DNA of 64,000 bases from Thiomonas delicata. GTDB taxonomy: Bacteria; Pseudomonadota; Gammaproteobacteria; Burkholderiales; Burkholderiaceae_C. Position 1 is the stretch's first letter. Every line of letters begins with the position of its first letter. The translations under genes and the position numbers were made by a program. The stretch spans positions 730,590-794,589 of the forward strand of contig NZ_LT592170.1 in the NCBI RefSeq assembly GCF_900088825.1, in the 5' to 3' direction. Below the pieces are notes generated by a model. It searched no databases. It was given only the letters and a program-made list of their open reading frames with translations, and had not been told where the DNA came from. Of this stretch, positions 1 to 64,000 are shown in pieces.

Positions 1-332
1 CTGAACATGAAATCGAAGCCCTGGCCGCCGGCGCCATGGTTCGCGGCCGCGGTGGAGTAGCGGGCTTCCCAGATAACTTTGCGGCCCGTGGCGTTGCCGA
101 TCAGATCGGCAAGGCTTTGCGCCGTGGTGCCGACTTCGACGGCGCTTTCCTGCACCAGGCCGTTTTCGATGCCCAGGGTCAGATTGGCGCCGGCGGGCGC
201 AGCCATTGCGGTGCCTGGCTGGGCCGCCAAGGCGAAGACCGCCACGAGCAGCAGGCCAAAGGAATGCAGCGAGGTGGCGCAGCGGTTCAGGACATTCCGT
301 TTCAAAGCCATGGGGAACATGATGTGTTTCAT
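1..332 (-). CDS. secreted protein, 3' end beyond window (possibly PhnD-like binding protein)
   Basis: N-terminal part of an exported protein read toward base 1 and cut by the window edge. The first 45 or so residues look like a long signal peptide (basic start, Leu/Ala-rich core, cleavage near AMA-AP). The mature part begins with LTLGIENGLVQES and then AQSLADLIGNATGRKV, reminiscent of the opening of PhnD/phosphite-type periplasmic binding proteins, but only about 65 mature residues are visible, so the family is a guess. In-frame ATGs lie at 332, 320 and 311; none has a good ribosome-binding site. The region 333-623 upstream holds no gene that I can support. Confidence 0.45.
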   Translation of the reverse strand, partial: MKHIMFPMALKRNVLNRCATSLHSFGLLLVAVFALAAQPGTAMAAPAGANLTLGIENGLVQESAVEVGTTAQSLADLIGNATGRKVIWEARYSTAAANHGAGGQGFDFMF

Positions 333-623
333 TCAAGTGGCGGATTTTGAGTGCGGATGCCGGAGCCGCGCAACACACATGAATGAAGAAGGTTTGATCT
401 TTGCATCTTGTAAACCCTCGGCGCCTATTGGCAGTGGACTAGGCGGCTTCACTATGCATCGGCAGGGTATGGCACACCCCCTGGAGAGGAAGGGTAGCAG
501 GAAGGACGTGCCGCGGGCATGCCGCGCTGGGGGGGGCGCGCCGGGTCGATGGTGAGGGGGCGTGCCTGCGCGGCGGCGACGCCAGCGTCGCGCTAAGCTG
601 CACGATTTGCCCGCGAGCCCATC

Positions 624-1826
624 ATGTCTGAACTTCACAACCTGTTCCTGCCTTGCCCGCGCGGACTGGAGCCGGCGCTCGCGGCTGAAATGCAGGCGCT
701 GGAAAGCCCAACATTGCGCACCGGTAAAGAGGTTCCAAGCGGCGTGCCCGCCCGTGGAACGCTCGAAGATGTAATGCGGCTGAACCTGCATAGCCGCATC
801 GCATCCCGCGTCCTGCTGCGCTTGGGCCACGCCCCTGTCGAACAGGCGGACGATGTGTACCGGCTTGCCCTGAAGATGCCGTGGGAGCGCTGGTTTGCCC
901 CGGACCAAACGCTGCGCGTGGACGTGACCGCCGACCACAGCCCGCTGGAAAGTCTGCACTTCGCCGCGTTGCGCGCCAAGGACGGGCTGTGCGACCGTTT
1001 TCGCATGCGCGGCATGGAGCGCCCCGACGTGGACCGCGAGCAGCCCGATGTGCGGGTGCACCTGCACCTGAGCGCGACCGAGGCACTGCTGTATCTGGAC
1101 ACCTCCGGCGAGCCGCTCTTCAAGCGCGGTTGGCGCACGGCGCATGGCGAGGCGCCCTTGAAGGAGAATCTCGCGGCCGGCTTGCTCGCACTCTCCGGTT
1201 GGACGCCCCAAGCCGTGCTGTTCGATCCGCTCTGTGGCGCCGGAACCCTGGTGGTGGAGGCGGCGCAGATGGCCTGCAACCTGGCGCCGGGACTGGGGCG
1301 CGGCTTCGGGTTCGAACGTTTGCGCGGTTTCGGCGCGCAGGCCTGGGAAGACATTCGCCAGGCCGCCCTGGCCGCGCGCCGCGCCGCGCAGGCGCCCATT
1401 TTCGCGGCGGACATCGACCCGCGCATGGTGGAGTTGACGCGCGCCAATGCGCAGCGCGCGGGGGTGGAGGCGGTGGTCCAGGTCAAGCAGGGCGACGTGA
1501 TGGACGCGGTGCCGCCCATACAGCTGCAGCCCGGTCAGGCCGGCCATCTCGTCACCAACCCGCCCTACGCGGAACGCATCGAGGCCAAGGGCCGCGAGGC
1601 TGAAGAGTTCCTGCCGCGCCTGGGCGATGTGCTCAAGCAGCGCTTCACGGGCTGGAATGCCGCCCTGCTGCTGGCCGACCTGCAGGCCGATCGTGCGCTG
1701 CGCCTCAAGCCGGCGCGGCGGCACGTGGTCTACAACGGGCCGATCGAGTGCCGGCTTTTCACCTTTCAGCTCGTCGCCGGCCGGCCGCCGCGCAAGACCG
1801 CGGCCGGCGCTGGCGCCGGAGACTGA
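624..1826 (+). CDS. THUMP-domain class I SAM-dependent rRNA methyltransferase (RlmL N-terminal type)
   Basis: 400 aa. Residues 1-150 have the layout of a ferredoxin-like plus THUMP RNA-binding region (start LFLPCPRGLEPALAAEM); from about 165 a Rossmann methyltransferase fold follows, with the glycine-rich loop FDPLCGAGTLVVEAA near 200 and the catalytic NPPY near 313-316. NPPY is typical of N2-guanine or N6-adenine RNA/DNA methylases. The size and order match the stand-alone half of E. coli RlmL, which makes m2G2445 in 23S rRNA; the exact target here is inferred. It stands alone on the plus strand and converges on the nucleosidase gene, whose end is only 9 bases away. Confidence 0.85.
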   Translation: MSELHNLFLPCPRGLEPALAAEMQALESPTLRTGKEVPSGVPARGTLEDVMRLNLHSRIASRVLLRLGHAPVEQADDVYRLALKMPWERWFAPDQTLRVDVTADHSPLESLHFAALRAKDGLCDRFRMRGMERPDVDREQPDVRVHLHLSATEALLYLDTSGEPLFKRGWRTAHGEAPLKENLAAGLLALSGWTPQAVLFDPLCGAGTLVVEAAQMACNLAPGLGRGFGFERLRGFGAQAWEDIRQAALAARRAAQAPIFAADIDPRMVELTRANAQRAGVEAVVQVKQGDVMDAVPPIQLQPGQAGHLVTNPPYAERIEAKGREAEEFLPRLGDVLKQRFTGWNAALLLADLQADRALRLKPARRHVVYNGPIECRLFTFQLVAGRPPRKTAAGAGAGD

Positions 1827-1835
1827 TCCCGGCGG

Positions 1836-2612
1836 TCATGCACGGTTGAGGCTAGGCAGCGCCAGGCGCAAGACCTCGGCGCTGTAGTGCCGGGCCACCT
1901 GGATGTTGAAACGGTCGAAGTCGATGTGGGACGTGGCATCGGCACAGTCGGACACGCTGCGCACGGCGGCGAAGGGCACGCGGTAGTCCGCGCAGACCTG
2001 GGCCACCGCCGCGCTTTCCATGTCCACCGCCAGGGCGTCGGGCAGAACCTCGCGCAATTGCCGCACCTGGTCACCATGGTTGAAAAAGCGGTCGCCGCTG
2101 ACCACCAATCCTTGATGCACCCGTGGCGCGACGATGCCCAGCGCCTGCAGCCGCGCATGGCCGGCCGCGCTGTGCAGGGTTGCGTCGACCACGGTGCGCG
2201 CGGCGTCCAGCAGGCGCGCTGCCCACTGCGGATCGGCTTTGAAGCGGCTCTTGCCGGTAAGCGGCACCTCGAAACGGGGAAAAAGCGGCGAGGCGTCGAG
2301 ATCGTGCTGCAGCAGATCGTCGGCCACGACGATATCGCCGACTTTCACGTCTTGGTCGAGGCTACCCGCCGTGCCGGTGAACAGCAGGGTGCCGCAGGCA
2401 AATTCCGTGAGCAGGCTGGTGGCGGTGCAGGCGGCGGCCACCTTGCCGATGCCGCTGAGAACCATCACCACCTCGCGCCCGTACAGGCGGCCGCGGTGAT
2501 AGCTGCGTTGACCATGCAGCTGGACCGGGTGCGTGGGGATCAAGGCCTGCAGCAACATCTGCTGCTCTTCCCTCATCGCACAGAGGATGCCGATACGGGA
2601 GGATTCGTGCAT
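1836..2612 (-). CDS. mtnN: 5'-methylthioadenosine/S-adenosylhomocysteine nucleosidase family protein
   Basis: 258 aa, purine nucleoside phosphorylase/MTAN fold. The start IGILCAMREEQQMLL, the central VLSGIGKVAAACTATSLL and GDIVVADDLLQHDLDASPLFP, and the late VDMESAAVAQVCADYRVPFAAVRSVSDCAD are the usual family motifs; the Glu of MESAA contacts the ribose and the Asp of SDCAD protonates the adenine. It would cleave methylthioadenosine or S-adenosylhomocysteine to adenine plus the thio-ribose, closing the methyl cycle. It is slightly longer than E. coli MtnN (232 aa). The glycerophosphodiesterase gene lies 33 bases upstream on the same strand, so they may be cotranscribed. Confidence 0.88.
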   Translation of the reverse strand: MHESSRIGILCAMREEQQMLLQALIPTHPVQLHGQRSYHRGRLYGREVVMVLSGIGKVAAACTATSLLTEFACGTLLFTGTAGSLDQDVKVGDIVVADDLLQHDLDASPLFPRFEVPLTGKSRFKADPQWAARLLDAARTVVDATLHSAAGHARLQALGIVAPRVHQGLVVSGDRFFNHGDQVRQLREVLPDALAVDMESAAVAQVCADYRVPFAAVRSVSDCADATSHIDFDRFNIQVARHYSAEVLRLALPSLNRA

Positions 2613-2645
2613 GGCTGGCGGGTTGGAACAGACGAAAGGCGCGGC

Positions 2646-3395
2646 TCAGGCAGCCAGGGCGTCGGTGAAGACGCCGACGCCTGCCGCCAGCAAGCGAGCG
2701 ACTTCGCCGGGGTCGTCGACAGTGTAGGCGCGCAGTTGCAGTCCCTGCGCCTGAACTTCCGCGATCAGAGCGGGCGTGCATTGCGAGGCGTGCAGATGCA
2801 GGGCCGCCAGGTCCAGCGCCTGCGCCACTTCGCGCCAGCGCGCCGGCAACCGTTCGCATAGCCACGCGCGGACCAGCCCGGGTGCGGCTTGTTGCGCGCC
2901 CTGCAGGGCCGGAATCGAGAAGGAGGACAGGCAGGGTGGCTGCGGCGAGCCGGCCCACAGCCGGACCGCTTGCCGCGCGATGCGCAAGCCCCAGTCGGCC
3001 TGCCGCGCGGCGCTGGCGTCGGTGTCGGGCTTGAGTTCCAGATTCAGCCAGAGATCATGGCCGGCGACCAACCCGGCCAGATCGGCAAGGCTGGGTATGC
3101 GCTCGCCGCTGAAGCGCGCGCCGAACTTGCGACCCGCATCCACGCGCGCGAGCTGGGTCCACGGCTTCCAGCTCGCGCGGCCGCTGGCGGTGGTGGTGCG
3201 GTCAAGCCAATCGTCGTGCAGAAGGAAGGCAACGCCGTCGGCACTGAGTTTGACATCGCACTCGAACGCGGTCAGCCCGGCGTCCAGGCCGGCGCGAAAT
3301 GCGGCGAGCGTGTTTTCGGGCGCCAGCGATCCACCGCCACGGTGGGCGATGCGCTGCGCGGGGTTTGGGCTGGATCCAGGCTCAGTACCAAGCAT
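2646..3395 (-). CDS. ugpQ: glycerophosphodiester phosphodiesterase (UgpQ type)
   Basis: 249 aa TIM-barrel enzyme without a signal peptide, so cytoplasmic. Residues 15-30 carry IAHRGGGSLAPENT with the catalytic His and the metal-binding Glu; FECDVKLSADGVAFLLHDDWLDRTT supplies the second His and further acidic ligands, and LNLELKPD is the later metal site. It hydrolyses glycerophosphodiesters to glycerol-3-phosphate and an alcohol, which fits a genome segment rich in phosphorus-salvage enzymes, though it is distant from the main cluster. The first codon has upstream sequence GTGAAAG-like but no clear Shine-Dalgarno. Confidence 0.9.
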   Translation of the reverse strand: MLGTEPGSSPNPAQRIAHRGGGSLAPENTLAAFRAGLDAGLTAFECDVKLSADGVAFLLHDDWLDRTTTASGRASWKPWTQLARVDAGRKFGARFSGERIPSLADLAGLVAGHDLWLNLELKPDTDASAARQADWGLRIARQAVRLWAGSPQPPCLSSFSIPALQGAQQAAPGLVRAWLCERLPARWREVAQALDLAALHLHASQCTPALIAEVQAQGLQLRAYTVDDPGEVARLLAAGVGVFTDALAA

Positions 3396-3774
3396 TGCGA
3401 AATGTGAAAGATGTGAATAAACGTGTCGGTATGCGCCTCTCGTTATATCCAGCAGAACCGTTCGAAATACCGGTCCGAGTAAGCAAGGCGCGAACCTGTC
3501 AGTCTGGCAGGGAGCCAGGCTGGACGTTCATGAAAGCGCGCATCGACTCGTTTATGCGTTTTTGCGCATAGGCCGAGCGTCGAGAAGGCGTTGTTTTTCA
3601 TGCTCCGCTTGTCCTTCGATCAGAAGAAAAACAGATCAAGACCATCGAAAAGACCAATTTGCTTGCCGGGTTGAAACATCATGCAATAAGTCCATCGCGT
3701 GCGACGGAAAAGCATCGATCGCGCGGATTCGCGGCCCATCCGGACCGCGAGCGACCTTGGAGGAAGATTGCACC
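3396..3774. other. intergenic region between divergent ugpQ and sorA
   Basis: 379 bases without a convincing gene; an open frame continuing upstream of sorA from 3562 has no coding character. It is less GC-rich than its surroundings. Small dyads are visible, such as CTGGC/GCCAG at about 3507-3521 and TATGCG/CGCATA near 3553-3570. The last 20 bases hold the sorA ribosome-binding site. The region presumably contains both divergent promoters, but I cannot place them with confidence. Confidence 0.5.
3759..3764 (+). promoter_or_regulatory. ribosome-binding site of sorA
   Basis: GGAGGA ends 10 bases before the ATG at 3775. It selects this start over the in-frame ATG at 3562, which would add 71 residues without homology and would bury the Tat signal peptide inside the protein. 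Confidence 0.8.
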
Positions 3775-5016
3775 ATGGCATCAAACAAGCCCCAAATCGA
3801 CGCCGCCGTGCGGCGGCAATTGTTGCAGGCCGGCGTGCTCGGCCTTGGCGCGGCAGCGCTGGCGCCTCGCAGCTTTGCTGCGGACATGATCAAGCTGCCC
3901 TTGCCGGGCGGGCCGGATGAACGTCGGCTGACCTCGGCATTTCCGCAAAAGGGCACGATGATTCTGCAGCGGACCCGACCACCGCTGCTGGAAACGCCGT
4001 TTTCCGTGTTCGACAAGGGCGTGTTCACCCCGGTCAACCAGTTTTACGTGCGCTGGCACTGGGCCGATATCCCGACCCACATGGACCCCAAGACCCATAC
4101 CGTGACCATCAGCGGGCATGTGAACAAGGAACTCAAGTTCACCGTGTTCGACCTGATGCGCAAGTTCAAGCATGTGGAACTGGCGGCGGTGAACCAGTGT
4201 TCCGGCAACTCGCGCGGCTACTTCCAGCCGCGCGTCGCGGGAGGCGAGTGGAGCAATGGCGCCATGGGTAACGCGCGCTGGGTCGGCGTGCGGCTGAAGG
4301 ATGTCCTCGATGAAGCCGGCGTCAAGGCCGGCGCGGTGCAGGTGCAGTTCGAGGGCTCCGAGCGTCCGGTCATTCCCACCGCGCCCAATCTGAAAAAGTC
4401 CCTCAGCGTCGACCATGCGCGCGACGGCGACGTGATGATCGCCTGGGAAATGAACGGCCAAACCCTGCCGCTGCTCAACGGGTTCCCCTTCCGCTTGGTG
4501 GTCCCCGGCTGGTACGCCACCTACTGGACCAAGGCGCTCCAGCACATCAGGGTCCTGGATCACGAGGACACCAATTTCTGGATGCACCCGGCTTACACCA
4601 TCCCCGACAACTGGCCGCACGCCAATATGACGCCAGGCGAGAAGGACGTGAAATTCGTGCCCATCAACCGCATGGTGCCGCGCTCGTTCATCACCAATCT
4701 CACCACCGGCGCCAAGGTTCCGGCCGGCCGGCCGGAGTTGGTGCGCGGCATCGCCTTCGGCGGCGATACGGGTGTGAAGACCGTCGAGTTGTCCACCGAC
4801 GGCGGCAAGACCTGGACCCCCACGCAATTGGGCCGCGATTACGGCAAGTTCAGTTTCCGGCAGTGGAGCACCCATGTGAAGCTGGACAAGGGCGACCAGA
4901 CCCTTATGGTCCGCTGCACCAACAGCGACGGCCTGCAGCAGCCCATGACGCCGAACTGGAACCCAGGCGGCTTCATGCGCAACGTGGTCGAGTCCACCTC
5001 CGTGCTGGCCGTTTGA
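3775..5016 (+). CDS. sorA: sulfite:cytochrome c oxidoreductase, molybdopterin subunit
   Basis: 413 aa. The N-terminus has a twin-arginine signal (VRRQLLQAG, then a Gly/Ala/Leu stretch and cleavage near SFA-AD at 35-37), so the folded cofactor enzyme is exported by Tat. Residues 95-330 form the sulfite-oxidase molybdopterin domain; Cys142 in AAVNQCSGNSRGYF is the expected molybdenum ligand. The C-terminal 100 residues match the Mo-co dimerisation domain (ELSTDGGKTW). It oxidises sulfite to sulfate in the periplasm and passes electrons to the cytochrome encoded 14 bases downstream. The pair matches the SorAB layout of Starkeya. The alternative SoxC is less likely because a SorB-like monoheme partner is adjacent. 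Confidence 0.93.
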   Translation: MASNKPQIDAAVRRQLLQAGVLGLGAAALAPRSFAADMIKLPLPGGPDERRLTSAFPQKGTMILQRTRPPLLETPFSVFDKGVFTPVNQFYVRWHWADIPTHMDPKTHTVTISGHVNKELKFTVFDLMRKFKHVELAAVNQCSGNSRGYFQPRVAGGEWSNGAMGNARWVGVRLKDVLDEAGVKAGAVQVQFEGSERPVIPTAPNLKKSLSVDHARDGDVMIAWEMNGQTLPLLNGFPFRLVVPGWYATYWTKALQHIRVLDHEDTNFWMHPAYTIPDNWPHANMTPGEKDVKFVPINRMVPRSFITNLTTGAKVPAGRPELVRGIAFGGDTGVKTVELSTDGGKTWTPTQLGRDYGKFSFRQWSTHVKLDKGDQTLMVRCTNSDGLQQPMTPNWNPGGFMRNVVESTSVLAV

Positions 5017-5030
5017 TCCTGGAGAACCAC

Positions 5031-5381
5031 ATGAAAACGCATCAAAGCATCTTTGCACTCGGCGCCGCCGTCACCGCCGCCTTCGGCCTGGCAGCTCTGC
5101 TGGCCAGCGGCCCCGCGCAGGCGATCACCCTGCATAACGAAAGCATCACACTGCCCACCAGCACCCGGGTGTTTCCCGGGGACACGGCGGGTGCCAAGGC
5201 CGCCAACAGCTATTGTCTGATGTGCCACTCGGTCGGCATGGTGATGAACCAGCCCGACCTGGGCAAGGCGGCCTGGCTGGTCGAGGTGAACAAGATGAAA
5301 AACGCGTTCAAGGCGCCGATCCCCGACGACCAGGTGGCGGTGATCGCCGATTACCTCGACAGCATCAAGGGCAAGAAGTGA
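5031..5381 (+). CDS. sorB: sulfite dehydrogenase monoheme cytochrome c subunit
   Basis: 116 aa. A Sec signal peptide (MKTHQSIF then a hydrophobic core, cleavage near AQA-IT at 29-31) precedes a small cytochrome c. The heme site is C62-L-M-C65-H66; a downstream Met in VGMVMNQPDLG is a possible axial ligand. Its start has a good ribosome-binding site (TGGAGA, 5039 minus 18) and lies 14 bases after sorA. The short size and single heme are typical of SorB, the electron acceptor of SorA, which would pass electrons to a soluble cytochrome or oxidase. Confidence 0.92.
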   Translation: MKTHQSIFALGAAVTAAFGLAALLASGPAQAITLHNESITLPTSTRVFPGDTAGAKAANSYCLMCHSVGMVMNQPDLGKAAWLVEVNKMKNAFKAPIPDDQVAVIADYLDSIKGKK

Positions 5382-5415
5382 GCTGAGCCATGCCGTGGCG
5401 CAGGCGCGCCACGGT

Positions 5416-5676
5416 TCACTCCCCGCAGCGGGTCTTCAACGTGTCGAGCTGGCTGTAGGTGATCGGCTTGCCGCCCGCGGTGGCCTTGGTGATGGCTTGC
5501 TGCATGCAGGGCGTCGAGGCGCTCATTTGCAGCTCGGCGGCATCCACCGGAAGGCTGTCGCGCCGCAGGCGCAGCAAGCCGAGGATGAGGGCCAGAACCA
5601 GAACGCCTACGCCGATGCCGATGAGGCCCTGCAACTGCACATTGAGCGGCTTCTTGGCGGTCGTTTCCTGGGTCAT
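5416..5676 (-). CDS. small membrane-anchored hypothetical protein
   Basis: 86 aa. One strong membrane segment (LIGIGVGVLVLALILGLLRL, about 18-37) with a short cytoplasmic N-terminus, followed by a soluble tail containing two Cys (C57 and the C near the end, in TRCGE), which could form a disulfide in the periplasm. I do not recognise the family. It is convergent with sorB, and the PEBP gene lies 70 bases upstream on the same strand. Confidence 0.6.
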   Translation of the reverse strand: MTQETTAKKPLNVQLQGLIGIGVGVLVLALILGLLRLRRDSLPVDAAELQMSASTPCMQQAITKATAGGKPITYSQLDTLKTRCGE

Positions 5677-5746
5677 GGGAGATGGCGCGGCAAGGCCTGC
5701 CGCCTGGGCGATTGAGGATGGCGAAGTTTAAGGCCTGGCTTCGCCA

Positions 5747-6385
5747 TCAGGCCTTAACCATGTTCAACAGCGTGGGGTTGAGGGTGTAGGTGCCCGTCAG
5801 GGAGGCTTGGGCCAGCACATGGCCGCCAATGGCCTGCCGCACCTGCTGCCCGGTGAAGGCGCCATCGACCGGGCAACGCGCGATAGACAGCGCATACAGG
5901 GTGAAGGTGTAGTGGTGCAGCCGTTCATCGTTCCATGGCGGACACGGGCCGTCGTAGCCGTGGTAGAGACCTTCCATGTCCTGATCGCCCTTGAACCAGG
6001 CCGTGTAATCGTTGATGCCGTGGCGTGGTCCGCCTGCCGGCAGCGGGCCTTTGCCGCGCGGGGTGACGTTGGCGCTCATCGCGCCCTCGGCGATTTCGTG
6101 CCAGCTGGCTGGAATGTCGACCAGCACCCAGTGGAAAAAATCCACGCGCGGCAGGTCGGCCGCAACGGTGTGGCCTTCGCGGTTCACATCGTCGGCGCGG
6201 CTGGGGACGTCCGGGTCGTGGCAGATGAGCGCGAAGCTTTGCGTGCCGGCGGGCGCACCCGACCAGGCCAGGTGCGGATTGCGGTTGTCCGAAAGCGCGA
6301 CATGGCCCACGGCGGATGGCTTGCAAAACGCAAGCCGCGTCGGAACGGCTTGCTGGTCGTGGAAAGACGTGCTGCTGAGTTGCAT
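5747..6385 (-). CDS. YbhB/YbcL-family Raf-kinase-inhibitor-like (PEBP) protein
   Basis: 212 aa. PEBP hallmarks are present: PHLAWSGAPAGTQSFALICHDPDVP early, FFHWVLVDIPAS in the middle, and GPCPPWNDERLHHYTFTLYAL later, which form the anion-binding pocket. There is no signal peptide, so it is probably cytoplasmic like E. coli YbhB. In bacteria the physiological role is unclear; phosphorylated small molecules or lipids are possible ligands. It carries an insertion relative to the roughly 160-residue enteric proteins, as do many proteobacterial members. Confidence 0.88.
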   Translation of the reverse strand: MQLSSTSFHDQQAVPTRLAFCKPSAVGHVALSDNRNPHLAWSGAPAGTQSFALICHDPDVPSRADDVNREGHTVAADLPRVDFFHWVLVDIPASWHEIAEGAMSANVTPRGKGPLPAGGPRHGINDYTAWFKGDQDMEGLYHGYDGPCPPWNDERLHHYTFTLYALSIARCPVDGAFTGQQVRQAIGGHVLAQASLTGTYTLNPTLLNMVKA

Positions 6386-6540
6386 GGCGAACTCCGGTTC
6401 TTGCGGCGGATGGGTTTGGGCGGGCTGCGCCGGCGTCGGCTCAAGGCGAGCCTGGGCTTCAATTTAGCGCAGCGGGCCATGCCGTGCACGCGTGCGAGTC
6501 AAGACCGATGCCGACGGCTCGCGCGTTGGGTGGCCGGGCG

Positions 6541-7467
6541 CTACTCGGGCAGATGCGCGCTGGCTTCGGGCTGACCGCACTCCTCCTGGTGGCTTTCCTC
6601 TCCCTGCGGCAGGGTTTCGATGGTGACGCCGATGCCTGGAATGGCGTCCATCAACGCTTTCTCCACGGCCAGTCGGCAGTGCGCGGCATGGCCCAGCGAC
6701 CACTGCGACGGCATGTGCATGTGCATGCTGACGAAGCGGCGCGTGCCGGCGCGGCGCGTACGGACATGGTCGAAGCGCACGTCGGCGCTGCGGTAGCGTT
6801 CGAGCACTTTTTCCACGGCGGCGAGATCATCGTCGGGCAGGGATTTGTCCATCAGACCGTCCACCGAGCGCGCGACCAGACTGTAGGCCTCGCGCAGGAT
6901 GTGCAGAGCCACGACGATACCCACCACCGGGTCCAGCCACAGCCAGCCGGTGAGCGGCACCAGCATGACTCCGATGATCACGCCCAGACTGGTCCACACG
7001 TCCGTCAGCAAATGGCGCGCATCGGCCTCCAGCGCGATGGAGCGCAGATTCCTGGACCCGCGCAGCATCCACCACGCCACCGCGGCGTTGACGACGGTGG
7101 CAAGTGCTGTCAGCACCACCCCCGCAGCAACCGCCTCGACCGGGCGCGGCGCCATCAGGCGGTTGGCCGCCTCGATGATGATGAGCACGGCGGCCAGACC
7201 CACCAGAAGGCCCTCGATGCCGCTGGAAAAGTATTCGGCCTTGGAATGACCATAGGGATGGTCGGCGTCGGGAGGGCGTCCCGCGATGCTGACCATCAGC
7301 AGCGCGAACCCGGCCGCCACCACGTTGACCAGCGATTCCATGGCGTCGGACAGGAAACCCACCGAGCCCGTGAGTTTCCATGCCAGCATCTTGAGTCCGA
7401 TCACCACGAGCGCGGCGATCAGCGAAACATAGAGATAACGGCGTATGTGCATGGCTCGATTGTGCAT
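6541..7467 (-). CDS. cation diffusion facilitator (CDF) transporter
   Basis: About 308 aa from the ATG at 7467 (another in-frame ATG is at 7452; the frame runs open to a TTG at 7503). Six membrane segments are visible in the first 200 residues. Metal-site motifs are LSDAMESLVN in TM2 and EADARHLLTDVW in TM5, where His and Asp are spaced as in FieF; HPYGHSKAEYF follows TM2. The TM2 motif is not the DxxxD of FieF but the D..ES..N variant common in other CDFs. A soluble cytoplasmic domain with MHMHMPSQWSLGHAAHC follows. It should export a divalent metal (Zn, Fe, Co or Mn, not decidable) by proton antiport. Confidence 0.88.
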   Translation of the reverse strand: MHNRAMHIRRYLYVSLIAALVVIGLKMLAWKLTGSVGFLSDAMESLVNVVAAGFALLMVSIAGRPPDADHPYGHSKAEYFSSGIEGLLVGLAAVLIIIEAANRLMAPRPVEAVAAGVVLTALATVVNAAVAWWMLRGSRNLRSIALEADARHLLTDVWTSLGVIIGVMLVPLTGWLWLDPVVGIVVALHILREAYSLVARSVDGLMDKSLPDDDLAAVEKVLERYRSADVRFDHVRTRRAGTRRFVSMHMHMPSQWSLGHAAHCRLAVEKALMDAIPGIGVTIETLPQGEESHQEECGQPEASAHLPE

Positions 7468-7601
7468 GCGCGCAAAGGTGCGCGGCAGGGCACCGAGAAA
7501 CAAGGGCCATTCGCTTTTGCATTCAACGGACCTCGCTCGGCACTGCTCGAATTCCAGCCATCTCGACGCCTGGGGCTTGTCACGATGGAGCCGATAGACT
7601 T

Positions 7602-7606
7602 GGAGG
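7602..7606 (+). promoter_or_regulatory. ribosome-binding site supporting a TTG start
   Basis: GGAGG lies 10 bases before a TTG at 7617. The first ATG of this frame, at 7656, has no comparable site. This favours initiation at TTG and adds 13 residues to the permease. Confidence 0.6.
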
Positions 7607-7616
7607 TTTACGCCAC

Positions 7617-9374
7617 TTGCGCGCCGCGCGCACGGCCGCCCGACCTGCGTCCGCCATGACCCTCGATCTGCGCCGTCTGCCCCTGCCGCTGCCCGTGCCC
7701 AACCGGCGCGATCTGCTTGCGCTGCCGGTCATCATTGCGCTGTTTTTCATCGTCAGCCACGCCGGGCACCAGATGTCGGTGCCTTATCGCCTCGGGCAGC
7801 GGATTCCCATTTCGCTGTCCCCGCTCTATCTGCCGGAATACGGGCTGTACACCGTGTTGCGCATGCTCGCCGCGCTGGTGGTGTCTTTCGTGTTCACCCT
7901 CGGTTATGCCTGGCTGGCGGCGCACAACCGCTACGCCGAACGCTTGCTCGTGCCCGTGCTCGACGTGCTGCAGTCGGTGCCCATCCTCGGCTATTTGTCG
8001 ATCACCGTCACCGGGTTCATGGCGTTGTTCCCGGACAGTCTGGTGGGCGTGCAACTGGCCGTGATCTTCGCCGTGTTCACCTCGCAGGCCTGGAACATGA
8101 CTTTCAGCCTGTATCAGTCGCTCAAGACCGTGCCGCGCGACCTCCAGGAGGCCGCCACGCTGTACCGGCTCAACGCCTGGCAGCGCTTCTGGAAGCTGGA
8201 ACTGCCTTTCGCCATGCCGGGACTGTTGTGGAACGCCATGATGTCGATGTCGGGCGGCTGGTTCTTCGTCGTCGCCTCCGAAGCCATCACGGTGGGGGGG
8301 CAGACGGTGACGGTGCCGGGCATCGGCTCCTACATCGCGCAGGCCATCGCCGACAAGGACCTCGGCGCCATCGCCTGGGCCATCGGCGCGATGATCGTCA
8401 TCATCCTGCTCTACGACACCTTGCTGTTCCGCCCCATCGTGGCGTGGGCCGACAAGTTCAAGTTCGAGATGTCAGCCTCCGGCGAAGCGCCGCGTTCGGC
8501 CGTGCTCGACTTCATACGGCGAACGCGCGCGCTGCGCCAACTGGCGGTGATTCCCGCCGCCCTGTGGGATCTCTCGGTCCGCCTGGCGCCGCGCCTGCCC
8601 GAGCGGCCGCCCGCCCCGCCCGCGCGCAGGCGCTGGGGAGACGGATTGTTCTATACCGCCATCTTGGTCTTTTCCATTTGGGCGCTGGTCGGCCTGTTGC
8701 GCGTGCTGCCGCGGGACTTCGGCTGGCCGATGGTCGGCCATGTGCTGTGGCTGGGTTGCGTGACCGGATTCAAGGTGTTCGTCCTGGTGCTGCTGTCGGC
8801 GCTGATCTGGGTGCCCATCGGGGTGTGGGTGGGATTGCGCCCGCGCTGGGCGCAGGCGGTGCAGCCGTTGGCGCAGTTCCTCGCGGCGTTTCCGGCCAAT
8901 CTCCTGTTCCCGCTCGTGGTCGTGGCCATCGTGCATTGGCACCTGAGCGTCAACGTGTTCACCGCGCCGTTGATGATCCTCGGCAGCATGTGGTACATCC
9001 TGTTCTCGGTGGTCGGCGCGGCGTCGGGCATTCCCACCGATATGCGCGAAGCCGCCCAAAACCTGGGCCTCAGGGGCTGGCTGCTGTGGAGGCGCCTGTA
9101 CCTGCCGGCGATTTTTCCGGGTTTCATCACCGGGGCCATCACGGCCTCGGGCGGCGCGTGGAACGCCAGCATCGTCGCCGAGGTGGTGGCCTGGGGCGGC
9201 AAGACCCTAGTGGCCACGGGCCTCGGCGCCTTCATCAGCCAGGCCACGGCGCAGGGCCGCAGCGCACAGATCGCCCTCGGCGTGGGCGTGATGTCGCTGC
9301 TGGTCATTCTGGTCAACCGCCTGTTCTGGCATCGCCTGTATGAGCTGTCCGTGCGCCGCGTGCGCCTGGATTGA
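7617..9374 (+). CDS. fused two-domain ABC permease, NitT/TauT type
   Basis: 585 aa from a TTG start, or 572 aa from ATG 7656. Two binding-protein-dependent permease domains lie in one chain: the first at about 70-290, with the coupling loop ...VPRDLQEAATLYRLNAWQRFWKLELPFAMPGLLWN, and the second at about 380-585, with ...IPTDMREAAQNLGLRGWLLWRRLYLPAIFPGFITG. Both EAA loops are of the nitrate/sulfonate/bicarbonate class. The linker is Pro/Arg-rich. Its ATPase is encoded 19 bases downstream. No periplasmic binding protein is encoded nearby, so the substrate and even the direction of transport are open. Confidence 0.9.
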   Translation: MRAARTAARPASAMTLDLRRLPLPLPVPNRRDLLALPVIIALFFIVSHAGHQMSVPYRLGQRIPISLSPLYLPEYGLYTVLRMLAALVVSFVFTLGYAWLAAHNRYAERLLVPVLDVLQSVPILGYLSITVTGFMALFPDSLVGVQLAVIFAVFTSQAWNMTFSLYQSLKTVPRDLQEAATLYRLNAWQRFWKLELPFAMPGLLWNAMMSMSGGWFFVVASEAITVGGQTVTVPGIGSYIAQAIADKDLGAIAWAIGAMIVIILLYDTLLFRPIVAWADKFKFEMSASGEAPRSAVLDFIRRTRALRQLAVIPAALWDLSVRLAPRLPERPPAPPARRRWGDGLFYTAILVFSIWALVGLLRVLPRDFGWPMVGHVLWLGCVTGFKVFVLVLLSALIWVPIGVWVGLRPRWAQAVQPLAQFLAAFPANLLFPLVVVAIVHWHLSVNVFTAPLMILGSMWYILFSVVGAASGIPTDMREAAQNLGLRGWLLWRRLYLPAIFPGFITGAITASGGAWNASIVAEVVAWGGKTLVATGLGAFISQATAQGRSAQIALGVGVMSLLVILVNRLFWHRLYELSVRRVRLD

Positions 9375-9393
9375 ACACTTTCGAGGACGCCGC

Positions 9394-10788
9394 ATGGCCG
9401 CAGATCCGCACCTCCTGCAACCCGACGCATCCGGGATTCGGCCCGCGCCGCAACCGCGCGCGGGAACAGACATTTTTCTCGCCGAACATGTGCGCAAGGC
9501 CTTCAAGGCGCCCGACGGCACCGAACTGCTCATCCTCGACGACGTGAACATGCGTCTGCGCGAGGGCGAGATTCTGGTGCTGCTGGGGCGCTCGGGGTCG
9601 GGCAAGTCCACCCTGCTGCGCATGCTGGCCGGACTCGTGCCGCCGAGCGACGGCACGCTGCTGCATCGCGGCCGCCCCATCGTGGCGCCTGTTGCGGGCC
9701 TGGCCATGGTGTTCCAGAGCTTCGCGCTGTTTCCCTGGCTCACCGTGCTGCAGAACGTGGAACTGGGGCTGGAGGCGCTGAAGGTGCCGCCGACCGAGCG
9801 CCGCCAGCGCGCGCTGGCGGCCATCGACCTCATCGGTCTCGACGGTTTCGAGTCGGCCTACCCGCGTGAACTCTCCGGCGGCATGCGCCAGCGCGTGGGC
9901 TTCGCCCGCGCCCTGGTCATCAACCCCGACGTGCTGCTGATGGACGAACCGTTCTCGGCCCTGGACGTGCTGACCGCCGAGACCATGCGCACCGATCTGC
10001 TCGATCTGTGGATCGAACGCAAGATCCCGACCCGGGGCATCCTGCTGGTGTCGCACAACATCGAGGAGGCGGCGCTGATGGCCGACCGCATTCTCATCCT
10101 CGGCTCCAACCCGGGGCGGGTGCGGGCGGAGATTCCGGTCGCGCTGCCGCATCCGCGCGACCGCGAGTCGCAGGAATTCCGCGACCTGGTCGAGCACATC
10201 TACGGCATCATGACCGCGCGCCCCGCGGCCAGCGTCAACGTCGCCCAGCGCGGCGCCATCAGCATCGGCCACCGCCTGCCGCACGTGTCGGTCAACCAGC
10301 TCGCCGGCCTGCTGGAGGAGCTTTCGGCGCTGGAGCAGAACACCGGCAACGCACGCATCAGCCTGCCCGAGCTGGCCGAGGACATGCACTTCTCGGTGGA
10401 CGATCTGTTCCCCCTGATCGAGACCGTCGAATTGCTGGGTTTCGCCCAGGTGTCCGACGGGGAGATCGAATTGAGCCCGGCCGGCCGCCTGTTCGTGGAA
10501 GCCGACGTGCAGGAGCGCAAGCCGCTGTTCGCGCGCCATCTCACCGAGCGCGTGCCGTTGGCCGCGCGGATTCGCGCGGTGCTCGACGAACGGCACAACC
10601 ACCGCGCGCCCGGCGCCCGATTCCGCACCGAACTGGAGGATCATTTCAGCGAGGAAGAGGCCGAGCACGTGCTCGACACCGCCATCGACTGGGGGCGCTA
10701 CGCCGAGATTTACGCCTACGACGACAATGCCGATGTGTTCAGCCTCGACAACCCGGGCGCGGAAGAGGCCGAGGGCCTGGCGGGTTGA
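9394..10788 (+). CDS. ABC ATPase, NitT/TauT type, with C-terminal AAA-associated domain
   Basis: 464 aa. The N-terminal 270 residues are a full ABC ATPase: Walker A GRSGSGKST (65-73), Q-loop FQSFALFPW, signature LSGGMRQRV, Walker B LLMDEPFSALD and the H-loop VSHNIEEA. About 150 extra residues follow the NBD (from HVSVNQLAGLLEELSA), matching the AAA-associated C-terminal domain seen on some nitrate/sulfonate-type ATPases; it looks winged-helix-like and is likely regulatory. ATG 9394 was chosen because it has CGAGGA upstream and clears the permease stop; an earlier in-frame start would overlap the permease gene. Confidence 0.9.
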   Translation: MAADPHLLQPDASGIRPAPQPRAGTDIFLAEHVRKAFKAPDGTELLILDDVNMRLREGEILVLLGRSGSGKSTLLRMLAGLVPPSDGTLLHRGRPIVAPVAGLAMVFQSFALFPWLTVLQNVELGLEALKVPPTERRQRALAAIDLIGLDGFESAYPRELSGGMRQRVGFARALVINPDVLLMDEPFSALDVLTAETMRTDLLDLWIERKIPTRGILLVSHNIEEAALMADRILILGSNPGRVRAEIPVALPHPRDRESQEFRDLVEHIYGIMTARPAASVNVAQRGAISIGHRLPHVSVNQLAGLLEELSALEQNTGNARISLPELAEDMHFSVDDLFPLIETVELLGFAQVSDGEIELSPAGRLFVEADVQERKPLFARHLTERVPLAARIRAVLDERHNHRAPGARFRTELEDHFSEEEAEHVLDTAIDWGRYAEIYAYDDNADVFSLDNPGAEEAEGLAG

Positions 10789-10830
10789 GTCCGCCAGCGA
10801 CCATGCCGCAAACCCGACCAGCCGCATCCG

Positions 10831-11997
10831 ATGACCACCATTGATCTCGTCTACTTCAACGCCGGCGGCGGCCACCGCGCTTCGGCCCTCGCCCTGCAGC
10901 AGGCCATCGCGCAAAGGGGGCTGGACTGGACCGTGCGGCTGGTCAACCTCACCGAGGTGCTCGATCCCCTGGGCAGTTTTCGCAAGTACGCCTTTTCACC
11001 CGAGGACTACTACAACGCCCGCCTGGCCCGCGGCCTGACCCTGGGGCTGCGCTCCGAGCTCAAGCTGCTGCAGGCGCTGATCCGGCTGCTCCACCCGACG
11101 TTGATGAAGGTGCTGCAGCAGCACTGGTTGCGCACCGAGCCGGACCTGGTGGTGTCGCTGATTCCCAATTTCAACAGAGCCTTGTACCAAAGCCTTGCCG
11201 CCTCGCTGCCGGGCGTGCCCTTTGTGACCGTGCTCACGGACATCGCCGACTACCCGCCGCATTTCTGGATCGAGCCCGACCAGGAGCAGCACTTCATCTG
11301 CGGCAGTCCGAGGGCCGTGCAGCAGGCGCTCGACGCGGGCCATGCGCCCGCGCGCATCCACGCCAGCTCGGGCATGATCATCAGGCCGGACTTCTACCGC
11401 GCATCCGACCTCGACCGCGCCGCGCGGCGCGCCGAACTCGGGCTCGATCCCGAGCGCCCCACCGGCGTGGTGATGTTCGGCGGCCACGGTTCGCGCAGCA
11501 TGCTGTCGATCGCCAGCCGTTTGCCGGACACCCAGCTCATCCTCATGTGCGGCCACAACGCCAAGCTGGCCGGCAAGCTGCGCGCGCTGCCGGTCGTCGC
11601 GCCGCGCCTCGTGCTGGGCTTCACCCCCGACGTGGCCGACATCATGCGCCTGGGCGACTTTTTCATCGGCAAGCCGGGGCCGGGTTCCCTGAGCGAGGCA
11701 CTGCACCTGGGGTTGCCGGTCGTCGTCACGCGCAATTCCTGGACCATGCCGCAGGAGCGCTACAACACGCAATGGGTGCGCGACAACGGCTATGGCCTGG
11801 TGCTGCCCAGCTTTCGCGTCGTCCAGCCCGCCGTGCAGGCGCTCATCGCGCAATTGCCGGATTTCCAGCGCAGGATCGGCGCGATGCGCAATCGCGCGGT
11901 ATTCGAGATCCCGGACATCCTGGCTGACATCCTGCGGTCGAATGAGAAGCCAGGTTCGCTTGGCCTGGGCCGTCAACCGGTGCCGAGCACGTTCTGA
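10831..11997 (+). CDS. MGDG-synthase/MurG-like glycosyltransferase (GT28 type)
   Basis: 388 aa GT-B fold. It opens with FNAGGGHRASALAL (10-23), the signature of monogalactosyldiacylglycerol synthases and relatives, continues with VTVLTDIADYPPHFW, then VVMFGGHGSRSM and the sugar-nucleotide site FIGKPGPGSLSEALHLGLPVVV (about 285-305). There is no signal peptide, so it is probably a cytoplasmic, membrane-associated enzyme adding a sugar from UDP-sugar to a lipid acceptor. It lies 42 bases after the ABC ATPase in apparent operon, which suggests a link between the fused transporter and a glycolipid. The exact sugar and acceptor cannot be told. Confidence 0.82.
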   Translation: MTTIDLVYFNAGGGHRASALALQQAIAQRGLDWTVRLVNLTEVLDPLGSFRKYAFSPEDYYNARLARGLTLGLRSELKLLQALIRLLHPTLMKVLQQHWLRTEPDLVVSLIPNFNRALYQSLAASLPGVPFVTVLTDIADYPPHFWIEPDQEQHFICGSPRAVQQALDAGHAPARIHASSGMIIRPDFYRASDLDRAARRAELGLDPERPTGVVMFGGHGSRSMLSIASRLPDTQLILMCGHNAKLAGKLRALPVVAPRLVLGFTPDVADIMRLGDFFIGKPGPGSLSEALHLGLPVVVTRNSWTMPQERYNTQWVRDNGYGLVLPSFRVVQPAVQALIAQLPDFQRRIGAMRNRAVFEIPDILADILRSNEKPGSLGLGRQPVPSTF

Positions 11998-12013
11998 GCG
12001 CCCCCCTTGGGGG

Positions 12014-12049
12014 TCAAGAAAACTTGGGAGCGGCCCGACGTTTTCTTGA
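12014..12049. terminator. bidirectional hairpin between convergent genes
   Basis: Perfect 10-bp inverted repeat TCAAGAAAAC (12014-12023) and GTTTTCTTGA (12040-12049) with a 16-base GC-rich loop. It lies between the glycosyltransferase (plus, stop 11997) and the last gene of the aldehyde oxidoreductase operon (minus, stop 12076). The A/T-rich outer arms make it a plausible terminator for either strand. Confidence 0.5.
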
Positions 12050-12075
12050 GATCCGCGTCGCATCTCCTGCGGGAA

Positions 12076-12375
12076 TCAGCCGCCGCCTTTCTGGAAATGC
12101 GTGGTGAATCGGTCCCACCAACGCGTTCGCGCCTCGGGTGTCGGCGCGGCGAGGTCGATGCGCACGGCCCAGCGCTCCAGCACGACCGAGCCCAACCGAG
12201 TCGGCGCCGCGGGTCGCAGCGCGATGCGCCATGCCCAGCCGTTGTGCCGGCCGGTGAAGACGTCGGGTTCCGGGTTGTGCGGGGGACCGAAAGCGGCCGT
12301 GAGCTGGCGTACGAATTCGGCGCGGGTGATGGCCATGTCCAGCCCTGCCGTTGCCGGCGCGCCGCGCCCGAACAT
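12076..12375 (-). CDS. small protein at the end of the aldehyde oxidoreductase operon (AorE position)
   Basis: 99 aa with no membrane segment. It has a Trp-rich core (GRHNGWAWRIALRPAA, VVLERWAVRIDL, TRWWDRFTTHF) and its start is 6 bases below the MoaD-like gene stop, so it is translated as part of the same operon. I do not recognise a domain. In Aromatoleum the aorABCDE operon also ends with a gene after the MoaD-like one, so this position suggests a maturation or accessory role; that is inference from gene order only. Confidence 0.65.
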   Translation of the reverse strand: MFGRGAPATAGLDMAITRAEFVRQLTAAFGPPHNPEPDVFTGRHNGWAWRIALRPAAPTRLGSVVLERWAVRIDLAAPTPEARTRWWDRFTTHFQKGGG

Positions 12376-12381
12376 GGGCCG

Positions 12382-12687
12382 TCAGCCTCCGGCCACGGGG
12401 GGCCAGATGGCGAGGGTCTCGCCGTCCTGCAGCACGCGCGTGCCGCGCTGTGCGGGATCGATGTAGACGCCGTCCACGAGCACCAGATGGACGAGCTTTT
12501 CCGGCAGGCGCATGCGCAGCACCACATCGTGAATCGTCGTGCCGGCCGGCAGATCCAGCAACACCTGATGTCCCTGCCGGGGCTGCGGCAGGTAATCGGT
12601 CAGCAGGGCCAGCAGTTTGAGGGTGATGCGGACGCTTGCCGGCGCGGGCGCCGGTGTTTGCGACGAGACAGCGGGGGCGGCGGACAT
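12382..12687 (-). CDS. aorD: MoaD/ThiS-family sulfur-carrier protein of the AOR operon
   Basis: 101 aa. After a Pro/Ala-rich leader of about 18 residues comes a beta-grasp domain (VRITLKLLALLTDYLP, LDLPAGTTIHDVVLRMRLP, LVLVDGVYID, LQDGETLAIWPPVAGG). The chain ends exactly in Gly-Gly, the thiocarboxylate-forming tail of MoaD and ThiS, so it is probably functional as a sulfur donor. Encoded inside an aldehyde oxidoreductase operon, it likely helps build the tungstopterin cofactor. A start a few codons later would remove part of the Pro/Ala leader. Confidence 0.85.
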   Translation of the reverse strand: MSAAPAVSSQTPAPAPASVRITLKLLALLTDYLPQPRQGHQVLLDLPAGTTIHDVVLRMRLPEKLVHLVLVDGVYIDPAQRGTRVLQDGETLAIWPPVAGG

Positions 12688-12719
12688 CGAGACGCGGACG
12701 TGGATTAGGCGTGCCGGGC

Positions 12720-14003
12720 TCAGGCGGCGAGCAGCCCGCGCCGGCTTTGCCCCTGCGCTCCGGCGAGATAGGCTTCCATCAGGCGCGTCGGGTCTTCGAG
12801 AAGCCGGTCTTTCCAGACGCCGAGCCTGACGCGGCCTTCCACCAGGCCGCGCAGCACGCCGATGTGCTCGGTGGTGCCGATGCTGTGGCTGCCCACCATC
12901 ACGTCGCCCTGGAACTGCAGGCTTAGATGCCTGAACGCGGCGCGGTCGGTGCGTTCCACGCCCTGCCCGCCGGGCACGCCCTGCCACTGGCCGAAGCTGC
13001 ACGAAATCAGGCCCAGCGTGTCGAGCACGTTGATCTGGGTGACGCCGCGCAACTGCGCCGGCTTGCCCGCCATGTTCATCGCCGCGACATAGGCCTGGTC
13101 CACGGCATTGGGCTGGATGGCGCTGACGATGGACTTGCCGTAGACGACGTCGAACGCCTCGGCGCAGTCTCCCGCGGCGTAGATGCCGGGCATATTCGTC
13201 TGCATGCGCGCATCGGTCAGCACGCCTTGCAGGCACTGCACGCCGGAGTTTTCGAGGAAGTCGATCTTGGGTTTCACCCCGGCCGCGCTGATGACGAGAT
13301 CGGCGGGCAGGCGCTGGCCGCTGGACAGGCGCACCGCCAGTGGCGCGGCCAAGTCGGCGGGGTTCGATTCGATGGACTCGATGCGGGCGGCCGTGTGCAC
13401 CTGAACGCCCCTGGCCTGGACCCAGTCGCGGATCATGCCGCCGGCCACCTCGCCCATCATGCGCGGCACCATGCGGTCGCCCATTTCCACCACGCTGAGC
13501 TGCACGCGGCGGCGCACCAGCGATTCCATGATGATGCAGCCGATGAAGCCGGCGCCGAGCTGGATGACGCGCGCGCCGGGCACCGCGAGTTGCGCGATGG
13601 CGCGCGCGTCGTCCAGCGTCCAGCAGGTGTGCACGCGTTGGGCGTGAATGCCGGGGATGGGGGGCAGCGCGGGCCTGGAGCCGGTGGCGATGAGCAGGGT
13701 GTCGAAACCGAGCCGGCCTCCGGTTTCGAGCGCAAGGGTTTTCGTCCCGGCGTCCAGCGCCTTGACGCGGTCGCGCCGCAGGTCGATGCGAAGCGTCTTC
13801 CAGTGGTGCGCGTCCTTGCGCAGCCAGGTGCCGCGCTCGGTGATGTCGCCGTGCAGAAGATAGGGAATGGCCATGCGCGAATACGGCGGCGCGTCCTCGT
13901 CGCCGATCAGGGTGATGGTGTCGACCGCCGGCGTGTGCTTGCGCAGGGTCTCGGCCGCGACGACGCCGGCCGGGCCGTTGCCGATGATGACATGGTGCTT
14001 CAT
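12720..14003 (-). CDS. aorC: FAD-dependent NAD(P)H oxidoreductase subunit of AOR
   Basis: 427 aa. An FAD-binding GxGxxG is at the start (HHVIIGNGPAGVVAAETL), a second Rossmann motif for NAD(P) at about 148 (VIQLGAGFIGCIIMESLV), and the ATG motif LLIATGSRPALPP at about 105; GIYAAGDCAEA is the FAD pyrophosphate site. Such proteins link NAD+ to the iron-sulfur chain. Placed directly after the AOR gene (82 bases), it should be the subunit that lets the enzyme use NAD+ as acceptor, as in the AorABC enzyme of Aromatoleum. Confidence 0.9.
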   Translation of the reverse strand: MKHHVIIGNGPAGVVAAETLRKHTPAVDTITLIGDEDAPPYSRMAIPYLLHGDITERGTWLRKDAHHWKTLRIDLRRDRVKALDAGTKTLALETGGRLGFDTLLIATGSRPALPPIPGIHAQRVHTCWTLDDARAIAQLAVPGARVIQLGAGFIGCIIMESLVRRRVQLSVVEMGDRMVPRMMGEVAGGMIRDWVQARGVQVHTAARIESIESNPADLAAPLAVRLSSGQRLPADLVISAAGVKPKIDFLENSGVQCLQGVLTDARMQTNMPGIYAAGDCAEAFDVVYGKSIVSAIQPNAVDQAYVAAMNMAGKPAQLRGVTQINVLDTLGLISCSFGQWQGVPGGQGVERTDRAAFRHLSLQFQGDVMVGSHSIGTTEHIGVLRGLVEGRVRLGVWKDRLLEDPTRLMEAYLAGAQGQSRRGLLAA

Positions 14004-14036
14004 GGTCGTGTCCTTCGCCAGTGCGAGGTCGATGTT

Positions 14037-14085
14037 GGCGCCTCCCCACGCCAGTCCTCCCCGCGCGTGTGGGGAGGGGGCGGTT
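14037..14085. repeat. GC-rich palindromic intergenic element
   Basis: CCTCCCCAC and GTGGGGAGG form a 9-bp stem around a loop that itself contains CCTCCCC. A similar dyad (CCTCCCCCA / TGGGGGAGG) occurs at 40858-40881 upstream of the FecR-like gene. They may belong to a dispersed intergenic repeat family. Confidence 0.4.
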
Positions 14086-15933
14086 TCACAAGCCCAGGCG
14101 CGTGCGCGTTTCGGCTTTGAGCGTGCCCTCCGGCGTCCAGCCCCGAATCTCGTAGTACTTGGGCAGCATCTCCGGCAGCTTGTTGACCAGGCCCTTGGCG
14201 GGGCCGGTTTGCGCCGGCTCCTTGAGCAGGCGAGGCGGCAGCGTGTCGTCCTTGGCGGTGAACCCGGCGCGGTTGTTGTAGTCGCGCTCCGTGTTCCAGA
14301 TGCGCTCGCCGATGAGGGCCAGGTTGTCCATGCTGAAGCCCTCGTCGCAGGCGGCGGCCAGCTGCGGCTGCAGGTCGGCCAGGGTCCAGGCGAAGGTGGT
14401 GAACACGCACACGCCGGCCGAGTCGAACACCGCCGTGGCGTCCTGGAAGGCTTTCACCAGCTCGGCCTTGCCCTCGGTGACCAGCGGATCGGTCTTCACC
14501 GGGATGCCCAGCACCTCCGAGGCCACGGTGTAGCCGCGCAGATGGCAGGCGCCGCGGTTGCTGGTGGCGTAGGCCAGGCCCATGCCCTGGATGCCACGCG
14601 AGTCGTAGGCCGGGAACTCCTGCCCCTTGACGCTCATGCTCAACTCGGGGTGGCCGTACTTGGCCGTCAGGCGCTTGCTGCCCAGGCCGATTTCCTTGCC
14701 GAAGCCTTCGCCGCGCGCGGTGATCTCGGCGAAGTAGGTCAGCGCCTTGGCCGAGCCGAACGGCGCCTCGATGCCGAGCTGCTCCTTGGTGATCAGGCCC
14801 ATGTCGTACAGCTCCATCACCGCGCCCACCGTGGCGCCGAAGGTGATGGGGTCCATGCCGTCCTCGTTGCAGATGAAGTTGGCGTAGGTGAGCGCTTCCA
14901 GATCGTTGACGCCGTTGGCCGCGCCCAGCGCCCAGGCCGCCTCGTATTCCAGGCCGCCGGAGGCGCCCCAGTACTGCGGCTTGTTCTCGACCGAGAAATG
15001 GTGCGCGTCGATCTTGCTGATGCGCCCGCAGGCGATGGTGCAGCCGAAGCAGGCCTGGTTGGTGACGAGGTTGGGCTTGCCGTCGGTCTTGCGCGGCTCG
15101 TGCATGGCCTCGCCCGAAATGTCCTTGGCGCCGTCGAACTGCACCGCGCGGTGGTTGCGCGTGGGCAGGGCGCCGATTTCGTTGATCACGTTCATCAGCA
15201 CCTGGGTGCCGTACTTGGGCAGGCCCTGGCCTGTCACGGCGTTGTCGTGCAGCACCTTCTTGCCGGCGTTCACCGCCGCCATGAAGGCCTTCGGGTCGCG
15301 CACATGGCCCACGCCTTGCGTGCCGCGCACGGCGATGGCCTTGAGGTTCTTGCTGCCCATCACCGTGCCGACGCCGGAGCGCCCGGCGGCGCGGTGCAGG
15401 TCGTTGACCACGGCGGCGTACATCACGCCGTTCTCGCCGGCGCGGCCGATGGAGTTGACGCGGATCAGCGGGTCCTGGTGATGGCTCCTGATCCAGGGTT
15501 CGGTCTCCCACACCGTCTTGCCCCAGATCGGCGCCGCGTCACGCAGCTCGGCCTTGTCGTTCTCGATGTAGAGGTAGACCGGCTTGGGCGACCTGCCCTC
15601 GACGACGATCATGTCCCAGCCCGCCATCTTGAGTTCGGCGCCGAAATAGCCGCCCGAATTCGAGCAGGCGATCGCGCCGGTCAGCGCCCCTTTGGTGATG
15701 ACCGAGTACCGTCCGCCCGTCGACACCATGGTGCCGGTCAGCGGCCCGGTGGCGTAGATGATCTTGTTGTCGGGCGACAGCGGGTCGACCTTGGCGTCGA
15801 CCTCCTCGACGAAATATTTGGTCGCCAGCCCGCGCTGGCCGATGTAGTCGCGCGCCCACTGCATGTTCAGCGGCTCGCTCTTGGTGGTGCCTTGCGTGAG
15901 GTTCACGCGCAGAATCTTTCCAGCCCAGGTCAT
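14086..15933 (-). CDS. aorB: tungsten-containing aldehyde:ferredoxin oxidoreductase
   Basis: 615 aa, the usual AOR length. The N-terminal domain (GKILRVNLTQGTTKSEPL, GTMVSTGGRYSVITKGALTGAIACSNSGGYFG) and the RSGVGTVMGSKNLKAIAVRG segment are family signatures for bis-tungstopterin binding. Cysteines in NQACFGCTIACGRISKI and a later Cys in VCVFTTFAW fit the single [4Fe-4S] site. It oxidises aldehydes to carboxylates and possibly reduces acids in reverse. ATG 15933 has a strong ribosome-binding site (GAGGAGA). It is 26 bases after the Fe-S subunit gene. Confidence 0.95.
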   Translation of the reverse strand: MTWAGKILRVNLTQGTTKSEPLNMQWARDYIGQRGLATKYFVEEVDAKVDPLSPDNKIIYATGPLTGTMVSTGGRYSVITKGALTGAIACSNSGGYFGAELKMAGWDMIVVEGRSPKPVYLYIENDKAELRDAAPIWGKTVWETEPWIRSHHQDPLIRVNSIGRAGENGVMYAAVVNDLHRAAGRSGVGTVMGSKNLKAIAVRGTQGVGHVRDPKAFMAAVNAGKKVLHDNAVTGQGLPKYGTQVLMNVINEIGALPTRNHRAVQFDGAKDISGEAMHEPRKTDGKPNLVTNQACFGCTIACGRISKIDAHHFSVENKPQYWGASGGLEYEAAWALGAANGVNDLEALTYANFICNEDGMDPITFGATVGAVMELYDMGLITKEQLGIEAPFGSAKALTYFAEITARGEGFGKEIGLGSKRLTAKYGHPELSMSVKGQEFPAYDSRGIQGMGLAYATSNRGACHLRGYTVASEVLGIPVKTDPLVTEGKAELVKAFQDATAVFDSAGVCVFTTFAWTLADLQPQLAAACDEGFSMDNLALIGERIWNTERDYNNRAGFTAKDDTLPPRLLKEPAQTGPAKGLVNKLPEMLPKYYEIRGWTPEGTLKAETRTRLGL

Positions 15934-15959
15934 GGTGGTGTCTCCTCGTGTGCGGCGCG

Positions 15960-16433
15960 TCAGGCGGCGTTCTGGTTGCCCAGCCGGGCGGCCCATTGCT
16001 GCATGCGCCCCAGGCCCGTCCAGTCGGCGTCGATATAGGTGATGGCCCCGGTGGGGCAGGCCTCGGCGCAGGCGGGCTCGCCGCCGCACAGATCGCATTT
16101 CTGCACCTTGCCGGTGTCAGCCACGTAGTTCACCGTGCCGAACGGGCAGGCGATGGTGCAGACCTTGCAACCCACGCAGCTGTCCTCCAGCACGATCTTG
16201 GCGCCGGTGGCGGCGTCGACCTTGATGGCTTCGACCGGGCAGGCGTGCAGGCACCAGGCTTCGTCGCACTGGGTGCAGGTGTAGGGAACCTTGCGCCCGG
16301 TTTCGTGGAAATCGAACACCTTGATGCGTGATTTGGCGGTGTTGAAGACGGCATAGTTCTCGTATGAGCATGCCATCTCGCATTGCAGGCAACCCGTGCA
16401 CTGATCCGGGTCGATATGCAGGGACTTTTGCAT
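15960..16433 (-). CDS. aorA: polyferredoxin (four [4Fe-4S]) subunit of AOR
   Basis: 157 aa. Sixteen cysteines form four clusters: CTGCLQCEMAC, CTQCDEAWCLHACP, CVGCKVCTIACP and CDLCGGEPACAEACP, the arrangement of HybA/DmsB-type electron-transfer subunits. No signal peptide is present, so the complex is cytoplasmic. It would move electrons between AorB and AorC, or perhaps oligomerise into a wire as reported for the Aromatoleum enzyme. The ATG at 16433 has GAGGAGA upstream; longer in-frame starts to 16601 have no coding support. It is the first gene of the operon. Confidence 0.93.
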   Translation of the reverse strand: MQKSLHIDPDQCTGCLQCEMACSYENYAVFNTAKSRIKVFDFHETGRKVPYTCTQCDEAWCLHACPVEAIKVDAATGAKIVLEDSCVGCKVCTIACPFGTVNYVADTGKVQKCDLCGGEPACAEACPTGAITYIDADWTGLGRMQQWAARLGNQNAA

Positions 16434-16706
16434 CTTGCGTCTCCTCGTTGGCGTCGTCGCAGCCTCGATCTGCAGGCGGCGCGCCATGCCGATCGGCGTC
16501 GCAGGTTTGCCATTCACCTGGCCCCGCAACGCGCGGCTCCGAGCCCAATATAGGCCGCCTCGCCGCAGCTTGGAAACAAGGTTTTTCCGGTGTCCGAGCA
16601 AGGCGCTCGGGTATGCCGCCAGGCGTCATCCACCTGGCGTTCAACGTCTGGGGCACCGCGTGCCGACGCCTCCTCTGGAGGCGGGCCGGGCAGCGCGTCT
16701 GGCGCG

Positions 16707-17534
16707 TCAGTTCAGCAGGACGCGCCGGGCCACCGCGGCGAGCGGCCGCTCGGCCCAGCGTTGCATGCGCGCGCCGAGCAACAGGGGCTTGAGCGCCATG
16801 CGCACCGCCAGTTCGATGGGATATTGCGTACTCATGAGCTCGTAAATCTGCTTGCTCACGGCATCGATGGACGGCGGCTGCGCGCGCCCGCGGAAGCGCC
16901 ACGCCGCGGCATGGCGCAGCGCGATGTCGGCGTCGCTCTGGCGCAGCTCGGCGACGCGGCGCCAGAGCGCGGCGATCACCTTGGGCCGGTGCAGCCCCTC
17001 CTGTTCCCGGTACTTGAGGAAATAGTGATAGAAGTGCTTGTAGTGCTGCACTTCGTCGGTGCGGATGCGCCAGGTCAGGTCGCGCAGCACGGGTTCGTCG
17101 CACACCGCGTTGAGCGCCTGGTAATAGGTGGTGGTGCCCATCTCCACGATGCAGCGCGCCACCATTTCCTGGCCGCGCGTGGGTTCGAGTTCGTCTGTGG
17201 TGCAGAGCTTGGAGTACTCCGTGAAAAAGTCGGCATAGGCGCCGTCCCAGTCGAAGTCGGGCCACACGTGCTCGATATAGGTTTTCAGCGCCAGGCCGTG
17301 CTGCAGTTCTTCGGGCTCCCAATGCTGGCTCAGCCAGTCGCCCACTTCGGCGTCGCCGGAGAAATAGTCGACCAGGTTGCGCGTGTAGGTGTCGGTTCCG
17401 CTCTCGATGAACGAGGCGCTGCACACCAGCAGGAACAAGTCATCGCGCTTGCGCAGGCGCACGGTGTCGATGGCGGTGAAATCCAGGTCTTCCAGGTGCC
17501 AGCGCAAATCTGCCGGGCGAGGATTGTCGTGCAT
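16707..17534 (-). CDS. ferritin-like diiron protein
   Basis: 275 aa, mostly helical. Diiron ligands are visible in three helices: SASFIESGTDTY, then EPEELQHG (ExxH), VEMGTTTYYQAL and DEVQHYKHFYHYFLKY. This spacing fits the ferritin-like/acyl-ACP-desaturase-related oxidases rather than iron storage. A basic C-terminal stretch follows. The gene is upstream of the AOR operon on the same strand with a 273-base gap, so co-regulation is possible but unproven. Its substrate is unknown. Confidence 0.75.
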   Translation of the reverse strand: MHDNPRPADLRWHLEDLDFTAIDTVRLRKRDDLFLLVCSASFIESGTDTYTRNLVDYFSGDAEVGDWLSQHWEPEELQHGLALKTYIEHVWPDFDWDGAYADFFTEYSKLCTTDELEPTRGQEMVARCIVEMGTTTYYQALNAVCDEPVLRDLTWRIRTDEVQHYKHFYHYFLKYREQEGLHRPKVIAALWRRVAELRQSDADIALRHAAAWRFRGRAQPPSIDAVSKQIYELMSTQYPIELAVRMALKPLLLGARMQRWAERPLAAVARRVLLN

Positions 17535-17618
17535 TGCATTCTCCAGTGCTTGGATACGTCAGGGATCCGTTGCTCCAACCCCAAAGTGCGGCTCTTAGAG
17601 ATGAATGGCCATGTTCGA

Positions 17619-17632
17619 TGTCTCGTGAGACA
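17619..17632. promoter_or_regulatory. perfect palindrome in the divergent promoter region
   Basis: TGTCTCGTGAGACA, two 6-bp arms around GT, lies between the ferritin-like gene (start 17534, minus) and the OmpA-like lipoprotein gene (start 17763, plus). Its position suits an operator for either gene. I cannot name the regulator. Confidence 0.45.
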
Positions 17633-17762
17633 CTGTACGACTGAATTTGGTTCGGATTTTCCTGGGCCTTGTGCTCACGGGTCCACGCCGCGCGCGATGC
17701 CGGGACAAGTCGTTACACTTGCCGCGCAAATGTTTGCCATGTGTTATCCAAGGAGAACAGTC

Positions 17763-18419
17763 ATGTTGAAACGCACGATCGCCTTCGCTGTCGTCGGCAC
17801 CCTGGCCCTCGGGGGTTGCGCCGATATGAGTCAGTCGCAGAAAAGCACCGCACAAGGCGCGGGCATCGGCGCCGCGGCGGGCGCCGTCATCGGCGCGCTC
17901 ACGGCGGGCGGCAATCCCGGCCGCAGCGCCGCCACGGGCGCCATCGCGGGCGCCGCAGTGGGCGCCGCGGGCGGATATCTCTGGAATCAGCACCTGGAAA
18001 AACAAAAGCAGCAGATGGAGCAGGCCACGGCCGGTACCGGCGTGCAGGTCACCAAGACGGCCGACAACCGCCTGAAAATCAATGTGCCGGCCGACGCCGG
18101 CTTCGCCACGGGCAGCGCGCAGCTCAACGGCAACCTCTACCCCGTGCTCAACCAGTTGGCCTCCGGCCTGGTGCAGAACCCGACCGAGTCCGTGCAGATC
18201 CTGGGCTACACCGACAGCACCGGCTCGGATGCCATCAACTATCCGCTGTCCGAAAACCGCGCCCTCAGCGTGAAGAACTATCTGGTGTCGCGCGGCGTGC
18301 AGCCGCAGCGCATCGCCACGCAGGGCATGGGTTCACAAAATCCCGTGGCTAGCAATAACACGGCACAGGGCCGGGCCATGAACCGCCGCGTCGAGATCTT
18401 CGTCGCCTCGGGGCAGTAA
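17763..18419 (+). CDS. OmpA-family peptidoglycan-binding lipoprotein
   Basis: 218 aa. Lipoprotein signal with lipobox LALGGC (Cys19), then a Gly/Ala-rich segment (about 30-75) resembling the glycine-zipper region of YiaD/Slp-like proteins, and a C-terminal OmpA domain (FATGSAQLNGNL, ILGYTDSTGSDAINYPLSENRALSVKNYLVSRGV, MNRRVEIFV) that binds diaminopimelate in peptidoglycan. It likely tethers the outer membrane to the wall. AAGGAGA sits 8 bases before the ATG. Confidence 0.92.
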   Translation: MLKRTIAFAVVGTLALGGCADMSQSQKSTAQGAGIGAAAGAVIGALTAGGNPGRSAATGAIAGAAVGAAGGYLWNQHLEKQKQQMEQATAGTGVQVTKTADNRLKINVPADAGFATGSAQLNGNLYPVLNQLASGLVQNPTESVQILGYTDSTGSDAINYPLSENRALSVKNYLVSRGVQPQRIATQGMGSQNPVASNNTAQGRAMNRRVEIFVASGQ

Positions 18420-18465
18420 ACCGCCCCCGCGCGCCGCAAGAAGCGGCGCCCTTGGGCTCGCGCGC

Positions 18466-19302
18466 TCAACTCGCCGGCGCGGCGGGGTGCATGTGGCGCG
18501 CGAGTTCCTGTTTGATGGCGCGCAGCTTGGCTTTCACCAAGGCTTCGTTGCGCCCCCCCATGCGCATGAGAATCTTCTGCCCGGCAGAAGCCGATTCCAG
18601 CGCGGGGTCGGCGTACTGGTACAGAACATGCGGCTGCGTCAGGCGGATGGGCGCCTGGGGTTCGGGCGCGGCCAGCAGGTTGTCGATGACCACCAGCAGG
18701 CGGGCGTTGAAGTCGCCCTGCGGGTAGCCGAGTTGCTTGTAGGCGCTTTCGAACAGCGGGTAGAACGCCAGATAGACATCGACCAGGCGTTTGGGCTCGA
18801 CCGATTCCAGGATGCGCATGTCGTTCGCGTAGCGCTGCGCGTTGTCCGGGCTGATGGCCAGTTCGGCGCCGGTGCCCACGGTGCGGAACGCTCCGGGTAC
18901 GGGCTTGACCGGCCAGGCCTTCGCGGGAACCTGGGCGCGGGGCAGGTTGTCGATGGTGGCGACGATATGCATGACTAGGCGATGCGGGATCACCCAGGCG
19001 AGGAAGGCCTGGTGGCCGATCAGTCCGGCGATGGCCTTGCCCATCGCGGCGTCGCTTTCGCCGAGCGCGGGAAGCGGCTGCGCCGATGACGCCGGCAAAG
19101 CCAGCTCGGGCGCGGAGGCGGGGGCCGGCTTGGGCGCGGACAAGGCCGGCGTGCTGGCCGGCGGCGTGGCCGAAGCCGGCGGTGCCACCGGCGCGCTGAC
19201 CTGCCGCGGAGCTTCCGGATGCTCGCGCTGCCAGTCGAAATAGCCGAATGCGGCGATCAGGGCCACCAGCAGGACGACGATGAATCTCAGCGGGTTTTTC
19301 AT
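18466..19302 (-). CDS. DUF3014 family membrane-anchored protein
   Basis: 278 aa. One N-terminal membrane helix (IVVLLVALIAAFGYF), a Pro/Ala/Ser linker of about 55 residues, then the conserved DUF3014 region (LIGHQAFLAWVIPHRLVMHIVATIDNLPR, VDVYLAFYPLFESAYKQLGYP, LYQYADPALESASAGQKILMRMG). The soluble part should face the periplasm. The function is unknown. It is convergent with the OmpA gene and divergent from phoX. Confidence 0.82.
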   Translation of the reverse strand: MKNPLRFIVVLLVALIAAFGYFDWQREHPEAPRQVSAPVAPPASATPPASTPALSAPKPAPASAPELALPASSAQPLPALGESDAAMGKAIAGLIGHQAFLAWVIPHRLVMHIVATIDNLPRAQVPAKAWPVKPVPGAFRTVGTGAELAISPDNAQRYANDMRILESVEPKRLVDVYLAFYPLFESAYKQLGYPQGDFNARLLVVIDNLLAAPEPQAPIRLTQPHVLYQYADPALESASAGQKILMRMGGRNEALVKAKLRAIKQELARHMHPAAPAS

Positions 19303-19406
19303 GACGCTCCTCTCGGATCCGGAACACGCATTCTGACAGTGTTCCGTGCTGAGACGCCATCGCTCCGTCTTCGTTCTTCAGCGCGGAGCGCGGCGCGTCC
19401 GGCACG

Positions 19407-19424
19407 CTGTCAAATGCCTGTCAC
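19407..19424 (+). promoter_or_regulatory. Pho box upstream of phoX
   Basis: CTGTCAAATGCCTGTCAC: two CTGTCA half-sites exactly 11 bp apart, 13 of 14 conserved positions of the E. coli-type PhoB box. A weak -10 (TAACTT, 19435-19440) follows after 10 bases. It lies 122 bases before the phoX ATG. PhoB activation under phosphate limitation is the expected regulation. Confidence 0.85.
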
Positions 19425-19546
19425 ATCGGAAATGTAACTTGATGTTTGTCGTGTCATCACGTGTAACGCATGCTGGCCGGCTGATGCCCACCGCCACAGG
19501 CGGCGTCACCTCTTGCCATTCACCGACTGTGAAGGATTGCTCCATC

Positions 19547-21505
19547 ATGACCCAAGTCTCCCAACTGTCGCGCCGGCAGGCGCTCAAGTTGTTTTCCGGC
19601 GTCCCGCTGCTGCCCCTGGCCACCCTGGGCGGAACCGTCTTGCTCGCAGGCTGCGGCGGCTCCAGCACGGCCGCGACGCCGGCCGCGGCGCCCACCTCGG
19701 CCAGTTTCACCCCCATGGCCGCTCCGACCCTCGCGGACGCTTCCGCCATGGCCACCACCAGCGTCGCATCGAGCCTGAGCGTGGCGTATCGCGACGGCAG
19801 CACCCAAAGCTACAAGCTCGGCTACCAGCCGTTCTTCATCACCGGCGACCAGGTGCCCAATCTGCAAGGCGGCACCATCCTGGCCGGCGGCTATTTCGAT
19901 ATCAACGGCAAACCCATCGTCGACACCTCCGTGCCCGGCCAGGAGCGCCAGTTCTTCTCCGACTGTCCGGACGGCACCTGCCTGTTGCAACCCATTGCCG
20001 GGGCCGACAAAGCCAAGCTCGGGGTCAAGGGCAATCCGGTGTTCGCCGTGGTGCAGTTCGAGTACGCCACGCGCGACCAGGCGCTGGCCAGCCAGTACGG
20101 CCGTCTGCCCTCGCCCATCGCCGTGCTCACCCTCGACCAGGACCCGGCGACCGGCAAGCTCAGCCTGGCCAAGTATTTCAACGTGCCGACCCAGGCCGCC
20201 TACGGCCTGTGGATCACCTGCGGCGCCAGCCTCTCGCCCTGGAACACGCATCTGTCCAGCGAGGAATACGAGCCCGACGCCTTCGCCGCAGCGAGCGACA
20301 CCCGGTTCAAGGCCTTCATCACCAATCTCTATGGCGACGCCAACGCCGTGAACGACCCGGTCAAGGCCAACCCCTATCTCTACGGCCACCTGCCCGAAGT
20401 CACGGTGAACGCCGACGGCACCGGCACGCTGACCAAGCATTTCTGCCTGGGCCGCATCTCGCACGAGCTGGTGCATGTCTGCCCCGACCAGCGCACCGTG
20501 CTGATGGGCGACGACGCCACCAACGGCGGCGCCTTCCTGTTCGTCGCCGACAAGCCCGCCGATCTGTCCTCGGGCACGCTCTACGTCGGCAAGTGGCACC
20601 AGACCTCGGGCGTCGGCCCCGGCGCGGCCACGCTGACCTGGATCAAGCTCGGCGCCGCCACCAGCGCCGACATTGAGGCCCTGGCCAAGAGCCTCAAGCC
20701 CACCGACATCATGGACCTGGCGACGGTCGATCCGGCCGACGCCAGCTACACCAAGATCCGCTACGGCGGCAAGGACAACTGGGTGCGCCTCAAGCCGGGC
20801 ATGGACAAGGCCGCCGCCTTCCTCGAAACCCACCGCTACGCCGCGCTGATGGGCGGTTCGATGGGATTCACCAAGTGGGAAGGCACCACGGTCAACGCCA
20901 AGGACAAGGTCGCCTACGTGGCGATGAGCTACATCCAGTCCTCCATGACCGACGGCAGCACCGACATCAAGGTCCAAGGCCCCAAGGCCGGCGCCGTGTA
21001 CGCGCTCAACCTCAAGGGCGGCCAGACCGACAGCGCCGGCGCCGCGATCAACAGCGACTGGGTGCCGGTGGACATGGCGCCTCCCGCCGCGCTGGTCGGC
21101 CAGGATCTCGCCGCCGCCGACGCGCTGGGCAACCAGGCCCATGCCGACAAGATCGCCAACCCGGACAACCTCAAGTTCTCCGAGAAACTGCGCACCCTGT
21201 TCATCGGCGAGGACAGCGGCATGCACGTCAACAACTTCCTGTGGGCCTACAACGTCGACAGCAAGCAGCTCGCGCGCATCCTGTCCTGTCCCGCCGGGGC
21301 CGAATCCACCGGCCTGCAGGGCGTCGACGACGTCGGCGGCTGGACCTACATCCTCAGCAACTTCCAGCATCCCGGCGATTGGGAAACCCCGCTGCACGAC
21401 ATCGTCAAGCCCACGCTCGACCCCCTCGTCAGGTCCAACTACAAGGACCGCTTCGGCGCCGCGGTCGGCTATCTGACCGGCCTGCCGCAGACCGCCAAGA
21501 TCTGA
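19547..21505 (+). CDS. phoX: PhoX-family alkaline phosphatase
   Basis: 652 aa. Twin-arginine signal SRRQALKLF followed by a hydrophobic stretch ending in LLAGCGGSS, so Tat export, with a possible lipobox Cys. The long DUF839 beta-propeller covers the remainder (ISHELVHVCPDQRTVLMGDDATNGGAFLFVADKP, MGGSMGFTKWEGTTVNAKDKVAYVAMSYIQ, GEDSGMHVNNFLWAYN, VDDVGGWTYILSNFQHPGDWE). PhoX enzymes use Ca2+ and Fe3+ and release phosphate from mono- and some diesters in the periplasm or outside. The start has GAAGGA upstream. A Pho box and a downstream terminator make it a single-gene unit. Confidence 0.93.
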   Translation: MTQVSQLSRRQALKLFSGVPLLPLATLGGTVLLAGCGGSSTAATPAAAPTSASFTPMAAPTLADASAMATTSVASSLSVAYRDGSTQSYKLGYQPFFITGDQVPNLQGGTILAGGYFDINGKPIVDTSVPGQERQFFSDCPDGTCLLQPIAGADKAKLGVKGNPVFAVVQFEYATRDQALASQYGRLPSPIAVLTLDQDPATGKLSLAKYFNVPTQAAYGLWITCGASLSPWNTHLSSEEYEPDAFAAASDTRFKAFITNLYGDANAVNDPVKANPYLYGHLPEVTVNADGTGTLTKHFCLGRISHELVHVCPDQRTVLMGDDATNGGAFLFVADKPADLSSGTLYVGKWHQTSGVGPGAATLTWIKLGAATSADIEALAKSLKPTDIMDLATVDPADASYTKIRYGGKDNWVRLKPGMDKAAAFLETHRYAALMGGSMGFTKWEGTTVNAKDKVAYVAMSYIQSSMTDGSTDIKVQGPKAGAVYALNLKGGQTDSAGAAINSDWVPVDMAPPAALVGQDLAAADALGNQAHADKIANPDNLKFSEKLRTLFIGEDSGMHVNNFLWAYNVDSKQLARILSCPAGAESTGLQGVDDVGGWTYILSNFQHPGDWETPLHDIVKPTLDPLVRSNYKDRFGAAVGYLTGLPQTAKI

Positions 21506-21540
21506 GCACGACGACGCGGCGCCGTGCCGCGAGACGCTTG

Positions 21541-21565
21541 GGCCCGCCACGGCGGGCCTTTTTTT
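21541..21565 (+). terminator. intrinsic terminator of phoX
   Basis: GGCCCGC and GCGGGCC stem around CACG, followed by seven T residues (21559-21565). It lies 36 bases after the phoX stop and just before the end of the convergent ABC gene. Confidence 0.88.
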
Positions 21566-21573
21566 GGCGCGCG

Positions 21574-23284
21574 TCAGATCGCCTGGGCCATGGGCCTGAG
21601 CTCGCCGGAAGGGAGGTGGACGCACACATCCGCATGGCGCATCACCGCGTCGCGATGCGTGATGGCGATGACGGTCGGAACCCGGGCGTGCACGGCTTCG
21701 AGCATGGCCAATTCGGCCTGCGTGTCGAGCGCCGACGAGGGTTCGTCGAGCAGCATGATCTGCGGCCTGCGCACCAGCGCGCGCGCGATCCCCAGGCGCT
21801 GGCGCTCCCCGCCGGACAGCAGCTGGCCGGCCGCGCCGACATCCACGTCGAGAATGTCCGTTCCGGCCGGGGCGTCCTTGTCGAAGCGCAGCGCATCGAG
21901 CAGCGTACGCAGCTCCTCATCGTCAACCCGGTGCGGGCAGCCATACAGCAGGTTGTCGCGCACCGTGCCGCTCACGATGGCGGGCTGCTGCGGCACGAAG
22001 CCGATCAGGCTCCGCACCGCGTCCAGCGCATAGTCCGCGATCGGCCGCCCGCGAAGCATCACCCGGCCCGAACTCGGCGAGAGCAGGCCGGCCAGCAGAC
22101 AGAGAAAGGTGGTCTTGCCCGCCCCCGAGGGACCGACGATGGCATAGCTGCGCCCTTCGGCCAGGTTCAGGTTGAGTCCCGTGGCGAGCGCCCGGCCATC
22201 GTGGCCGTACGCCACGTCTTGCAGCGCGAACCCGCCATCCCCCCGACCTGATGAACCTCGCGCACCGTGCCGCCCCGCTCCGCGGGCTGGTCGAGATAGG
22301 CGAAACCGCGCGGCGAACGCCGATCAGCACGCCCGCAAGCACGGTGAAAGGCATCGTCAGTTGCAGGACGTAGCCGGTGACCATCACGAAATCGCCCGAG
22401 GAGAAGCTTCCGCCCAGGACCTGCTGCGCCAGGTACAGGCTGCTGCCGAGCAGAATGAAGCCGACAGCCAGGGACTGCATGCTGAGATAAAAGGCGAACA
22501 GGGCATTGCCGCGCGCGGACACATCGACGTAGCGGCGCAGCGTGCGGCCGACGAAAGCCCGCTCCTGCGCATAGGCCGCGTTGACCTTGATGTCCAGCAT
22601 CGCGCCGAACTTTTCCACCATTTGCGCGGTCAGCGCGTTGCTCGCGGCGATCATCTCGGCATGGCCGCTCTGGGTCCGCGTCGCGATCGCCACCGCCAGC
22701 GCGAAAGCCGCGAGCAGGCGGACAAGAAACGCCGCGGCGAAGCCTCCGCTGACGGTCCGCGTCAGAATCGCGCCGACCATCAGCAGCTCCACGACGATCG
22801 GGCCGACGGTCCAGAAAAAAACGAAACTCAGATCGCTGAAGGCACGACGGCTGTTCTGGATGTCGCCGATCAGAACGCCGCGGTCGTGGCGCAGAAACTC
22901 CGCATAAGGCCATCGCAACAGGTGCATGTAAAGGGCCTGTTGGAAGGCGGCGTCGCAGCGCGCGGCGATGGCGGCGAACGCCGCGTGCTTGGCCCATTCG
23001 GCCACCCGCGCCAGCATCCAGCATCCGGCAAAGGCGAGGACGAGCGCGGTCGCTGCGGCGGAGCTTACCGTTGCCAGGCTGGCGGGGGCCAGCTTGTTGG
23101 TCAGCTCGCGCAGGAAATAAGGCCAGGCCGCATTCAGTCCGGCGATGCACAGCAGCAGGACCGAGGCCAGCGCGAAGTGCATGACGATGCGCGCGTCATG
23201 CCGCCTGACGACGCCGAAGGCTCGCCAATACAGCGCCCAGGCGCCGCGGCTGTGGTCAGGGCGAGACGAAGCGGCCTGGGCCAA
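21574..23284 (-). pseudogene. ABC exporter (TMD-NBD half transporter) broken by two frameshifts
   Basis: One continuous half-transporter spread over three frames. The membrane domain (six helices, about 320 residues from 23284) stays in the first frame to VLIGVRR near 22310. The linker GFAYLDQPAERGG-TVREVHQ is in a second frame to about 22245. The NBD runs in a third frame: Walker A GPSGAGKTT, signature LSGGERQRLGIARALV, Walker B MLLDEPSSALD, H-loop ITHRD. Each shift is repaired by adding one base; the second falls in a run of six C (22239-22244). Restored, it would be an exporter of about 570 aa. It lies 36 bases after phoD. Either a recent pseudogene or sequencing error. Confidence 0.8.
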
Positions 23285-23320
23285 GCCTGTTCCTCCACGG
23301 GCGATGCCGCGCGTCTGGCC

Positions 23321-24727
23321 TCATGCCCACCCCAACTGCCCGGCCTCGATGCGCTGCGACCCTAGCGTTGTGCCCGCGACGTCGCGGGTGATGATCTCCA
23401 GCGCGCGGTCCTTGTCCTCGCCCGTGAAGCGCAGCACGCCGTAGTTGCGCTCGGCGACGAGGGTTCCCGGGACGCGGTTGGGATTCGCGTCGCCCCTGGA
23501 CGGGCCGGAGTTCAGCGGCGAGCAGGTGTACTCCAGGAGCGGGTAGTCGGCCTTGCCGCCATAGCGCGGGCGGGGGTAGCGCGTGAGCTCGGTGATGTGC
23601 CGGTCGCCCGACAGGAACACCACGCCGGGGATGCGGGCCTGCTGCAGCCAGCCGAGAAATTCGGCGCGTTCCACAGGGTACTGGTTCCAGCCCTCGTAGG
23701 CATCGTCGTCGTTGAGCATCTGGCCGCCGGCGGCGATGATCTTGAATCTCGCCCGGGAGAACAGCAGGGCGTTTTTCAGCCAGCGCAACTGTTCTGCGCC
23801 GAACATGGTCTTGCCGCGCTCAGCGGGGCCGCTGGCGTCGGCGTCGCGCCAGTAGCGGTCGTCGAGCAAAAAGAAGTCGGCGTCGAACAGGTTCACCTTG
23901 GTGAACACCCCGGCAACCTCGGGCAGGCCGTAGGCGGGATTGGCCCAATAGCGCTTGAAGAGGCGCAGCGACTCACCCTTGAACGTGAAGCTCAGATCGC
24001 CATCATTGGGGCCGTAGTCGTGGTCGTCCCAGATCGCCACCTGCGGAGTCGAGCGCAGGAAGTCCTGCAACGGCGCGAACGCGCGGTCGCGCCGGTAGCG
24101 CAGGGCCATGCCCTGCGGGCTGAGCAGGTCGGCCTCGCGAAAGTACAGGTTGTCGCCCAGCCACACCATCAGGTCGGCGTGTTCGCCGCGCATCGCGTCG
24201 TAGATTTCGTAGCCGCCGCCGTAGGGCGGTCCCGGGCGGTCGAACGGCGGGTCGTTGATATAGGCGCAGGAACCGGTCAGCACGGTGAACTCGGGGGGCG
24301 GGCCGCGAAACAGCCAGATTTTTTGCGTGCGCAGCCGCAAGGGCTTGCCTTGCACCGCTTGACCGTTCACGTAGGCCTGGCAGAGATAGCTCACGCCGGG
24401 GGTGAGATCGTCGAGCACGATGTGGGCGCAGAACTCGCCGGCCGCGTCGGTTTTCACGGGCGCGGTGCGACGCTTCGCACCGCGCTGATCCTGCGGTGCG
24501 AAGTCGATGAACACCTCGGCGGCCCCCGGGGTTTGCAGCCACACCACGCCCGAGCGCGCCGCCACATAGCCTTGCATCGGCCCGGCATGGAGCATGCCGG
24601 GCGGCGCGGGGTCGGCCCAGGCGGCGGGAAATGTCCAGGCGCCCCCCGCCACCAGCGCGCCCGCGCCAAGCCCGGTGCGCAGGAAGCCCCGCCGGTTCAG
24701 CGCGGGAAACTCCGAGGTCCCTTGCAT
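23321..24727 (-). CDS. phoD: PhoD-like alkaline phosphatase/phosphodiesterase
   Basis: 468 aa. Tat signal NRRGFLRTGLGAGALVAGG at 11-29. An Fn3-like N-domain (about 60-150) is followed by the metallophosphatase domain: VLTGSCAY, DLMVWLGDNLYFREAD, VAIWDDHDYGPND, FFLLDDRYWRD, KIIAAGGQMLND and VVFLSGDRHITELT, which carry the Ca/Fe ligands of PhoD. It would hydrolyse phosphodiesters and monoesters outside the cytoplasm. The ATG overlaps the stop of the upstream receptor gene as TGATG, so translation is coupled; an earlier in-frame start would lie wholly inside the receptor gene. Confidence 0.93.
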   Translation of the reverse strand: MQGTSEFPALNRRGFLRTGLGAGALVAGGAWTFPAAWADPAPPGMLHAGPMQGYVAARSGVVWLQTPGAAEVFIDFAPQDQRGAKRRTAPVKTDAAGEFCAHIVLDDLTPGVSYLCQAYVNGQAVQGKPLRLRTQKIWLFRGPPPEFTVLTGSCAYINDPPFDRPGPPYGGGYEIYDAMRGEHADLMVWLGDNLYFREADLLSPQGMALRYRRDRAFAPLQDFLRSTPQVAIWDDHDYGPNDGDLSFTFKGESLRLFKRYWANPAYGLPEVAGVFTKVNLFDADFFLLDDRYWRDADASGPAERGKTMFGAEQLRWLKNALLFSRARFKIIAAGGQMLNDDDAYEGWNQYPVERAEFLGWLQQARIPGVVFLSGDRHITELTRYPRPRYGGKADYPLLEYTCSPLNSGPSRGDANPNRVPGTLVAERNYGVLRFTGEDKDRALEIITRDVAGTTLGSQRIEAGQLGWA

Positions 24728-26952
24728 CAGAACCTCGCTTCCAGGCTCAGGTAGTAGCTGCGCGGCATGTTGAGATAGACATAGGGGTTGCTGGAACTGC
24801 CGCCGTAGCTCGTGTTGTAGGTCTTGTCGAGCAGGTTGTCGACGTTGAGCGAGACCGTGAGTTTCTGCAGCCCCAGGCCCTGCACCGTGTCGCCGCGGTC
24901 GAAGGTGTAGCGCAGGCTGGCGTTGGCCAGGGTGTGCGCCTGGATGGGCGAGGTGGCGCCGTTGGAATACACGTAGTACGACTCGCCCGCGTACTGCGCG
25001 CCGAGCGAAGCGCGCCACGGCCCCTGGGTGTAGATGCCGCCGACCGCCAAGGTCTGGTGCGGGGCATACGGGAAGGGTTTGTTGCTCGCGCGCAGCTGGG
25101 CGTTGAGCAGGCCGAGGTTGGCGTACATCGACCACATGCTGCTGAAACGGAAGTTGTTCTGCCAGGCGATGCCTTCGTTGACGGCGCTCCCCGCGTTCTG
25201 CAACTGGCTGCCCTGCTGGCCGCTGGGCAGGGTCACGTTCGTGGACAGGATGTAGTTCTGGAAGTCGACGCGGAACACGTCCACGCCGCCGCTCCAGATG
25301 CCGGCTTGATACAGCAGACCCATGTCGTAGGTCTTGGCCTGCTGCGGGTTCAGGTTGGGGTTGTAGGTGCCGGTGTAGTACTGGTTGTACTGCGGCGGCT
25401 GGGTGTTCTCGGTGTAGTTGGCGTAGGCGTGCAGGCCCTGCGCGAGCTTGTAGTTCACCCCCAGCGAAGGCATGGTGGTGCTGAAGTCGTTGTTGAACTG
25501 GCCGGGCTGATTCTGCGCCAGCGCCACATCGTTCGTGAAATCGCGGCTGACCTTGAGGTACTTCAACCCGCCCTGGACGACGAGGTCAGGCGTGGTGTTC
25601 CAGGTGAGGTTGAAATAGGGCTCGACCAGCTTGGTCGTCACCGGCTCGACATAGCTCGAACCCAGGTACTGGCCGCTGGTGCTGCTGAAGTACCGGCTGT
25701 CGTGCGTGGTGTCGTTGTTGTTGGTCCAGAGCCCGGCTTCCAGGCCCAGGGTGCTGGCCAGCGGCGTGTTCAGGCGCAGGATATTGCCCCAGCGCTTGGT
25801 GTCGTTGATGCCATGCGTCACGAACAGCCCGCCCGCGGGCGCGAACACTTTCTGCGCCACGCCGCTTGGAACCAGCAGGGTGGTGGACGCAGCAGCGCTG
25901 GCGCCGCCACCAAAGCCGTTGCCACGATAGAAGTAGAGCTGATCGGACAAGGTGGTCTGGCCGAAGGTGGCTTCGTACTTGGCGTAGCTCAACCAGTTCT
26001 GGTACTGGTTGTATTTGTAGGCCGGGGAATTGGGGTTGGGCTTGCCGTTGACCACCGTGGCGCCGCGGTTGCTGTTGCAGGTGTCGCCGTATGTGGCCAG
26101 GTCGGCCGCGGTGCAGCCGCCGTAATAGCCGAAGTTCTGGTTGTTCTGGCTGTAGAACAGCGTGAGTGCGCCGGGGCCGATCTGGCTCACGCTCTTGAAC
26201 AGGTACTGCTTCTGGTCGCTCGGGGTGTTGTCGAAATAGCCGTCGCTGTGGTTCTTGTTGGCATAGAGCCAGAAGGCCGTGGGGGCGCCGGTGCCGGCGC
26301 CGAGCAGGCCGGAGTTGAGCAGGACGCCTTCGTTGTAGGTGCCGAACGAGCCGTACCCGGCCAGCAGCGAGGCCGACATCTTCGGATCGGGGTTCAGGCT
26401 GTAGGTTTCCACCGATCCGCCGAACGCGGCCAGGCCGGGAATGGCCGCCGAGCCCGCGCCGGGGAAGTAGCGCGTGCCGGCAATCAGGCGCGTGGGAATG
26501 AACTCGTTGCTGTAGAAGGCGTAGCTGTCGTTGTCGTTGAGCGGAATGCCGTCCAGCGTCCAGTTGATCAGGCTCTTGTCGAAGCCGTTGATGTAGACGT
26601 TGTCGCCGTTCTGGCTGGAGCCGGTGCTGACCACCATCACATTGGGCATATTCGACAGCGCCTGGGTGAAGGAATCGGTCGGGTTGAGCAGCTGGAACTG
26701 GCCGGCGGTGATCGTGGTCTGGGCCTGGGTTGCGTCGGGGTTGAATTGCTGGATGGTGTCGAGCTGTTGCTGCGCAAGGTTGCCGACCGTGCCGGCGGGC
26801 GCCTGGAGGAAAAAGCCGCCGCTTGTTGCCGCGGCGGCCTGCCCCTGGGCCTGGACCTCGCCGAGGCTGGTCTGGGCTTGGGCAAGATGCGCACTGCCGA
26901 AGCACAGGGCCAGCGCGAGGGCAAGACGGGTGGGATGGCTGTGGATTTTCAT
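24727..26952 (-). CDS. TonB-dependent outer membrane receptor coupled to phoD
   Basis: 741 aa. Signal peptide MKIHSHPTRLALALALCFGSAHLAQA-Q. A plug domain follows (ITAGQFQLLNPTDSFTQALSNMPNVMV, then NGDNVYINGFDKSLINWTLDGIPLND), and a 22-strand barrel with short Tyr/Asn-rich strands ends in LSLEARF with the C-terminal Phe needed for outer membrane assembly. No siderophore-specific feature stands out. Coupling to phoD and the 11-bp repeat array in its promoter suggest uptake of a phosphate ester or its organic moiety; the substrate is inference. Confidence 0.92.
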   Translation of the reverse strand: MKIHSHPTRLALALALCFGSAHLAQAQTSLGEVQAQGQAAAATSGGFFLQAPAGTVGNLAQQQLDTIQQFNPDATQAQTTITAGQFQLLNPTDSFTQALSNMPNVMVVSTGSSQNGDNVYINGFDKSLINWTLDGIPLNDNDSYAFYSNEFIPTRLIAGTRYFPGAGSAAIPGLAAFGGSVETYSLNPDPKMSASLLAGYGSFGTYNEGVLLNSGLLGAGTGAPTAFWLYANKNHSDGYFDNTPSDQKQYLFKSVSQIGPGALTLFYSQNNQNFGYYGGCTAADLATYGDTCNSNRGATVVNGKPNPNSPAYKYNQYQNWLSYAKYEATFGQTTLSDQLYFYRGNGFGGGASAAASTTLLVPSGVAQKVFAPAGGLFVTHGINDTKRWGNILRLNTPLASTLGLEAGLWTNNNDTTHDSRYFSSTSGQYLGSSYVEPVTTKLVEPYFNLTWNTTPDLVVQGGLKYLKVSRDFTNDVALAQNQPGQFNNDFSTTMPSLGVNYKLAQGLHAYANYTENTQPPQYNQYYTGTYNPNLNPQQAKTYDMGLLYQAGIWSGGVDVFRVDFQNYILSTNVTLPSGQQGSQLQNAGSAVNEGIAWQNNFRFSSMWSMYANLGLLNAQLRASNKPFPYAPHQTLAVGGIYTQGPWRASLGAQYAGESYYVYSNGATSPIQAHTLANASLRYTFDRGDTVQGLGLQKLTVSLNVDNLLDKTYNTSYGGSSSNPYVYLNMPRSYYLSLEARF

Positions 26953-27253
26953 GGATGTCGTTGGGCGGCAAATGGAAACAAACGGCCATTCTTGAAACCG
27001 CGCGTGACGCCGCATTGACCGCCCGATGAAGATTGCATGACGTGGCGACCCTGCCACATGACCCACGTTGGGGGGCTTGCGCCGCGCAGGCCGCGAACCT
27101 CCGGACGCTGCGCAGCCGAGCGCGGCTGCGACATCCATCGACAGGCCAAGATCCCCGCATTTGGGGGGTGGGGCCGCAGACACGTCCGATGGCCTGTGAG
27201 GGTGGGCTATGCTTTGAGTCCCTCAAGCGTCAATCTCACAAGGAGTGTCCGAC
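26953..27253. other. divergent promoter region, receptor/phoD versus small protein
   Basis: 301 bases. The first 90 hold the 11-bp repeat array and a putative -10 for the minus-strand receptor operon. The remainder up to 27235 shows no gene; AAGGAG at 27240-27245 is the ribosome-binding site of the plus-strand small gene. Confidence 0.6.
27004..27042 (-). promoter_or_regulatory. tandem Pho-box-like array upstream of receptor-phoD operon
   Basis: Four half-sites read on the plus strand as TGAC (27005), TGAC (27016), TGAA (27027) and TGAC (27038), spaced exactly 11 bp. On the minus strand each gives a TCA core as in CTGTCAT. A putative -10, AAGAAT (26993-26988), lies 10 bases beyond the nearest half-site, as in PhoB-activated promoters. 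The outer positions of each half-site are degenerate. Confidence 0.65.
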
Positions 27254-27556
27254 ATGGAGGGCATCAAAACAGAATTTCCCGGGGAATTGGATCGTTTGTG
27301 CCTGCGCATCGAGAACGCCGCCGACGCCAATCTGGCGCGCTGGATGGTGGAGCAGGCCGGTGTGGAGAGCATTCGCGCCGCGGCTTTCGAGCTGACCTCG
27401 CGCAAGAAGCCCAAGCCGGCGAAGGTGGCGCAGGCGCTCGACATGCGGGTGCCTGATGGGCTGGCGCACGACGCGCAGGTGTCGTCGCAATTCGACCATG
27501 CCTGGGCCGGGCCGTTGCGCCGGGCCGGCATGTTGCGCGCGCAGGCGCGGCACTGA
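27254..27556 (+). CDS. hypothetical protein
   Basis: 100 aa from ATG 27254, chosen because AAGGAG lies 8 bases before it (a GTG at 27245 overlaps that site). Soluble, charged; an acidic helical first half (MEGIKTEFPGELDRLCLRIENAADANLARWMVEQAG) and a basic middle (ELTSRKKPKPAKVAQALDM). No domain recognised. It is divergent from the receptor-phoD operon and convergent with the YncE-phosphatase gene. Confidence 0.55.
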   Translation: MEGIKTEFPGELDRLCLRIENAADANLARWMVEQAGVESIRAAAFELTSRKKPKPAKVAQALDMRVPDGLAHDAQVSSQFDHAWAGPLRRAGMLRAQARH

Positions 27557-27686
27557 GCGCCCCCCAGGCCGCCGCTATGCAGCGGCCGCCCCCCGAAGGG
27601 GATGGGCAAACTTGGGCTGGTCCTGCGTTTTCTCATGGGGCCGAACGCGCGGGCGGGTGACCTGCGCCGCGCGGCTGGCGCCGGCC

Positions 27687-30386
27687 TCAGTCGTCGGCGT
27701 CTTTTCCGGCGATCAGGCTCGAGACCGGACGGTGCTGCCGCGCGGCCAGGGCCTGCACATGGGCCAGCATCGCGGCATAGGCTTGCGGGCCCTTGGTCGC
27801 CAGCCAGACTTGGCGCATCTGCTCGGGCCCGCTGATTTTCAGCAATTCGGTGGGCGTGTAGCGCCGCGCGGCTTCCGGCGACTGGGCGGCCAGGCGCATG
27901 TCGCCGGGCACCTGCGCCACCGGCATCGCGGCGAAAGGCGAGTCGGCCGGACACGTGCCGGGGTTGCGCTGCAGCGCGAATTCCATCGGCAGCACCTGGG
28001 TCTGCGCAGCGTCCGGGTGTACCCGCCAGATGCCGTCCAGCACATGGGCGTTGGCATCCCACTGCGACATCGGCGCAATGCCGGCCACGGCTTCGATGGT
28101 GCGCAGCAGGTCCACCTGCGACAGGTGCCGCGTCACCAGCATTCCCGGCTTGACCCATGGCCCCGCGGCCACCGCGAAGGTACGGTGCGCGTCGATGTGG
28201 TCGGCGCCGGATTGCGCGTCGTCCTCGGTCAGCAGCACCAGGGTGTGTTTCCACTGCGGCAGGCGCGAGACGGCGTGGATGACCTGCGCCGTGGCCAGGT
28301 CGTTGTTGGCGACGTAGCTGTCGGGGCTGGGCAGGCAGGGCGCGCGGCCGGCGGTGTGGTCGTCCGGCAGCCAGATGTAGAGCACGCGTGGCAGAGGGTG
28401 GGCGCGCAGCCATTCTTGCGCGATGGCGGCGCGGTCGGTGTCGAGCACCAGGCGGTCCCAGGCCGGGTAGTCCACCGCGAGGTGCTGGCGCAGCGCGGGC
28501 GAGATGTCGCCGATCCTGTTGCGCGAGGCGAATTCGCCGAAGTCCTCGAAGCTCACATGGTGCGCCAGCAGGTCGTTGAACAGGAACAGGCGGGCCGGGT
28601 AGGTGATCCAGGGATTGCTCCAGTGGCCCAGCGCCGAGAGGCTCTGGTAAATCGCGTGCGGGTTGCGCGCGCCGCGGGCGTCGGGCGCCAGCGACTGCGT
28701 CCAGCCCGAGTTGGCGATGTAGCCGCGGTCGGAGTAGTACAGCGGCCAGGTGCGCTGCACGACGTCCGAGTCGGAGCCGGCGGTGGTCCACTGGTGGCCC
28801 TGCGAGGTGACCTCGCCGTCGGCGTAGAAATGGACGAACAGCGCACCGTGCTCCGCCATCGTGTACAGGTTGGGCAGTTCGCGCGGGCCGTAGAGGTCGA
28901 GCTTGGGATCGGCCCATGGGCCCGCGCCGGGATACTTGCCCAGGGCCTCGTCGAAGGTCTTGTTCTCGCGCAGGATGAACACGACGTGGCGGATATGCCC
29001 GTGCAGCCAGGCGGTGGCGCGGGCGTTGGCGGCGGCCAGCACCCGGCGCTGCGCGGCGCCGAAACCGTTGTGGTCCAGGGCCTGCCGTGTCCACGCCGCG
29101 GCGTGCGCGGGCAGCTCGCGCAGGTCCACGCGCTGCAGCAGGCCGTGCATGAAATCGCCTACCCACTGGTGATGCACGTTCGGCCCGCTGCCCATGCCCT
29201 TGGCGCTCACGACGTCAAGCGCGTCGTTCTGCACGGCCAGGGACGTGGGGTACCAGCCGGTGGGAACGAGCGCGACGCGGCGGCCGGTTTTCAGGTCGTA
29301 GATCGCCACGTCGTCGTTGCCGGCATTGGCCACGAACAGCCGGCCGTTGGCGACCGCCAGCGCGTCGGGATAGCTGCCGGGCGGCGCTCCCGGGTACGGC
29401 GCGTCGTCGATGCTGCGCACCGCCTTGAGGCTGCGGGTGTCGACGGCGACGATGCGGTCGAGGTTGGCGTCGGCCACCCACACCAGCGGCGTGCCCGGCT
29501 GCGCCGCCAGCGCGGTGGGATGCGCGCCCGCGCCGGCGCTTCGCGGCCCCAGCACGGGACCGGTGGGCACTTCGCCCAGCACCTTCCACGCGGCGCGGTC
29601 GATCACCGTCACGCCGTTGCCGCCCCAGTCGCTGACCACCAGGCGGCGGGCGCCGTCGGCCAGGGCCACGGCATAGGGATAGCTGCCCGCGTGGAGATAG
29701 GCGGTCGCTCCGCTTTGCAGGTCGATGCGCGCCACGCTGTTGCTCAGCATGCCGCTCACATAGGCATGGCGCCCGCGTGGGCCGATCACCACGCTGTCGG
29801 GGTAGAAGTGGCGCGGCTGCTGCCAGTTGCCGGCGTATTGGTAAGGGTACTGGCTGCGGGGGAAGGGCTGCCATTGCAGGGCGTAGCGGCGCACCAGGCG
29901 CAGCGTGCCGCCCTGGCGGCGCAGGGCCAGCAGATCGTCGCTGTCGCCGCCTGTGGCGTAGAGCGTGCCGTCCGGGCCCGCCGCCAGGCCCTGGAACAGG
30001 CTCTGGCCCTTGATGGTGCCGGCGTCGCCTTCGTCCTCCGCGGCGCCGGGCTTGCCTTGCGCCACCGTGGCGCCCGGCGCCGCGCGCCGGCCTTCCTTGG
30101 TCTTCAGCGTGGCGATGCCGCCTTGCGGCGCCAGATCGCCTGCCGCGTACAGGCGCAGGCTCTGCGCCTTGTTCGCGCCACCGTCGAGCACGGCCAGGAC
30201 ATCGCCGCTCGCGACGACCTGGGTGGGGAAGTTGGGCGTGGCGGCCACGTCGCCGACCGGGGCGAGAACACGCCCGCTGGGCAGCACGGCCTGGGGTGGG
30301 TCGGCAGCCCAGGCCGGCACCGGCGCCAACGTCAGCGCTGCCGCGAGAACACGATGCCAGAGTCCTGCGCCGGTTTTCGTCTGCAT
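27687..30386 (-). CDS. bifunctional YncE-type beta-propeller/alkaline phosphatase-like phosphoesterase
   Basis: 899 aa with a Sec signal (cleavage near AWA-AD, about 22). Residues 40-420 are a YncE-like seven-bladed propeller (VIGPRGRHAYVSGMLSNSVARIDLQSG, VSDWGGNGVTVIDRAAW, VANAGNDDVAIYDLKTGR). The C-terminal half is a phosphoesterase-family (PF04185-like) catalytic domain: HVVFILRENKTFDEALGKYPG with the nucleophile region ENKTFD, VTSQGHQWTTAGSDSDVVQR, YIWLPDDHTAGR and LTEDDAQSGADHIDAHRT supplying metal ligands. It should release phosphate in the periplasm. GGGGAGA precedes the ATG at 30386. It is the last gene of the uptake operon. Confidence 0.9.
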   Translation of the reverse strand: MQTKTGAGLWHRVLAAALTLAPVPAWAADPPQAVLPSGRVLAPVGDVAATPNFPTQVVASGDVLAVLDGGANKAQSLRLYAAGDLAPQGGIATLKTKEGRRAAPGATVAQGKPGAAEDEGDAGTIKGQSLFQGLAAGPDGTLYATGGDSDDLLALRRQGGTLRLVRRYALQWQPFPRSQYPYQYAGNWQQPRHFYPDSVVIGPRGRHAYVSGMLSNSVARIDLQSGATAYLHAGSYPYAVALADGARRLVVSDWGGNGVTVIDRAAWKVLGEVPTGPVLGPRSAGAGAHPTALAAQPGTPLVWVADANLDRIVAVDTRSLKAVRSIDDAPYPGAPPGSYPDALAVANGRLFVANAGNDDVAIYDLKTGRRVALVPTGWYPTSLAVQNDALDVVSAKGMGSGPNVHHQWVGDFMHGLLQRVDLRELPAHAAAWTRQALDHNGFGAAQRRVLAAANARATAWLHGHIRHVVFILRENKTFDEALGKYPGAGPWADPKLDLYGPRELPNLYTMAEHGALFVHFYADGEVTSQGHQWTTAGSDSDVVQRTWPLYYSDRGYIANSGWTQSLAPDARGARNPHAIYQSLSALGHWSNPWITYPARLFLFNDLLAHHVSFEDFGEFASRNRIGDISPALRQHLAVDYPAWDRLVLDTDRAAIAQEWLRAHPLPRVLYIWLPDDHTAGRAPCLPSPDSYVANNDLATAQVIHAVSRLPQWKHTLVLLTEDDAQSGADHIDAHRTFAVAAGPWVKPGMLVTRHLSQVDLLRTIEAVAGIAPMSQWDANAHVLDGIWRVHPDAAQTQVLPMEFALQRNPGTCPADSPFAAMPVAQVPGDMRLAAQSPEAARRYTPTELLKISGPEQMRQVWLATKGPQAYAAMLAHVQALAARQHRPVSSLIAGKDADD

Positions 30387-30421
30387 GTCGAATCTCCCCC
30401 AGCGTCCGTCCGGCGCCGGAT

Positions 30422-30583
30422 TCAGTGGCCTTGCCACACGCTGGCGGCGATGAGGGCCGCCACCAGCACCCAGCCGCTGGCGGCCGGCGCCCAGCGGGCG
30501 ACCGTCCAGGCCAGTAGCACCGCCGCCGCCACCGACGCGATATTGCGCACGTCGCCGAAAATCAGTTGCATGACTTTTTTCAT
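30422..30583 (-). CDS. 53-residue membrane protein of the uptake operon
   Basis: 53 aa: MKKVMQLIF, then two hydrophobic stretches (IASVAAAVLLAWTVARW and GWVLVAALIAASVW) separated by a short polar turn, ending in WQGH. Its ATG overlaps the stop of the FTR1-like gene as ATGA, which strongly supports that it is translated. No family recognised. It could be a small partner or assembly factor of the preceding membrane protein. Confidence 0.7.
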   Translation of the reverse strand: MKKVMQLIFGDVRNIASVAAAVLLAWTVARWAPAASGWVLVAALIAASVWQGH

Positions 30584-31323
30584 GCGCCCGCTCCTTGCAC
30601 GCCGGCCATGGGCACGCGCAGCTTGAACGCCGCGAGGCGCCCGGCCACCACGTACACCGCGAACAGGAGCAGCAGCGTGGCGTCGCCCAGCGGCCACACC
30701 TGGGCTTCGCCCAGCAGCCCGCCCAGGCTCCAGAAGGTGCCGAACGACAGCAGCGCGCACGCCACGGTGAACTTGAGGGTGTTCTCCGGCACCTTGGTGA
30801 GCGGCTTGCGCAGCACCAGGCCCACGGCAATCACGGCCAGCAAGGCCGCCAGCGCGCTGGCGGTGGCCTGGCCGTAGCTGATGGTGCGTCCGAGCGCCAC
30901 CACCAGCAGCCACACCTCCAGACCTTCGAGCAGCACGCCCTTGAAGGCCACGGCCCAGGCCACGCGGGTTTCGGCGTGGTCGATGGCCTTGCGCGTCTCG
31001 GCGAACTCCGCGGCTTCGTCGTGCAGCCTGGTGCGCCCGGCGTAGCGGCGAATGGCCTTGACGTACCAGCGCAGCCCGAACAGCAGCAGGAATAGGCCGA
31101 TGGCGGCGCGGATCAGGCCGATGTCGGCCTGCACCACGGCCAGGCCGATGCCGGTGACCGCGATCAGCCCCGCCACCACCGCCAGCGCCGCCAGCGCCGC
31201 GCCTGCGGCGCGCGCCCAGCCGATGGTCAGCGCCACCGCCAACACGATCGTGAAAGCCTCCACCCATTCGACGCCGGACGCCAGAAAAATCGCGCCCATC
31301 CCGCCCCATTGCGTTGCATTCAT
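30580..31323 (-). CDS. FTR1-like (COG4280-type) integral membrane protein with two ExxE motifs
   Basis: 247 aa, about seven membrane helices. Two ExxE motifs occur in membrane helices, E19-W-V-E22 in ASGVEWVEAFTIVLAVAL and E133-G-L-E136 in GVLLEGLEVWLLVVALG, an arrangement like the paired RExxE motifs of FTR1/EfeU iron permeases but lacking the Arg. Between them is a charged loop rich in His, Asp and Glu (RLHDEAAEFAETRKAIDHAETR). It resembles the uncharacterised COG4280 group as I remember it. A metal or anion transport role is inferred. It overlaps both neighbours by ATGA. Confidence 0.75.
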   Translation of the reverse strand: MNATQWGGMGAIFLASGVEWVEAFTIVLAVALTIGWARAAGAALAALAVVAGLIAVTGIGLAVVQADIGLIRAAIGLFLLLFGLRWYVKAIRRYAGRTRLHDEAAEFAETRKAIDHAETRVAWAVAFKGVLLEGLEVWLLVVALGRTISYGQATASALAALLAVIAVGLVLRKPLTKVPENTLKFTVACALLSFGTFWSLGGLLGEAQVWPLGDATLLLLFAVYVVAGRLAAFKLRVPMAGVQGAGA

Positions 31324-32399
31324 GCCGCCACGTCCTCCGTTGTCGTGCTGGTTTCGGGGAAAAGAAAAACCTGTGCCGCGCCGATGCGCAGATCCAGCAT
31401 GCCGTCCGCCGGACGCGCCGTGGCGGGCAGCCGAAGCTGGACGCCATGCAGGTCCACGCGCCATTCGTCGCGCTCGCCGGCCGGGCGCCGACCGAGCACG
31501 CGCGCACGCACCGGCCAGTACGCCTGGGCGCCGTTTTCGGCGTCGTCCGCGCGCAGCGCGGAGGCCCGAAGATACAGCGCGTAGCCGCCGTCGACCTGGC
31601 CGGCGAGCTGGGGCGGCGCGTCGACCACGCCCCACGGCGCGTGCAGCCGGCCCGCGCGCAATGTGGCGGGCCAGGGGCCGTGCGCACCGGTGAAGCGGGC
31701 GACGAAGGCGGTCTGCGGTTTGTGCAGTAGGTCCATCGGCGCGCTCAACTGCAGCAGCCGGCCTTGCGCCATCACGCCGACGCGGTCGGCCAGCGCCAGC
31801 GCCTCGTGGTGGTCGTGGGTGATGTACAGCGCGCTGATGCCGTGTTCGCGCACCACCTCGCCGATGAGGTCGCGCAGCTCCTCGCGCAGGCCGGCGTCCA
31901 GGTTCGACAGCGGCTCGTCGCACAGCAGCAGGCGCGGCTTGCCCACCAGCGCCCGCGCCAACGCCACGCGCTGCTGCTGCCCGCCCGAGAGGGCGTGCGG
32001 GTGGCGCTCGGCCAACTCGCCCAGGCCCACCTGGCCGAGCATGTGTCGCGCACGTTCGCGCGACGCCCCGCGCCCGAGCCGATGCAGCGGCAGCGCCACG
32101 TTGTCCAGCGCGGTGAGGTGGGGCCACAGCGCGTAGTCCTGGAACACCATGCCGAGCTGGCGTTGCTCGGGCGGCAGCCAGGCGCCGCCAGCGGCGTCCA
32201 CGACCCGCCCGCCCAGGCGCATCGCGCCGCCGTCCAGGCGTTCCAGCCCCGCCACCAGGCGCAGCAGGGTGGTCTTGCCCGATCCGGAGGGGCCGAGCAG
32301 GCAGAGGATTTCTCCGGCCTGCAATTGCAGGCTCACATGGTGCAAAGCCGTGATGGCGCCGTAGCGCTTGTGCGCGGAATCGATGTGCAGCAAGGTCAT
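31320..32399 (-). CDS. ABC transporter ATPase (Fe3+/organophosphonate/polyamine import class)
   Basis: 359 aa. Walker A GPSGSGKTT (about 38-46), Q-loop VFQDYALWPHLTALDNVALPL, signature LSGGQQQRVALARALV, Walker B LLLCDEPLSNLD and H-loop ITHDHHEALALADR. After residue 235 a C-terminal TOBE-like domain of about 110 residues follows, as in FbpC, PotA and AEP-type importers. It starts 2 bases after the permease stop and its stop overlaps the next gene. It energises import by the fused permease. Confidence 0.93.
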   Translation of the reverse strand: MTLLHIDSAHKRYGAITALHHVSLQLQAGEILCLLGPSGSGKTTLLRLVAGLERLDGGAMRLGGRVVDAAGGAWLPPEQRQLGMVFQDYALWPHLTALDNVALPLHRLGRGASRERARHMLGQVGLGELAERHPHALSGGQQQRVALARALVGKPRLLLCDEPLSNLDAGLREELRDLIGEVVREHGISALYITHDHHEALALADRVGVMAQGRLLQLSAPMDLLHKPQTAFVARFTGAHGPWPATLRAGRLHAPWGVVDAPPQLAGQVDGGYALYLRASALRADDAENGAQAYWPVRARVLGRRPAGERDEWRVDLHGVQLRLPATARPADGMLDLRIGAAQVFLFPETSTTTEDVAA

Positions 32400-32401
32400 G
32401 A

Positions 32402-34117
32402 TCAGGTCCGGTTCGACACACCCAGCTGACGCCATGCCGCTGGCGTCAGGCGCTGGTACGCCCAGTGCGCCAGCAGCGCGAAGGCCAGCAGCACCGCCAT
32501 GCCCAGCACCTGCAGCAGCGCCTGCTGGTGCAGCTGAAATCCCCCCGCGTACTGCAGCAGGGCCACGGCCAGCGGCGGATGGCCGGCCGGATAGAGCAGC
32601 TCGGACGCCGGCATTTCGAACGCGATGGTCAGCACCGCCAGCAGCCAGGCGTAGAACAGCGGGCCGGCCAGCAGCGGCAGGTGCACATGGCGCAGGGTCT
32701 GCCCGCGCGATAGCCCGTGCACCCGCGCCGCGTCGCCCAGCGCGCGGTGCAGTTGCGCCACCGGCCCGAGCAGCACGCGGCTGGACGCCGGCACCGCCAG
32801 CGCCACATAGGCCATGCCCAGCAGCAGGCTGCCGCCATACAGCGGCGCGTAGGGCTGGTTGTAGGCCTGCAGATACGCGGCGGCCAGCACGATGAGCGGC
32901 AGCGCCATCATCGCCAGCAGCACGGTGTCCAGTGCGCGGCCGAGGCGCCCCGGCCGCGCGATCAACCACGCCACCGGCAGCGCGATCAGCACCGTGGCGC
33001 TGGCGGCGGCGAGCGCCAGCTCGAGCGAATACGCCACGGCCGCGAGAAGCGGCGGCAGCGCGCGGGCGATCTGCGCCCAGCCGCCTTGCGGCCACGCCAC
33101 CCCCAGCGCCGCCAGCGTGGGAACCACCAGCGCGAACAAGCCCAGCGCCAGCAGCAGAGCGGCGTGCACCGCCTTGGGCGCGGGGCGCAGGCGCACGCGC
33201 GCGGCGGGGCGATGTTTGGAGCCCAGGGTCTGGTGCAGGGCTGCGCGCCGCCCCACCAGCCCTTGCAGACCCATGGCCGGCAGCACCAGCGCCAGCAGCA
33301 GCCAGGCCGTGGCGGCGGCCAGCGGGAAGTTCAGCGGCATGCCGTTGACCGCCTGATAGATGGCGTAGGTGCCCATGGTGAAGCCGCTGCTGGCGCCCAG
33401 CGTGGCCACCACCGCGAAGTTGCGCAGCGACTCGGCATAGGCGATGGCGAATCCCGCCGCCAGCGCCGGCAGCAGCGCGGCCAGCGCCAGGCGCAGGCGC
33501 CAGGCACGCGACAGGCCGTGCACGCGCGCGGCTTCCTGCAACGCGGCGCTGCTGTTCTGCAGACTGCCCTGGGTGACGAGATAGACGTAGGGCATGGTCT
33601 TGAGCGCCAGGGTGATGACGATGCCCGCTGGCCCGAGCAGCAGCTGCGCCAGGCGCAGGGCGGCCGGCCAGTGCGCCAGCGGGCCGATGGGCGCGGCCAG
33701 CAGCATCCAGCCCGAGGCGAGGAAAAAGTCCGGGAAGATCAGCAGCAGCCACACGCCGGCTTCGATCCAGCCGCGCGCCGGCAGGTCGGTGCGCACGCGC
33801 AGCCAGGCCAGCCAGGCGCCCAGCGGCAGCGCCAGCGCGCCCACCAGCAGCGCCACCCACAGCGAGTTCCACAGCGCGTGCAGCGCGTAGCCCTGCGCCG
33901 CCTGTCGCAGCGGGGCGAGGGTCATGCGCAAGTCGCCCTGCAGCACATGGGGCATCCAGGCCGAGAGCAAAAAACCCAGCAGGGGATAGGCCCACAACGC
34001 CGCGAAGGCCAGCGCCGCCAGCAGCAGCCCGGCGCGCACGGCCCAGCGGCGCAGCAGCGCGCGCGGCCATGCGGCATGCTGCGGCACGGTCAGCGTGTCG
34101 GTCTCGGACAGCCACAT
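32402..34117 (-). CDS. fused two-domain ABC permease (FbpB/AEP-transporter type)
   Basis: 571 aa with about 12 membrane helices, two permease domains in one chain. EAA loops are LQEAARVHGLSRAWRLRLALAALLPALAAG (about 200) and LGDAARVHGLSRGQTLRHVHLPLLAGPLFY (about 475). This arrangement is found in ferric iron (FbpB/AfuB), thiamine (ThiP) and 2-aminoethylphosphonate importers, so sequence class alone does not settle the substrate. It lies between binding-protein and ATPase genes. The ATG at 34117 is 58 bases from the binding-protein stop. Confidence 0.92.
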   Translation of the reverse strand: MWLSETDTLTVPQHAAWPRALLRRWAVRAGLLLAALAFAALWAYPLLGFLLSAWMPHVLQGDLRMTLAPLRQAAQGYALHALWNSLWVALLVGALALPLGAWLAWLRVRTDLPARGWIEAGVWLLLIFPDFFLASGWMLLAAPIGPLAHWPAALRLAQLLLGPAGIVITLALKTMPYVYLVTQGSLQNSSAALQEAARVHGLSRAWRLRLALAALLPALAAGFAIAYAESLRNFAVVATLGASSGFTMGTYAIYQAVNGMPLNFPLAAATAWLLLALVLPAMGLQGLVGRRAALHQTLGSKHRPAARVRLRPAPKAVHAALLLALGLFALVVPTLAALGVAWPQGGWAQIARALPPLLAAVAYSLELALAAASATVLIALPVAWLIARPGRLGRALDTVLLAMMALPLIVLAAAYLQAYNQPYAPLYGGSLLLGMAYVALAVPASSRVLLGPVAQLHRALGDAARVHGLSRGQTLRHVHLPLLAGPLFYAWLLAVLTIAFEMPASELLYPAGHPPLAVALLQYAGGFQLHQQALLQVLGMAVLLAFALLAHWAYQRLTPAAWRQLGVSNRT

Positions 34118-34175
34118 CGTCGGGAATCCAGGAGGTTGAGGCGTCGGGGGCGTGGCGAGGAACCGGGCGGCGGTC

Positions 34176-35219
34176 TCAGCGCGCGATGTGCGCCGTGAAC
34201 CAGTTGATGATCGCGGCTTCCTTGCTTCCCCACAGCGCCGGGTCGATCACCTGGGTATGCACCGTGCCCAGGTCTTGCAGGCTGGGCAGCGGCCGCACGC
34301 CGACAAGCAACGGCAGGTAGTTGGAATCGGCCGAAGGGTCGCCATGCTGCATGGCGGCCTGACCCGCCGGGGAGAGCACGAATTCCACGAAGCGCCGCGC
34401 CTGCTGCTGCAGCGCGCCGCGGACGGATTTGCCGATGGCCAGGTCCGACGGCAGCACGGTGCTCGGCGCCGGCGCGGCGATCTTCAGGCCCGGCATGTCG
34501 TGCGCGAAGCCCAGCGCGGCCGAGCTTTGCACCACCGCGGCGTCGATCTGGCCGTATTGCAGCGCGCGCAGGGTCACGCTGTTGGTGGGGAACACCTTCA
34601 GGCCGTTGGCCTTGAGACGCTCGAAATAGGCTTCGCCCGGTTTGTCGCCCATCTGCGCCAGCACACCCGCCACCAGCGGGTAGGTGGGACCGGAGATGGC
34701 CGGGTTGTTCATGCCCACCTTGCCGCGCAGCGCGGGCTTGGCCAGATCGTCCCAGGTCCTGGGCCAGTCCGCCGGGGCGATGCGCTCGGGGTTGAACAGC
34801 ACCACGCCGGCATAGGTCACGCCCACCGGCTGCCAGCAGCGATCGGCGGGCTCCAGCTCCTGGCCCAGCGCCGTGTAATGCACCGCCGGCGCCCAGCCGC
34901 ATTGCAGCAGCCCCTGTTTGGCAAAGGTCTGCATGGCCTGGTTGCCGTCCAGCCAGATCACGTCCCACTGCGGGTTGTGCGCTTCGGCCTGCACCCGCGC
35001 CAGCAGCGGCCCGGTGCTCAGGTGGATGAGGTTGACCGGAATGCCGGTGGCCTTGGTGAAGGCGTGCGCGACCTTCTGGTCGTAACCCATGGCGCCGTAC
35101 ACCGTGAGCGTGGCGCCGAGCGCCGCGCCGAGACCGCCTGCGGCGAGCAGCAGGGCCACGGCGCCGAGGCGCAGCTTGGTGGAAAGGCGCGAGGGCAAAA
35201 GCTTGATCGAGAGCTTCAT
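34176..35219 (-). CDS. periplasmic solute-binding protein of the uptake operon
   Basis: 347 aa. Long N-terminal signal (basic start, core LGAVALLLAAGGLGAALG, cleavage near ALG-AT). The mature chain, LTVYGAMGYDQKVAHAFTKATGIPVNLIHLSTGPLLARVQAE, then DVIWLDGNQAMQTFAKQGLL and KALRGKVGMNNPAISGPTY-like segments, belongs to the iron/phosphonate/phosphoglycerate-type binding proteins. The tyrosine pair typical of FbpA iron sites is not evident where expected, which leaves an organic phosphorus ligand open. Its ATG overlaps the tonB stop (ATGA). Confidence 0.88.
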   Translation of the reverse strand: MKLSIKLLPSRLSTKLRLGAVALLLAAGGLGAALGATLTVYGAMGYDQKVAHAFTKATGIPVNLIHLSTGPLLARVQAEAHNPQWDVIWLDGNQAMQTFAKQGLLQCGWAPAVHYTALGQELEPADRCWQPVGVTYAGVVLFNPERIAPADWPRTWDDLAKPALRGKVGMNNPAISGPTYPLVAGVLAQMGDKPGEAYFERLKANGLKVFPTNSVTLRALQYGQIDAAVVQSSAALGFAHDMPGLKIAAPAPSTVLPSDLAIGKSVRGALQQQARRFVEFVLSPAGQAAMQHGDPSADSNYLPLLVGVRPLPSLQDLGTVHTQVIDPALWGSKEAAIINWFTAHIAR

Positions 35220-35953
35220 GAATCGTTCAGGTGAAAGCGCACCCAGATGTCGAAGGTCATGCTCCGGCCTTGCAAGGGCGTGGGCGTGGCGGGATAAGGC
35301 GCCCGGCGCACGGCGTCCATCGCCGCGTTGTCCAGCAGGTCGCTGCCGCCACTGGTGACCACGCGCACGCCGCTGATCTGGCCGTCGCGGTAGGTGAAGG
35401 CCACCAGCGTCTTGCCTGTCAGATGCATCAGGCGCGCGGCCGTCGGGTAGTGCACCGCGGCCTGGATGGCGCTGCGCAGTTGCGCCTCGAAATCCGCCTT
35501 GATCGAAGCCAGGTCCACCGCAGGCGGGGCTGGAGGCGGGGGAGGCGCAGGCGGCGCGGGCGCGGCCACCGGCATGGCCGGATGCGTGTCCGGCACCGGC
35601 GCGGGCGGTGCCACCACCTTCGGCGTCGGCAGCGGCGGCGGCACCACCGGTCTGGGCGCCACGTGATGCATCACCGGCTTCGGCAGCGGTTTGGGCTGCG
35701 GCTTCGGCATGGGTTTCGGGATCGGCTTGGGGATGGGCTTGGGCGCAGGCGGCGCCACCGTCTTCGGCGCAGGCCGGGGCGCCTCCAGCACGATCTGCAT
35801 CGGCGGCGGGGGCGGCGGCTCGGGCGCATGCCGGGCGTACCACAGCACCCCGCCGATCAGGGCCGCCTCCACCACCAGCGCCAGCGCCGCCGCCGCCGGC
35901 CAGCGCCGCGCGTCGTCCGGCTCGCGCCAGGGCGCGGCATGCACCGCGCTCAT
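35216..35953 (-). CDS. tonB: TonB protein of the uptake operon
   Basis: 245 aa. Membrane anchor at about 21-40 (AAAALALVVEAALIGGVLWYA), then a long Pro/Lys spacer (PKPIPKPIPKPMPKPQPK and PPAPPPPPAPP) reaching across the periplasm, and the C-terminal TonB fold (VHYPTAARLMHLTGKTLVAFTYRDGQISGVRVVTSGG, MTFDIWVRF). A dedicated TonB placed with ExbB, ExbD and an ABC importer suggests it serves the receptor encoded upstream. Overlaps exbD and the binding-protein gene by ATGA on both sides. Confidence 0.95.
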   Translation of the reverse strand: MSAVHAAPWREPDDARRWPAAAALALVVEAALIGGVLWYARHAPEPPPPPPMQIVLEAPRPAPKTVAPPAPKPIPKPIPKPMPKPQPKPLPKPVMHHVAPRPVVPPPLPTPKVVAPPAPVPDTHPAMPVAAPAPPAPPPPPAPPAVDLASIKADFEAQLRSAIQAAVHYPTAARLMHLTGKTLVAFTYRDGQISGVRVVTSGGSDLLDNAAMDAVRRAPYPATPTPLQGRSMTFDIWVRFHLNDS

Positions 35954-36360
35954 GGCTGCGTACCCCCGCCCCCCGGCTGCGCGGCCAGGCCGATCCTGGT
36001 CACCCCGGCGGCGCGGCAGGCGTCCATCACCGCCATGAGCTGCTGCAGCGAGGTGTCCTTGTCCCCGGCCAGCGTGACCTGCAGCGCATCCGGGTGTGGC
36101 TTGGCCTTGAGCACCGCGGTGAGCTGCTGGGGCGTGAGGGTCTGGTGCTCCAGGTGGATCACCCCGGCCTTGTCCACCGCCAGCGTGAGCTGCGGCTTGG
36201 GCATGGCCTGCGCGGTGGAGCTGGTGGGCAGGCGCGAGGCGATGCCGGCGTCGGGAATCATGTGCAGCGTGACCATGATGAAAAACACCAGCAGGAAGAA
36301 CATGATGTCGATCATCGGAATGATCTCGATGCGGGCCTTGCGAGTTTCGAAATACTTCAT
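35950..36360 (-). CDS. exbD: ExbD proton-channel subunit
   Basis: 136 aa. Short cytoplasmic N-terminus, then one helix IEIIPMIDIMFFLLVFFIMVTL with the essential Asp (D18), and a periplasmic domain (LQVTLAGDKDTSLQQLMAVMDACRAAGVTRIGLAA). With ExbB it converts proton flow into TonB movement. The start is 100 bases after the exbB stop, the largest internal gap of this operon. Confidence 0.95.
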   Translation of the reverse strand: MKYFETRKARIEIIPMIDIMFFLLVFFIMVTLHMIPDAGIASRLPTSSTAQAMPKPQLTLAVDKAGVIHLEHQTLTPQQLTAVLKAKPHPDALQVTLAGDKDTSLQQLMAVMDACRAAGVTRIGLAAQPGGGGTQP

Positions 36361-36460
36361 GGCGACTCGACGGAGAAAAAAGGCGCCGCAGCACGGCTGC
36401 GGCCCAAGCGGGCGTGCTGCCGGCCCGCGCTGACTCGCTGACTGGCAGGGAGGATGAGGC

Positions 36461-37222
36461 TCAGGCGACGTGCTGCTGCAGCACCGCGGGCTTGGCCGGG
36501 TGTTGCAGGGCCTGGGGGCGGGCGGCGGTGGGGTGGACTGCGGCGGGATGGGCCGCAGTGGCCTGGCTCGAGGCGCCCTGGCCGCCGTGCACGCCGCCGC
36601 TGCGGTAATGCGGGTACATGCGGTTGGTCAGCATGAGCTTGATGCGCTCGAGCTGGTGCAGCACCAGGCGCACGCGCTGGTTCAGGGCGTTGAAGGCCAC
36701 CAGGCCGAGCACGGCGATGAACAGGCCGGCGGCGGTGGCCAGCAGGGCTTCGCCCACGCCGCCGGTGACGGCCTGGGTGGCCGCTCCGGGGTTGGACAGG
36801 GCCTGGAAGGTGTTGAACATGCCGATGATGGTGCCCAGCAGTCCCAGCAGCGGGGCCAGGGTGACGATGGTGTCGAGCACCCACAAGCCGCGGTCGATGC
36901 GCGGGGCCTGGTCCATGACGGCTTCCTCGAGGCTGCTGGAGAAATGCTCCAGGGTGTCGCCGAGGTCGTGGGCCAGGGCCACGGCAACGACCTGCGCGGC
37001 CGAGGAGCCGCTGTCTTGCTCGGCGCGCGCGCGCAGCAGCCGGGTGTCGACGTGGGCGTGGCCCTTGAGCTCGCGCACCCAGGCCTTGCACTGCGCCTGC
37101 ATGCGCCCCAGCGCCCAGAACCGCTCGATCATCACCGCCAGCGCCACCGCCAGCAGCACGAACATGATGTACAAAATGCCGCCGGAAGTCTGGGCGAGAT
37201 GGGTGATGGTTTCAAGCGACAT
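36461..37222 (-). CDS. exbB: ExbB proton-channel subunit
   Basis: 253 aa. Three membrane helices: ILYIMFVLLAVALAVMIERF (about 16-35), LDTIVTLAPLLGLLGTIIGMFNTF (about 118) and GGVGEALLATAAGLFIAVLGLVAFN (about 155), the last two being the MotA/TolQ/ExbB signature. The C-terminus has an unusual His/Ala/Pro/Gln-rich tail of about 45 residues (AAHPAAVHPTAARPQALQHPAK). It is the first gene after a Pho-like promoter and opens the nine-gene run to the phosphoesterase. Confidence 0.95.
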   Translation of the reverse strand: MSLETITHLAQTSGGILYIMFVLLAVALAVMIERFWALGRMQAQCKAWVRELKGHAHVDTRLLRARAEQDSGSSAAQVVAVALAHDLGDTLEHFSSSLEEAVMDQAPRIDRGLWVLDTIVTLAPLLGLLGTIIGMFNTFQALSNPGAATQAVTGGVGEALLATAAGLFIAVLGLVAFNALNQRVRLVLHQLERIKLMLTNRMYPHYRSGGVHGGQGASSQATAAHPAAVHPTAARPQALQHPAKPAVLQQHVA

Positions 37223-37260
37223 GATCAGACTCCAAAAACTCGATTCAGGACAATCTCGAA

Positions 37261-37294
37261 AACATAGTGGATCTTTATGTCAACGCTTTGACAG
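37261..37294 (-). promoter_or_regulatory. Pho-box-like promoter of the exbB operon
   Basis: On the minus strand CTGTCAA AGCG TTGACAT (37294-37277) has two half-sites 11 bp apart, 11 of 14 consensus positions. Ten bases further is TATGTT (37266-37261), a good -10. The predicted transcript starts about 30 bases before the exbB ATG. The same bases also form the palindrome TGTCAA-N4-TTGACA. Confidence 0.65.
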
Positions 37295-37359
37295 ACGGAG
37301 GGCAGTATGCGGGAGGCACATTTCCACACATACTGGCCCTCGCGCAATGCGGCCGAGAT

Positions 37360-39705
37360 TCAAAAATCGGCCGTTACGCTGGCGTAAAGGGTTCTTGGCG
37401 CGCCAGGCAGGGCAAGAACCTGGCCTTTCGACGCGCCGCCGAGCCAGCCACCGCCGGTAACGAATTCGAACGGGTTGTACTGTTTGTTGGTCGCGTTCAG
37501 GACATCAATGCTGAAATGCACGGTATGGACCATCGACTGATGCGTCGGCACAACGCCATCGAGCCCAAGATTCAGCAGTCCGTAACCCGGGATTTTCTGA
37601 TTGCTCGTCGCCCCCAGTCCGTTGTCAAACATGTTTTGTGCGCCGACGTATTGATACCAGACCTTCGGCTCCCAAAGCACGCCGGATTGATAGTATTGAT
37701 AAGTTGCGCCAATATTGAACGTGCGATTCGGCACATTCGCCACCGGAAGCCCGTTGTAGCTGACGCCGCCCGTGACATAATTGTTGAAGTCGGCTTTCTC
37801 GATATTGAGGTTGGCAAAAACATTCAAGTTGTACAGCACGTCGTCCGACGCGCTGATGTTCACGCCTTTGTACACGGAATCGCCATTGGCATCGCCAAGA
37901 TAATTGCCGTTCGAATCAAAGAGCGGGATGTACTGATTGCTGAAATGCAGGTGATAATAGGAGGCGGAGAGCAGGAAATTGTGCAGATAGGCGCTGTTCT
38001 TCACGTGGATCTTGAAGCCGACGTTGTAGTCCTGGCTCTTTTCCAGGTTGTAGATGGGCGGATTTGATTGATACAGTCCGCCGCCGCCCCCAACCTGGGG
38101 TTCCTTGTACGCAACGGCGTAATTTCCGAATAATGCCAACCAATCCAAGGGGCGATAATTGGCGCTGATCGACGGCTCGGTGTCGTGGTGCGACACATTC
38201 GCGGCAGGGAGCGTGCCCTGGTTGTTGTTCGGATACAGGGCGTAGGCCTGGGGAAAATCCGCCTGGGCGCCAGGATAATAATTGGTCTGATCGTTGATGA
38301 ATCGGATCCCCGGCGTGATGTCAAGGTTGGAAAGAGGGCTGATCTTGTCCTGTGCGAAAACCGCCAGATCGGTTTGATCCCAATAGTCGCTCCGGTAATG
38401 GGCATTGGGAACGGTCTGACTTCCGAAATAAGGCGGGTTCGGATTGTAGAATGCGTTGCGCGAATTGTAATGGCTTTTCAGGAAAAACCCGCCGACGCTG
38501 ATGACGTTATAAGGTAATGAGATGTCGCCCCAAAGCTTGTCTCCGTAGGTCGACGTCGACGGGTTGTTGTGTTCAAACAGGTTGCCGGGATTGCCCATGC
38601 CATAATTGTTGTAATGATCATGCACGCGTTCGCCGAGTCGATACCAAATCAAGTTGTGAATCGCGAGATTGGAATCGGCCTGAATATTGAACTTGCCGTA
38701 GATCAGGCGGGTTTTATTGGTGTCGATTTTGTACCAGACATTGGCCGGGATCGAGCTGTAAAATCCGGATGTGGGTTGACTATAAAGAGGGGTGTTGGCG
38801 GTTCCGTCCAGCGTGACGCCGGCGATGGGCTGAACCGGAATCATCACGGGCCGGTATCCCGTACCGCGGGCCTGATAAAAGCCGAATGACATATCGCCCT
38901 GGTCGAGCTGTTTGCGCGTCTTCAGGAAAAACGCGTAGTTCTGACTGCGGTTATCAAAACCATCGACGCTGGTTCTGTAGCTGTTGGAGGAGCCCGTGCC
39001 GCCCGCGATGATCGTGGACCAGCCGTCATGGGCTCCGGTGTTCAGGCTGTAGGAGAGATTTCTTGCGCCATAGCTGCCCACGCTCAAACCAATCGAGCCT
39101 CCCGCCTGCGGGGTCGGTTGCAGGGGAACGAACGCAATTTGTCCGCCGATGTTGTTGTACCAGCGGTCCTCGGGATCGCCCGGACCATAGGTGATGCCGA
39201 TGCCTTGCAACAGGCTGAGTTGGGGAACCTGCGGCGATTCCCACAGCCCTGTCGATGGGTTGACCATCGGCACCCCGTCGAAGGTGACGGAGAGGGCGCC
39301 GTTGTCGATCTGGCCATTCGAGAAACCGCCCCAGCCTTGCTTGAGGCCATTGACGCTGATGGAGTTCTTCGTCGAGCCGGTGGCGCCGTATCCCGTGACG
39401 CCGACGCCAGGCGCAAGAGACAGCGCCTGCGCGCTGCCGCCCACTGGACCGGCCGCCTGCAGTTCGGTTTTGCCCAGGACCTTGGTCGACTGCCCGGATT
39501 TGAAGACATGCTCGGGCTGGAGTTTTTTCGATTCCGTGCTTTGGGTTTTGGCCGTCCCGCCCTGGCCACCGGCCTGGACGGTGCCCAGGTCGGTGGCGGC
39601 GCTTTGGGCCTGGGCCGCGGCGAACGGCGCCGACAGCAGGGTGGCGAGCAGGGTCTGCGCGAGCACGGTCCGCTTGAACGCGGGCCGGTTGGCTGGGTGT
39701 TGCAT
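37360..39705 (-). CDS. TonB-dependent outer membrane receptor upstream of exbB operon
   Basis: 781 aa. Signal peptide ends near AQA-QS (about 34). The plug domain has SVNGLKQGWGGFSNGQIDNGALSVTFDGVPMVNP and IGITYGPGDPEDRWYNNIGGQIAFVPLQP; the barrel ends YASVTADF. GGAGGA lies 5 bases before the ATG at 39705. Much of the barrel-coding part is visibly lower in GC than its neighbours (for example 26 of 60 bases from 38641, against 40 of 60 in exbB from 36901), which suggests different ancestry. Substrate unknown; context points to a phosphorus or iron compound. Confidence 0.92.
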   Translation of the reverse strand: MQHPANRPAFKRTVLAQTLLATLLSAPFAAAQAQSAATDLGTVQAGGQGGTAKTQSTESKKLQPEHVFKSGQSTKVLGKTELQAAGPVGGSAQALSLAPGVGVTGYGATGSTKNSISVNGLKQGWGGFSNGQIDNGALSVTFDGVPMVNPSTGLWESPQVPQLSLLQGIGITYGPGDPEDRWYNNIGGQIAFVPLQPTPQAGGSIGLSVGSYGARNLSYSLNTGAHDGWSTIIAGGTGSSNSYRTSVDGFDNRSQNYAFFLKTRKQLDQGDMSFGFYQARGTGYRPVMIPVQPIAGVTLDGTANTPLYSQPTSGFYSSIPANVWYKIDTNKTRLIYGKFNIQADSNLAIHNLIWYRLGERVHDHYNNYGMGNPGNLFEHNNPSTSTYGDKLWGDISLPYNVISVGGFFLKSHYNSRNAFYNPNPPYFGSQTVPNAHYRSDYWDQTDLAVFAQDKISPLSNLDITPGIRFINDQTNYYPGAQADFPQAYALYPNNNQGTLPAANVSHHDTEPSISANYRPLDWLALFGNYAVAYKEPQVGGGGGLYQSNPPIYNLEKSQDYNVGFKIHVKNSAYLHNFLLSASYYHLHFSNQYIPLFDSNGNYLGDANGDSVYKGVNISASDDVLYNLNVFANLNIEKADFNNYVTGGVSYNGLPVANVPNRTFNIGATYQYYQSGVLWEPKVWYQYVGAQNMFDNGLGATSNQKIPGYGLLNLGLDGVVPTHQSMVHTVHFSIDVLNATNKQYNPFEFVTGGGWLGGASKGQVLALPGAPRTLYASVTADF

Positions 39706-39789
39706 GCGATCCTCCGGGAATGGCTTTTGGATGTGGCGGGATGGTCGAACGCCATCGGTGTTCGAAGCCACACATTCCAATCGGGGCGC

Positions 39790-39830
39790 GTGAAGCCGGG
39801 GTTACAGAGACCTGACCGCGTTCTGTCCGA
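39790..39830 (-). promoter_or_regulatory. tandem 11-bp repeat array upstream of the receptor gene
   Basis: Half-sites on the plus strand: TGAAG (39791), TTACAG (39802), TGACCG (39813) and TGTCCG (39824), exactly 11 bp apart and each a variant of TGACAG. A putative -10 TGGAAT (39779-39774) lies 10 bases beyond. The same geometry occurs at five other promoters in the window. Confidence 0.55.
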
Positions 39831-39919
39831 GGCGCGCTGAACTGCGTCGAAGTGTGTCGCCGCCGCGTGCGCACGGCATAGGCCGAGGCGTCAGGGCGTG
39901 CGAAGCCATCGGCCCCGTC

Positions 39920-40621
39920 TCAGTCCGGCGTCGCGAAGGGTCCGGCGTCTTCCGTCCGCGCCCAGCGGTAGCCCACGCCGTGCACGGTCTGCAGCCGAAC
40001 GTCCAGCCCGTGCGGACGCAGCGCGCGACGCAGCCGGCCGACCGCCGTGTGCACGGTGTCGGGGTGGGCGCGGGCCGGAATGTCCATTGCCAGGCGCAGC
40101 GCCTGCGGGCTCATCACATGGCCGCGTTGCGCGGCAAGCGACCACAGCAGATGAAAGAGCTGCGGCGCGAGTTCGACGGACTGCGTGCCCACGCGCAGCT
40201 GCCGGGTCTGCTCCTGCAGCGCCAGCGTGTCGTCGAGCACCATCCAGCCATCGGGCTGCGGCGCCACGCGCTCGCGCAGCCTGGCCAACTGGGCGCGGAT
40301 CAGCGGCGCCGTGCTGCCCTGGAGCAGCACGGCATCGACACCGGCGCGCAGCGCCGCCAGCGCACCGGGCGCGGCCACGTCGGGCAAGAGGGCCACCACG
40401 CCGGGAAGCCAGCCGCTGGGCTGGTGACGCAGGCGCATGGCCCAGGTGGTGAGTTCGTGCGTGTCGTGGCCGCTCACGGCCAGCGCGGCCCAGGCGTCGC
40501 CCGCGCGCAGGCGCTGCAGGGCCTCCTCCGGCTGCACGGGTTGCGAGTTCGGGTCGCCGCAATCCGCGCAGGACGTGTCGAAACGCACGCACAGCACGGA
40601 ATGTTTGACAGGATCGCTCAT
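39920..40621 (-). CDS. OmpR/PhoB-type winged-helix regulator with degenerate receiver-like domain
   Basis: 233 aa. The C-terminal 100 residues are a winged-helix DNA-binding domain (LELAPQLFHLLWSL-like helix, VMSPQALRLAMDIP, HPDTVHTAVGRLRRALRPHGLDVRLQTVHGVGYRW). The N-terminal 125 residues look receiver-like in length and helix pattern (LPDVAAPGALAALRAGVDAVLLQGSTAPLIRAQLARL), but the phospho-acceptor Asp at the expected position is not evident. An early CxxC (SCADCGD) might sense metal or redox. No histidine kinase is nearby. It lies between the repeat arrays of its own promoter and of the receptor gene. Confidence 0.78.
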   Translation of the reverse strand: MSDPVKHSVLCVRFDTSCADCGDPNSQPVQPEEALQRLRAGDAWAALAVSGHDTHELTTWAMRLRHQPSGWLPGVVALLPDVAAPGALAALRAGVDAVLLQGSTAPLIRAQLARLRERVAPQPDGWMVLDDTLALQEQTRQLRVGTQSVELAPQLFHLLWSLAAQRGHVMSPQALRLAMDIPARAHPDTVHTAVGRLRRALRPHGLDVRLQTVHGVGYRWARTEDAGPFATPD

Positions 40622-40730
40622 GACACTCGCAAGCCGGGAACTGGCTCGGGGTGCCGGCGGCACGCCTTGTGCGCAGCGCGGCAGGTCCGAATCCAGGAGG
40701 GCGGGGGAGTCCCGAGTGTCCCTGCATTGC

Positions 40731-40748
40731 ATGACGGCATTGTGACGG
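40731..40748 (-). promoter_or_regulatory. Pho-box-like site upstream of the winged-helix regulator
   Basis: Plus strand ATGACGG CATT GTGACGG: two half-sites 11 bp apart, on the minus strand CCGTCAC and CCGTCAT, close to CTGTCAC/CTGTCAT. A weaker third unit (GCCACAG, 40753-40759) continues the 11-bp register. It reads toward the regulator gene. Confidence 0.6.
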
Positions 40749-40857
40749 GCCGCCCACAGGTTCACAATCGAGGGGCCTCGGCGTGCCTGCGTGGGCAATA
40801 TCGAGATTTTTTCCGGAATGGGCGGCGGGCGCGAGACGGCGCACGAAGCTCCCCCTC

Positions 40858-40881
40858 CCGGCCTCCCCCAGGCGTGGGGGA
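40858..40881. repeat. GC-rich palindromic intergenic element
   Basis: CCTCCCCCA GGCG TGGGGGAGG, a perfect 9-bp stem, resembling the dyad at 14037-14085. It may be a member of a dispersed repeat family. Confidence 0.4.
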
Positions 40882-40938
40882 GGTGGGAAAGACAGGCGCG
40901 AACCGGTGGAAATTTCCCAGCGGCCCAAGGAGCGCCCC

Positions 40939-42717
40939 ATGAACCGCCACCGCCCTGCTCGCCCTCGCGCCCTGTCACCGGGATGGGGTGCGGTCTTGTG
41001 TCTGCTCGCGCTCGTCGGGCTGGCATCTCTCGCCTGGGCGGACGCAGTGCCGGCGCCGCCCAGCGTCGTCGCCCGTCTGGCATGGTTCCAGGGCGCCGTC
41101 AGCGTCTGGCCCGCAGGCGCCGGGGGCTGGATGCAGGCCGAGACGAACTGGCCGCTTTCCAACGGCGACCATGTCTGGTCCGGTGCCGGCGGGCTCGTCG
41201 ATCTGGAGGCGGGGCCGCAATCCGTGCGCCTGGGCGCCGACACCGAACTGACCATGCTCGACCTGCGCGAGGCGCAGACCCAGCTCATGCTGACCCGGGG
41301 CGTGCTGGAGATCCGCGTGCCCGCGCTCGATCCCGGCCAGCATGTCGAGATCGATACGCCCAACCTCGCCTATGTGCTGGACAGCGCAGGCTCGGTGCGG
41401 CTGGAGGTGAACCCGCTGGACGACTCCACCACGGTGACCCAGGGCGCGGGCAGCGGCACCGCATACGGCGCCGGCGGTGCCGCCTTCACCCTGGTGGGCG
41501 GGCGCCAGGTGCGATTCGCCGGGAGCGATCTGCAGCTTGCGGCGGCGACGGACCACCCGCCGCCCGACGCTTTCGACCGCTGGGTGGCGATGCTCGACGC
41601 CCGTGCCGACGCCTCGGCCTCGGCCGCCTATGTGTCGCCCTGGGTCACGGGTTACCAGGGCCTGAGCACCTGGGGCGGCTGGGTGCGCAGCGTCGAATAC
41701 GGCCCGGTGTGGTTCCCGCGCGTGGGCCCGGGCTGGGCGCCTTACCGCGACGGCCGCTGGGCGTGGGTTGCGCCCTGGGGCTGGACCTGGATCGCCGACG
41801 AACCCTGGGGCTTCGCGCCGTTCCACTACGGCCGCTGGGCCTGGATCGACGGGGCCTGGGGCTGGGTGCCCGGGCCGCGCGCCGCACCCGCGGTCTACGC
41901 CCCAGCCCTGGTGGCCTTCGTCGGCGCTGCACCGGGCGTGTCGTTCAGCCTGACGCTGAGGTCAGGCGCACCCGGCGTGGCCTGGTTTCCGCTCGGTCCC
42001 GGGCAACTCTACCGCCCGCCCTACACCTCAAGCCCGGCCTATCTGGTGGCGGTGAACCGGAGCACGGTCATCCCACCGCGCGCCGATGCGCGGACGACGC
42101 GCTTCAACGTCCAGCGCGTGGTCGAACCCGGCCAGCTGCCGCCCCATGCGCTGACCGCGGTGCCATTGGCGGCCTTCACCCAAGGCCGGCCGGTGCAAGG
42201 CGTCATGCAGCCCGCGCGTTTGCCTGCGGCCGGGCCACTGCCTGTGGGTGACGCGGTACGCATCAAGCCCGACACCAACAGCTGGCTGGGCGGGTCACGC
42301 CCCGTGCCGGCTCCCGCCGGGCGCAACGGCCGGCCCGTGCTGGCCACGCGCCCCCCCGCCGCACCGCCCGACCTGCGCGGTGGTTTCGGCGGCGCGGTGC
42401 GCGTGCTGCCGCCGCCGCACCGGCGCGAGCGTCCGCCCCCAGAGCCGGCGCCACCGCAAACCCTCATGCCGCTGGAACGCGCCGGCATGCTGCCGCCGCA
42501 ACCGCCGCGCCGCGCCCAGCCCCCGTTGGCCCCCTACGCGCCCGACCGCAGTACGGGGTTCGGCGCCGAACCCGGACATCCGCGTCAAGGCGGGCGCCCG
42601 GAGCGCGCGTACGGCCCCGTGCCTCGCCCGCATGCGCCGGCTCCACCTCGGCAGGGCCAGGTCGCGCCACCGCAGACCCCCATGCCCTTGCAGCGTTCGG
42701 GCATGCTGCCGCCATAA
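40939..42717 (+). CDS. FecR-domain/DUF6600-type exported protein
   Basis: 592 aa. Signal peptide ending near AWA-DA (about 35). Residues 45-200 are a FecR-like domain (ARLAWFQGAVSVWPAGAG, NWPLSNGDHVWSGAGGLVDLEAGPQSVRLGADTELTML). Residues about 255-320 have the Trp-rich repeat WAPYRDGRWAWVAPWGWTWIADEPWGFAPFHYGRWAWI of DUF6600. The final 170 residues are Pro/Arg-rich and disordered, with the repeat (P/E)-P-x-x-L/P-M-P-L-x-R-x-G-M-L-P-P occurring twice. Likely periplasmic or envelope protein of unknown role. It is divergent from the winged-helix regulator. Confidence 0.85.
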   Translation: MNRHRPARPRALSPGWGAVLCLLALVGLASLAWADAVPAPPSVVARLAWFQGAVSVWPAGAGGWMQAETNWPLSNGDHVWSGAGGLVDLEAGPQSVRLGADTELTMLDLREAQTQLMLTRGVLEIRVPALDPGQHVEIDTPNLAYVLDSAGSVRLEVNPLDDSTTVTQGAGSGTAYGAGGAAFTLVGGRQVRFAGSDLQLAAATDHPPPDAFDRWVAMLDARADASASAAYVSPWVTGYQGLSTWGGWVRSVEYGPVWFPRVGPGWAPYRDGRWAWVAPWGWTWIADEPWGFAPFHYGRWAWIDGAWGWVPGPRAAPAVYAPALVAFVGAAPGVSFSLTLRSGAPGVAWFPLGPGQLYRPPYTSSPAYLVAVNRSTVIPPRADARTTRFNVQRVVEPGQLPPHALTAVPLAAFTQGRPVQGVMQPARLPAAGPLPVGDAVRIKPDTNSWLGGSRPVPAPAGRNGRPVLATRPPAAPPDLRGGFGGAVRVLPPPHRRERPPPEPAPPQTLMPLERAGMLPPQPPRRAQPPLAPYAPDRSTGFGAEPGHPRQGGRPERAYGPVPRPHAPAPPRQGQVAPPQTPMPLQRSGMLPP

Positions 42718-42748
42718 AAAAACGGCGGCCGGAATTCTCCGGTCGCCG
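42716..42748 (-). terminator. intrinsic terminator of the phosphoesterase gene
   Basis: CGGCGGCCGG and CCGGTCGCCG (one wobble) flank AATTCT at 42723-42748; read on the minus strand the stem is followed by seven T (42722-42716). It ends the minus-strand phosphoesterase transcript and overlaps the stop codon of the FecR-like gene. Confidence 0.85.
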
Positions 42749-42822
42749 CGGTGTTCATGCGCGCTTGATGGGGTGTCGCGCGAAGCGACATTGGGCCGGG
42801 GCCGCGCGGCCCCGGGTCAGGT

Positions 42823-44595
42823 TCAGTCGTCCTGCGCGTTCGAATGCCCATCCCCATGACCGTCTTCATGACCATCGCCATGGCCGAAGTGGAACAGGGT
42901 CATCATGTTGCCGATGGAAGGCTTGTTGCGCGGCACGTAGGGATCGCCAGGGGTCGGGACCGGGTTGGGCAGGTTGTCGCGGCTGCGCTTGGTCAGCGGC
43001 GACAGGCCCCAGTTGGCCTCGATGAACTTGGCGATGGAGGCGTGGTCGGTGTAGGTGTGGTCGACATCGCCGCCGCGCGAGTACGGCGACACCACGATCA
43101 TCGGGATGCGCGTGCCGTCGCCGAAGAAGTCGATCGGCTGGATATAGCCCGAGTCGTAGTAGCCGCCGCCTTCGTCGAAGGTGATCATGATGGCGGTGTG
43201 CGCCCACAGCTTCTTGTTGCTCTTGACCTGGTCGATCACGCTCTTGACGAACTGCTCGTAGTGGTACGGATTGGAGTCCGCCGGATGGCCGGCCTGGCTC
43301 TCATACGGTCGCACGAAGGACACCGCCGGCAGCGTGCCGTACTTCACGTCGGACTGGAACTGGCTCATGCCCTGCAGGTTGTTGCGCTGCGCCGAGGTCA
43401 TGACCGACTTCGAGAACACGAACGGGTCGCAGATCGAGCAGTACTCGTTGGTCGGATGGCCGTTGTTCCAGCCGCCGCTGTACCACTTCCAGGTCACGCC
43501 CTTGGCCGTCATCGCGTCGGCCAGCATCGGCATCGTCTGCGGCGGCACCGTGAAATGGGTCGGACCCAGCGGCGCGGGCGTGCCGTCCGGGTTGTAGCCG
43601 GGGCCGTAGTTGTTCACGAGGTAGTAGGTGCCGGCTGCGCAGTTGCCGCCGTTGAAGGGCTTGTTGGGCTGGGTGTTCAGATAGTTCATGATGGCCGAAA
43701 CGCCGGGCTGCGTGGGGTCCGCGCAGTTGACGTAGGAACCGCCCGCATAGCCGTCTTGCTTGTAGAAGTTGTTGGTGCCGGGCATCGGGTCGGGGTTCTC
43801 GATCTGGTTGGCCGGCGGCATGGTGGGCGTGCCGTTGGTGTTGTAGAACGCGGCGTCCCCGGCGGTGCCGATGGAGATGAAGTTGGCGCCCGTGCCGCCC
43901 ATGATGGCCTGGTGGTAGTTGTCGCTGATGGCGTATTCGCGCGCAAGTTTCTTGAAGTACGGCACGTCACCGGTGTGCATGTTGTAGAAACCCATCTGCA
44001 CGCCGCCCTGATAGGTGTCGGCCGGCGTCGTGGGCGGCACGTTCTGGCCGCCGATGCCCACGGTCTGGGCCACCCAGGTGAACAGGTCATGCTGGCCCTT
44101 GTCCACCTGCTGCCACATCTGGAAGAAGCGGTGCACCGGGTCGCCGGTGTAGGAGTCGTACGGCACGTACTTGGTGATCTGGAACGGGCCGTTGGGCAGG
44201 TTGGCCGGGAAGCGCTGGTCCGGCACGCCCGGGGGCTGGCCGTTGGCGTAGGTCGTGTTGGGTTGCGGCAGCGTGGCGTAGGGCTGGGTCTTGGTCGGGG
44301 CGAGGCGATACACGTCGGTATCGCTGGCCTGCCACTGGGCGGCCTTGCCGAAGTTCGGCCCCGGCGTGCCGTCGGCGTTGACGATGCCTTCGGACAGCAG
44401 GTTGTGCACGGTCTGGCCGTGCTTGGGCTTGTAGGTGGCGAACAGATTGTCGAAGCTGTGGTTCTCGCCGACGATGACGATCAGGTGTTCGATCGGCGTG
44501 GCGGTCTTGGCGACGGGCATGGCGCTGGCTGCCATGGGCTGCCAAGTGACCAAGGCGCTCAAGGCCGCCACCGGGACTAGGCTGGGTCTACGCAT
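42823..44595 (-). CDS. phospholipase C/acid phosphatase-family phosphoesterase (PF04185 type)
   Basis: 590 aa. Signal peptide ends near ASA-MP (about 25). Catalytic-family motifs: HLIVIVGENHSFDNLFATY at about 37, YAISDNYHQAIMGGTGANFISIGTA, AIMITFDEGGGYYDSG and IVVSPYSRGGDVDHTYTDHASIAKFIEANWGL. The C-terminus carries a His/Asp/Gly tail (HFGHGDGHEDGHGDGHSN) that could bind metal. It should cleave phosphomono- or diesters outside the cytoplasm. AGGAGA precedes the ATG; upstream is a strong 11-bp repeat array and downstream an intrinsic terminator, so it is a single-gene unit. Confidence 0.9.
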   Translation of the reverse strand: MRRPSLVPVAALSALVTWQPMAASAMPVAKTATPIEHLIVIVGENHSFDNLFATYKPKHGQTVHNLLSEGIVNADGTPGPNFGKAAQWQASDTDVYRLAPTKTQPYATLPQPNTTYANGQPPGVPDQRFPANLPNGPFQITKYVPYDSYTGDPVHRFFQMWQQVDKGQHDLFTWVAQTVGIGGQNVPPTTPADTYQGGVQMGFYNMHTGDVPYFKKLAREYAISDNYHQAIMGGTGANFISIGTAGDAAFYNTNGTPTMPPANQIENPDPMPGTNNFYKQDGYAGGSYVNCADPTQPGVSAIMNYLNTQPNKPFNGGNCAAGTYYLVNNYGPGYNPDGTPAPLGPTHFTVPPQTMPMLADAMTAKGVTWKWYSGGWNNGHPTNEYCSICDPFVFSKSVMTSAQRNNLQGMSQFQSDVKYGTLPAVSFVRPYESQAGHPADSNPYHYEQFVKSVIDQVKSNKKLWAHTAIMITFDEGGGYYDSGYIQPIDFFGDGTRIPMIVVSPYSRGGDVDHTYTDHASIAKFIEANWGLSPLTKRSRDNLPNPVPTPGDPYVPRNKPSIGNMMTLFHFGHGDGHEDGHGDGHSNAQDD

Positions 44596-44698
44596 GATGA
44601 GGCTCTCCTGTGGGGGTTCCGGCGCCGATCCATCGGCAGGCCCCTGCCGCAAGCGTGCGCCGGTAGACCCCACCGTAGGGCGCGCATGTGATGGCCCA

Positions 44699-44739
44699 GT
44701 GAAGGATTTGTGAAGGATTCGTGGCAGGATTTGTGATGT
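44699..44739 (-). promoter_or_regulatory. Pho-box-like direct repeat array upstream of the phosphoesterase
   Basis: Plus-strand units GTGAAGG (44699), GTGAAGG (44710) and GTGGCAG (44721) are exactly 11 bp apart and joined by ATTT and ATTC; a fourth, GTGATGT (44733), is 12 bp further. On the minus strand they read CTGCCAC, CCTTCAC, CCTTCAC, matching CTGTCAC with A/T-rich 4-base spacers as in PhoB boxes. Confidence 0.7.
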
Positions 44740-44802
44740 TTTGCACAAATTTGGGTCCTCGCCAAGGCCCGCGCGGCGTCCGCGCGCCCCCGCGCCCCCG
44801 CG

Positions 44803-45969
44803 TCAGTACTCGATGTGGGCGCGCAGCGTCAGCACGGTGGCGGCCGGGCCGTCGCCGGCGGCGTGCCAGATGCGCTGCACATCGGGTTGCAGGTACAAAC
44901 CCTCGGCCAGCTTGTAGGCGTAGCCGAGTTCCAGCACGGTTTCGGCGTGGGCTTGGCCGCGCAGGCTGGCGCGGGCCAGGCCCAGGCTCAGGCTGTCTTG
45001 CGGCCGGCCGGCGAAAGGCCGTTCCACGCGCAGGCCGAGGCCCAGGTAGCGCGGTACCGGGTCGGCCTCGCCGTCGCTCGCGCCCAGTTGCAGGAAAGCG
45101 CCGTAGCGCGGCCCGGCCTGCACGTTCCAGCGGGTTTCGGCGATGGCGTAGACCCCGCCGGTGGACGGCCCCAGCAGCGGGTCGTTCTGCCGCATATGCC
45201 ACAGCCCCAGCTTGAACAGCTGGCGCGGCTGGCCGTCCGCCATCGTGCCCACGCCCTTGCTGCCTTCCAGCAGGGTGAGGGCGCCGCTGGACGCGACGTG
45301 CGAAAAGCTTGGCGGATTGGCCTGCCACACGCCGGCCTGTGCCGCATAGCCATCGCCCAGCGCGGCGCCGCCCATCAGCCCCAGCCCGGGCGTGGGGAAG
45401 GTGGCGATGTCGGCATTGCCGGTCAGTGTGGGCACCGGGCCGAACGAGGCGTTGAGCAGCTGTCCGGCCAGGCCCACGGTGGCGAAGTAATAGTTCACGT
45501 CCATGATGCCCGCACGCACGAAGCCGGGGCCAAGATCCTGCCGGTAGCTGAGCTGGTAGACGCGCAGGAAGTTGGCGGCCCAGTCGTTGCTGGTGGTTTG
45601 CACCGCCCCGGTCTGCGCCGGCAGGTTGCCTTGGGTCGCCAGACCCATGAGGCTGAAGTCCAGCTTGCCTGCGGGCCACAGCCCGGCTTTGCCGGTGTCC
45701 AGGCTGCCGCCCAGCTGCAGCAGTGCGTCGCTGGCGGCCTGGCGGCGCAGGCCGCCGGCCGTGACGGCCACCGCTTCGCTGTCCAGGTGCCCCGACCATG
45801 ACAGCCCCTGGCCCAGGCGGCGCGGCGAAGGCAGCGCCGGCGCATTGAACGGGGCGATCTGGAATTCGCCCCCCAGCGGCGGGGTCTGCGCCCAGGCCGG
45901 CGCCGCGGCCAGGCCGCCGAGGAGCGGCATGCAGGCTGCGAGTCGGCGCAGGCGGGATGCGGGCGGCAC
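44803..45969 (-). CDS. OprB-family carbohydrate-selective porin
   Basis: About 388 aa from a GTG at 45969; ATG 45930 would shorten the signal peptide, and ATG 46032 would overlap ubiX, so the start is uncertain. Signal cleavage near AWA-QT. OprB features: GLSWSGHLDSEAVAVTAGG, FLRVYQLSYRQDLGPGFVRAGIMDVNYYFATVGLAGQLLNASFG, YLGLGLRVERPFAGRPQDSLSLGLARA, ETVLELGYAYKLAEGLYLQPDVQ, with terminal LRAHIEY. It should form an outer membrane channel for sugars or polyols. It lies 21 bases after ubiX and may be cotranscribed. Confidence 0.85.
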   Translation of the reverse strand: MPPASRLRRLAACMPLLGGLAAAPAWAQTPPLGGEFQIAPFNAPALPSPRRLGQGLSWSGHLDSEAVAVTAGGLRRQAASDALLQLGGSLDTGKAGLWPAGKLDFSLMGLATQGNLPAQTGAVQTTSNDWAANFLRVYQLSYRQDLGPGFVRAGIMDVNYYFATVGLAGQLLNASFGPVPTLTGNADIATFPTPGLGLMGGAALGDGYAAQAGVWQANPPSFSHVASSGALTLLEGSKGVGTMADGQPRQLFKLGLWHMRQNDPLLGPSTGGVYAIAETRWNVQAGPRYGAFLQLGASDGEADPVPRYLGLGLRVERPFAGRPQDSLSLGLARASLRGQAHAETVLELGYAYKLAEGLYLQPDVQRIWHAAGDGPAATVLTLRAHIEY

Positions 45970-45989
45970 GCTGGCAGGCGGCGCCGGGC

Positions 45990-46577
45990 TCAGGCGGCGG
46001 TGCTTGCGTCGGCTGCCGGCCAGCCCTGCCATGGTGGCGCCAGATCGTGGGCAATGCCGAACTGCTCCAGCACCCGGCCCAGGGTGTGGTCCACCATCTC
46101 GGTGACGCTTTGCGGGCGCTGGTAGAACGCCGGCAGCGGCGGGAAAATGGTGCCGCCCATTTCCGCCACGGCGGTCATGTTGCGCAGGTGGGCCAGGTTC
46201 AGCGGCGCCTCGCGCGCCAGCAGCACCAGGCGGCGGCGCTCCTTCAGGCACACGTCGGCGGCACGGGTGAGCAGGTTGTCCGACAGGCCGATGGCGATGG
46301 CCGCCAGCGACTTCATCGAGCACGGCGCCACCACCATGCCGTCGGTGCGGAACGAGCCGCTGGCGATGCTGGCCGCGACGTCGCCGATCGGATGCGTCTC
46401 GTCGGCGAGAAGCTCCACCTCGCGCCGCGACAGGTCCAGCTCGGCCTTGACGCTGAGCCAGCCCGCCGCGCTCACCACCAGATGCGTGTGCACACCGCCC
46501 AGGCGGCGCAGATGCTCCAGCAGGCGCACGCCGTAGACGGCGCCGGTGGCGCCGGTGATGCCGACGATGAGGCGCAC
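45990..46577 (-). CDS. ubiX: flavin prenyltransferase UbiX
   Basis: 195 aa. N-terminal FMN-binding GITGATGAVYGVRLLEHL, the SGSFRTDGMVVAPCSMKSLAAIAIGLSDNLLTRAADV core and EAPLNLAHLRNMTAVAEMGGTIFPPLPAFY are diagnostic. It makes prenylated FMN from FMN and dimethylallyl phosphate for the decarboxylase UbiD in ubiquinone synthesis. It follows grxD by 13 bases, the normal betaproteobacterial order. Confidence 0.96.
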   Translation of the reverse strand: MRLIVGITGATGAVYGVRLLEHLRRLGGVHTHLVVSAAGWLSVKAELDLSRREVELLADETHPIGDVAASIASGSFRTDGMVVAPCSMKSLAAIAIGLSDNLLTRAADVCLKERRRLVLLAREAPLNLAHLRNMTAVAEMGGTIFPPLPAFYQRPQSVTEMVDHTLGRVLEQFGIAHDLAPPWQGWPAADASTAA

Positions 46578-46590
46578 GCGGCGTCCGGGT

Positions 46591-46905
46591 TCAGGCCTTG
46601 CCGAGCAGCTGCTTGAGTTCGCCGCTCTCGTACATCTCCATCATGATGTCCGAGCCGCCGACGAATTCGCCTTTCACGTACAGCTGGGGAATGGTCGGCC
46701 AGTTGGCGTACTGCTTGATGCCCTGGCGGATCTCCTCGTCCTCCAGCACGTTCACGCTGGTGAACTGGTCCACGCCGCAGGCCTTCAGGATCTGCGTGGC
46801 GCGGCCGGAGAAGCCGCATTGCGGAAACTGCGGCGTGCCTTTCATGAACAGCACCACGTCGTTGGACTTGACGAGCTGGTCGATGCGTTGCGTGACGTCG
46901 GACAT
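46591..46905 (-). CDS. grxD: monothiol glutaredoxin, Grx4 family
   Basis: 104 aa. [19 protein letters not shown] contains the monothiol CGFS motif; [30 protein letters not shown] completes the glutathione/[2Fe-2S] site. It carries or delivers iron-sulfur clusters. ATG 46905 has GAGGTTCCC-like upstream sequence; longer frames have no support. Confidence 0.96.
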
Positions 46906-47098
46906 GGGAACCTCGGGTACAGGGTTTGCGCGGATCGAATCGCCGAACCGCCAATTGTAGGTTTGGGGTGATCCCGGCGGCGCGCGGGGGGTCAAGCCCC
47001 GGACCCTGTGCCTGCGGCTGGCGCAGGGTTTGCGGACAGGCCGGCGCGGCTTCGCCCCTGCATGTCTGCGCGCTTTCCCGCCTGCGCCGCCTCTCGGC

Positions 47099-47938
47099 TC
47101 AGGCGCGCAGGCAGCCAGCCGTCACACGCGCGATGCCGGCCAAGTCGGGCAGGCTGCGCGCCTCGGCCAGCCCCGCGTCGCGCAGCAGCGCCCGCACCGC
47201 CTCGGCCTGGTCGTAGCCATGCTCGATGGCCAGCCAGCCGCCCGGCGCCAGATGCGCCGGCGCCTCGGCGACGATGCGCCGGATGTCCGCCAGGCCGTCC
47301 GCGCTGGCGCGGCTGCCCACCAGGGCCAGCCGCGGCTCGTGCGCCAACGCCTCCAGGTGCGGGTCCGCCTGCGCCACATAAGGGGGGTTGCTCAGGATCA
47401 GGTCGAAGCGCGGCGCGTCCGCGGGCAGCGCCGCGTACCAGTCGCCCAGAAACAGCCGCGGCGCGCCGCCCGCGCGGTCGGCGGGCAGCAAGGCTTGGGC
47501 GTTGCGCGCCGCCTCGGCCAAGGCCTCGGCGCTGGCGTCCACCGCCCACACCGCGGCGTGCGGGCGCGCGTGGGCCACGGCCACGGCGATCGCCCCGCTG
47601 CCGGTGCCCAGGTCCAGCACGGCGGCGCCGCGTTCCGGTGCGATGCGGTCCAGCGCGAAATCCACCAGCAGCTCGGTTTCCGGCCGCGGCACCAGCACCG
47701 CCGGACTCACCGCGAAGCGCAGACCGAAGAACTCGCGCCAGCCCAGCACGTAAGCCAGGGGTTCGCCCGCGCGCAGGCGCTCGGCCCGCGTTTCCAGGCG
47801 CTGCAGCGTCTCCGCCGCCAAGGGGGTTTCCGGATGGGCCAGCAAGGCGGCGTGCGACAGCCCTGCCACGTCGCGCAGCAGCGCCAGCCCATCCACACGA
47901 GCCAGGCCGCAATGACGCAGCCATTCGGAGGTTTGCAT
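47099..47938 (-). CDS. prmC: peptide chain release factor N5-glutamine methyltransferase
   Basis: 279 aa. N-terminal helical domain (1-80) then the methyltransferase: [32 protein letters not shown], and the catalytic NPPY in [17 protein letters not shown]. It methylates the Gln of the GGQ motif of RF1/RF2. In related genomes it follows prfA directly; here prfA is about 4 kb upstream because of an insertion. The interval 46906-47098 to grxD shows no gene. Confidence 0.95.
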
Positions 47939-48195
47939 GCAGGTGCCGAGGGGGAATGGGAAGGTGGAAATAAATGGGTGGTCCGGATTTTTAATCGAAT
48001 CGCAAAGCCCTTGCATGGGCCTGAGCGCTGGATTCGTCACTCGAATGCGCGTGGTATTGTGTCCGGTGCCCAATATAATAGGCAATGTGGCGCATCGGAT
48101 TAAGTTAACAGCCTTAATCGTGCCATGCATTCACGCATGCCGACAGAACGGGCTCGCACTGCCGTATCGCGTGGAATGTGCTGTAGATCTAAGGT
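47939..48195. other. AT-richer spacer upstream of prmC, interrupted by the IS element
   Basis: 257 bases, less GC-rich than the surrounding genes. A TATAAT hexamer lies at 48074-48079, but no well-spaced -35 partner could be fixed. It presumably holds the prmC promoter on the minus strand and possibly the original promoter for the plus-strand hns gene before the IS inserted. Confidence 0.4.
48186..48195 (+). repeat. target site duplication, left copy
   Basis: GATCTAAGGT immediately left of the IS; identical copy at 49654-49663. A 10-bp duplication is within the range of IS4-family transposition. Confidence 0.93.
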
Positions 48196-48211
48196 CAATA
48201 CTGTTCAGATA
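48196..48211 (+). repeat. IS left inverted repeat
   Basis: CAATACTGTTCAGATA, perfect complement of the right end at 49638-49653. Confidence 0.95.
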
Positions 48212-48230
48212 GCAGGCAATCAGTCATAAT

Positions 48231-48260
48231 TCATCCTCATCGAGGTGTCGATGAGGATGA
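48231..48260 (+). promoter_or_regulatory. hairpin sequestering the transposase ribosome-binding site
   Basis: TCATCCTCATCGA and TCGATGAGGATGA form a perfect 13-bp stem around GGTG, ending 3 bases before the transposase ATG. The right arm contains the TGAGGA Shine-Dalgarno. Such a hairpin would form in transcripts entering from outside and would limit transposase translation. Confidence 0.75.
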
Positions 48261-48263
48261 GGC

Positions 48264-49644
48264 ATGGCCAGGACACGCAAGGCGTTACCGGCCCAGGTTG
48301 ACGTGGCACACCTGATCAGCGCGGGGGTTTTGGCCAGCGTTTGTCCGCGGGCGCTGATCGAGGAGGTGCTAAGCGAGACAGGCCGAGCAAGCCAGCGCGA
48401 GCGTCTTCTTCCAGCGCCGGCGGTGGTGTACTACGTGATGGCGTTGGCGCTGTGGCGGGAGGCGCCGCTGGAGGAGGTTCTGCGCGTCGTTTGCGAGGGC
48501 CTGCAATGGCTCGGCGATAGCCGGGCTGGTGCAGTCCAGGCCAGCAAGTCGGCGATTTCGCAGGCGCGCACGCGGCTCGGTGCCGAGGTCATGCATCAAC
48601 TGGCTGATCGGGTGTTGCGGCCGCTTGCAGCGCCCGGGGCACCTGGAGCTTGGTATCGCGGGCTGCGCGTGATGGCTTTGGATGGCAGCGGCATGGACGT
48701 GGCGGACGAGGCGGCCAACGCCTCTTACTTCGGCTACCCGAGTGCCACACGCGGACAGAGCGCCTTTCCACAGGCCCGGCTGCTGGGCTTGGTCGAGTGC
48801 GGCACCCACGCCGTTGTGGCCGCCGACATCGGCCCCTACAGCCAGAGCGAACGCGTCATGGCGAGCCGACTGCTGCCCCAGAAGTTGACAGCAAACATGC
48901 TCGTGCTTGCCGACCGCGGCTTCTACGGATTCAAGCTCTGGCAGATCGCGTGCGCCACCGGTGCCAAACTGGCATGGCGAGTGCCGTCTACGAGCAAACT
49001 GCCGATTGAAAAAGCGCTGCCGGACGGCTCCTATCTCAGTACGGTGTTCGACAGCGACGATCGCAGGAGCGAGCGCGTCGGGCAAACGATTCGGATCGTC
49101 GAGTACCTGTTGACCAACTCCGCCACGCCAACACAGGACAGCTACCGATTGGTCACCAACATCCTGGATCCCGAGGATGCTCCGGCGCTCGAGCTGGCGG
49201 CGCTCTACCACGAACGCTGGGAAGTCGAGAGCGTCTTCGCCGAATTCAAGACGCACCTGCGAGCCAACAGCACCGTCCTGCGAAGCAAGACACCGGAACT
49301 GGTGAGGCAGGAACTTTGGGGACTGCTTCTGGCGCACTTCGCGATTCGCCAAATCATGGCGCAAGCCGCCTGGCCACGCGGACTCGATCCGGATCGCTTG
49401 AGCTTCACCCACGCAGTGCGAGTGATCAAGCGAAAAATGCCGCAGGCCGCGGCCATTCCCCCCTGAGCGACTGCCTTGCTGGCGCGACGCCTTGTTCGAG
49501 GAAATCGCCCGCGGTCGCTGCGTGAGCAGCCGAGGTCGGACCAACCCGCGCGGCGTCAAACGCAAAATGAGCAACTACAACCTCCGACATCGCGGAGAGG
49601 TACTCCATCAACACCATCAGCCAACACCAATCCTACGTATCTGA
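48264..49644 (+). pseudogene. IS4-family transposase, frameshifted near its C-terminus
   Basis: The first frame gives 400 aa and stops at 49466. DDE residues are in LDGSGMDV (D140), VLADRGFYG (about 214) and LYHERWEVESVFAEFK (about 315). After a run of six C at about 49459-49464 the natural C-terminus continues in another frame (EEIARGRCVSSRGRTNPRGV, then KRKMSNYNL), ending at 49644. Removing one C restores a chain of about 460 aa. The basic tail RGRTNPRGVKRKMS is common at the end of this family, so loss may impair activity. Sequencing error or programmed slippage are alternatives. Confidence 0.85.
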
Positions 49645-49653
49645 ACAGTATTG
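49638..49653 (-). repeat. IS right inverted repeat
   Basis: TATCTGAACAGTATTG on the plus strand, perfect complement of the left end. Confidence 0.95.
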
Positions 49654-49663
49654 GATCTAAGGT
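49654..49663 (+). repeat. target site duplication, right copy
   Basis: GATCTAAGGT, identical to 48186-48195. Confidence 0.93.
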
Positions 49664-49775
49664 GGGAGCCGGTCGCTGCGGCGTGGCAAGTGGCCAGGCC
49701 GTTGACAGCGCCCCGGTTGTGTCAAAGATCTCCGGCCCTAAATGGATTATTCAACATTGACGCAAGGAAAAAACA

Positions 49776-50081
49776 ATGACCTCGTATAAAGAACTGTCGG
49801 CGAAAATCGCCGCATTGATGCAACAGGCAGAAGCCCAGCGCAAGGCTGAAATCGCCGGTGTTGTTCAGCAGATTCGCGCCCAGATGCTTGAATACAACCT
49901 GACGGTCGACGATCTGGGCATGGGCTCGGGCCGCAAGTCGGCCGCGAAGGGCTCCACCGTGGCGCCCAAATATCGCCACCCCGTTTCGGGCGCGACCTGG
50001 TCGGGCCGCGGCAAGATGCCCAAGTGGCTGGCCGCGGAAGTCGCCGCGGGCAAGGACAAGGGCGTGTTCATCATCGCCTGA
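49776..50081 (+). CDS. hns: H-NS family nucleoid protein
   Basis: 101 aa. Residues 1-50 are a helical oligomerisation region (ELSAKIAALMQQAEAQRKAEIAGVVQQIRAQMLEYNLTVDDLG). The C-terminal DNA-binding motif KYRHPVSGATWSGRGKMPKWLAAEVAAGK is the H-NS/BpH3 signature. It silences AT-rich foreign DNA. AAGGA precedes the ATG by 9 bases. It sits immediately downstream of the IS, inside the segment inserted between prfA and prmC. Confidence 0.93.
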   Translation: MTSYKELSAKIAALMQQAEAQRKAEIAGVVQQIRAQMLEYNLTVDDLGMGSGRKSAAKGSTVAPKYRHPVSGATWSGRGKMPKWLAAEVAAGKDKGVFIIA

Positions 50082-50446
50082 GCGAGGCGTTCGCCGCCCC
50101 GATTCTTGCGCCGTGTGGTCGCGCATCGCGCATGGCGCCAAGGCCATCGAGCGCAGCCCAAGCATCAGGCCGCCGTTGCGAATTTTCAACACGCCACGGC
50201 GCGATGTTGGCCACACGCATTGCGTGGCGCGTGAAATATTCCCGCTTTTGGCGATTTTCCGCAGTCGTGCCGTCCGTTCGCCTGAACAGCGGCACGAAGC
50301 GCGACTACGCTTTCGCTAACGACTCGTATGCAAGGCTGCACATGCGCAAGCAACGCGTCCTTGAAGAACGAATACCAAGAACGTGCACCGTTTTTGCCGC
50401 CAGGGCAACCTGGAATGGTGGAGACGGAAGTACGAAGTGGTTTTAG

Positions 50447-50475
50447 GCGCGGTGGAAACACCGCGCTTTTTTTTT
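50447..50475 (+). terminator. intrinsic terminator with GAAA tetraloop
   Basis: GCGCGGTG-GAAA-CACCGCGC followed by nine T. It is an 8-bp perfect stem with a GNRA loop, 366 bases after the hns stop. Confidence 0.92.
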
Positions 50476-50555
50476 GCGCGCCGCCGGCGGCGCGAGGCCG
50501 CGCCCGCCGCGCAAAGCAAGCGCCCGGCCTGGCGAAGGAAGGAACCCATACAAAA

Positions 50556-50579
50556 CTCACCGCATCCCCATGCGGTGAG
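50556..50579. repeat. perfect inverted repeat
   Basis: CTCACCGCAT and ATGCGGTGAG around CCCC, a 10-bp perfect stem without a T-run. It lies about 95 bases before the metallophosphoesterase gene; role unknown. Confidence 0.6.
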
Positions 50580-50672
50580 AAGCACAGAGTGGCCCGTGCA
50601 TAGGGCTGGTTTATTGCGCTCCTTGCGGCGCAATGCTTCGACCCCATTTCCGCGCCAGCCTATGCTCGCGCC

Positions 50673-51464
50673 ATGCGCATCCAGCTTGCCTCCGACCTCC
50701 ACCTGGAGTTTCTCGCCCAGTTGTTTCCCGGCGAAACCACGCTTGCGCCCGCGCCCGGCGCCGACGTGCTCGTGCTAGCTGGCGACATCGGCAACGGCCG
50801 GCTGGCCACCACGCTGTTCGCCAACTGGCCGGTGCCCGTGGTCTACGTCGCCGGCAACCACGAGTTCTACGGCCGCGACTGGATGGCCACGCGCCACGCC
50901 CTGCGCGACGCCGCCCGGGGCACCGCCGTGCATGTCCTCGACAACAGCGCCGTGGTGCTCGGCGGCGTGCGCTTCCTTGGCAGCACGCTGTGGACCGACT
51001 ACCGCTACCCCTGCGCACTCGGCCAGCGCGAGCTGATGGACCTCGCCGGCATCAGCCTCAACGACCACCGCCGCATCCTTGTCGACGACGGCCTGTTCAC
51101 CCCCGAGATGGCCTTGCAGGAACACCTGCGTTCGCGTGCCTGGCTGCAGGAGCAACTCGCGCTGCCGCATGCCGGCAAGACCGTGGTCGTCACCCACCAC
51201 GGTCCCAGCCTGCTGTCCGTCCACCCCCGCTACAGCGCAAACCCGATCAACGCCGCTTTCGTCAGCGACCTCGGCGAGCTCGTGCGCGGCGTCCCCCTCT
51301 GGCTGCACGGCCATGTGCACGACAGCTTCGACTACGGCCTCAACGGCTGCCGCGTCGTCGCCAACCCGCGCGGCTACCCGCGCAACCGGGGCGAAGTGCC
51401 CAGCATGGGCGCCCTCGTGTTCGAGAACCCCGCCTACCAGCCCGCCTGCGTCATCACCGTCTGA
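50673..51464 (+). CDS. calcineurin-like metallophosphoesterase
   Basis: 263 aa, no signal peptide. Metal-binding motifs in order: LASDLHLEF (DxH), DVLVLAGDIGNG (GD), VVYVAGNHEFYG (GNHE), VVVTHHGPSLLS (H) and LWLHGHVHDSFDY (GHxH). This is a complete active site. The substrate is not predictable from sequence; nucleotides or phospholipid head groups are possible. It belongs to the insertion between prfA and prmC and is encoded on the opposite strand to them. Confidence 0.88.
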   Translation: MRIQLASDLHLEFLAQLFPGETTLAPAPGADVLVLAGDIGNGRLATTLFANWPVPVVYVAGNHEFYGRDWMATRHALRDAARGTAVHVLDNSAVVLGGVRFLGSTLWTDYRYPCALGQRELMDLAGISLNDHRRILVDDGLFTPEMALQEHLRSRAWLQEQLALPHAGKTVVVTHHGPSLLSVHPRYSANPINAAFVSDLGELVRGVPLWLHGHVHDSFDYGLNGCRVVANPRGYPRNRGEVPSMGALVFENPAYQPACVITV

Positions 51465-51610
51465 CGTTCCTCGGCACCCCGGGCTGCACGGGGTCGCCAC
51501 CTCCGCGCCGCCAGGCCGATGCCCCCAGGCTTCGTGGTGCAATGCAGCAACGAGGCGAAGGACGTAGCATTAGGGTATTCCCTAGGTGGAAGAACCCGAG
51601 ATCCAAAACC

Positions 51611-51763
51611 ATGAACATCCTGAGAAGCCTTTTCAACTATCTGTTCGGCAGCAGCGACGACACCGCGCAAGACGTGATGCGCCTGGCCGTGCGCGCCACC
51701 AGCCTGTACGAACTCGAGCACATGCTGCAAGACTGGGAGCGCCGCTCCGTGCGCGCGCTGTAA
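51611..51763 (+). CDS. small protein resembling DUF3563
   Basis: 50 aa: an amphipathic start MNILRSLFNYLFG, then SSDDTAQDVMRLAVRATSLYELEHMLQDWERRSVRAL. The segment ..L..AT.LYELE..L..WER resembles the short DUF3563 proteins of betaproteobacteria, but I rely on memory for this. Function unknown. It is closely followed by an intrinsic terminator, which supports a real gene. Confidence 0.65.
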   Translation: MNILRSLFNYLFGSSDDTAQDVMRLAVRATSLYELEHMLQDWERRSVRAL

Positions 51764-51784
51764 ACGCACCATCAACACTCCCCT

Positions 51785-51810
51785 GGGCACCGCGAGGTGC
51801 CCATTTTTTT
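51785..51810 (+). terminator. intrinsic terminator after the small gene
   Basis: GGGCACC-GCGA-GGTGCCC followed by A and seven T, 22 bases after the stop at 51763. Marks the end of the plus-strand segment before prfA. Confidence 0.9.
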
Positions 51811-51888
51811 GTTCGCGTGCGGGGGCCGCATAGGGCTCGAAGCCCCCATCTTGCCGGGCCAATCCGAACGCAGTCGTTTGATCCTCGC

Positions 51889-52968
51889 TTACCCCTCCCC
51901 CAACGCGGTCAACAACTCCGCCTGATGCTCGGCATGCAGGGCGTCGAGGAGTTCGTCGAGGTCGCCGGCGAGGATGGCGTCGATTTTGTACAGGGTGAGG
52001 TTGATGCGGTGGTCGGTGACGCGGCCCTGCGGCACGTTGTAGGTGCGGATGCGGTCGGAGCGGTCGCCGCTGCCGACCAGGCTCTTGCGCTGCGCAGCTT
52101 CGCGGGCGTGGGCTTCGTCGCGCTGGCGCTGTTCCAGGCGGGCGGCGAGCACCGAGAGTGCCTGGGCCTTGTTGCGGTGCTGGGAGCGGTCGTCCTGGCA
52201 TTCCACCACCAGGCCGGTGGGCAGGTGGGTGACGCGCACGGCGGAGTCGGTCTTGTTGATGTGCTGGCCGCCGGCGCCGGAGGCGCGGAAGGTGTCGATG
52301 CGCAGCTCGGCCGGGTTGATGGCGATGGCGGCTTGTTCGTCCGGCTCGGGCATCACCGCCACGGTGGCGGCGCTGGTGTGGATGCGCCCTTGCGATTCGG
52401 TGGCGGGCACGCGCTGCACGCGGTGGCCGCCGGACTCGAACTTGAGCCGGCCGTACACGCCGTCGCCGCTCACGCGCAGCACGGCTTCCTTCACGCCGCC
52501 GAGGTCGCTGTCGGTGTGGCTCACCACCTCGGTGCGCCAGCCGCGCCGCTCGGCGTAGCGGGTGTACATGCGCAGCAGGTCGGCGGCGAACAGGGCGGAT
52601 TCCTCGCCGCCGGTGCCGGCGCGCACTTCGACGAAGGCGGGCTTGCGGTCGTCCGGGTCGCGCGGCAGCAGGGCGCGTTGCAGCTCGGCCTCCAGCGTGG
52701 CGATGCGCTGCTGCGTGGCCTCCACCTCGTCCTGCGCCAGGGTGCGCATGTCGGGGTCGGCCAGCAGGGCGCGGGCCTCGGCCAGCTCGCGCTCGGCCTG
52801 CAGCAGTTGGGCGTAGAGCGCGGTGAGCGGGGCGAGTTCGGCGCGCTCGCTGCCCAGGGCGCGCAGACGCGCGGGGTCGGCGCCGGTTTCGGGCGTGCCG
52901 AGCAGGGCGTCGATCTCGTCCATGCGGCGCAGCATGGCGTCGAGCTTGTCACGCAGGGAGGGTTTCAT
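51889..52968 (-). CDS. prfA: peptide chain release factor 1
   Basis: 359 aa. Coiled N-terminal domain (to about 110), then [50 protein letters not shown] and the catalytic GGQ in [21 protein letters not shown]. It ends translation at UAA and UAG and is the substrate of PrmC. It follows hemA by 78 bases as in the ancestral operon. Confidence 0.97.
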
Positions 52969-53046
52969 CGGCGTGGGAATGGCTGGCGTGCGGGCGCGCG
53001 GCGCGCCGCCCGGGCGCGGCGGCCCCGGCGCGCGCCGCGAGGCCAG

Positions 53047-54351
53047 CTAGTTGTTGTTGGAGTCGCCGCAGCCGCGGTGCGGCGTGAGGAACAGGCGCTG
53101 CACCGCGCGCGCCACCTGCTCCCGGTGGTCGGGGTCGGTGTGGTGCATGGCGGCGTAGGCGTTGTGCATGAACTTCTGCGACAGATTGCGCGCCAGCATG
53201 TCCATCACCGCCTCGGGCGACTCGCCGCGCGCCAGCATGCGGCGCGCGCGCTCCAGCTCGGCGTTCTGCCACTGGCGGCTTTGTTCCTGCAACTGCAGGA
53301 TGAGGGGGACTTGCTCGCGGCTGTCCATCCACTGCAGGAAGCCCTGCACGCGGGACTCGATGATGGACTCGGCCTGCTCCACGGCGGCCTGGCGCTTCTC
53401 GCTGTTGGTGCGCACGAGTTCGGTGAGATCGTCCACCGAATAGAGGTAGACGTCGGCCAGCTCGCCGACTTCGGCCTCGATGTCGCGCGGCACGGCGAGG
53501 TCCACCATGACCACGGGCTTGTGCCGGCGCTGCTTGACCATGCGCTCGGCGGCGCCCAGGCCGATGATGGGCAGGGTGCTGGCGGTGGAGGTGATGACCA
53601 CGTCGAACTCGGCCAGGCGCTGCGGCACGTCGGCCAGGCGCATGGCCTCGCCGCCGAACTGCTGTGCCAGGCGCGCGCCGCGCTCCAGCGTGCGGTTGGC
53701 GATGGCCATGTGGCGCGGCTTGCGCGCGGCGAAGTGGGTGGCGACGAGCTCGATCATGTCGCCGGCGCCGATGAACAGCACGCGGCAGTCGGCCAGGTTC
53801 TCGAACACGGTCTCGGCCAGCTTCACGCTGGCGGCGGCCATGCTCACGGAGTGGGCGCCGATTTCGGTGGTGCTGCGCACTTCCTTGGCCACGGCGAAGG
53901 TGCGCTGGAACATCTGACCCAGCGTGCTGCCCAGGGTGCCGGTGTCGGCGGCGGCGCGCACGGCGTCTTTCATCTGGCCGAGGATCTGCGGCTCGCCCAG
54001 CACCATGGAATCCAGCCCGCTGGCGACGCGGAAGGCGTGGCGCACGGTGTCGTCCTGCACCAGGCGGTAGCTGTGACTGGACAGCTCGCCCTCGCTCAGC
54101 GCGCGCGACTGCGCCAGCCAGTGCACCAGCGCCTCGCGCGGGTCGGCCGAGGTGGCGCAATAGATTTCGGTGCGGTTGCAGGTGGAGAGGATGGCCGCCT
54201 CGACCGGACCGTCGCCGCTGGGGCGGTGCGACAGCAGGCTGTCGCGCAGCGTGCGCAGGGCTTCCTTCAGGCTGTCGGCTGAAAAAGCCAGACGCTCGCG
54301 CACATCGAGTGGCGCGGTCTGATGGTTGACTCCGACGGCGGCTAATAACAT
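53047..54351 (-). CDS. hemA: glutamyl-tRNA reductase
   Basis: 434 aa. Catalytic region [14 protein letters not shown] with the nucleophilic Cys at about 58, [19 protein letters not shown], the NADPH-binding [18 protein letters not shown] and the C-terminal dimerisation helix. It reduces glutamyl-tRNA to glutamate-1-semialdehyde, the first step of tetrapyrrole synthesis. It heads the hemA-prfA unit. Confidence 0.97.
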
Positions 54352-54522
54352 GGTGAGTTGGCTATTTTACGAACGCGCACCGTCTTCTGCGGCTGACACA
54401 GATCAATGCCCCAGCATATGTGGCGTCCAAACCCTGGTTCCAACACTGACCATGATCATTTTTTCGCCCTCCACGGACTCGACGCGGCCCGGCTGCGTCC
54501 ATGCTGCCCGGATGCGTGGCCC

Positions 54523-54795
54523 ATGCTGAGCCTCTTGCTCGCGTGGCTGGCGAACACCAGCGTCATGCCGCTGCTGGTGGGCGGCGCCATCGGCGCGGCG
54601 AGCAAGCGCGTGCTGCGGCCTTGCGTCGGGCGGCTGCGCCGCCAGGTGGCCTGGGCCGCGCTGGCGGCGTTGCTCGTCCACCTCGCCCTGGTGGGCAGCG
54701 GCTTGCTGCGCGATGGGGCCATGCTGGATTACGCGTCCGTCCTGGCCGCGGCGGTGGCCGCGAGCGTCCTGGCTTGCATGCGCGGCGCGCGCTGA
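54523..54795 (+). CDS. small hypothetical membrane protein
   Basis: 90 aa from ATG 54523. Three hydrophobic stretches (MLSLLLAWLANTSVMPLLVGGAIGAA, VAWAALAALLVHLALVGSGLL, DYASVLAAAVAASVLACM) with a basic loop between the first two (SKRVLRPCVGRLRR). No family recognised; no clear ribosome-binding site. It ends 8 bases from the convergent rarD. Confidence 0.5.
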   Translation: MLSLLLAWLANTSVMPLLVGGAIGAASKRVLRPCVGRLRRQVAWAALAALLVHLALVGSGLLRDGAMLDYASVLAAAVAASVLACMRGAR

Positions 54796-54802
54796 ACCCG
54801 CT

Positions 54803-55684
54803 TCAGGCCGCGGCGCGGCGCGTGCCCAGCTTGAACAGGCCTTCGGCCAGATAAAGGCCGATGCCGGCCCACACCAGGCCGAAACCAATCGCCCGGTTGG
54901 CGCCGAAAGGCTCGTGGTAGAGCCACACCCCGAGAATCAGCAACACCGTGGGGGTGAGGTATTGCAGGATGCCCAGCAGCGAGAACGGAATGCGCCGCGC
55001 GCCGGCGGCGAACAGCAGCAGCGGAATGGTGGTCACCGGCCCGGCGGCCACCAGCAGCCAGCGCATGTCCCAGCCGCTGGCGGCGAACACATTGTGACCC
55101 TGCGCGCTTTCCCAGCCCAGATAGGCCAGCGCCAGCGGAAACAGCACCGCGGTTTCCACCGCCAGTCCCTCGAGCGAGCCCAGCGGCGCGGTCTTGCGCA
55201 GCAGGCTGTAGCCGGCGAAGCTGAACGCCAGCACCAGCGCGATCCAGGGCACGTGGCCCACCTCGGTGGTCATCCAGACCACGCCGAGGGCCGCCACGCC
55301 CACCGCCGCCCATTGCGCGGGACGCAGGCGTTCGTGCAGCAGCACCGTGCCCAGCGCCACGTTCATCAGCGGGTTGATGTAATAGCCCAGGCTGGCCTCG
55401 ACCACGTGGCCGTGGTTCACCGACCAGATGTAGGTGAACCAGTTCGTCGCCAGCAGCAGGGCGCTGCCGGCGAAGCGGGCCAGCACGGCGGGCTGCTCGC
55501 GCAGCAGCTTCATCCAGCTCCAGCGCCGCAGCACGATGAGAATGCCCAGCACCAGCAGCAGCGACCACACCATGCGGTGCGCCAGGATCTGCATCGCGGG
55601 CACCGCGTGCAGCAGCTTGAAATACAGCGGAAAAAGGCCCCACAGGGTGTAGGCGCCCAGGGCGTAGACGACGCCTGGATTCAT
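54803..55684 (-). CDS. rarD: EamA-family transporter RarD
   Basis: 293 aa with about ten membrane helices. It opens with [40 protein letters not shown], the RarD signature, and contains [34 protein letters not shown] and a second EamA repeat ending with [18 protein letters not shown]. Substrate unknown (chloramphenicol sensitivity was the original phenotype). Confidence 0.93.
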
Positions 55685-55841
55685 GATGACGGGTTCGGTG
55701 AAAGCGAGCCGGACATGCTACGCGGCCCAGCCGTTTCCTGCTGGCGCTTGCCCTGGGTCATGGCGCCCAATGGCGGGTTTGCCTAAGCTTGCGCCTTTGC
55801 CGCCGCCCGCCCTGTTGCGGGAACCCATCAGGAGATGCGCC

Positions 55842-56543
55842 ATGTCCACACAGTCCGCCGAACCCTATGTATTTGCGCCCGAGGTGCCCAGCCTGGCGAT
55901 CGAGGGTGGCGGGCGATTCCCGGTGCGCCGGGTGTATTGCGTGGGCCGCAACTACGCCGAGCATGCGCGCGAGATGGGCCACGATCCCGCGCGCGAGCCG
56001 CCCTTTTTCTTCATGAAGCCGGCGGACAGCCTGCTGCCCGCCGGCAGTGTGTTCCCCTACCCGCCGGGGTCGTCCGACGTGCAGCACGAGATCGAGCTGG
56101 TGGCCGCCATCGGCCGCGGCGGCGCCGACATTCCGGTGGAGATGGCGCTGGAACATGTGTACGGCTACGCGGTGGGCCTGGACATGACGCGGCGCGACCT
56201 GCAGGCGCAGGCCAAGAAGCTGGGCCGGCCCTGGGAGGTGGGCAAGGCGTTCGACCACGCCGCGCCCTGCTCCGCCCTGGTGCCGGCGAGCCGCATCGGC
56301 CACCCGGCGACCGGCAAGATCTGGCTGGACGTGAACGCCGAGACGCGGCAGCAGGCCGACATCTCGGCGATGATCTGGAATCTCCCTGAGGTGATTGCGC
56401 ATCTGTCGCGTCTGTTCCGCCTGGAGCGCGGCGACCTGATCTTCACCGGCACCCCGGCCGGGGTGGGCGCGGTGCAACGTGGCGACCGCCTGGAGGGTGG
56501 TGTCGAAGGGGTGGGCACCCTGGCGCTGACCGTGGGCGGCTGA
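55842..56543 (+). CDS. fumarylacetoacetate hydrolase-family protein
   Basis: 233 aa. [20 protein letters not shown] starts the catalytic domain; [30 protein letters not shown] with the metal ligands, [36 protein letters not shown] and [17 protein letters not shown] follow. The last sets fit fumarylpyruvate or acylpyruvate hydrolases. AGGAGA precedes the ATG. Confidence 0.9.
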
Positions 56544-56562
56544 GACGCCGCCAGCCAGGGGC

Positions 56563-57654
56563 TCAGACGTTGAACAGGAAGTTCAGTACGTCGCCGTCTT
56601 TCACCACATAGTCCTTGCCCTCGGCGCGCATCTTGCCCGCGTCCTTGGCGCCCTGCTCGCCGCCGTACTGGATGAAGTCGTCGAAGGCGATGGTCTGGGC
56701 GCGGATGAAGCCGCGCTCGAAGTCGGTGTGGATGACGCCGGCGGCCTGCGGCGCGGTGGCGCCGATGGGAATGGTCCAGGCGCGCACTTCCTTCACCCCG
56801 GCGGTGAAGTAGGTCTGCAGGCCCAGCAGCTTGTAGCCGGCGCGGATGAGCCGGTGCAGGCCGGGTTCGTCCTGGCCCAGCTCGGCGAGGAACTCCTGCT
56901 TCTCCTCGGCCGACATGCCGGCCAGCTCGCTTTCCAGCTTGGCGCAGATGGCGACCACGGGCGCGTTCTCCTTCGCCGCGTACTCGCGCAGGCGGTCGAG
57001 GTGGGGATTGTGCTCGAAGCCGTCTTCCATCACGTTGCCGACGAACATGGCCGGCTTGGCGGTGATCAGGCACAGCGGCTTGACCAGCGCCATCTCGTCG
57101 TCCGTCAGGCCCATCGCGCGCACCGGGATGGCCTCGTTCAGCGCCTTCTCGCAACGCTGCAGCACCTCGACGGCCTTGAGCGCCTCCTTGTCGCCGGCGC
57201 GGCCCTGCTTGTTCAGGCGGTGGATGGACTTCTCCACGGTGCCGAGGTCGGCCAGGCACAGCTCGGTCTGGATGACGCCGATGTCGGCCAGCGGGTCGAC
57301 ATGACCTGCGACGTGGATCACGTTCTCGTCCTCGAAGCAGCGCACGACGTTGACGATGGCGTCGGTTTCGCGGATGTGGGCGAGGAACTGGTTGCCCAGG
57401 CCTTCGCCCTGGCTGGCGCCGGCCACCAGCCCGGCGATGTCGACGAACTCCACCACGGCCGGCAGCACGCGCTGCGGCTTGACGATGGCGGCGAGCTGCT
57501 GCAAACGCGGATCAGGCACCTCGACCACGCCCACATTGGGCTCGATGGTGCAGAAGGGATAGTTCTCGGCGGGGATGGCGCTTTGGGTCAGCGCGTTGAA
57601 GAGCGTGGACTTGCCCACGTTGGGCAGTCCCACGATGCCGCATTTGAGGCTCAT
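56563..57654 (-). CDS. ychF: redox-regulated ATPase YchF (Obg family)
   Basis: 363 aa. G1 [15 protein letters not shown], switch region [21 protein letters not shown]3 [24 protein letters not shown] with the Obg loop, and the C-terminal TGS domain ending [10 protein letters not shown]. It binds ATP in preference to GTP and associates with ribosomes. Start at ATG 57654 gives the canonical [10 protein letters not shown]-terminus. Confidence 0.96.
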
Positions 57655-57791
57655 GGCAGGTGGTGTGGGGGCAAAGCGCGCATTGTAGGAGGCCACCCGC
57701 GGCGGGCACGGCGCACCGTGCCGAGACGCGGCCCGGTCTTGTTAGGATTGGTTACGTCTGCGCATTTGCGCGCGCTCTGCCGGATTCCGCC

Positions 57792-58376
57792 ATGTTCCTC
57801 GCTGTCCTGATCGCCCTGCTCGTTGCCTTGCTGTTCTACGGGGTGATGATCTACAACAACCTCGTCGGGCTCAAGCACGCCGTGGCGCAGGCCTGGTCGA
57901 ACATCGACGTGCTGCTCAAGCAGCGCCACGACGAGCTGCCCAAGCTGGTGGAGGTGTGCCGCCAGTCCATGCATTTCGAGCAGGAAACCCTCGCGCGCGT
58001 GGTGCGCGCGCGCCAGCAGGTGCAGGACGCGCGGCAGGACCACAACGTGGGCGCGCTGGGCCGCGCCGAGGGCGAAATGCGCAGCGGCCTGGCGCGCTTG
58101 TTCGCGGTGGCCGAGGCCTATCCGGACCTCAAGACCAACGAGGCGTTCGCCCACCTGCAGGCGCGCATCAGCGGCCTGGAGGAAAGCATCGCCGACCGGC
58201 GCGAGTACTACAACGCCGCCGTCAACGCCAGCAACGTGCGCATCGAACAGTTCCCCGACGTGCTGGTGGCGCGGCTGTTCGGCTTCCTGCCGACCATCCT
58301 GTTCAAGGTGGTCGACGCCGAGAAGGCCGACGTTGACCTCAAGGCCCTGTTCGGTCAGGCCGGCTCGGGCGCCTGA
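57792..58376 (+). CDS. lemA: LemA family protein
   Basis: 194 aa. One N-terminal membrane helix (LAVLIALLVALLFYGVMIYN), then the LemA helical domain: LKHAVAQAWSNIDVLLKQRHDELPKLVEVCR, LFAVAEAYPDLKTNEAFAHLQARISGLEESIADRREYYNAAVNASNVRIEQFPDVLVARLFGF. Most of it is predicted outside the cytoplasm. It pairs with the GIDE-domain gene 15 bases downstream, a common association. Confidence 0.93.
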   Translation: MFLAVLIALLVALLFYGVMIYNNLVGLKHAVAQAWSNIDVLLKQRHDELPKLVEVCRQSMHFEQETLARVVRARQQVQDARQDHNVGALGRAEGEMRSGLARLFAVAEAYPDLKTNEAFAHLQARISGLEESIADRREYYNAAVNASNVRIEQFPDVLVARLFGFLPTILFKVVDAEKADVDLKALFGQAGSGA

Positions 58377-58391
58377 ATTCGCGCTTTCGCG

Positions 58392-59279
58392 GTGACCGCC
58401 TTGGTGCGCTGGCTGCAGCACAACCCGGAAGGCATCGTCGTGCTGCTGGCCGTCGCGGCTGTCGGCGGGGTGCAGTTCTTCCGCCTGCAGCGGCGTCGGC
58501 GGCTGATGGAAGACATGCCCACCGCGCGCATCCGTTCGGCGGCGCAGGGCTATGTGGAACTCATCGGCCAGGCGCTGCCGCCCGACGTGCCGCTGCGCGC
58601 GCCGCTCACCGGATCGCTCTGCGCCTGGTACCGCTTCCGCGTCGAACGGTGCAAGGGCGAGGGCGGCAATTCGGGCTGGGAGGTCGAGCAGCAGGGCGTG
58701 AGCGACGCCCAGTTCTGGCTCGACGACGGCAGCGGGCGCTGCATCGTCGACCCCGAAGGCGCCGAGGTGCGCGCACGCGACAAACGCACCTGGGTCGGGG
58801 CCGCGCCGCAGTTCGTGCCCGAGTCGCCTGGCGCGGCGCTGTGGTCCGGCGACGCCGAGCACCGCTACACCGAGGAACTGATTTTGCCGGGCGACAGGCT
58901 CTACGCCCTCGGCCAGTTCGAGAGCCTGGACCCGCTGCAGGCCTCGCCGCAGGACGACCTGCGCGAACGTGTCATCGCCTTGAAGACCGACCCGCGCCAG
59001 CGCGCCGCCTTCGACACCAACCGCGACGGCGAGCTCGACGCCGCCGAGTTCGCGCAGTTGCGCGCCGACGCCAAGGCGCAGGTGGAGCAGGCGCGCCGCG
59101 AGCAGGCCGCGCGGCCGCAGACCCATGTGCTGCGCAAGCCAACGGGGCGGCGCATTTTCCTGCTCTCCACCCTGCCGCCCGACGGCCTGAGCGGCACCCT
59201 GCGCCGGCAGGCCTGGGCCTGGCTGGCCGCGGGCCTGGTTGCGCTGGGCTTGCTTGCCGCGGTGGTGTCGGGGCGCTGA
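58392..59279 (+). CDS. GIDE-domain (MUL1-like) membrane protein with EF-hand-like loop
   Basis: 295 aa from a GTG start. Membrane helices at both ends (GIVVLLAVAAVGGVQFF and WLAAGLVALGLLAAVV) enclose a soluble domain like the GIDE/BAM domain of the mitochondrial ligase MUL1 (TGSLCAWYRFRVER, FWLDDGSGRCIVDPEGAEV, EELILPGDRLYALGQFE). There is no RING finger. At about 210-222 is DTNRDGELDAAEF, a calcium EF-hand loop, which is unusual in this family. Next to lemA, function unknown. Confidence 0.82.
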   Translation: MTALVRWLQHNPEGIVVLLAVAAVGGVQFFRLQRRRRLMEDMPTARIRSAAQGYVELIGQALPPDVPLRAPLTGSLCAWYRFRVERCKGEGGNSGWEVEQQGVSDAQFWLDDGSGRCIVDPEGAEVRARDKRTWVGAAPQFVPESPGAALWSGDAEHRYTEELILPGDRLYALGQFESLDPLQASPQDDLRERVIALKTDPRQRAAFDTNRDGELDAAEFAQLRADAKAQVEQARREQAARPQTHVLRKPTGRRIFLLSTLPPDGLSGTLRRQAWAWLAAGLVALGLLAAVVSGR

Positions 59280-59346
59280 GATCCTGTCGCGGCGGCTGTG
59301 GGCCGCGCAAGGCGGCGGGTGCGGGCCTCTGCCGCACAATCCCCCC

Positions 59347-59934
59347 ATGCTGCCCTGCTACGTCCTGCTCGATCTGGAAACCACCGGGAGCAATCCCCTG
59401 CACGACCGCATCACCGAGGTGGCGGCGGTGCGCTTCGAGGGCGGGCGCGAAGTGGCGCGCTGGAGCCGGCTGGTTCAACCGGGGCAGCCTATTCCCGCCT
59501 TCATTCGGCGGCTCACCGGCATCACCGACGCGATGGTGGCCGGCGCGCCGTCCTTCGCTGCCGTGCTGCCCGAATTGCTCGGCCTGCTGGACGGCGCCGT
59601 GCTGGTGGCGCACAACGCGCGCTTCGACCACAGTTTCCTGAAGAACGCCGCCGCGCGCGAGGGTGTGGACCTTCGGGTGAAGACGCTGTGCACCGTGCGG
59701 CTGTCGCGCCGGCTCTATCCCTCGGCCCCGGGCCATGGGCTCGACGCCATCATGCGCCGCCATGGCCTGCAGACCCTGGCGCGGCACCGCGCGATGGGCG
59801 ACGTGGACGTGCTGCGCGCGTGGCTCGACGCCGTTCGGAGCGAACTCGGCGTGGCACGCCTGGAAGCCGCAGCGGGGGAATTGCTACGCAGCAGCGCCAG
59901 CCTGCCCCGGCCGGGCGTGACGCTGGCGGACTGA
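59347..59934 (+). CDS. DEDDh 3'-5' exonuclease (DnaQ-like)
   Basis: 195 aa. Exo I YVLLDLETTGSNPLHDRITEVAAVRF, Exo II LVAHNARFDHSFLKNA, Exo III HRAMGDVDVLRAWL with the catalytic His. It resembles the proofreading epsilon domain but lacks the polymerase-binding tail, so a stand-alone exonuclease is likelier than DnaQ itself. Plus strand, convergent with the NCS2 permease gene. Confidence 0.9.
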   Translation: MLPCYVLLDLETTGSNPLHDRITEVAAVRFEGGREVARWSRLVQPGQPIPAFIRRLTGITDAMVAGAPSFAAVLPELLGLLDGAVLVAHNARFDHSFLKNAAAREGVDLRVKTLCTVRLSRRLYPSAPGHGLDAIMRRHGLQTLARHRAMGDVDVLRAWLDAVRSELGVARLEAAAGELLRSSASLPRPGVTLAD

Positions 59935-59970
59935 CGACCGGCGGACCGCCGTCCGCATGTCGGGCCGCGC

Positions 59971-61293
59971 TTACTGCACGGCGTCGAGCACCTTGCCCGG
60001 GTCGCGCGCCGCATGGCCGCCCTTGGGCCCGAGCAGGGCGTACAGCAGGATGGCGCCGAAGGTGGCGGTGCCGATGCCGCCGAGGGCGAAGTCGCCGAAC
60101 CGGAGGGTGAAGTCGGCGGTGCCCAGCATCAGCGTGATGGCGACGATGATGAGGTTGCGGCTGTCGGAGAAGTCCACCTTGTTGTCCACCCAGATGCGCG
60201 CGCCCGACACGGCGATGAGGCCGAAGATGACGATGGCCACGCCGCGCAGCACGGGCAGGGGAATGAGGTGGATGAGCGCGCCGAACTTGGGGCTGAAGCC
60301 GAGCACGATGGCGATGACCGCCGCGGTGGCGAAGATGAGCGTGGAGTAGATCTTGGTCGCGGCCATGACGCCGATGTTCTCGGCGTAGGTGGTCACCCCG
60401 GTGCCGCCGGACGCGCCGGACACGATGGTGGCCAGCCCGTCGCCCAGGAAGGCGCGGCCCATGTAGCGGTCGAGGTTCTGCCCGGTCATCGCGGTGACGG
60501 CCTTGATGTGGCCGAGGTTCTCGGCCACCAGAATCACCACCACCGGCACGATGAGCCCGATGGCGCGGGGCTCGAACACCGGCGCGGTGAACTGCGGCAT
60601 GCCGAACCACGCGGCATTGGCCACGCCGGCGAAGTCCATCGCCGGGCCGAGGCCGAAGCCGTTGGCCAGCACCGCGTACACCACGCTGGCGATGAGCAGG
60701 CCCACCAGGATGAGCAGGCGCTGCACCATGCCGCGCGTGTACACCGCGACCAGGCTGACGCTGACGAAGGTGACCACGGCCATCCAGTCGTCGAAGCTGG
60801 TGGCGCCGTGCGACTTGATGGCGATGGGCGCCAGGTTCAGGCCGATGACGGCGACCACCGAGCCGGTGACCACGGGCGGCATCAGGCGCTCGATCCAGCG
60901 CACGCCGACGCCCATGACCACCAGCCCGATGAGCGCGTACACCACGCCGCAGGCGACGATGCCGCCCAGCGCCACGCCGATGTTGGCGTTGGCGCCCGAG
61001 CCGGCGTAGCCGGTGGCGGCGATGACCACGCCGATGAACGAGAACGAGGAGCCCAGATAGCTGGGCACCCGTCCGCCGACGACGAGGAAAAAGATCAGCG
61101 TGCCCACGCCGCTCATCAGGATGGCGATGTTGGGCGAGAAGCCCATGAGCAGCGGCGCGAACACCGTGGAGCCGAACATGGCCACCACGTGTTGCAGGCC
61201 CATGGCCAGGGTCTGCGGCGCGGGCATGCGCTCGTCGGGCGCGATGACGCCGTGGGTCTTCAGGCGCCACTTGGGGAAATAGGGTTCAAGCAT
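59971..61293 (-). CDS. NCS2 uracil/xanthine permease
   Basis: 440 aa from ATG 61293, which has AGGAAA 8 bases upstream (a further ATG is at 61317). About 14 membrane segments. Signatures: GLQHVVAMFGSTVFAPLLMGF, VVILVAENLGHIKAVTAMTGQNLDRYMGRAFLGDGLATIVSGASGGTGVTTYAENIGVMAATKI. The AENLGH and GTGVTTYAEN motifs match UraA/RutG uracil-type transporters, driven by protons. Confidence 0.93.
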   Translation of the reverse strand: MLEPYFPKWRLKTHGVIAPDERMPAPQTLAMGLQHVVAMFGSTVFAPLLMGFSPNIAILMSGVGTLIFFLVVGGRVPSYLGSSFSFIGVVIAATGYAGSGANANIGVALGGIVACGVVYALIGLVVMGVGVRWIERLMPPVVTGSVVAVIGLNLAPIAIKSHGATSFDDWMAVVTFVSVSLVAVYTRGMVQRLLILVGLLIASVVYAVLANGFGLGPAMDFAGVANAAWFGMPQFTAPVFEPRAIGLIVPVVVILVAENLGHIKAVTAMTGQNLDRYMGRAFLGDGLATIVSGASGGTGVTTYAENIGVMAATKIYSTLIFATAAVIAIVLGFSPKFGALIHLIPLPVLRGVAIVIFGLIAVSGARIWVDNKVDFSDSRNLIIVAITLMLGTADFTLRFGDFALGGIGTATFGAILLYALLGPKGGHAARDPGKVLDAVQ

Positions 61294-61486
61294 GATTGAG
61301 CTTTCCTGTGTTTTCAAGGCTGTTCGCTATGGCAAGGCGACCCTGCTGTGAACGATATGGGGATTTTCTTGGATTGACTCAGGCGTGGATAGGGGAGGTT
61401 TGACGAGGTCAACGCAAGCGGTAAGCCGCTGACCGACTCTGCTGCATGCTGAACGAATGAGGTGCATCTGATTGCGCAGTGCCGTC

Positions 61487-61529
61487 TTGACACTCTGATT
61501 TGCAGAGTTTAAGCTCTGCAAATCAGAGT
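61487..61529 (+). promoter_or_regulatory. promoter overlapped by a 16+16 bp perfect palindrome
   Basis: ACTCTGATTTGCAGAG (61492-61507) and CTCTGCAAATCAGAGT (61514-61529) are perfect inverted repeats around TTTAAG. TTGACA (61487-61492) and TAAGCT (61510-61515) at 17-bp spacing form a plausible promoter inside it. The ATG follows 14 bases later. A strong operator candidate for the regulator encoded two genes into the unit. Confidence 0.75.
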
Positions 61530-61542
61530 TAAACGTGTCGCC

Positions 61543-62586
61543 ATGCAAGAAGCTGAGATTCGACTTCAATCCATCCAGTCCATGCTCGTGGCCGGTCAGC
61601 GTAGCGTGCATCTGGAGCGTCACACCTTGTTGATCTGGGGCCTCACCGGGGGTTTGCTGTGCGCGATGACGGAGTCGGTGTTGACCTCGCAATGGATTCC
61701 AAGCAGCAAGTTACGGGCTCTGGCCGTCCTGATGTGGCTGTCCTTCTGGCTCGGCTCGGCAGCCCTGCTCGATCATGGTTTGACCCGACGCGCACGCCGG
61801 ATCCGGGACGAAACCGTGCCCTTCGCCCAGGCTCAAATCACCCGTGCCTGGTGGTTGTTGCTCGGTTTGGGCGTCCTGGGTTCGGTTGCCTTCTTCTTCT
61901 ACGGCGGCGGTCTCATGATCTATGCCATGTGGATCGTTCTGTTGGGCATGGGCACTTATCTCTTCGGCCTTTTTTCACGGTCGTTGATCGAGTGGATCGG
62001 CATCGCCACCATTCTTCTGGGTATCGCTGGACTGGTCTCAGGCCTGCCCCTGCCCACCACACGCTGGCTGGCCGCGTCCTGTTTTGCCATCGGCTTGCCA
62101 CTCGCCGGAAAACTCGGACTGTCCACCGACGGCGGCGGGTTGGCCGTACGGGTGGCCGCCCTTGGCCTTTGGCTTGTCGCTGTCACGGTGCCTGCACTGC
62201 TGATCTCCGCCGCGCCGAGTCTGGCGTCGGCGCCTGCCGCGAGCCCCGTTCCCATCAGCGCCTTGCATCCCGGGCCGGGTGAGCAGACGGTCGTCCTGCC
62301 AGCAGGAACCTTGGTCGCCATTCGGCTGGATCTCGATAGCCCGCTGCTGTCCGCGAGTCCGTCCGCGTTCCTACCCATCACGGTCGATGAGCCAATCCTC
62401 CTCTCACTGCGGGACGGACAGCCGGATGGCCGCTACCGATTGCCAGGGCAACCCTGGCAAAGCCTCGGGGACGGGCAATTGCGCCTGAACATCGACCATA
62501 TTCAGGTGAGGATCAGCGGCCAGTCCGCCGACTTGCTGGTGCATGCCGCATTCCACGCAACCAATCCCACACTGGGTCTTCCATGA
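61543..62586 (+). CDS. multi-pass membrane protein of the autoregulated unit
   Basis: 347 aa. Residues 1-25 are soluble; six to seven membrane helices follow to about 230 (LLIWGLTGGLLCAM, ALAVLMWLSFWLGSAALL, WWLLLGLGVLGSVAFFFYGGG, MIYAMWIVLLGMGTYLFGLF, WIGIATILLGIAGLVSG, LGLWLVAVTVPALLISA). A C-terminal soluble domain of about 115 residues, rich in beta strands (VVLPAGTLVAIRLDLDSPLL, ITVDEPILLSLRDGQPDGRYRLPG), probably faces the periplasm. I do not recognise the family. It overlaps the regulator gene by ATGA. Confidence 0.7.
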   Translation: MQEAEIRLQSIQSMLVAGQRSVHLERHTLLIWGLTGGLLCAMTESVLTSQWIPSSKLRALAVLMWLSFWLGSAALLDHGLTRRARRIRDETVPFAQAQITRAWWLLLGLGVLGSVAFFFYGGGLMIYAMWIVLLGMGTYLFGLFSRSLIEWIGIATILLGIAGLVSGLPLPTTRWLAASCFAIGLPLAGKLGLSTDGGGLAVRVAALGLWLVAVTVPALLISAAPSLASAPAASPVPISALHPGPGEQTVVLPAGTLVAIRLDLDSPLLSASPSAFLPITVDEPILLSLRDGQPDGRYRLPGQPWQSLGDGQLRLNIDHIQVRISGQSADLLVHAAFHATNPTLGLP

Positions 62587-62933
62587 GCGTACAACTCCCT
62601 CAATTCGATCCCCTGTTGCATCAGCCGCTGCGTACCCAGATCGCGGCCTTCCTGGCTGCGCGCGGAGAGGCGTCGTTCTCCGAACTGAAACAGGCAATCG
62701 GGGCGACCGACGGCAATCTTGACTCCCACATGGCCAAGTTCATCGATGTGGGCTATGTCAAGGCGCGCAAGGAACCAGCAGCCACGGGGCGGGCGCAAAC
62801 CGTGTTTAGTCTGACGCCTGTGGGCCGCAAAGCGCTAACGGCCTACATCGCGCAACTGCATGCGTTGATGGTTCTGAGTGACGCACCAACTCCAGCCGCG
62901 CCCGCTGCACCCAGGCGGGCCAAGCCCGCATGA
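62583..62933 (+). CDS. winged-helix transcriptional regulator
   Basis: 116 aa. A compact MarR/ArsR-like winged helix: HQPLRTQIAAFLAARGEASFSELKQAIGATDGNLDSHMAKFIDVGYVKARKE then the wing GRAQTVFSLTPVGRKALTAYIAQL. It fits the HTH_27-type DNA-binding family usually found with a membrane-protein partner. The tail is Ala/Pro-rich. It likely binds the palindrome upstream of the first gene and autoregulates the unit. Confidence 0.85.
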   Translation: MSVQLPQFDPLLHQPLRTQIAAFLAARGEASFSELKQAIGATDGNLDSHMAKFIDVGYVKARKEPAATGRAQTVFSLTPVGRKALTAYIAQLHALMVLSDAPTPAAPAAPRRAKPA

Positions 62934-62980
62934 AACCTGTTTCTCCCTGTTGTCAACCCGAAACCAAACCGGACCTCATC

Positions 62981-63391
62981 ATGAAGCTGACCTTCCACGC
63001 CTTTGCAATGACTGCCGCGGCAGCCACCTTGTCTCTGTCCGGTTGCGCCGGGCTGGTCCTGCCAAGCGCTGATTCAATGGCCAAGTTGCCGGTTGTTCGC
63101 TTTGGCGAGCAGGCTCCAGCCCACAAGGAATACGTGCTGTTCCTTCCTGCCAATACCCCTTTGCCCGTTGATGCGTCGGTCGAAGGCACCTTGCTGGAGA
63201 AAACCGCAAAAGCATCGATGACCGTGACCCTGAAGAAGGGCATCTACATCTACAAGCGCTGGGTCAGCTTCGACGACAAGACTTGGGTTGCGGGCCAGGA
63301 TGCGGTCGCCGGCAAATTCTTGATCACCATCCCCGGCGAGAAGACCGGGGCGAATCCAGGCGTGATGAGCGCCGAGTTCAACCTCAAGTGA
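62981..63391 (+). CDS. small lipoprotein
   Basis: 136 aa from ATG 62981. Lipobox LSLSGC (Cys23). The mature part is beta-rich (EYVLFLPANTPLPVDASVEGTLLEKTAKASMTVTLKKGIYIYKRWVSFDDKTWV). No named domain. It is 47 bases after the regulator gene and completes the unit. A frame beginning at 62930 is open but would place the lipobox too far from the N-terminus. Confidence 0.75.
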   Translation: MKLTFHAFAMTAAAATLSLSGCAGLVLPSADSMAKLPVVRFGEQAPAHKEYVLFLPANTPLPVDASVEGTLLEKTAKASMTVTLKKGIYIYKRWVSFDDKTWVAGQDAVAGKFLITIPGEKTGANPGVMSAEFNLK

Positions 63392-63799
63392 TCCGCTGCG
63401 AGTGTTCTCGCACTGGCCTTGACCAACTGCCCCGACAGGCTCATGGCGTCTGTCTCTGGCGCACGGAAGCGGCAAGTCCGCTGCTGGTCATGCAGTCGGG
63501 GCGATTGCGGCCGACTTCCGGGCGCGCAAGCTCTTCGTACCGCGAATCCAGGGATATTTTCATCACGGTTGACCTTGCTGGCCACCCATGATGTGGCCTT
63601 CGTCCATCCCCATGGGGAGGCGGTGCTCGGCATGGCTCGCTACACAAGCCGCCACGGTTTTGCATTGGCACGTACGCTCCATGCGTGACGTACCGTCAGT
63701 GCCTAGACTGGAGGTCGAACGGCCAAATTCCTGAAACCCGCACTGATTTTTTCTTGCGGCCCAACATGCCGCGCAACGTCGAGCATGCACATACGGATC
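63392..63799. other. intergenic region before the truncated hydrolase gene
   Basis: About 408 bases in which I see no convincing gene; the short open frames lack coding character. It is less GC-rich near 63700-63800 and presumably holds the promoter for the hydrolase gene. An imperfect dyad (GGCACGTACG... to ...GTACCGTCAGTGCC) lies around 63667-63703. Confidence 0.45.
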
Positions 63800-64000
63800 A
63801 TGCAAAGAAAAATCTTCCTCAAGGCGCTGGGGCTTGTGCCCATGGCGTTGCCGCTGGCGGAGTTGGCCGGCTGTGTCAGCGCCCCAAAGCGCCCACAGAG
63901 TCCGGCACGCGGCGACCATGAGGCGGCACGCGCTTACATCACCGCGTTGATCCGCTATGAAATGGTCAAGCATCGGGTCGCAGGGCTCAGCATTGCCTTG
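63800..64000 (+). CDS. serine hydrolase/class C beta-lactamase-like lipoprotein, 3' end beyond window
   Basis: 67 residues visible. Basic start MQRKIFLKAL, hydrophobic core GLVPMALPLAELAGC with a lipobox-like LAGC (Cys25), then HEAARAYITALIRYEMVKHRVAGLSIAL. The segment I..LI..EM..H.V.GLSIAL is the usual beginning of beta-lactamase-family (penicillin-binding protein-like) serine hydrolases; the catalytic SxxK would lie beyond base 64000. An in-frame ATG at 63785 is an alternative start. Confidence 0.6.
   Translation, partial: MQRKIFLKALGLVPMALPLAELAGCVSAPKRPQSPARGDHEAARAYITALIRYEMVKHRVAGLSIAL

Follow-up and report, generated by a model that had tools for sequence, protein, structure and literature searches.

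The gene cluster and its surroundings

The window analysed in this study is a stretch of 64,000 nucleotides of Thiomonas delicata (contig NZ_LT592170.1, positions 730,590 to 794,589) from a genome of 3.84 Mb in 54 contigs. It harbours ten genes on the minus strand, from position 39705 down to 27687, which an earlier note made from the letters alone had listed in this order and read as a single uptake operon. The layout was borne out by the ORF coordinates, and nine of the ten proteins could be assigned to families using Pfam and NCBIfam. The first gene codes for a TonB-dependent receptor (37360..39705; beta-barrel family PF00593, E = 8.3e-31) with no sequence match in the PDB. It is followed by exbB (36461..37222; MotA_ExbB, PF01618, E = 3.3e-29), exbD (35950..36360; ExbD, PF02472, E = 3.5e-30) and tonB (35216..35953; TonB_C, PF03544, E = 8.4e-12), all three of which exceed their Pfam cut-offs. 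Next come the parts of an ABC importer, namely a periplasmic binding protein of the FbpA/AfuA/PhnS fold that matched four solute-binding families in Pfam (34176..35219), a fused permease of 571 aa with two BPD_transp_1 stretches (32402..34117) and an ATPase (31320..32399; ABC_tran, E = 1.4e-35). The last three genes encode an FTR-like membrane protein (30580..31323), for which the OFeT_1 model scored 29.6 bits and lies above its cut-off of 26.9, a 53-aa membrane protein with an FGD motif and no family match in Pfam or NCBIfam (30422..30583), and a protein joining a YncE-type propeller to a PF04185 phosphoesterase (27687..30386).

The phosphoesterase match of the latter protein reached 39.7 bits against a cut-off of 23. 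On its propeller, the YNCE model stayed under its own cut-off (21.9 vs 27.1), the beta-propeller repeat model TIGR02276 passed its own (51.7 vs 27.85), and the best PDB match was 1L0Q, a surface layer protein. Residues E474-N475, D523, D675-D676-H677, E721-D722-D723, D729-H730 and H734, which we take to be the PF04185 active site, reach a conservation of at least 97% across 73 aligned rows.

Most junctions had been described as ATGA overlaps or gaps of 2-60 bases. This holds for seven of the nine, namely exbD-tonB and tonB-binding protein (-4 nt each), binding protein-permease (+58), permease-ATPase (+2), ATPase-FTR-like and FTR-like-small protein (-4 each, the latter an ATGA overlap) and small protein-phosphoesterase (+35); receptor and exbB are separated by 137 nt, exbB and exbD by 100 nt. 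The span proposed earlier also omitted an OmpR/PhoB-type DNA-binding regulator of 233 aa directly upstream (39920..40621, minus strand; Trans_reg_C, E = 1.9e-10, no receiver domain reported) and, downstream on the same strand, a second TonB-dependent receptor, here called TBDR2 (24727..26952; Plug, E = 8.9e-12, barrel, E = 2.1e-34), with a PhoD-like phosphatase (23321..24727; PF09423, E = 2.6e-24) whose start shares one base with the stop of TBDR2. The window further contains a PhoX-like phosphatase on the plus strand (ORF limits 19346..21505; PF05787, E = 7.9e-16) and another PF04185 phosphoesterase on the minus strand (42823..44748; E = 1.1e-60). Known RNAs, riboswitches included, gave no match in the window at the Rfam gathering threshold.

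Both ExxE motifs of the FTR-like protein (E19/E22 and E133/E136) are invariant in 28 aligned rows. Its predicted fold (mean pLDDT 76) matched no PDB structure at E <= 0.001, nor did its sequence match any PDB entry. FTR-like genes elsewhere often lack phosphorus-related neighbours (loci L169-L172, L174, L175 and L202-L207). Next to the FTR-like gene, a small protein was detected in 14 of the 16 loci compared, one being the query and one of the two misses, L208, being cut. For alphaproteobacterial-like proteins of 70-71 aa, homology to the 53-aa protein was not significant, and we thus claim only a shared position; in the Acidithiobacillus locus L189, a protein similar to the 53-aa protein sits in the same place.

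A conserved core and an optional phosphoesterase

The FTR-like gene was found in 24 of the 27 other genomes of the genus (not in G006, G019 and G021), being broken by two stops in G001, and in one of 32 genomes of other genera. Via this gene we retrieved 24 loci (L111-L134), 13 of them without a contig-end cut within the unit. In 12 of these 13, regulator, receptor, exbB, exbD, tonB, binding protein, permease, ATPase, FTR-like gene and small protein follow each other on one strand, giving 12 other loci with a regulator orthologue upstream of the core. The thirteenth, L134 of genome G001, has decayed, leaving only fragments of the FTR-like gene and the small protein, and the 11 contig-cut loci are consistent as far as they extend. 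As the order recurs in 12 of the 13 uncut loci, the core arrangement is not a matter of chance. The receptors of L117 and L124 are closer to the TBDR2 profile, indicating that the receptor is exchangeable; the permease of L124 consists of two overlapping reading frames. The conserved unit consists of the PhoB-like regulator and the nine genes that begin with the receptor and end with the small protein.

The synteny check suggested in the earlier note thus confirmed the order from receptor to small protein and failed for the tenth gene. The phosphoesterase does not lie beside the core in any of the 24 loci (0.4 to 7.3 kb downstream covered). Strong relatives occur in six of the 27 other genomes of the genus, always on contigs other than that of the core (in G015 as two pieces), five further genomes gave weak matches only, and the enzyme is joined to the core solely in the window, L032 and L034, the last of these from Thiomonas bhubaneswarensis DSM 18181. 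Hence, contrary to the earlier assumption, it is no integral member of the operon and constitutes a separate, optional and exchangeable 3' accessory. In L111, the gene following the small protein is homologous (49 bits) to the little plus-strand gene situated beyond the phosphoesterase in the window; L111 therefore represents the same site without the enzyme.

A species collection yielded 89 phosphoesterase relatives; the best 80 of these, many of them MAGs, were analysed and include Thiomonas, Acidithiobacillus and Planctomycetota records. Close named relatives of the locus include Thiomonas bhubaneswarensis and other Thiomonas records. The idea that the phosphoesterase regularly adjoins a receptor holds only in part: searching with two profiles, we located a receptor no more than 1.5 kb away in 29 of these best 80 loci (27 on the same strand), vs 24 uncut and 27 cut loci without one. 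The module is often accompanied by TBDR2 and PhoD, the latter following TBDR2 in the window, L031, L032, L034, L055 and L108; no PhoD was detected behind the TBDR2-type receptor in L048. Relatives of the phosphoesterase are also present in 16 plasmid records, all below 60% identity.

PHO-box-like repeats and predicted phosphate control

As PHO boxes we regarded tandem CTGTCAT-like 7-mers with 11-bp spacing in promoters, and we used the pattern CTGTCAY-N4-YTGTCAY, which we assume to represent them. A direct repeat of this type precedes the regulator gene by 110-127 bp (40731..40748, minus strand; 2 mismatches to CTGTCAYNNNNYTGTCAY), and a further one lies in the receptor-exbB gap (37277..37305, minus strand). 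The window's own sites are weak (2-3 mismatches), several orthologues, L111 among them, carrying stronger upstream copies; the box preceding exbB was not seen in other Thiomonas and was dismissed as a conserved feature. Ahead of phoX, a repeat with 1 mismatch is found (19407..19424, plus strand), and the true start of this gene is probably downstream of it.

Within 250 bp of the regulator, the best site has 0 mismatches in two of 13 loci (window included), 1 in two, 2 in six, 3 in two and 5, i.e. no site, in L126. Sites with up to 2 mismatches thus occur in 10 of 13 loci vs 10 of 4806 other 250-bp windows from the same loci, and with up to 3 in 12 of 13 vs 69 of 4806, a contrast that is not a formal probability, since coding sequence makes up most of these windows and the loci are related. 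In a stricter control with shuffled 330-bp regions and a stricter pattern, P was <= 0.05 in eight of the 13 loci (0.023 for the window) and ranged from 0.067 to 0.647 in L117, L126, L128, L129 and L131.

Throughout the own genome, eight sites with at most 1 mismatch were detected and none in the reversed control. One begins 84 bp before what we identified by eye as pstS, a second separates two genes likewise identified as ppk and ppx, and a third is ahead of phoX. Upstream of phosphoesterase genes or of the operons that end with them, nine of 83 regions contain a site with at most 2 mismatches, vs 0.7% of 17714 windows; truncated, reversed and too-short cases were excluded from these 83 regions, and some of the loci are near-duplicates. 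The tandem repeats in the promoter thus predict membership in the Pho regulon, with the cluster probably being switched on when phosphate becomes scarce.

Related units, putative cargo and proposed function

A comparable unit, likewise accompanied by PHO-box arrays, occurs in two Acidithiobacillus genomes. The order in KMB_Bin03 (L187, L189) is regulator, exbB, exbD, receptor, tonB, binding protein, permease, ATPase, FTR-like, small protein, RNase T2 and PF04185 phosphoesterase; both the regulator and exbB are preceded by PHO boxes. The best model of its regulator is PhoB (below cut-off), its binding protein is 42% identical to that of the window, and its small protein has a similar beginning and the ATGA overlap with the FTR-like gene, which was recognised by sequence (no Pfam family at E 0.001). 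The phosphoesterase has a TAT signal and is a different enzyme from that of the window. In the second genome (G452, L208), the order is unchanged as far as the FTR-like gene, the last one covered by the stretch; no tonB call was obtained, and regulator, exbB and exbD were assigned by eye or position. Its FTR-like protein scores 167 bits against the L173 protein, a perfect box precedes the regulator, and four tandem units precede exbB. Two of five genomes examined from another genus, g143 (L173, L201), encode on one strand DUF1045, PhnM, PhnN, permease, ATPase, FTR-like protein and a 71-aa protein, and L176 encodes DUF1045, PhnM, PhnN, FTR-like protein and a 71-aa protein; no phn genes are present in L171 and L172. 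PhnM, PhnN and the DUF1045 protein pass the NCBIfam cut-offs in L173, where no binding protein matched, and were found by phmmer in L176 and L201.

We propose that the cluster encodes a Pho-controlled importer scavenging a phosphorus compound, equipped with an FTR-like pair and exchangeable phosphatases, and we put the probability of this reading at roughly two in three. The PHO-box-like repeats, the neighbouring phosphatases and the similar clusters in other lineages lend partial support to the earlier proposal of a self-contained phosphorus importer spanning both membranes.

But, which ligand would the binding protein hold? Its predicted model (mean pLDDT 89.2) obtained similar Foldseek scores with FutA, FbpA, HitA, AfuA (glucose-6-phosphate), a 2-aminoethylphosphonate protein, P5PA and thiamine-binding proteins, and the fold therefore does not name the ligand. 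Ferric-binding proteins are its closest PDB sequences, and the FTR-like protein, as an OFeT_1 member with two invariant ExxE motifs, points in the same direction, so that the system could primarily serve ferric-iron uptake of acidophiles, receptor and FTR-like protein carrying iron, phosphate or organophosphate acting as chelator and Pho control being secondary. PMC2631029 advances this model for related clusters, in which it also notes Fur sites. We nevertheless regard this explanation as unlikely for the window: a scan of its 22-44 kb region for Fur-like 19-mers gave none with fewer than 6 mismatches, which argues against iron regulation, and PHO-box-like sites are found instead. Moreover, in a profile alignment the position of FbpA Tyr195-Tyr196, presumably the iron ligands, is occupied by S233-A234, and the S-G and N positions of what we assume to be the FbpA anion site correspond to the invariant S176-G177 and N213. 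Missing iron tyrosines combined with invariant anion-site residues speak against naked Fe(III) and fit an anionic ligand.

That thiamine-binding proteins score about as well as phosphate-ester binders in the fold search, and that the three importer parts have matches in several ABC subfamilies without passing any NCBIfam cut-off, would also suit an importer for a phosphorus-free ligand or cofactor (thiamine, polyamine or an oxyanion, e.g. molybdate), the phosphatases being mere neighbours in a phosphorus-rich region. We consider this unlikely too, as the best NCBIfam models of all three ABC parts are components of the 2-aminoethylphosphonate importer (PhnS/PhnS2; PhnU2 as best full-length model, 62 bits, cut-off 593; PhnT2, 274 bits, cut-off 457.7), all remaining far below the equivalog cut-offs, and as the Acidithiobacillus units, too, come with PHO boxes and phosphatases. 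Regarding the kind of phosphorus compound, PhnJ, although detected in the E. coli control, is absent from all 28 genomes of the genus, making phosphonate use via C-P lyase unlikely. The phosphonatase search was uninformative: all 28 genomes and all 14 controls gave weak matches, none of them over the cut-off. RNase T2 is likewise absent from the 28 genomes, and an RNA-derived cargo is thus not simply transferable from Acidithiobacillus. In a phylum sample of 398 genomes, the binding protein was found in the own genome only at E <= 1e-60.

The earlier note knew of no described system joining all these parts, which stands in part. A comparable phosphate-associated TonB cluster appears already in PMC2631029 (2008), the available part of which reports, for Acidithiobacillus and Leptospirillum, clusters that combine TonB receptors with phosphatases, surface layer proteins and PhoB-like regulators, proposes phosphate as iron chelator and states that the receptors are mostly not organised with ABC transporters, a 13-gene Fe-Mo cluster being the exception. 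Those phosphate clusters share with the window the TonB receptor, ExbBD-TonB, a surface-layer/propeller protein, phosphatases and an upstream OmpR/PhoB-like regulator; every kind of part occurs in the window, spread over two modules, and the comparison, which involves the receptors FecA3, CirA2, CirA3 and FhuE1, is one of cluster content, not of orthology. In contrast to the window, the available text names neither an ABC importer nor an FTR-like partner for them; in the window, moreover, propeller and phosphoesterase form one protein. The 13-gene cluster of A. ferrooxidans (FepA2-FecA4), again likened by content and not by orthology, shares two TonB receptors, the TonB system and ABC importer parts, but is nitrogenase-linked, has siderophore and molybdate binding proteins and, in that available part, no named phosphatase. 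The ABC-FTR unit combined with a TonB system under Pho control was not found described in the literature covered, in which subscription journals are mostly not represented. FbpABC, AfuABC and PhnSTU-type importers share the fold and the make-up of binding protein, permease and ATPase, but no NCBIfam equivalog cut-off is reached and the FbpA iron tyrosines are absent. The PUS systems of Bacteroidetes are functional analogues: according to PMC8115612, Flavobacterium PusCD systems are induced by phosphate depletion and share phosphate-depletion-linked TonB-dependent uptake with periplasmic phosphatases, regulation in the window being predicted only. Pus is, however, a SusCD-type pair, and none of the ten proteins of the window matches a SusD family.

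Following this argumentation, PhoB or the operon's own PhoB-like regulator would act on the PHO-box repeats, and the dedicated ExbBD-TonB complex, judged by its families, would energise the receptor so that the compound reaches the periplasm. There, the YncE-phosphoesterase, as an exchangeable 3' accessory, together with PhoD, PhoX and the other PF04185 enzyme may trim it, a role possibly taken over by RNase T2 and the different PF04185 enzyme in one Acidithiobacillus genome; activity and location of all these enzymes are predicted. The conserved anion site of the FbpA/AfuA-fold protein would then hold a small anionic phosphorus ligand and pass it on to permease and ATPase. In the weakest step, the FTR-like protein and its small partner would most likely handle a metal, probably ferric iron, arriving with the phosphorus compound. 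More tentatively, the cluster might be a proteobacterial counterpart of PUS, in which, all under Pho control, an intact iron- or aluminium-organophosphate enters via receptor and TonB and is stripped by exchangeable phosphatases, its phosphorus moiety then being taken up by the ABC importer and the freed metal being cleared or imported by the FTR/small protein pair. Such a counterpart, if true, would be an uptake route suited to iron-rich waters with metal-locked phosphate.

Phosphorus acquisition by acidophiles in places where iron precipitates phosphorus is poorly understood, and the operon offers a concrete, testable route. OFeT_1-type proteins beside phn genes and their small partners gain a context, and our results suggest that some acidophile clusters annotated as iron uptake may serve phosphorus.

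A core operon copy in decay

In the Thiomonas group, locus L134 of genome G001 is a core operon copy in decay: its FTR-like gene (11383-12108) is interrupted by two stop codons, and the only other core gene adjoining the broken gene is the one for the small protein.

Small membrane proteins behind FTR-like genes

At four FTR-like loci elsewhere, we found that the FTR-like genes are followed by membrane proteins of 70-71 aa carrying an FVDDG motif, whose genes overlap the FTR-like gene by one base in L173 (9369-9581), L175 (3872-4081) and L176 (9941-10153); the L174 protein (7936-8187) has 84 aa as called. The L173 protein had no match in Pfam or NCBIfam. In L169 (9552-10849), a ChrB_N protein lies immediately upstream of the FTR-like gene, a neighbourhood hinting at a different role for the FTR-like family.

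Phosphatases and PHO-box-like sites

The window is rich in phosphatases: besides the YncE-propeller/phosphoesterase fusion, region 19346-25135 holds PhoX on the plus strand, with a PHO box at 19407, and PhoD behind the second TonB-dependent receptor, while a distinct, additional PF04185 enzyme occupies 42823-44748. Divergent from the regulator, a long plus-strand reading frame (40783-42717) was read by eye as a putative FecR-like secreted protein. Additional PHO-box-like sites with one mismatch were observed at 15231-15248 of the window and in loci L178, L184 and L185. Near PHO-box-like sites in L183 of the window's own genome and in the Acidithiobacillus locus L187 (7840-8676) lies a metallophosphatase that, by eye, resembles UDP-diacylglucosamine hydrolase, a placement that possibly reflects lipid remodelling under phosphate starvation.
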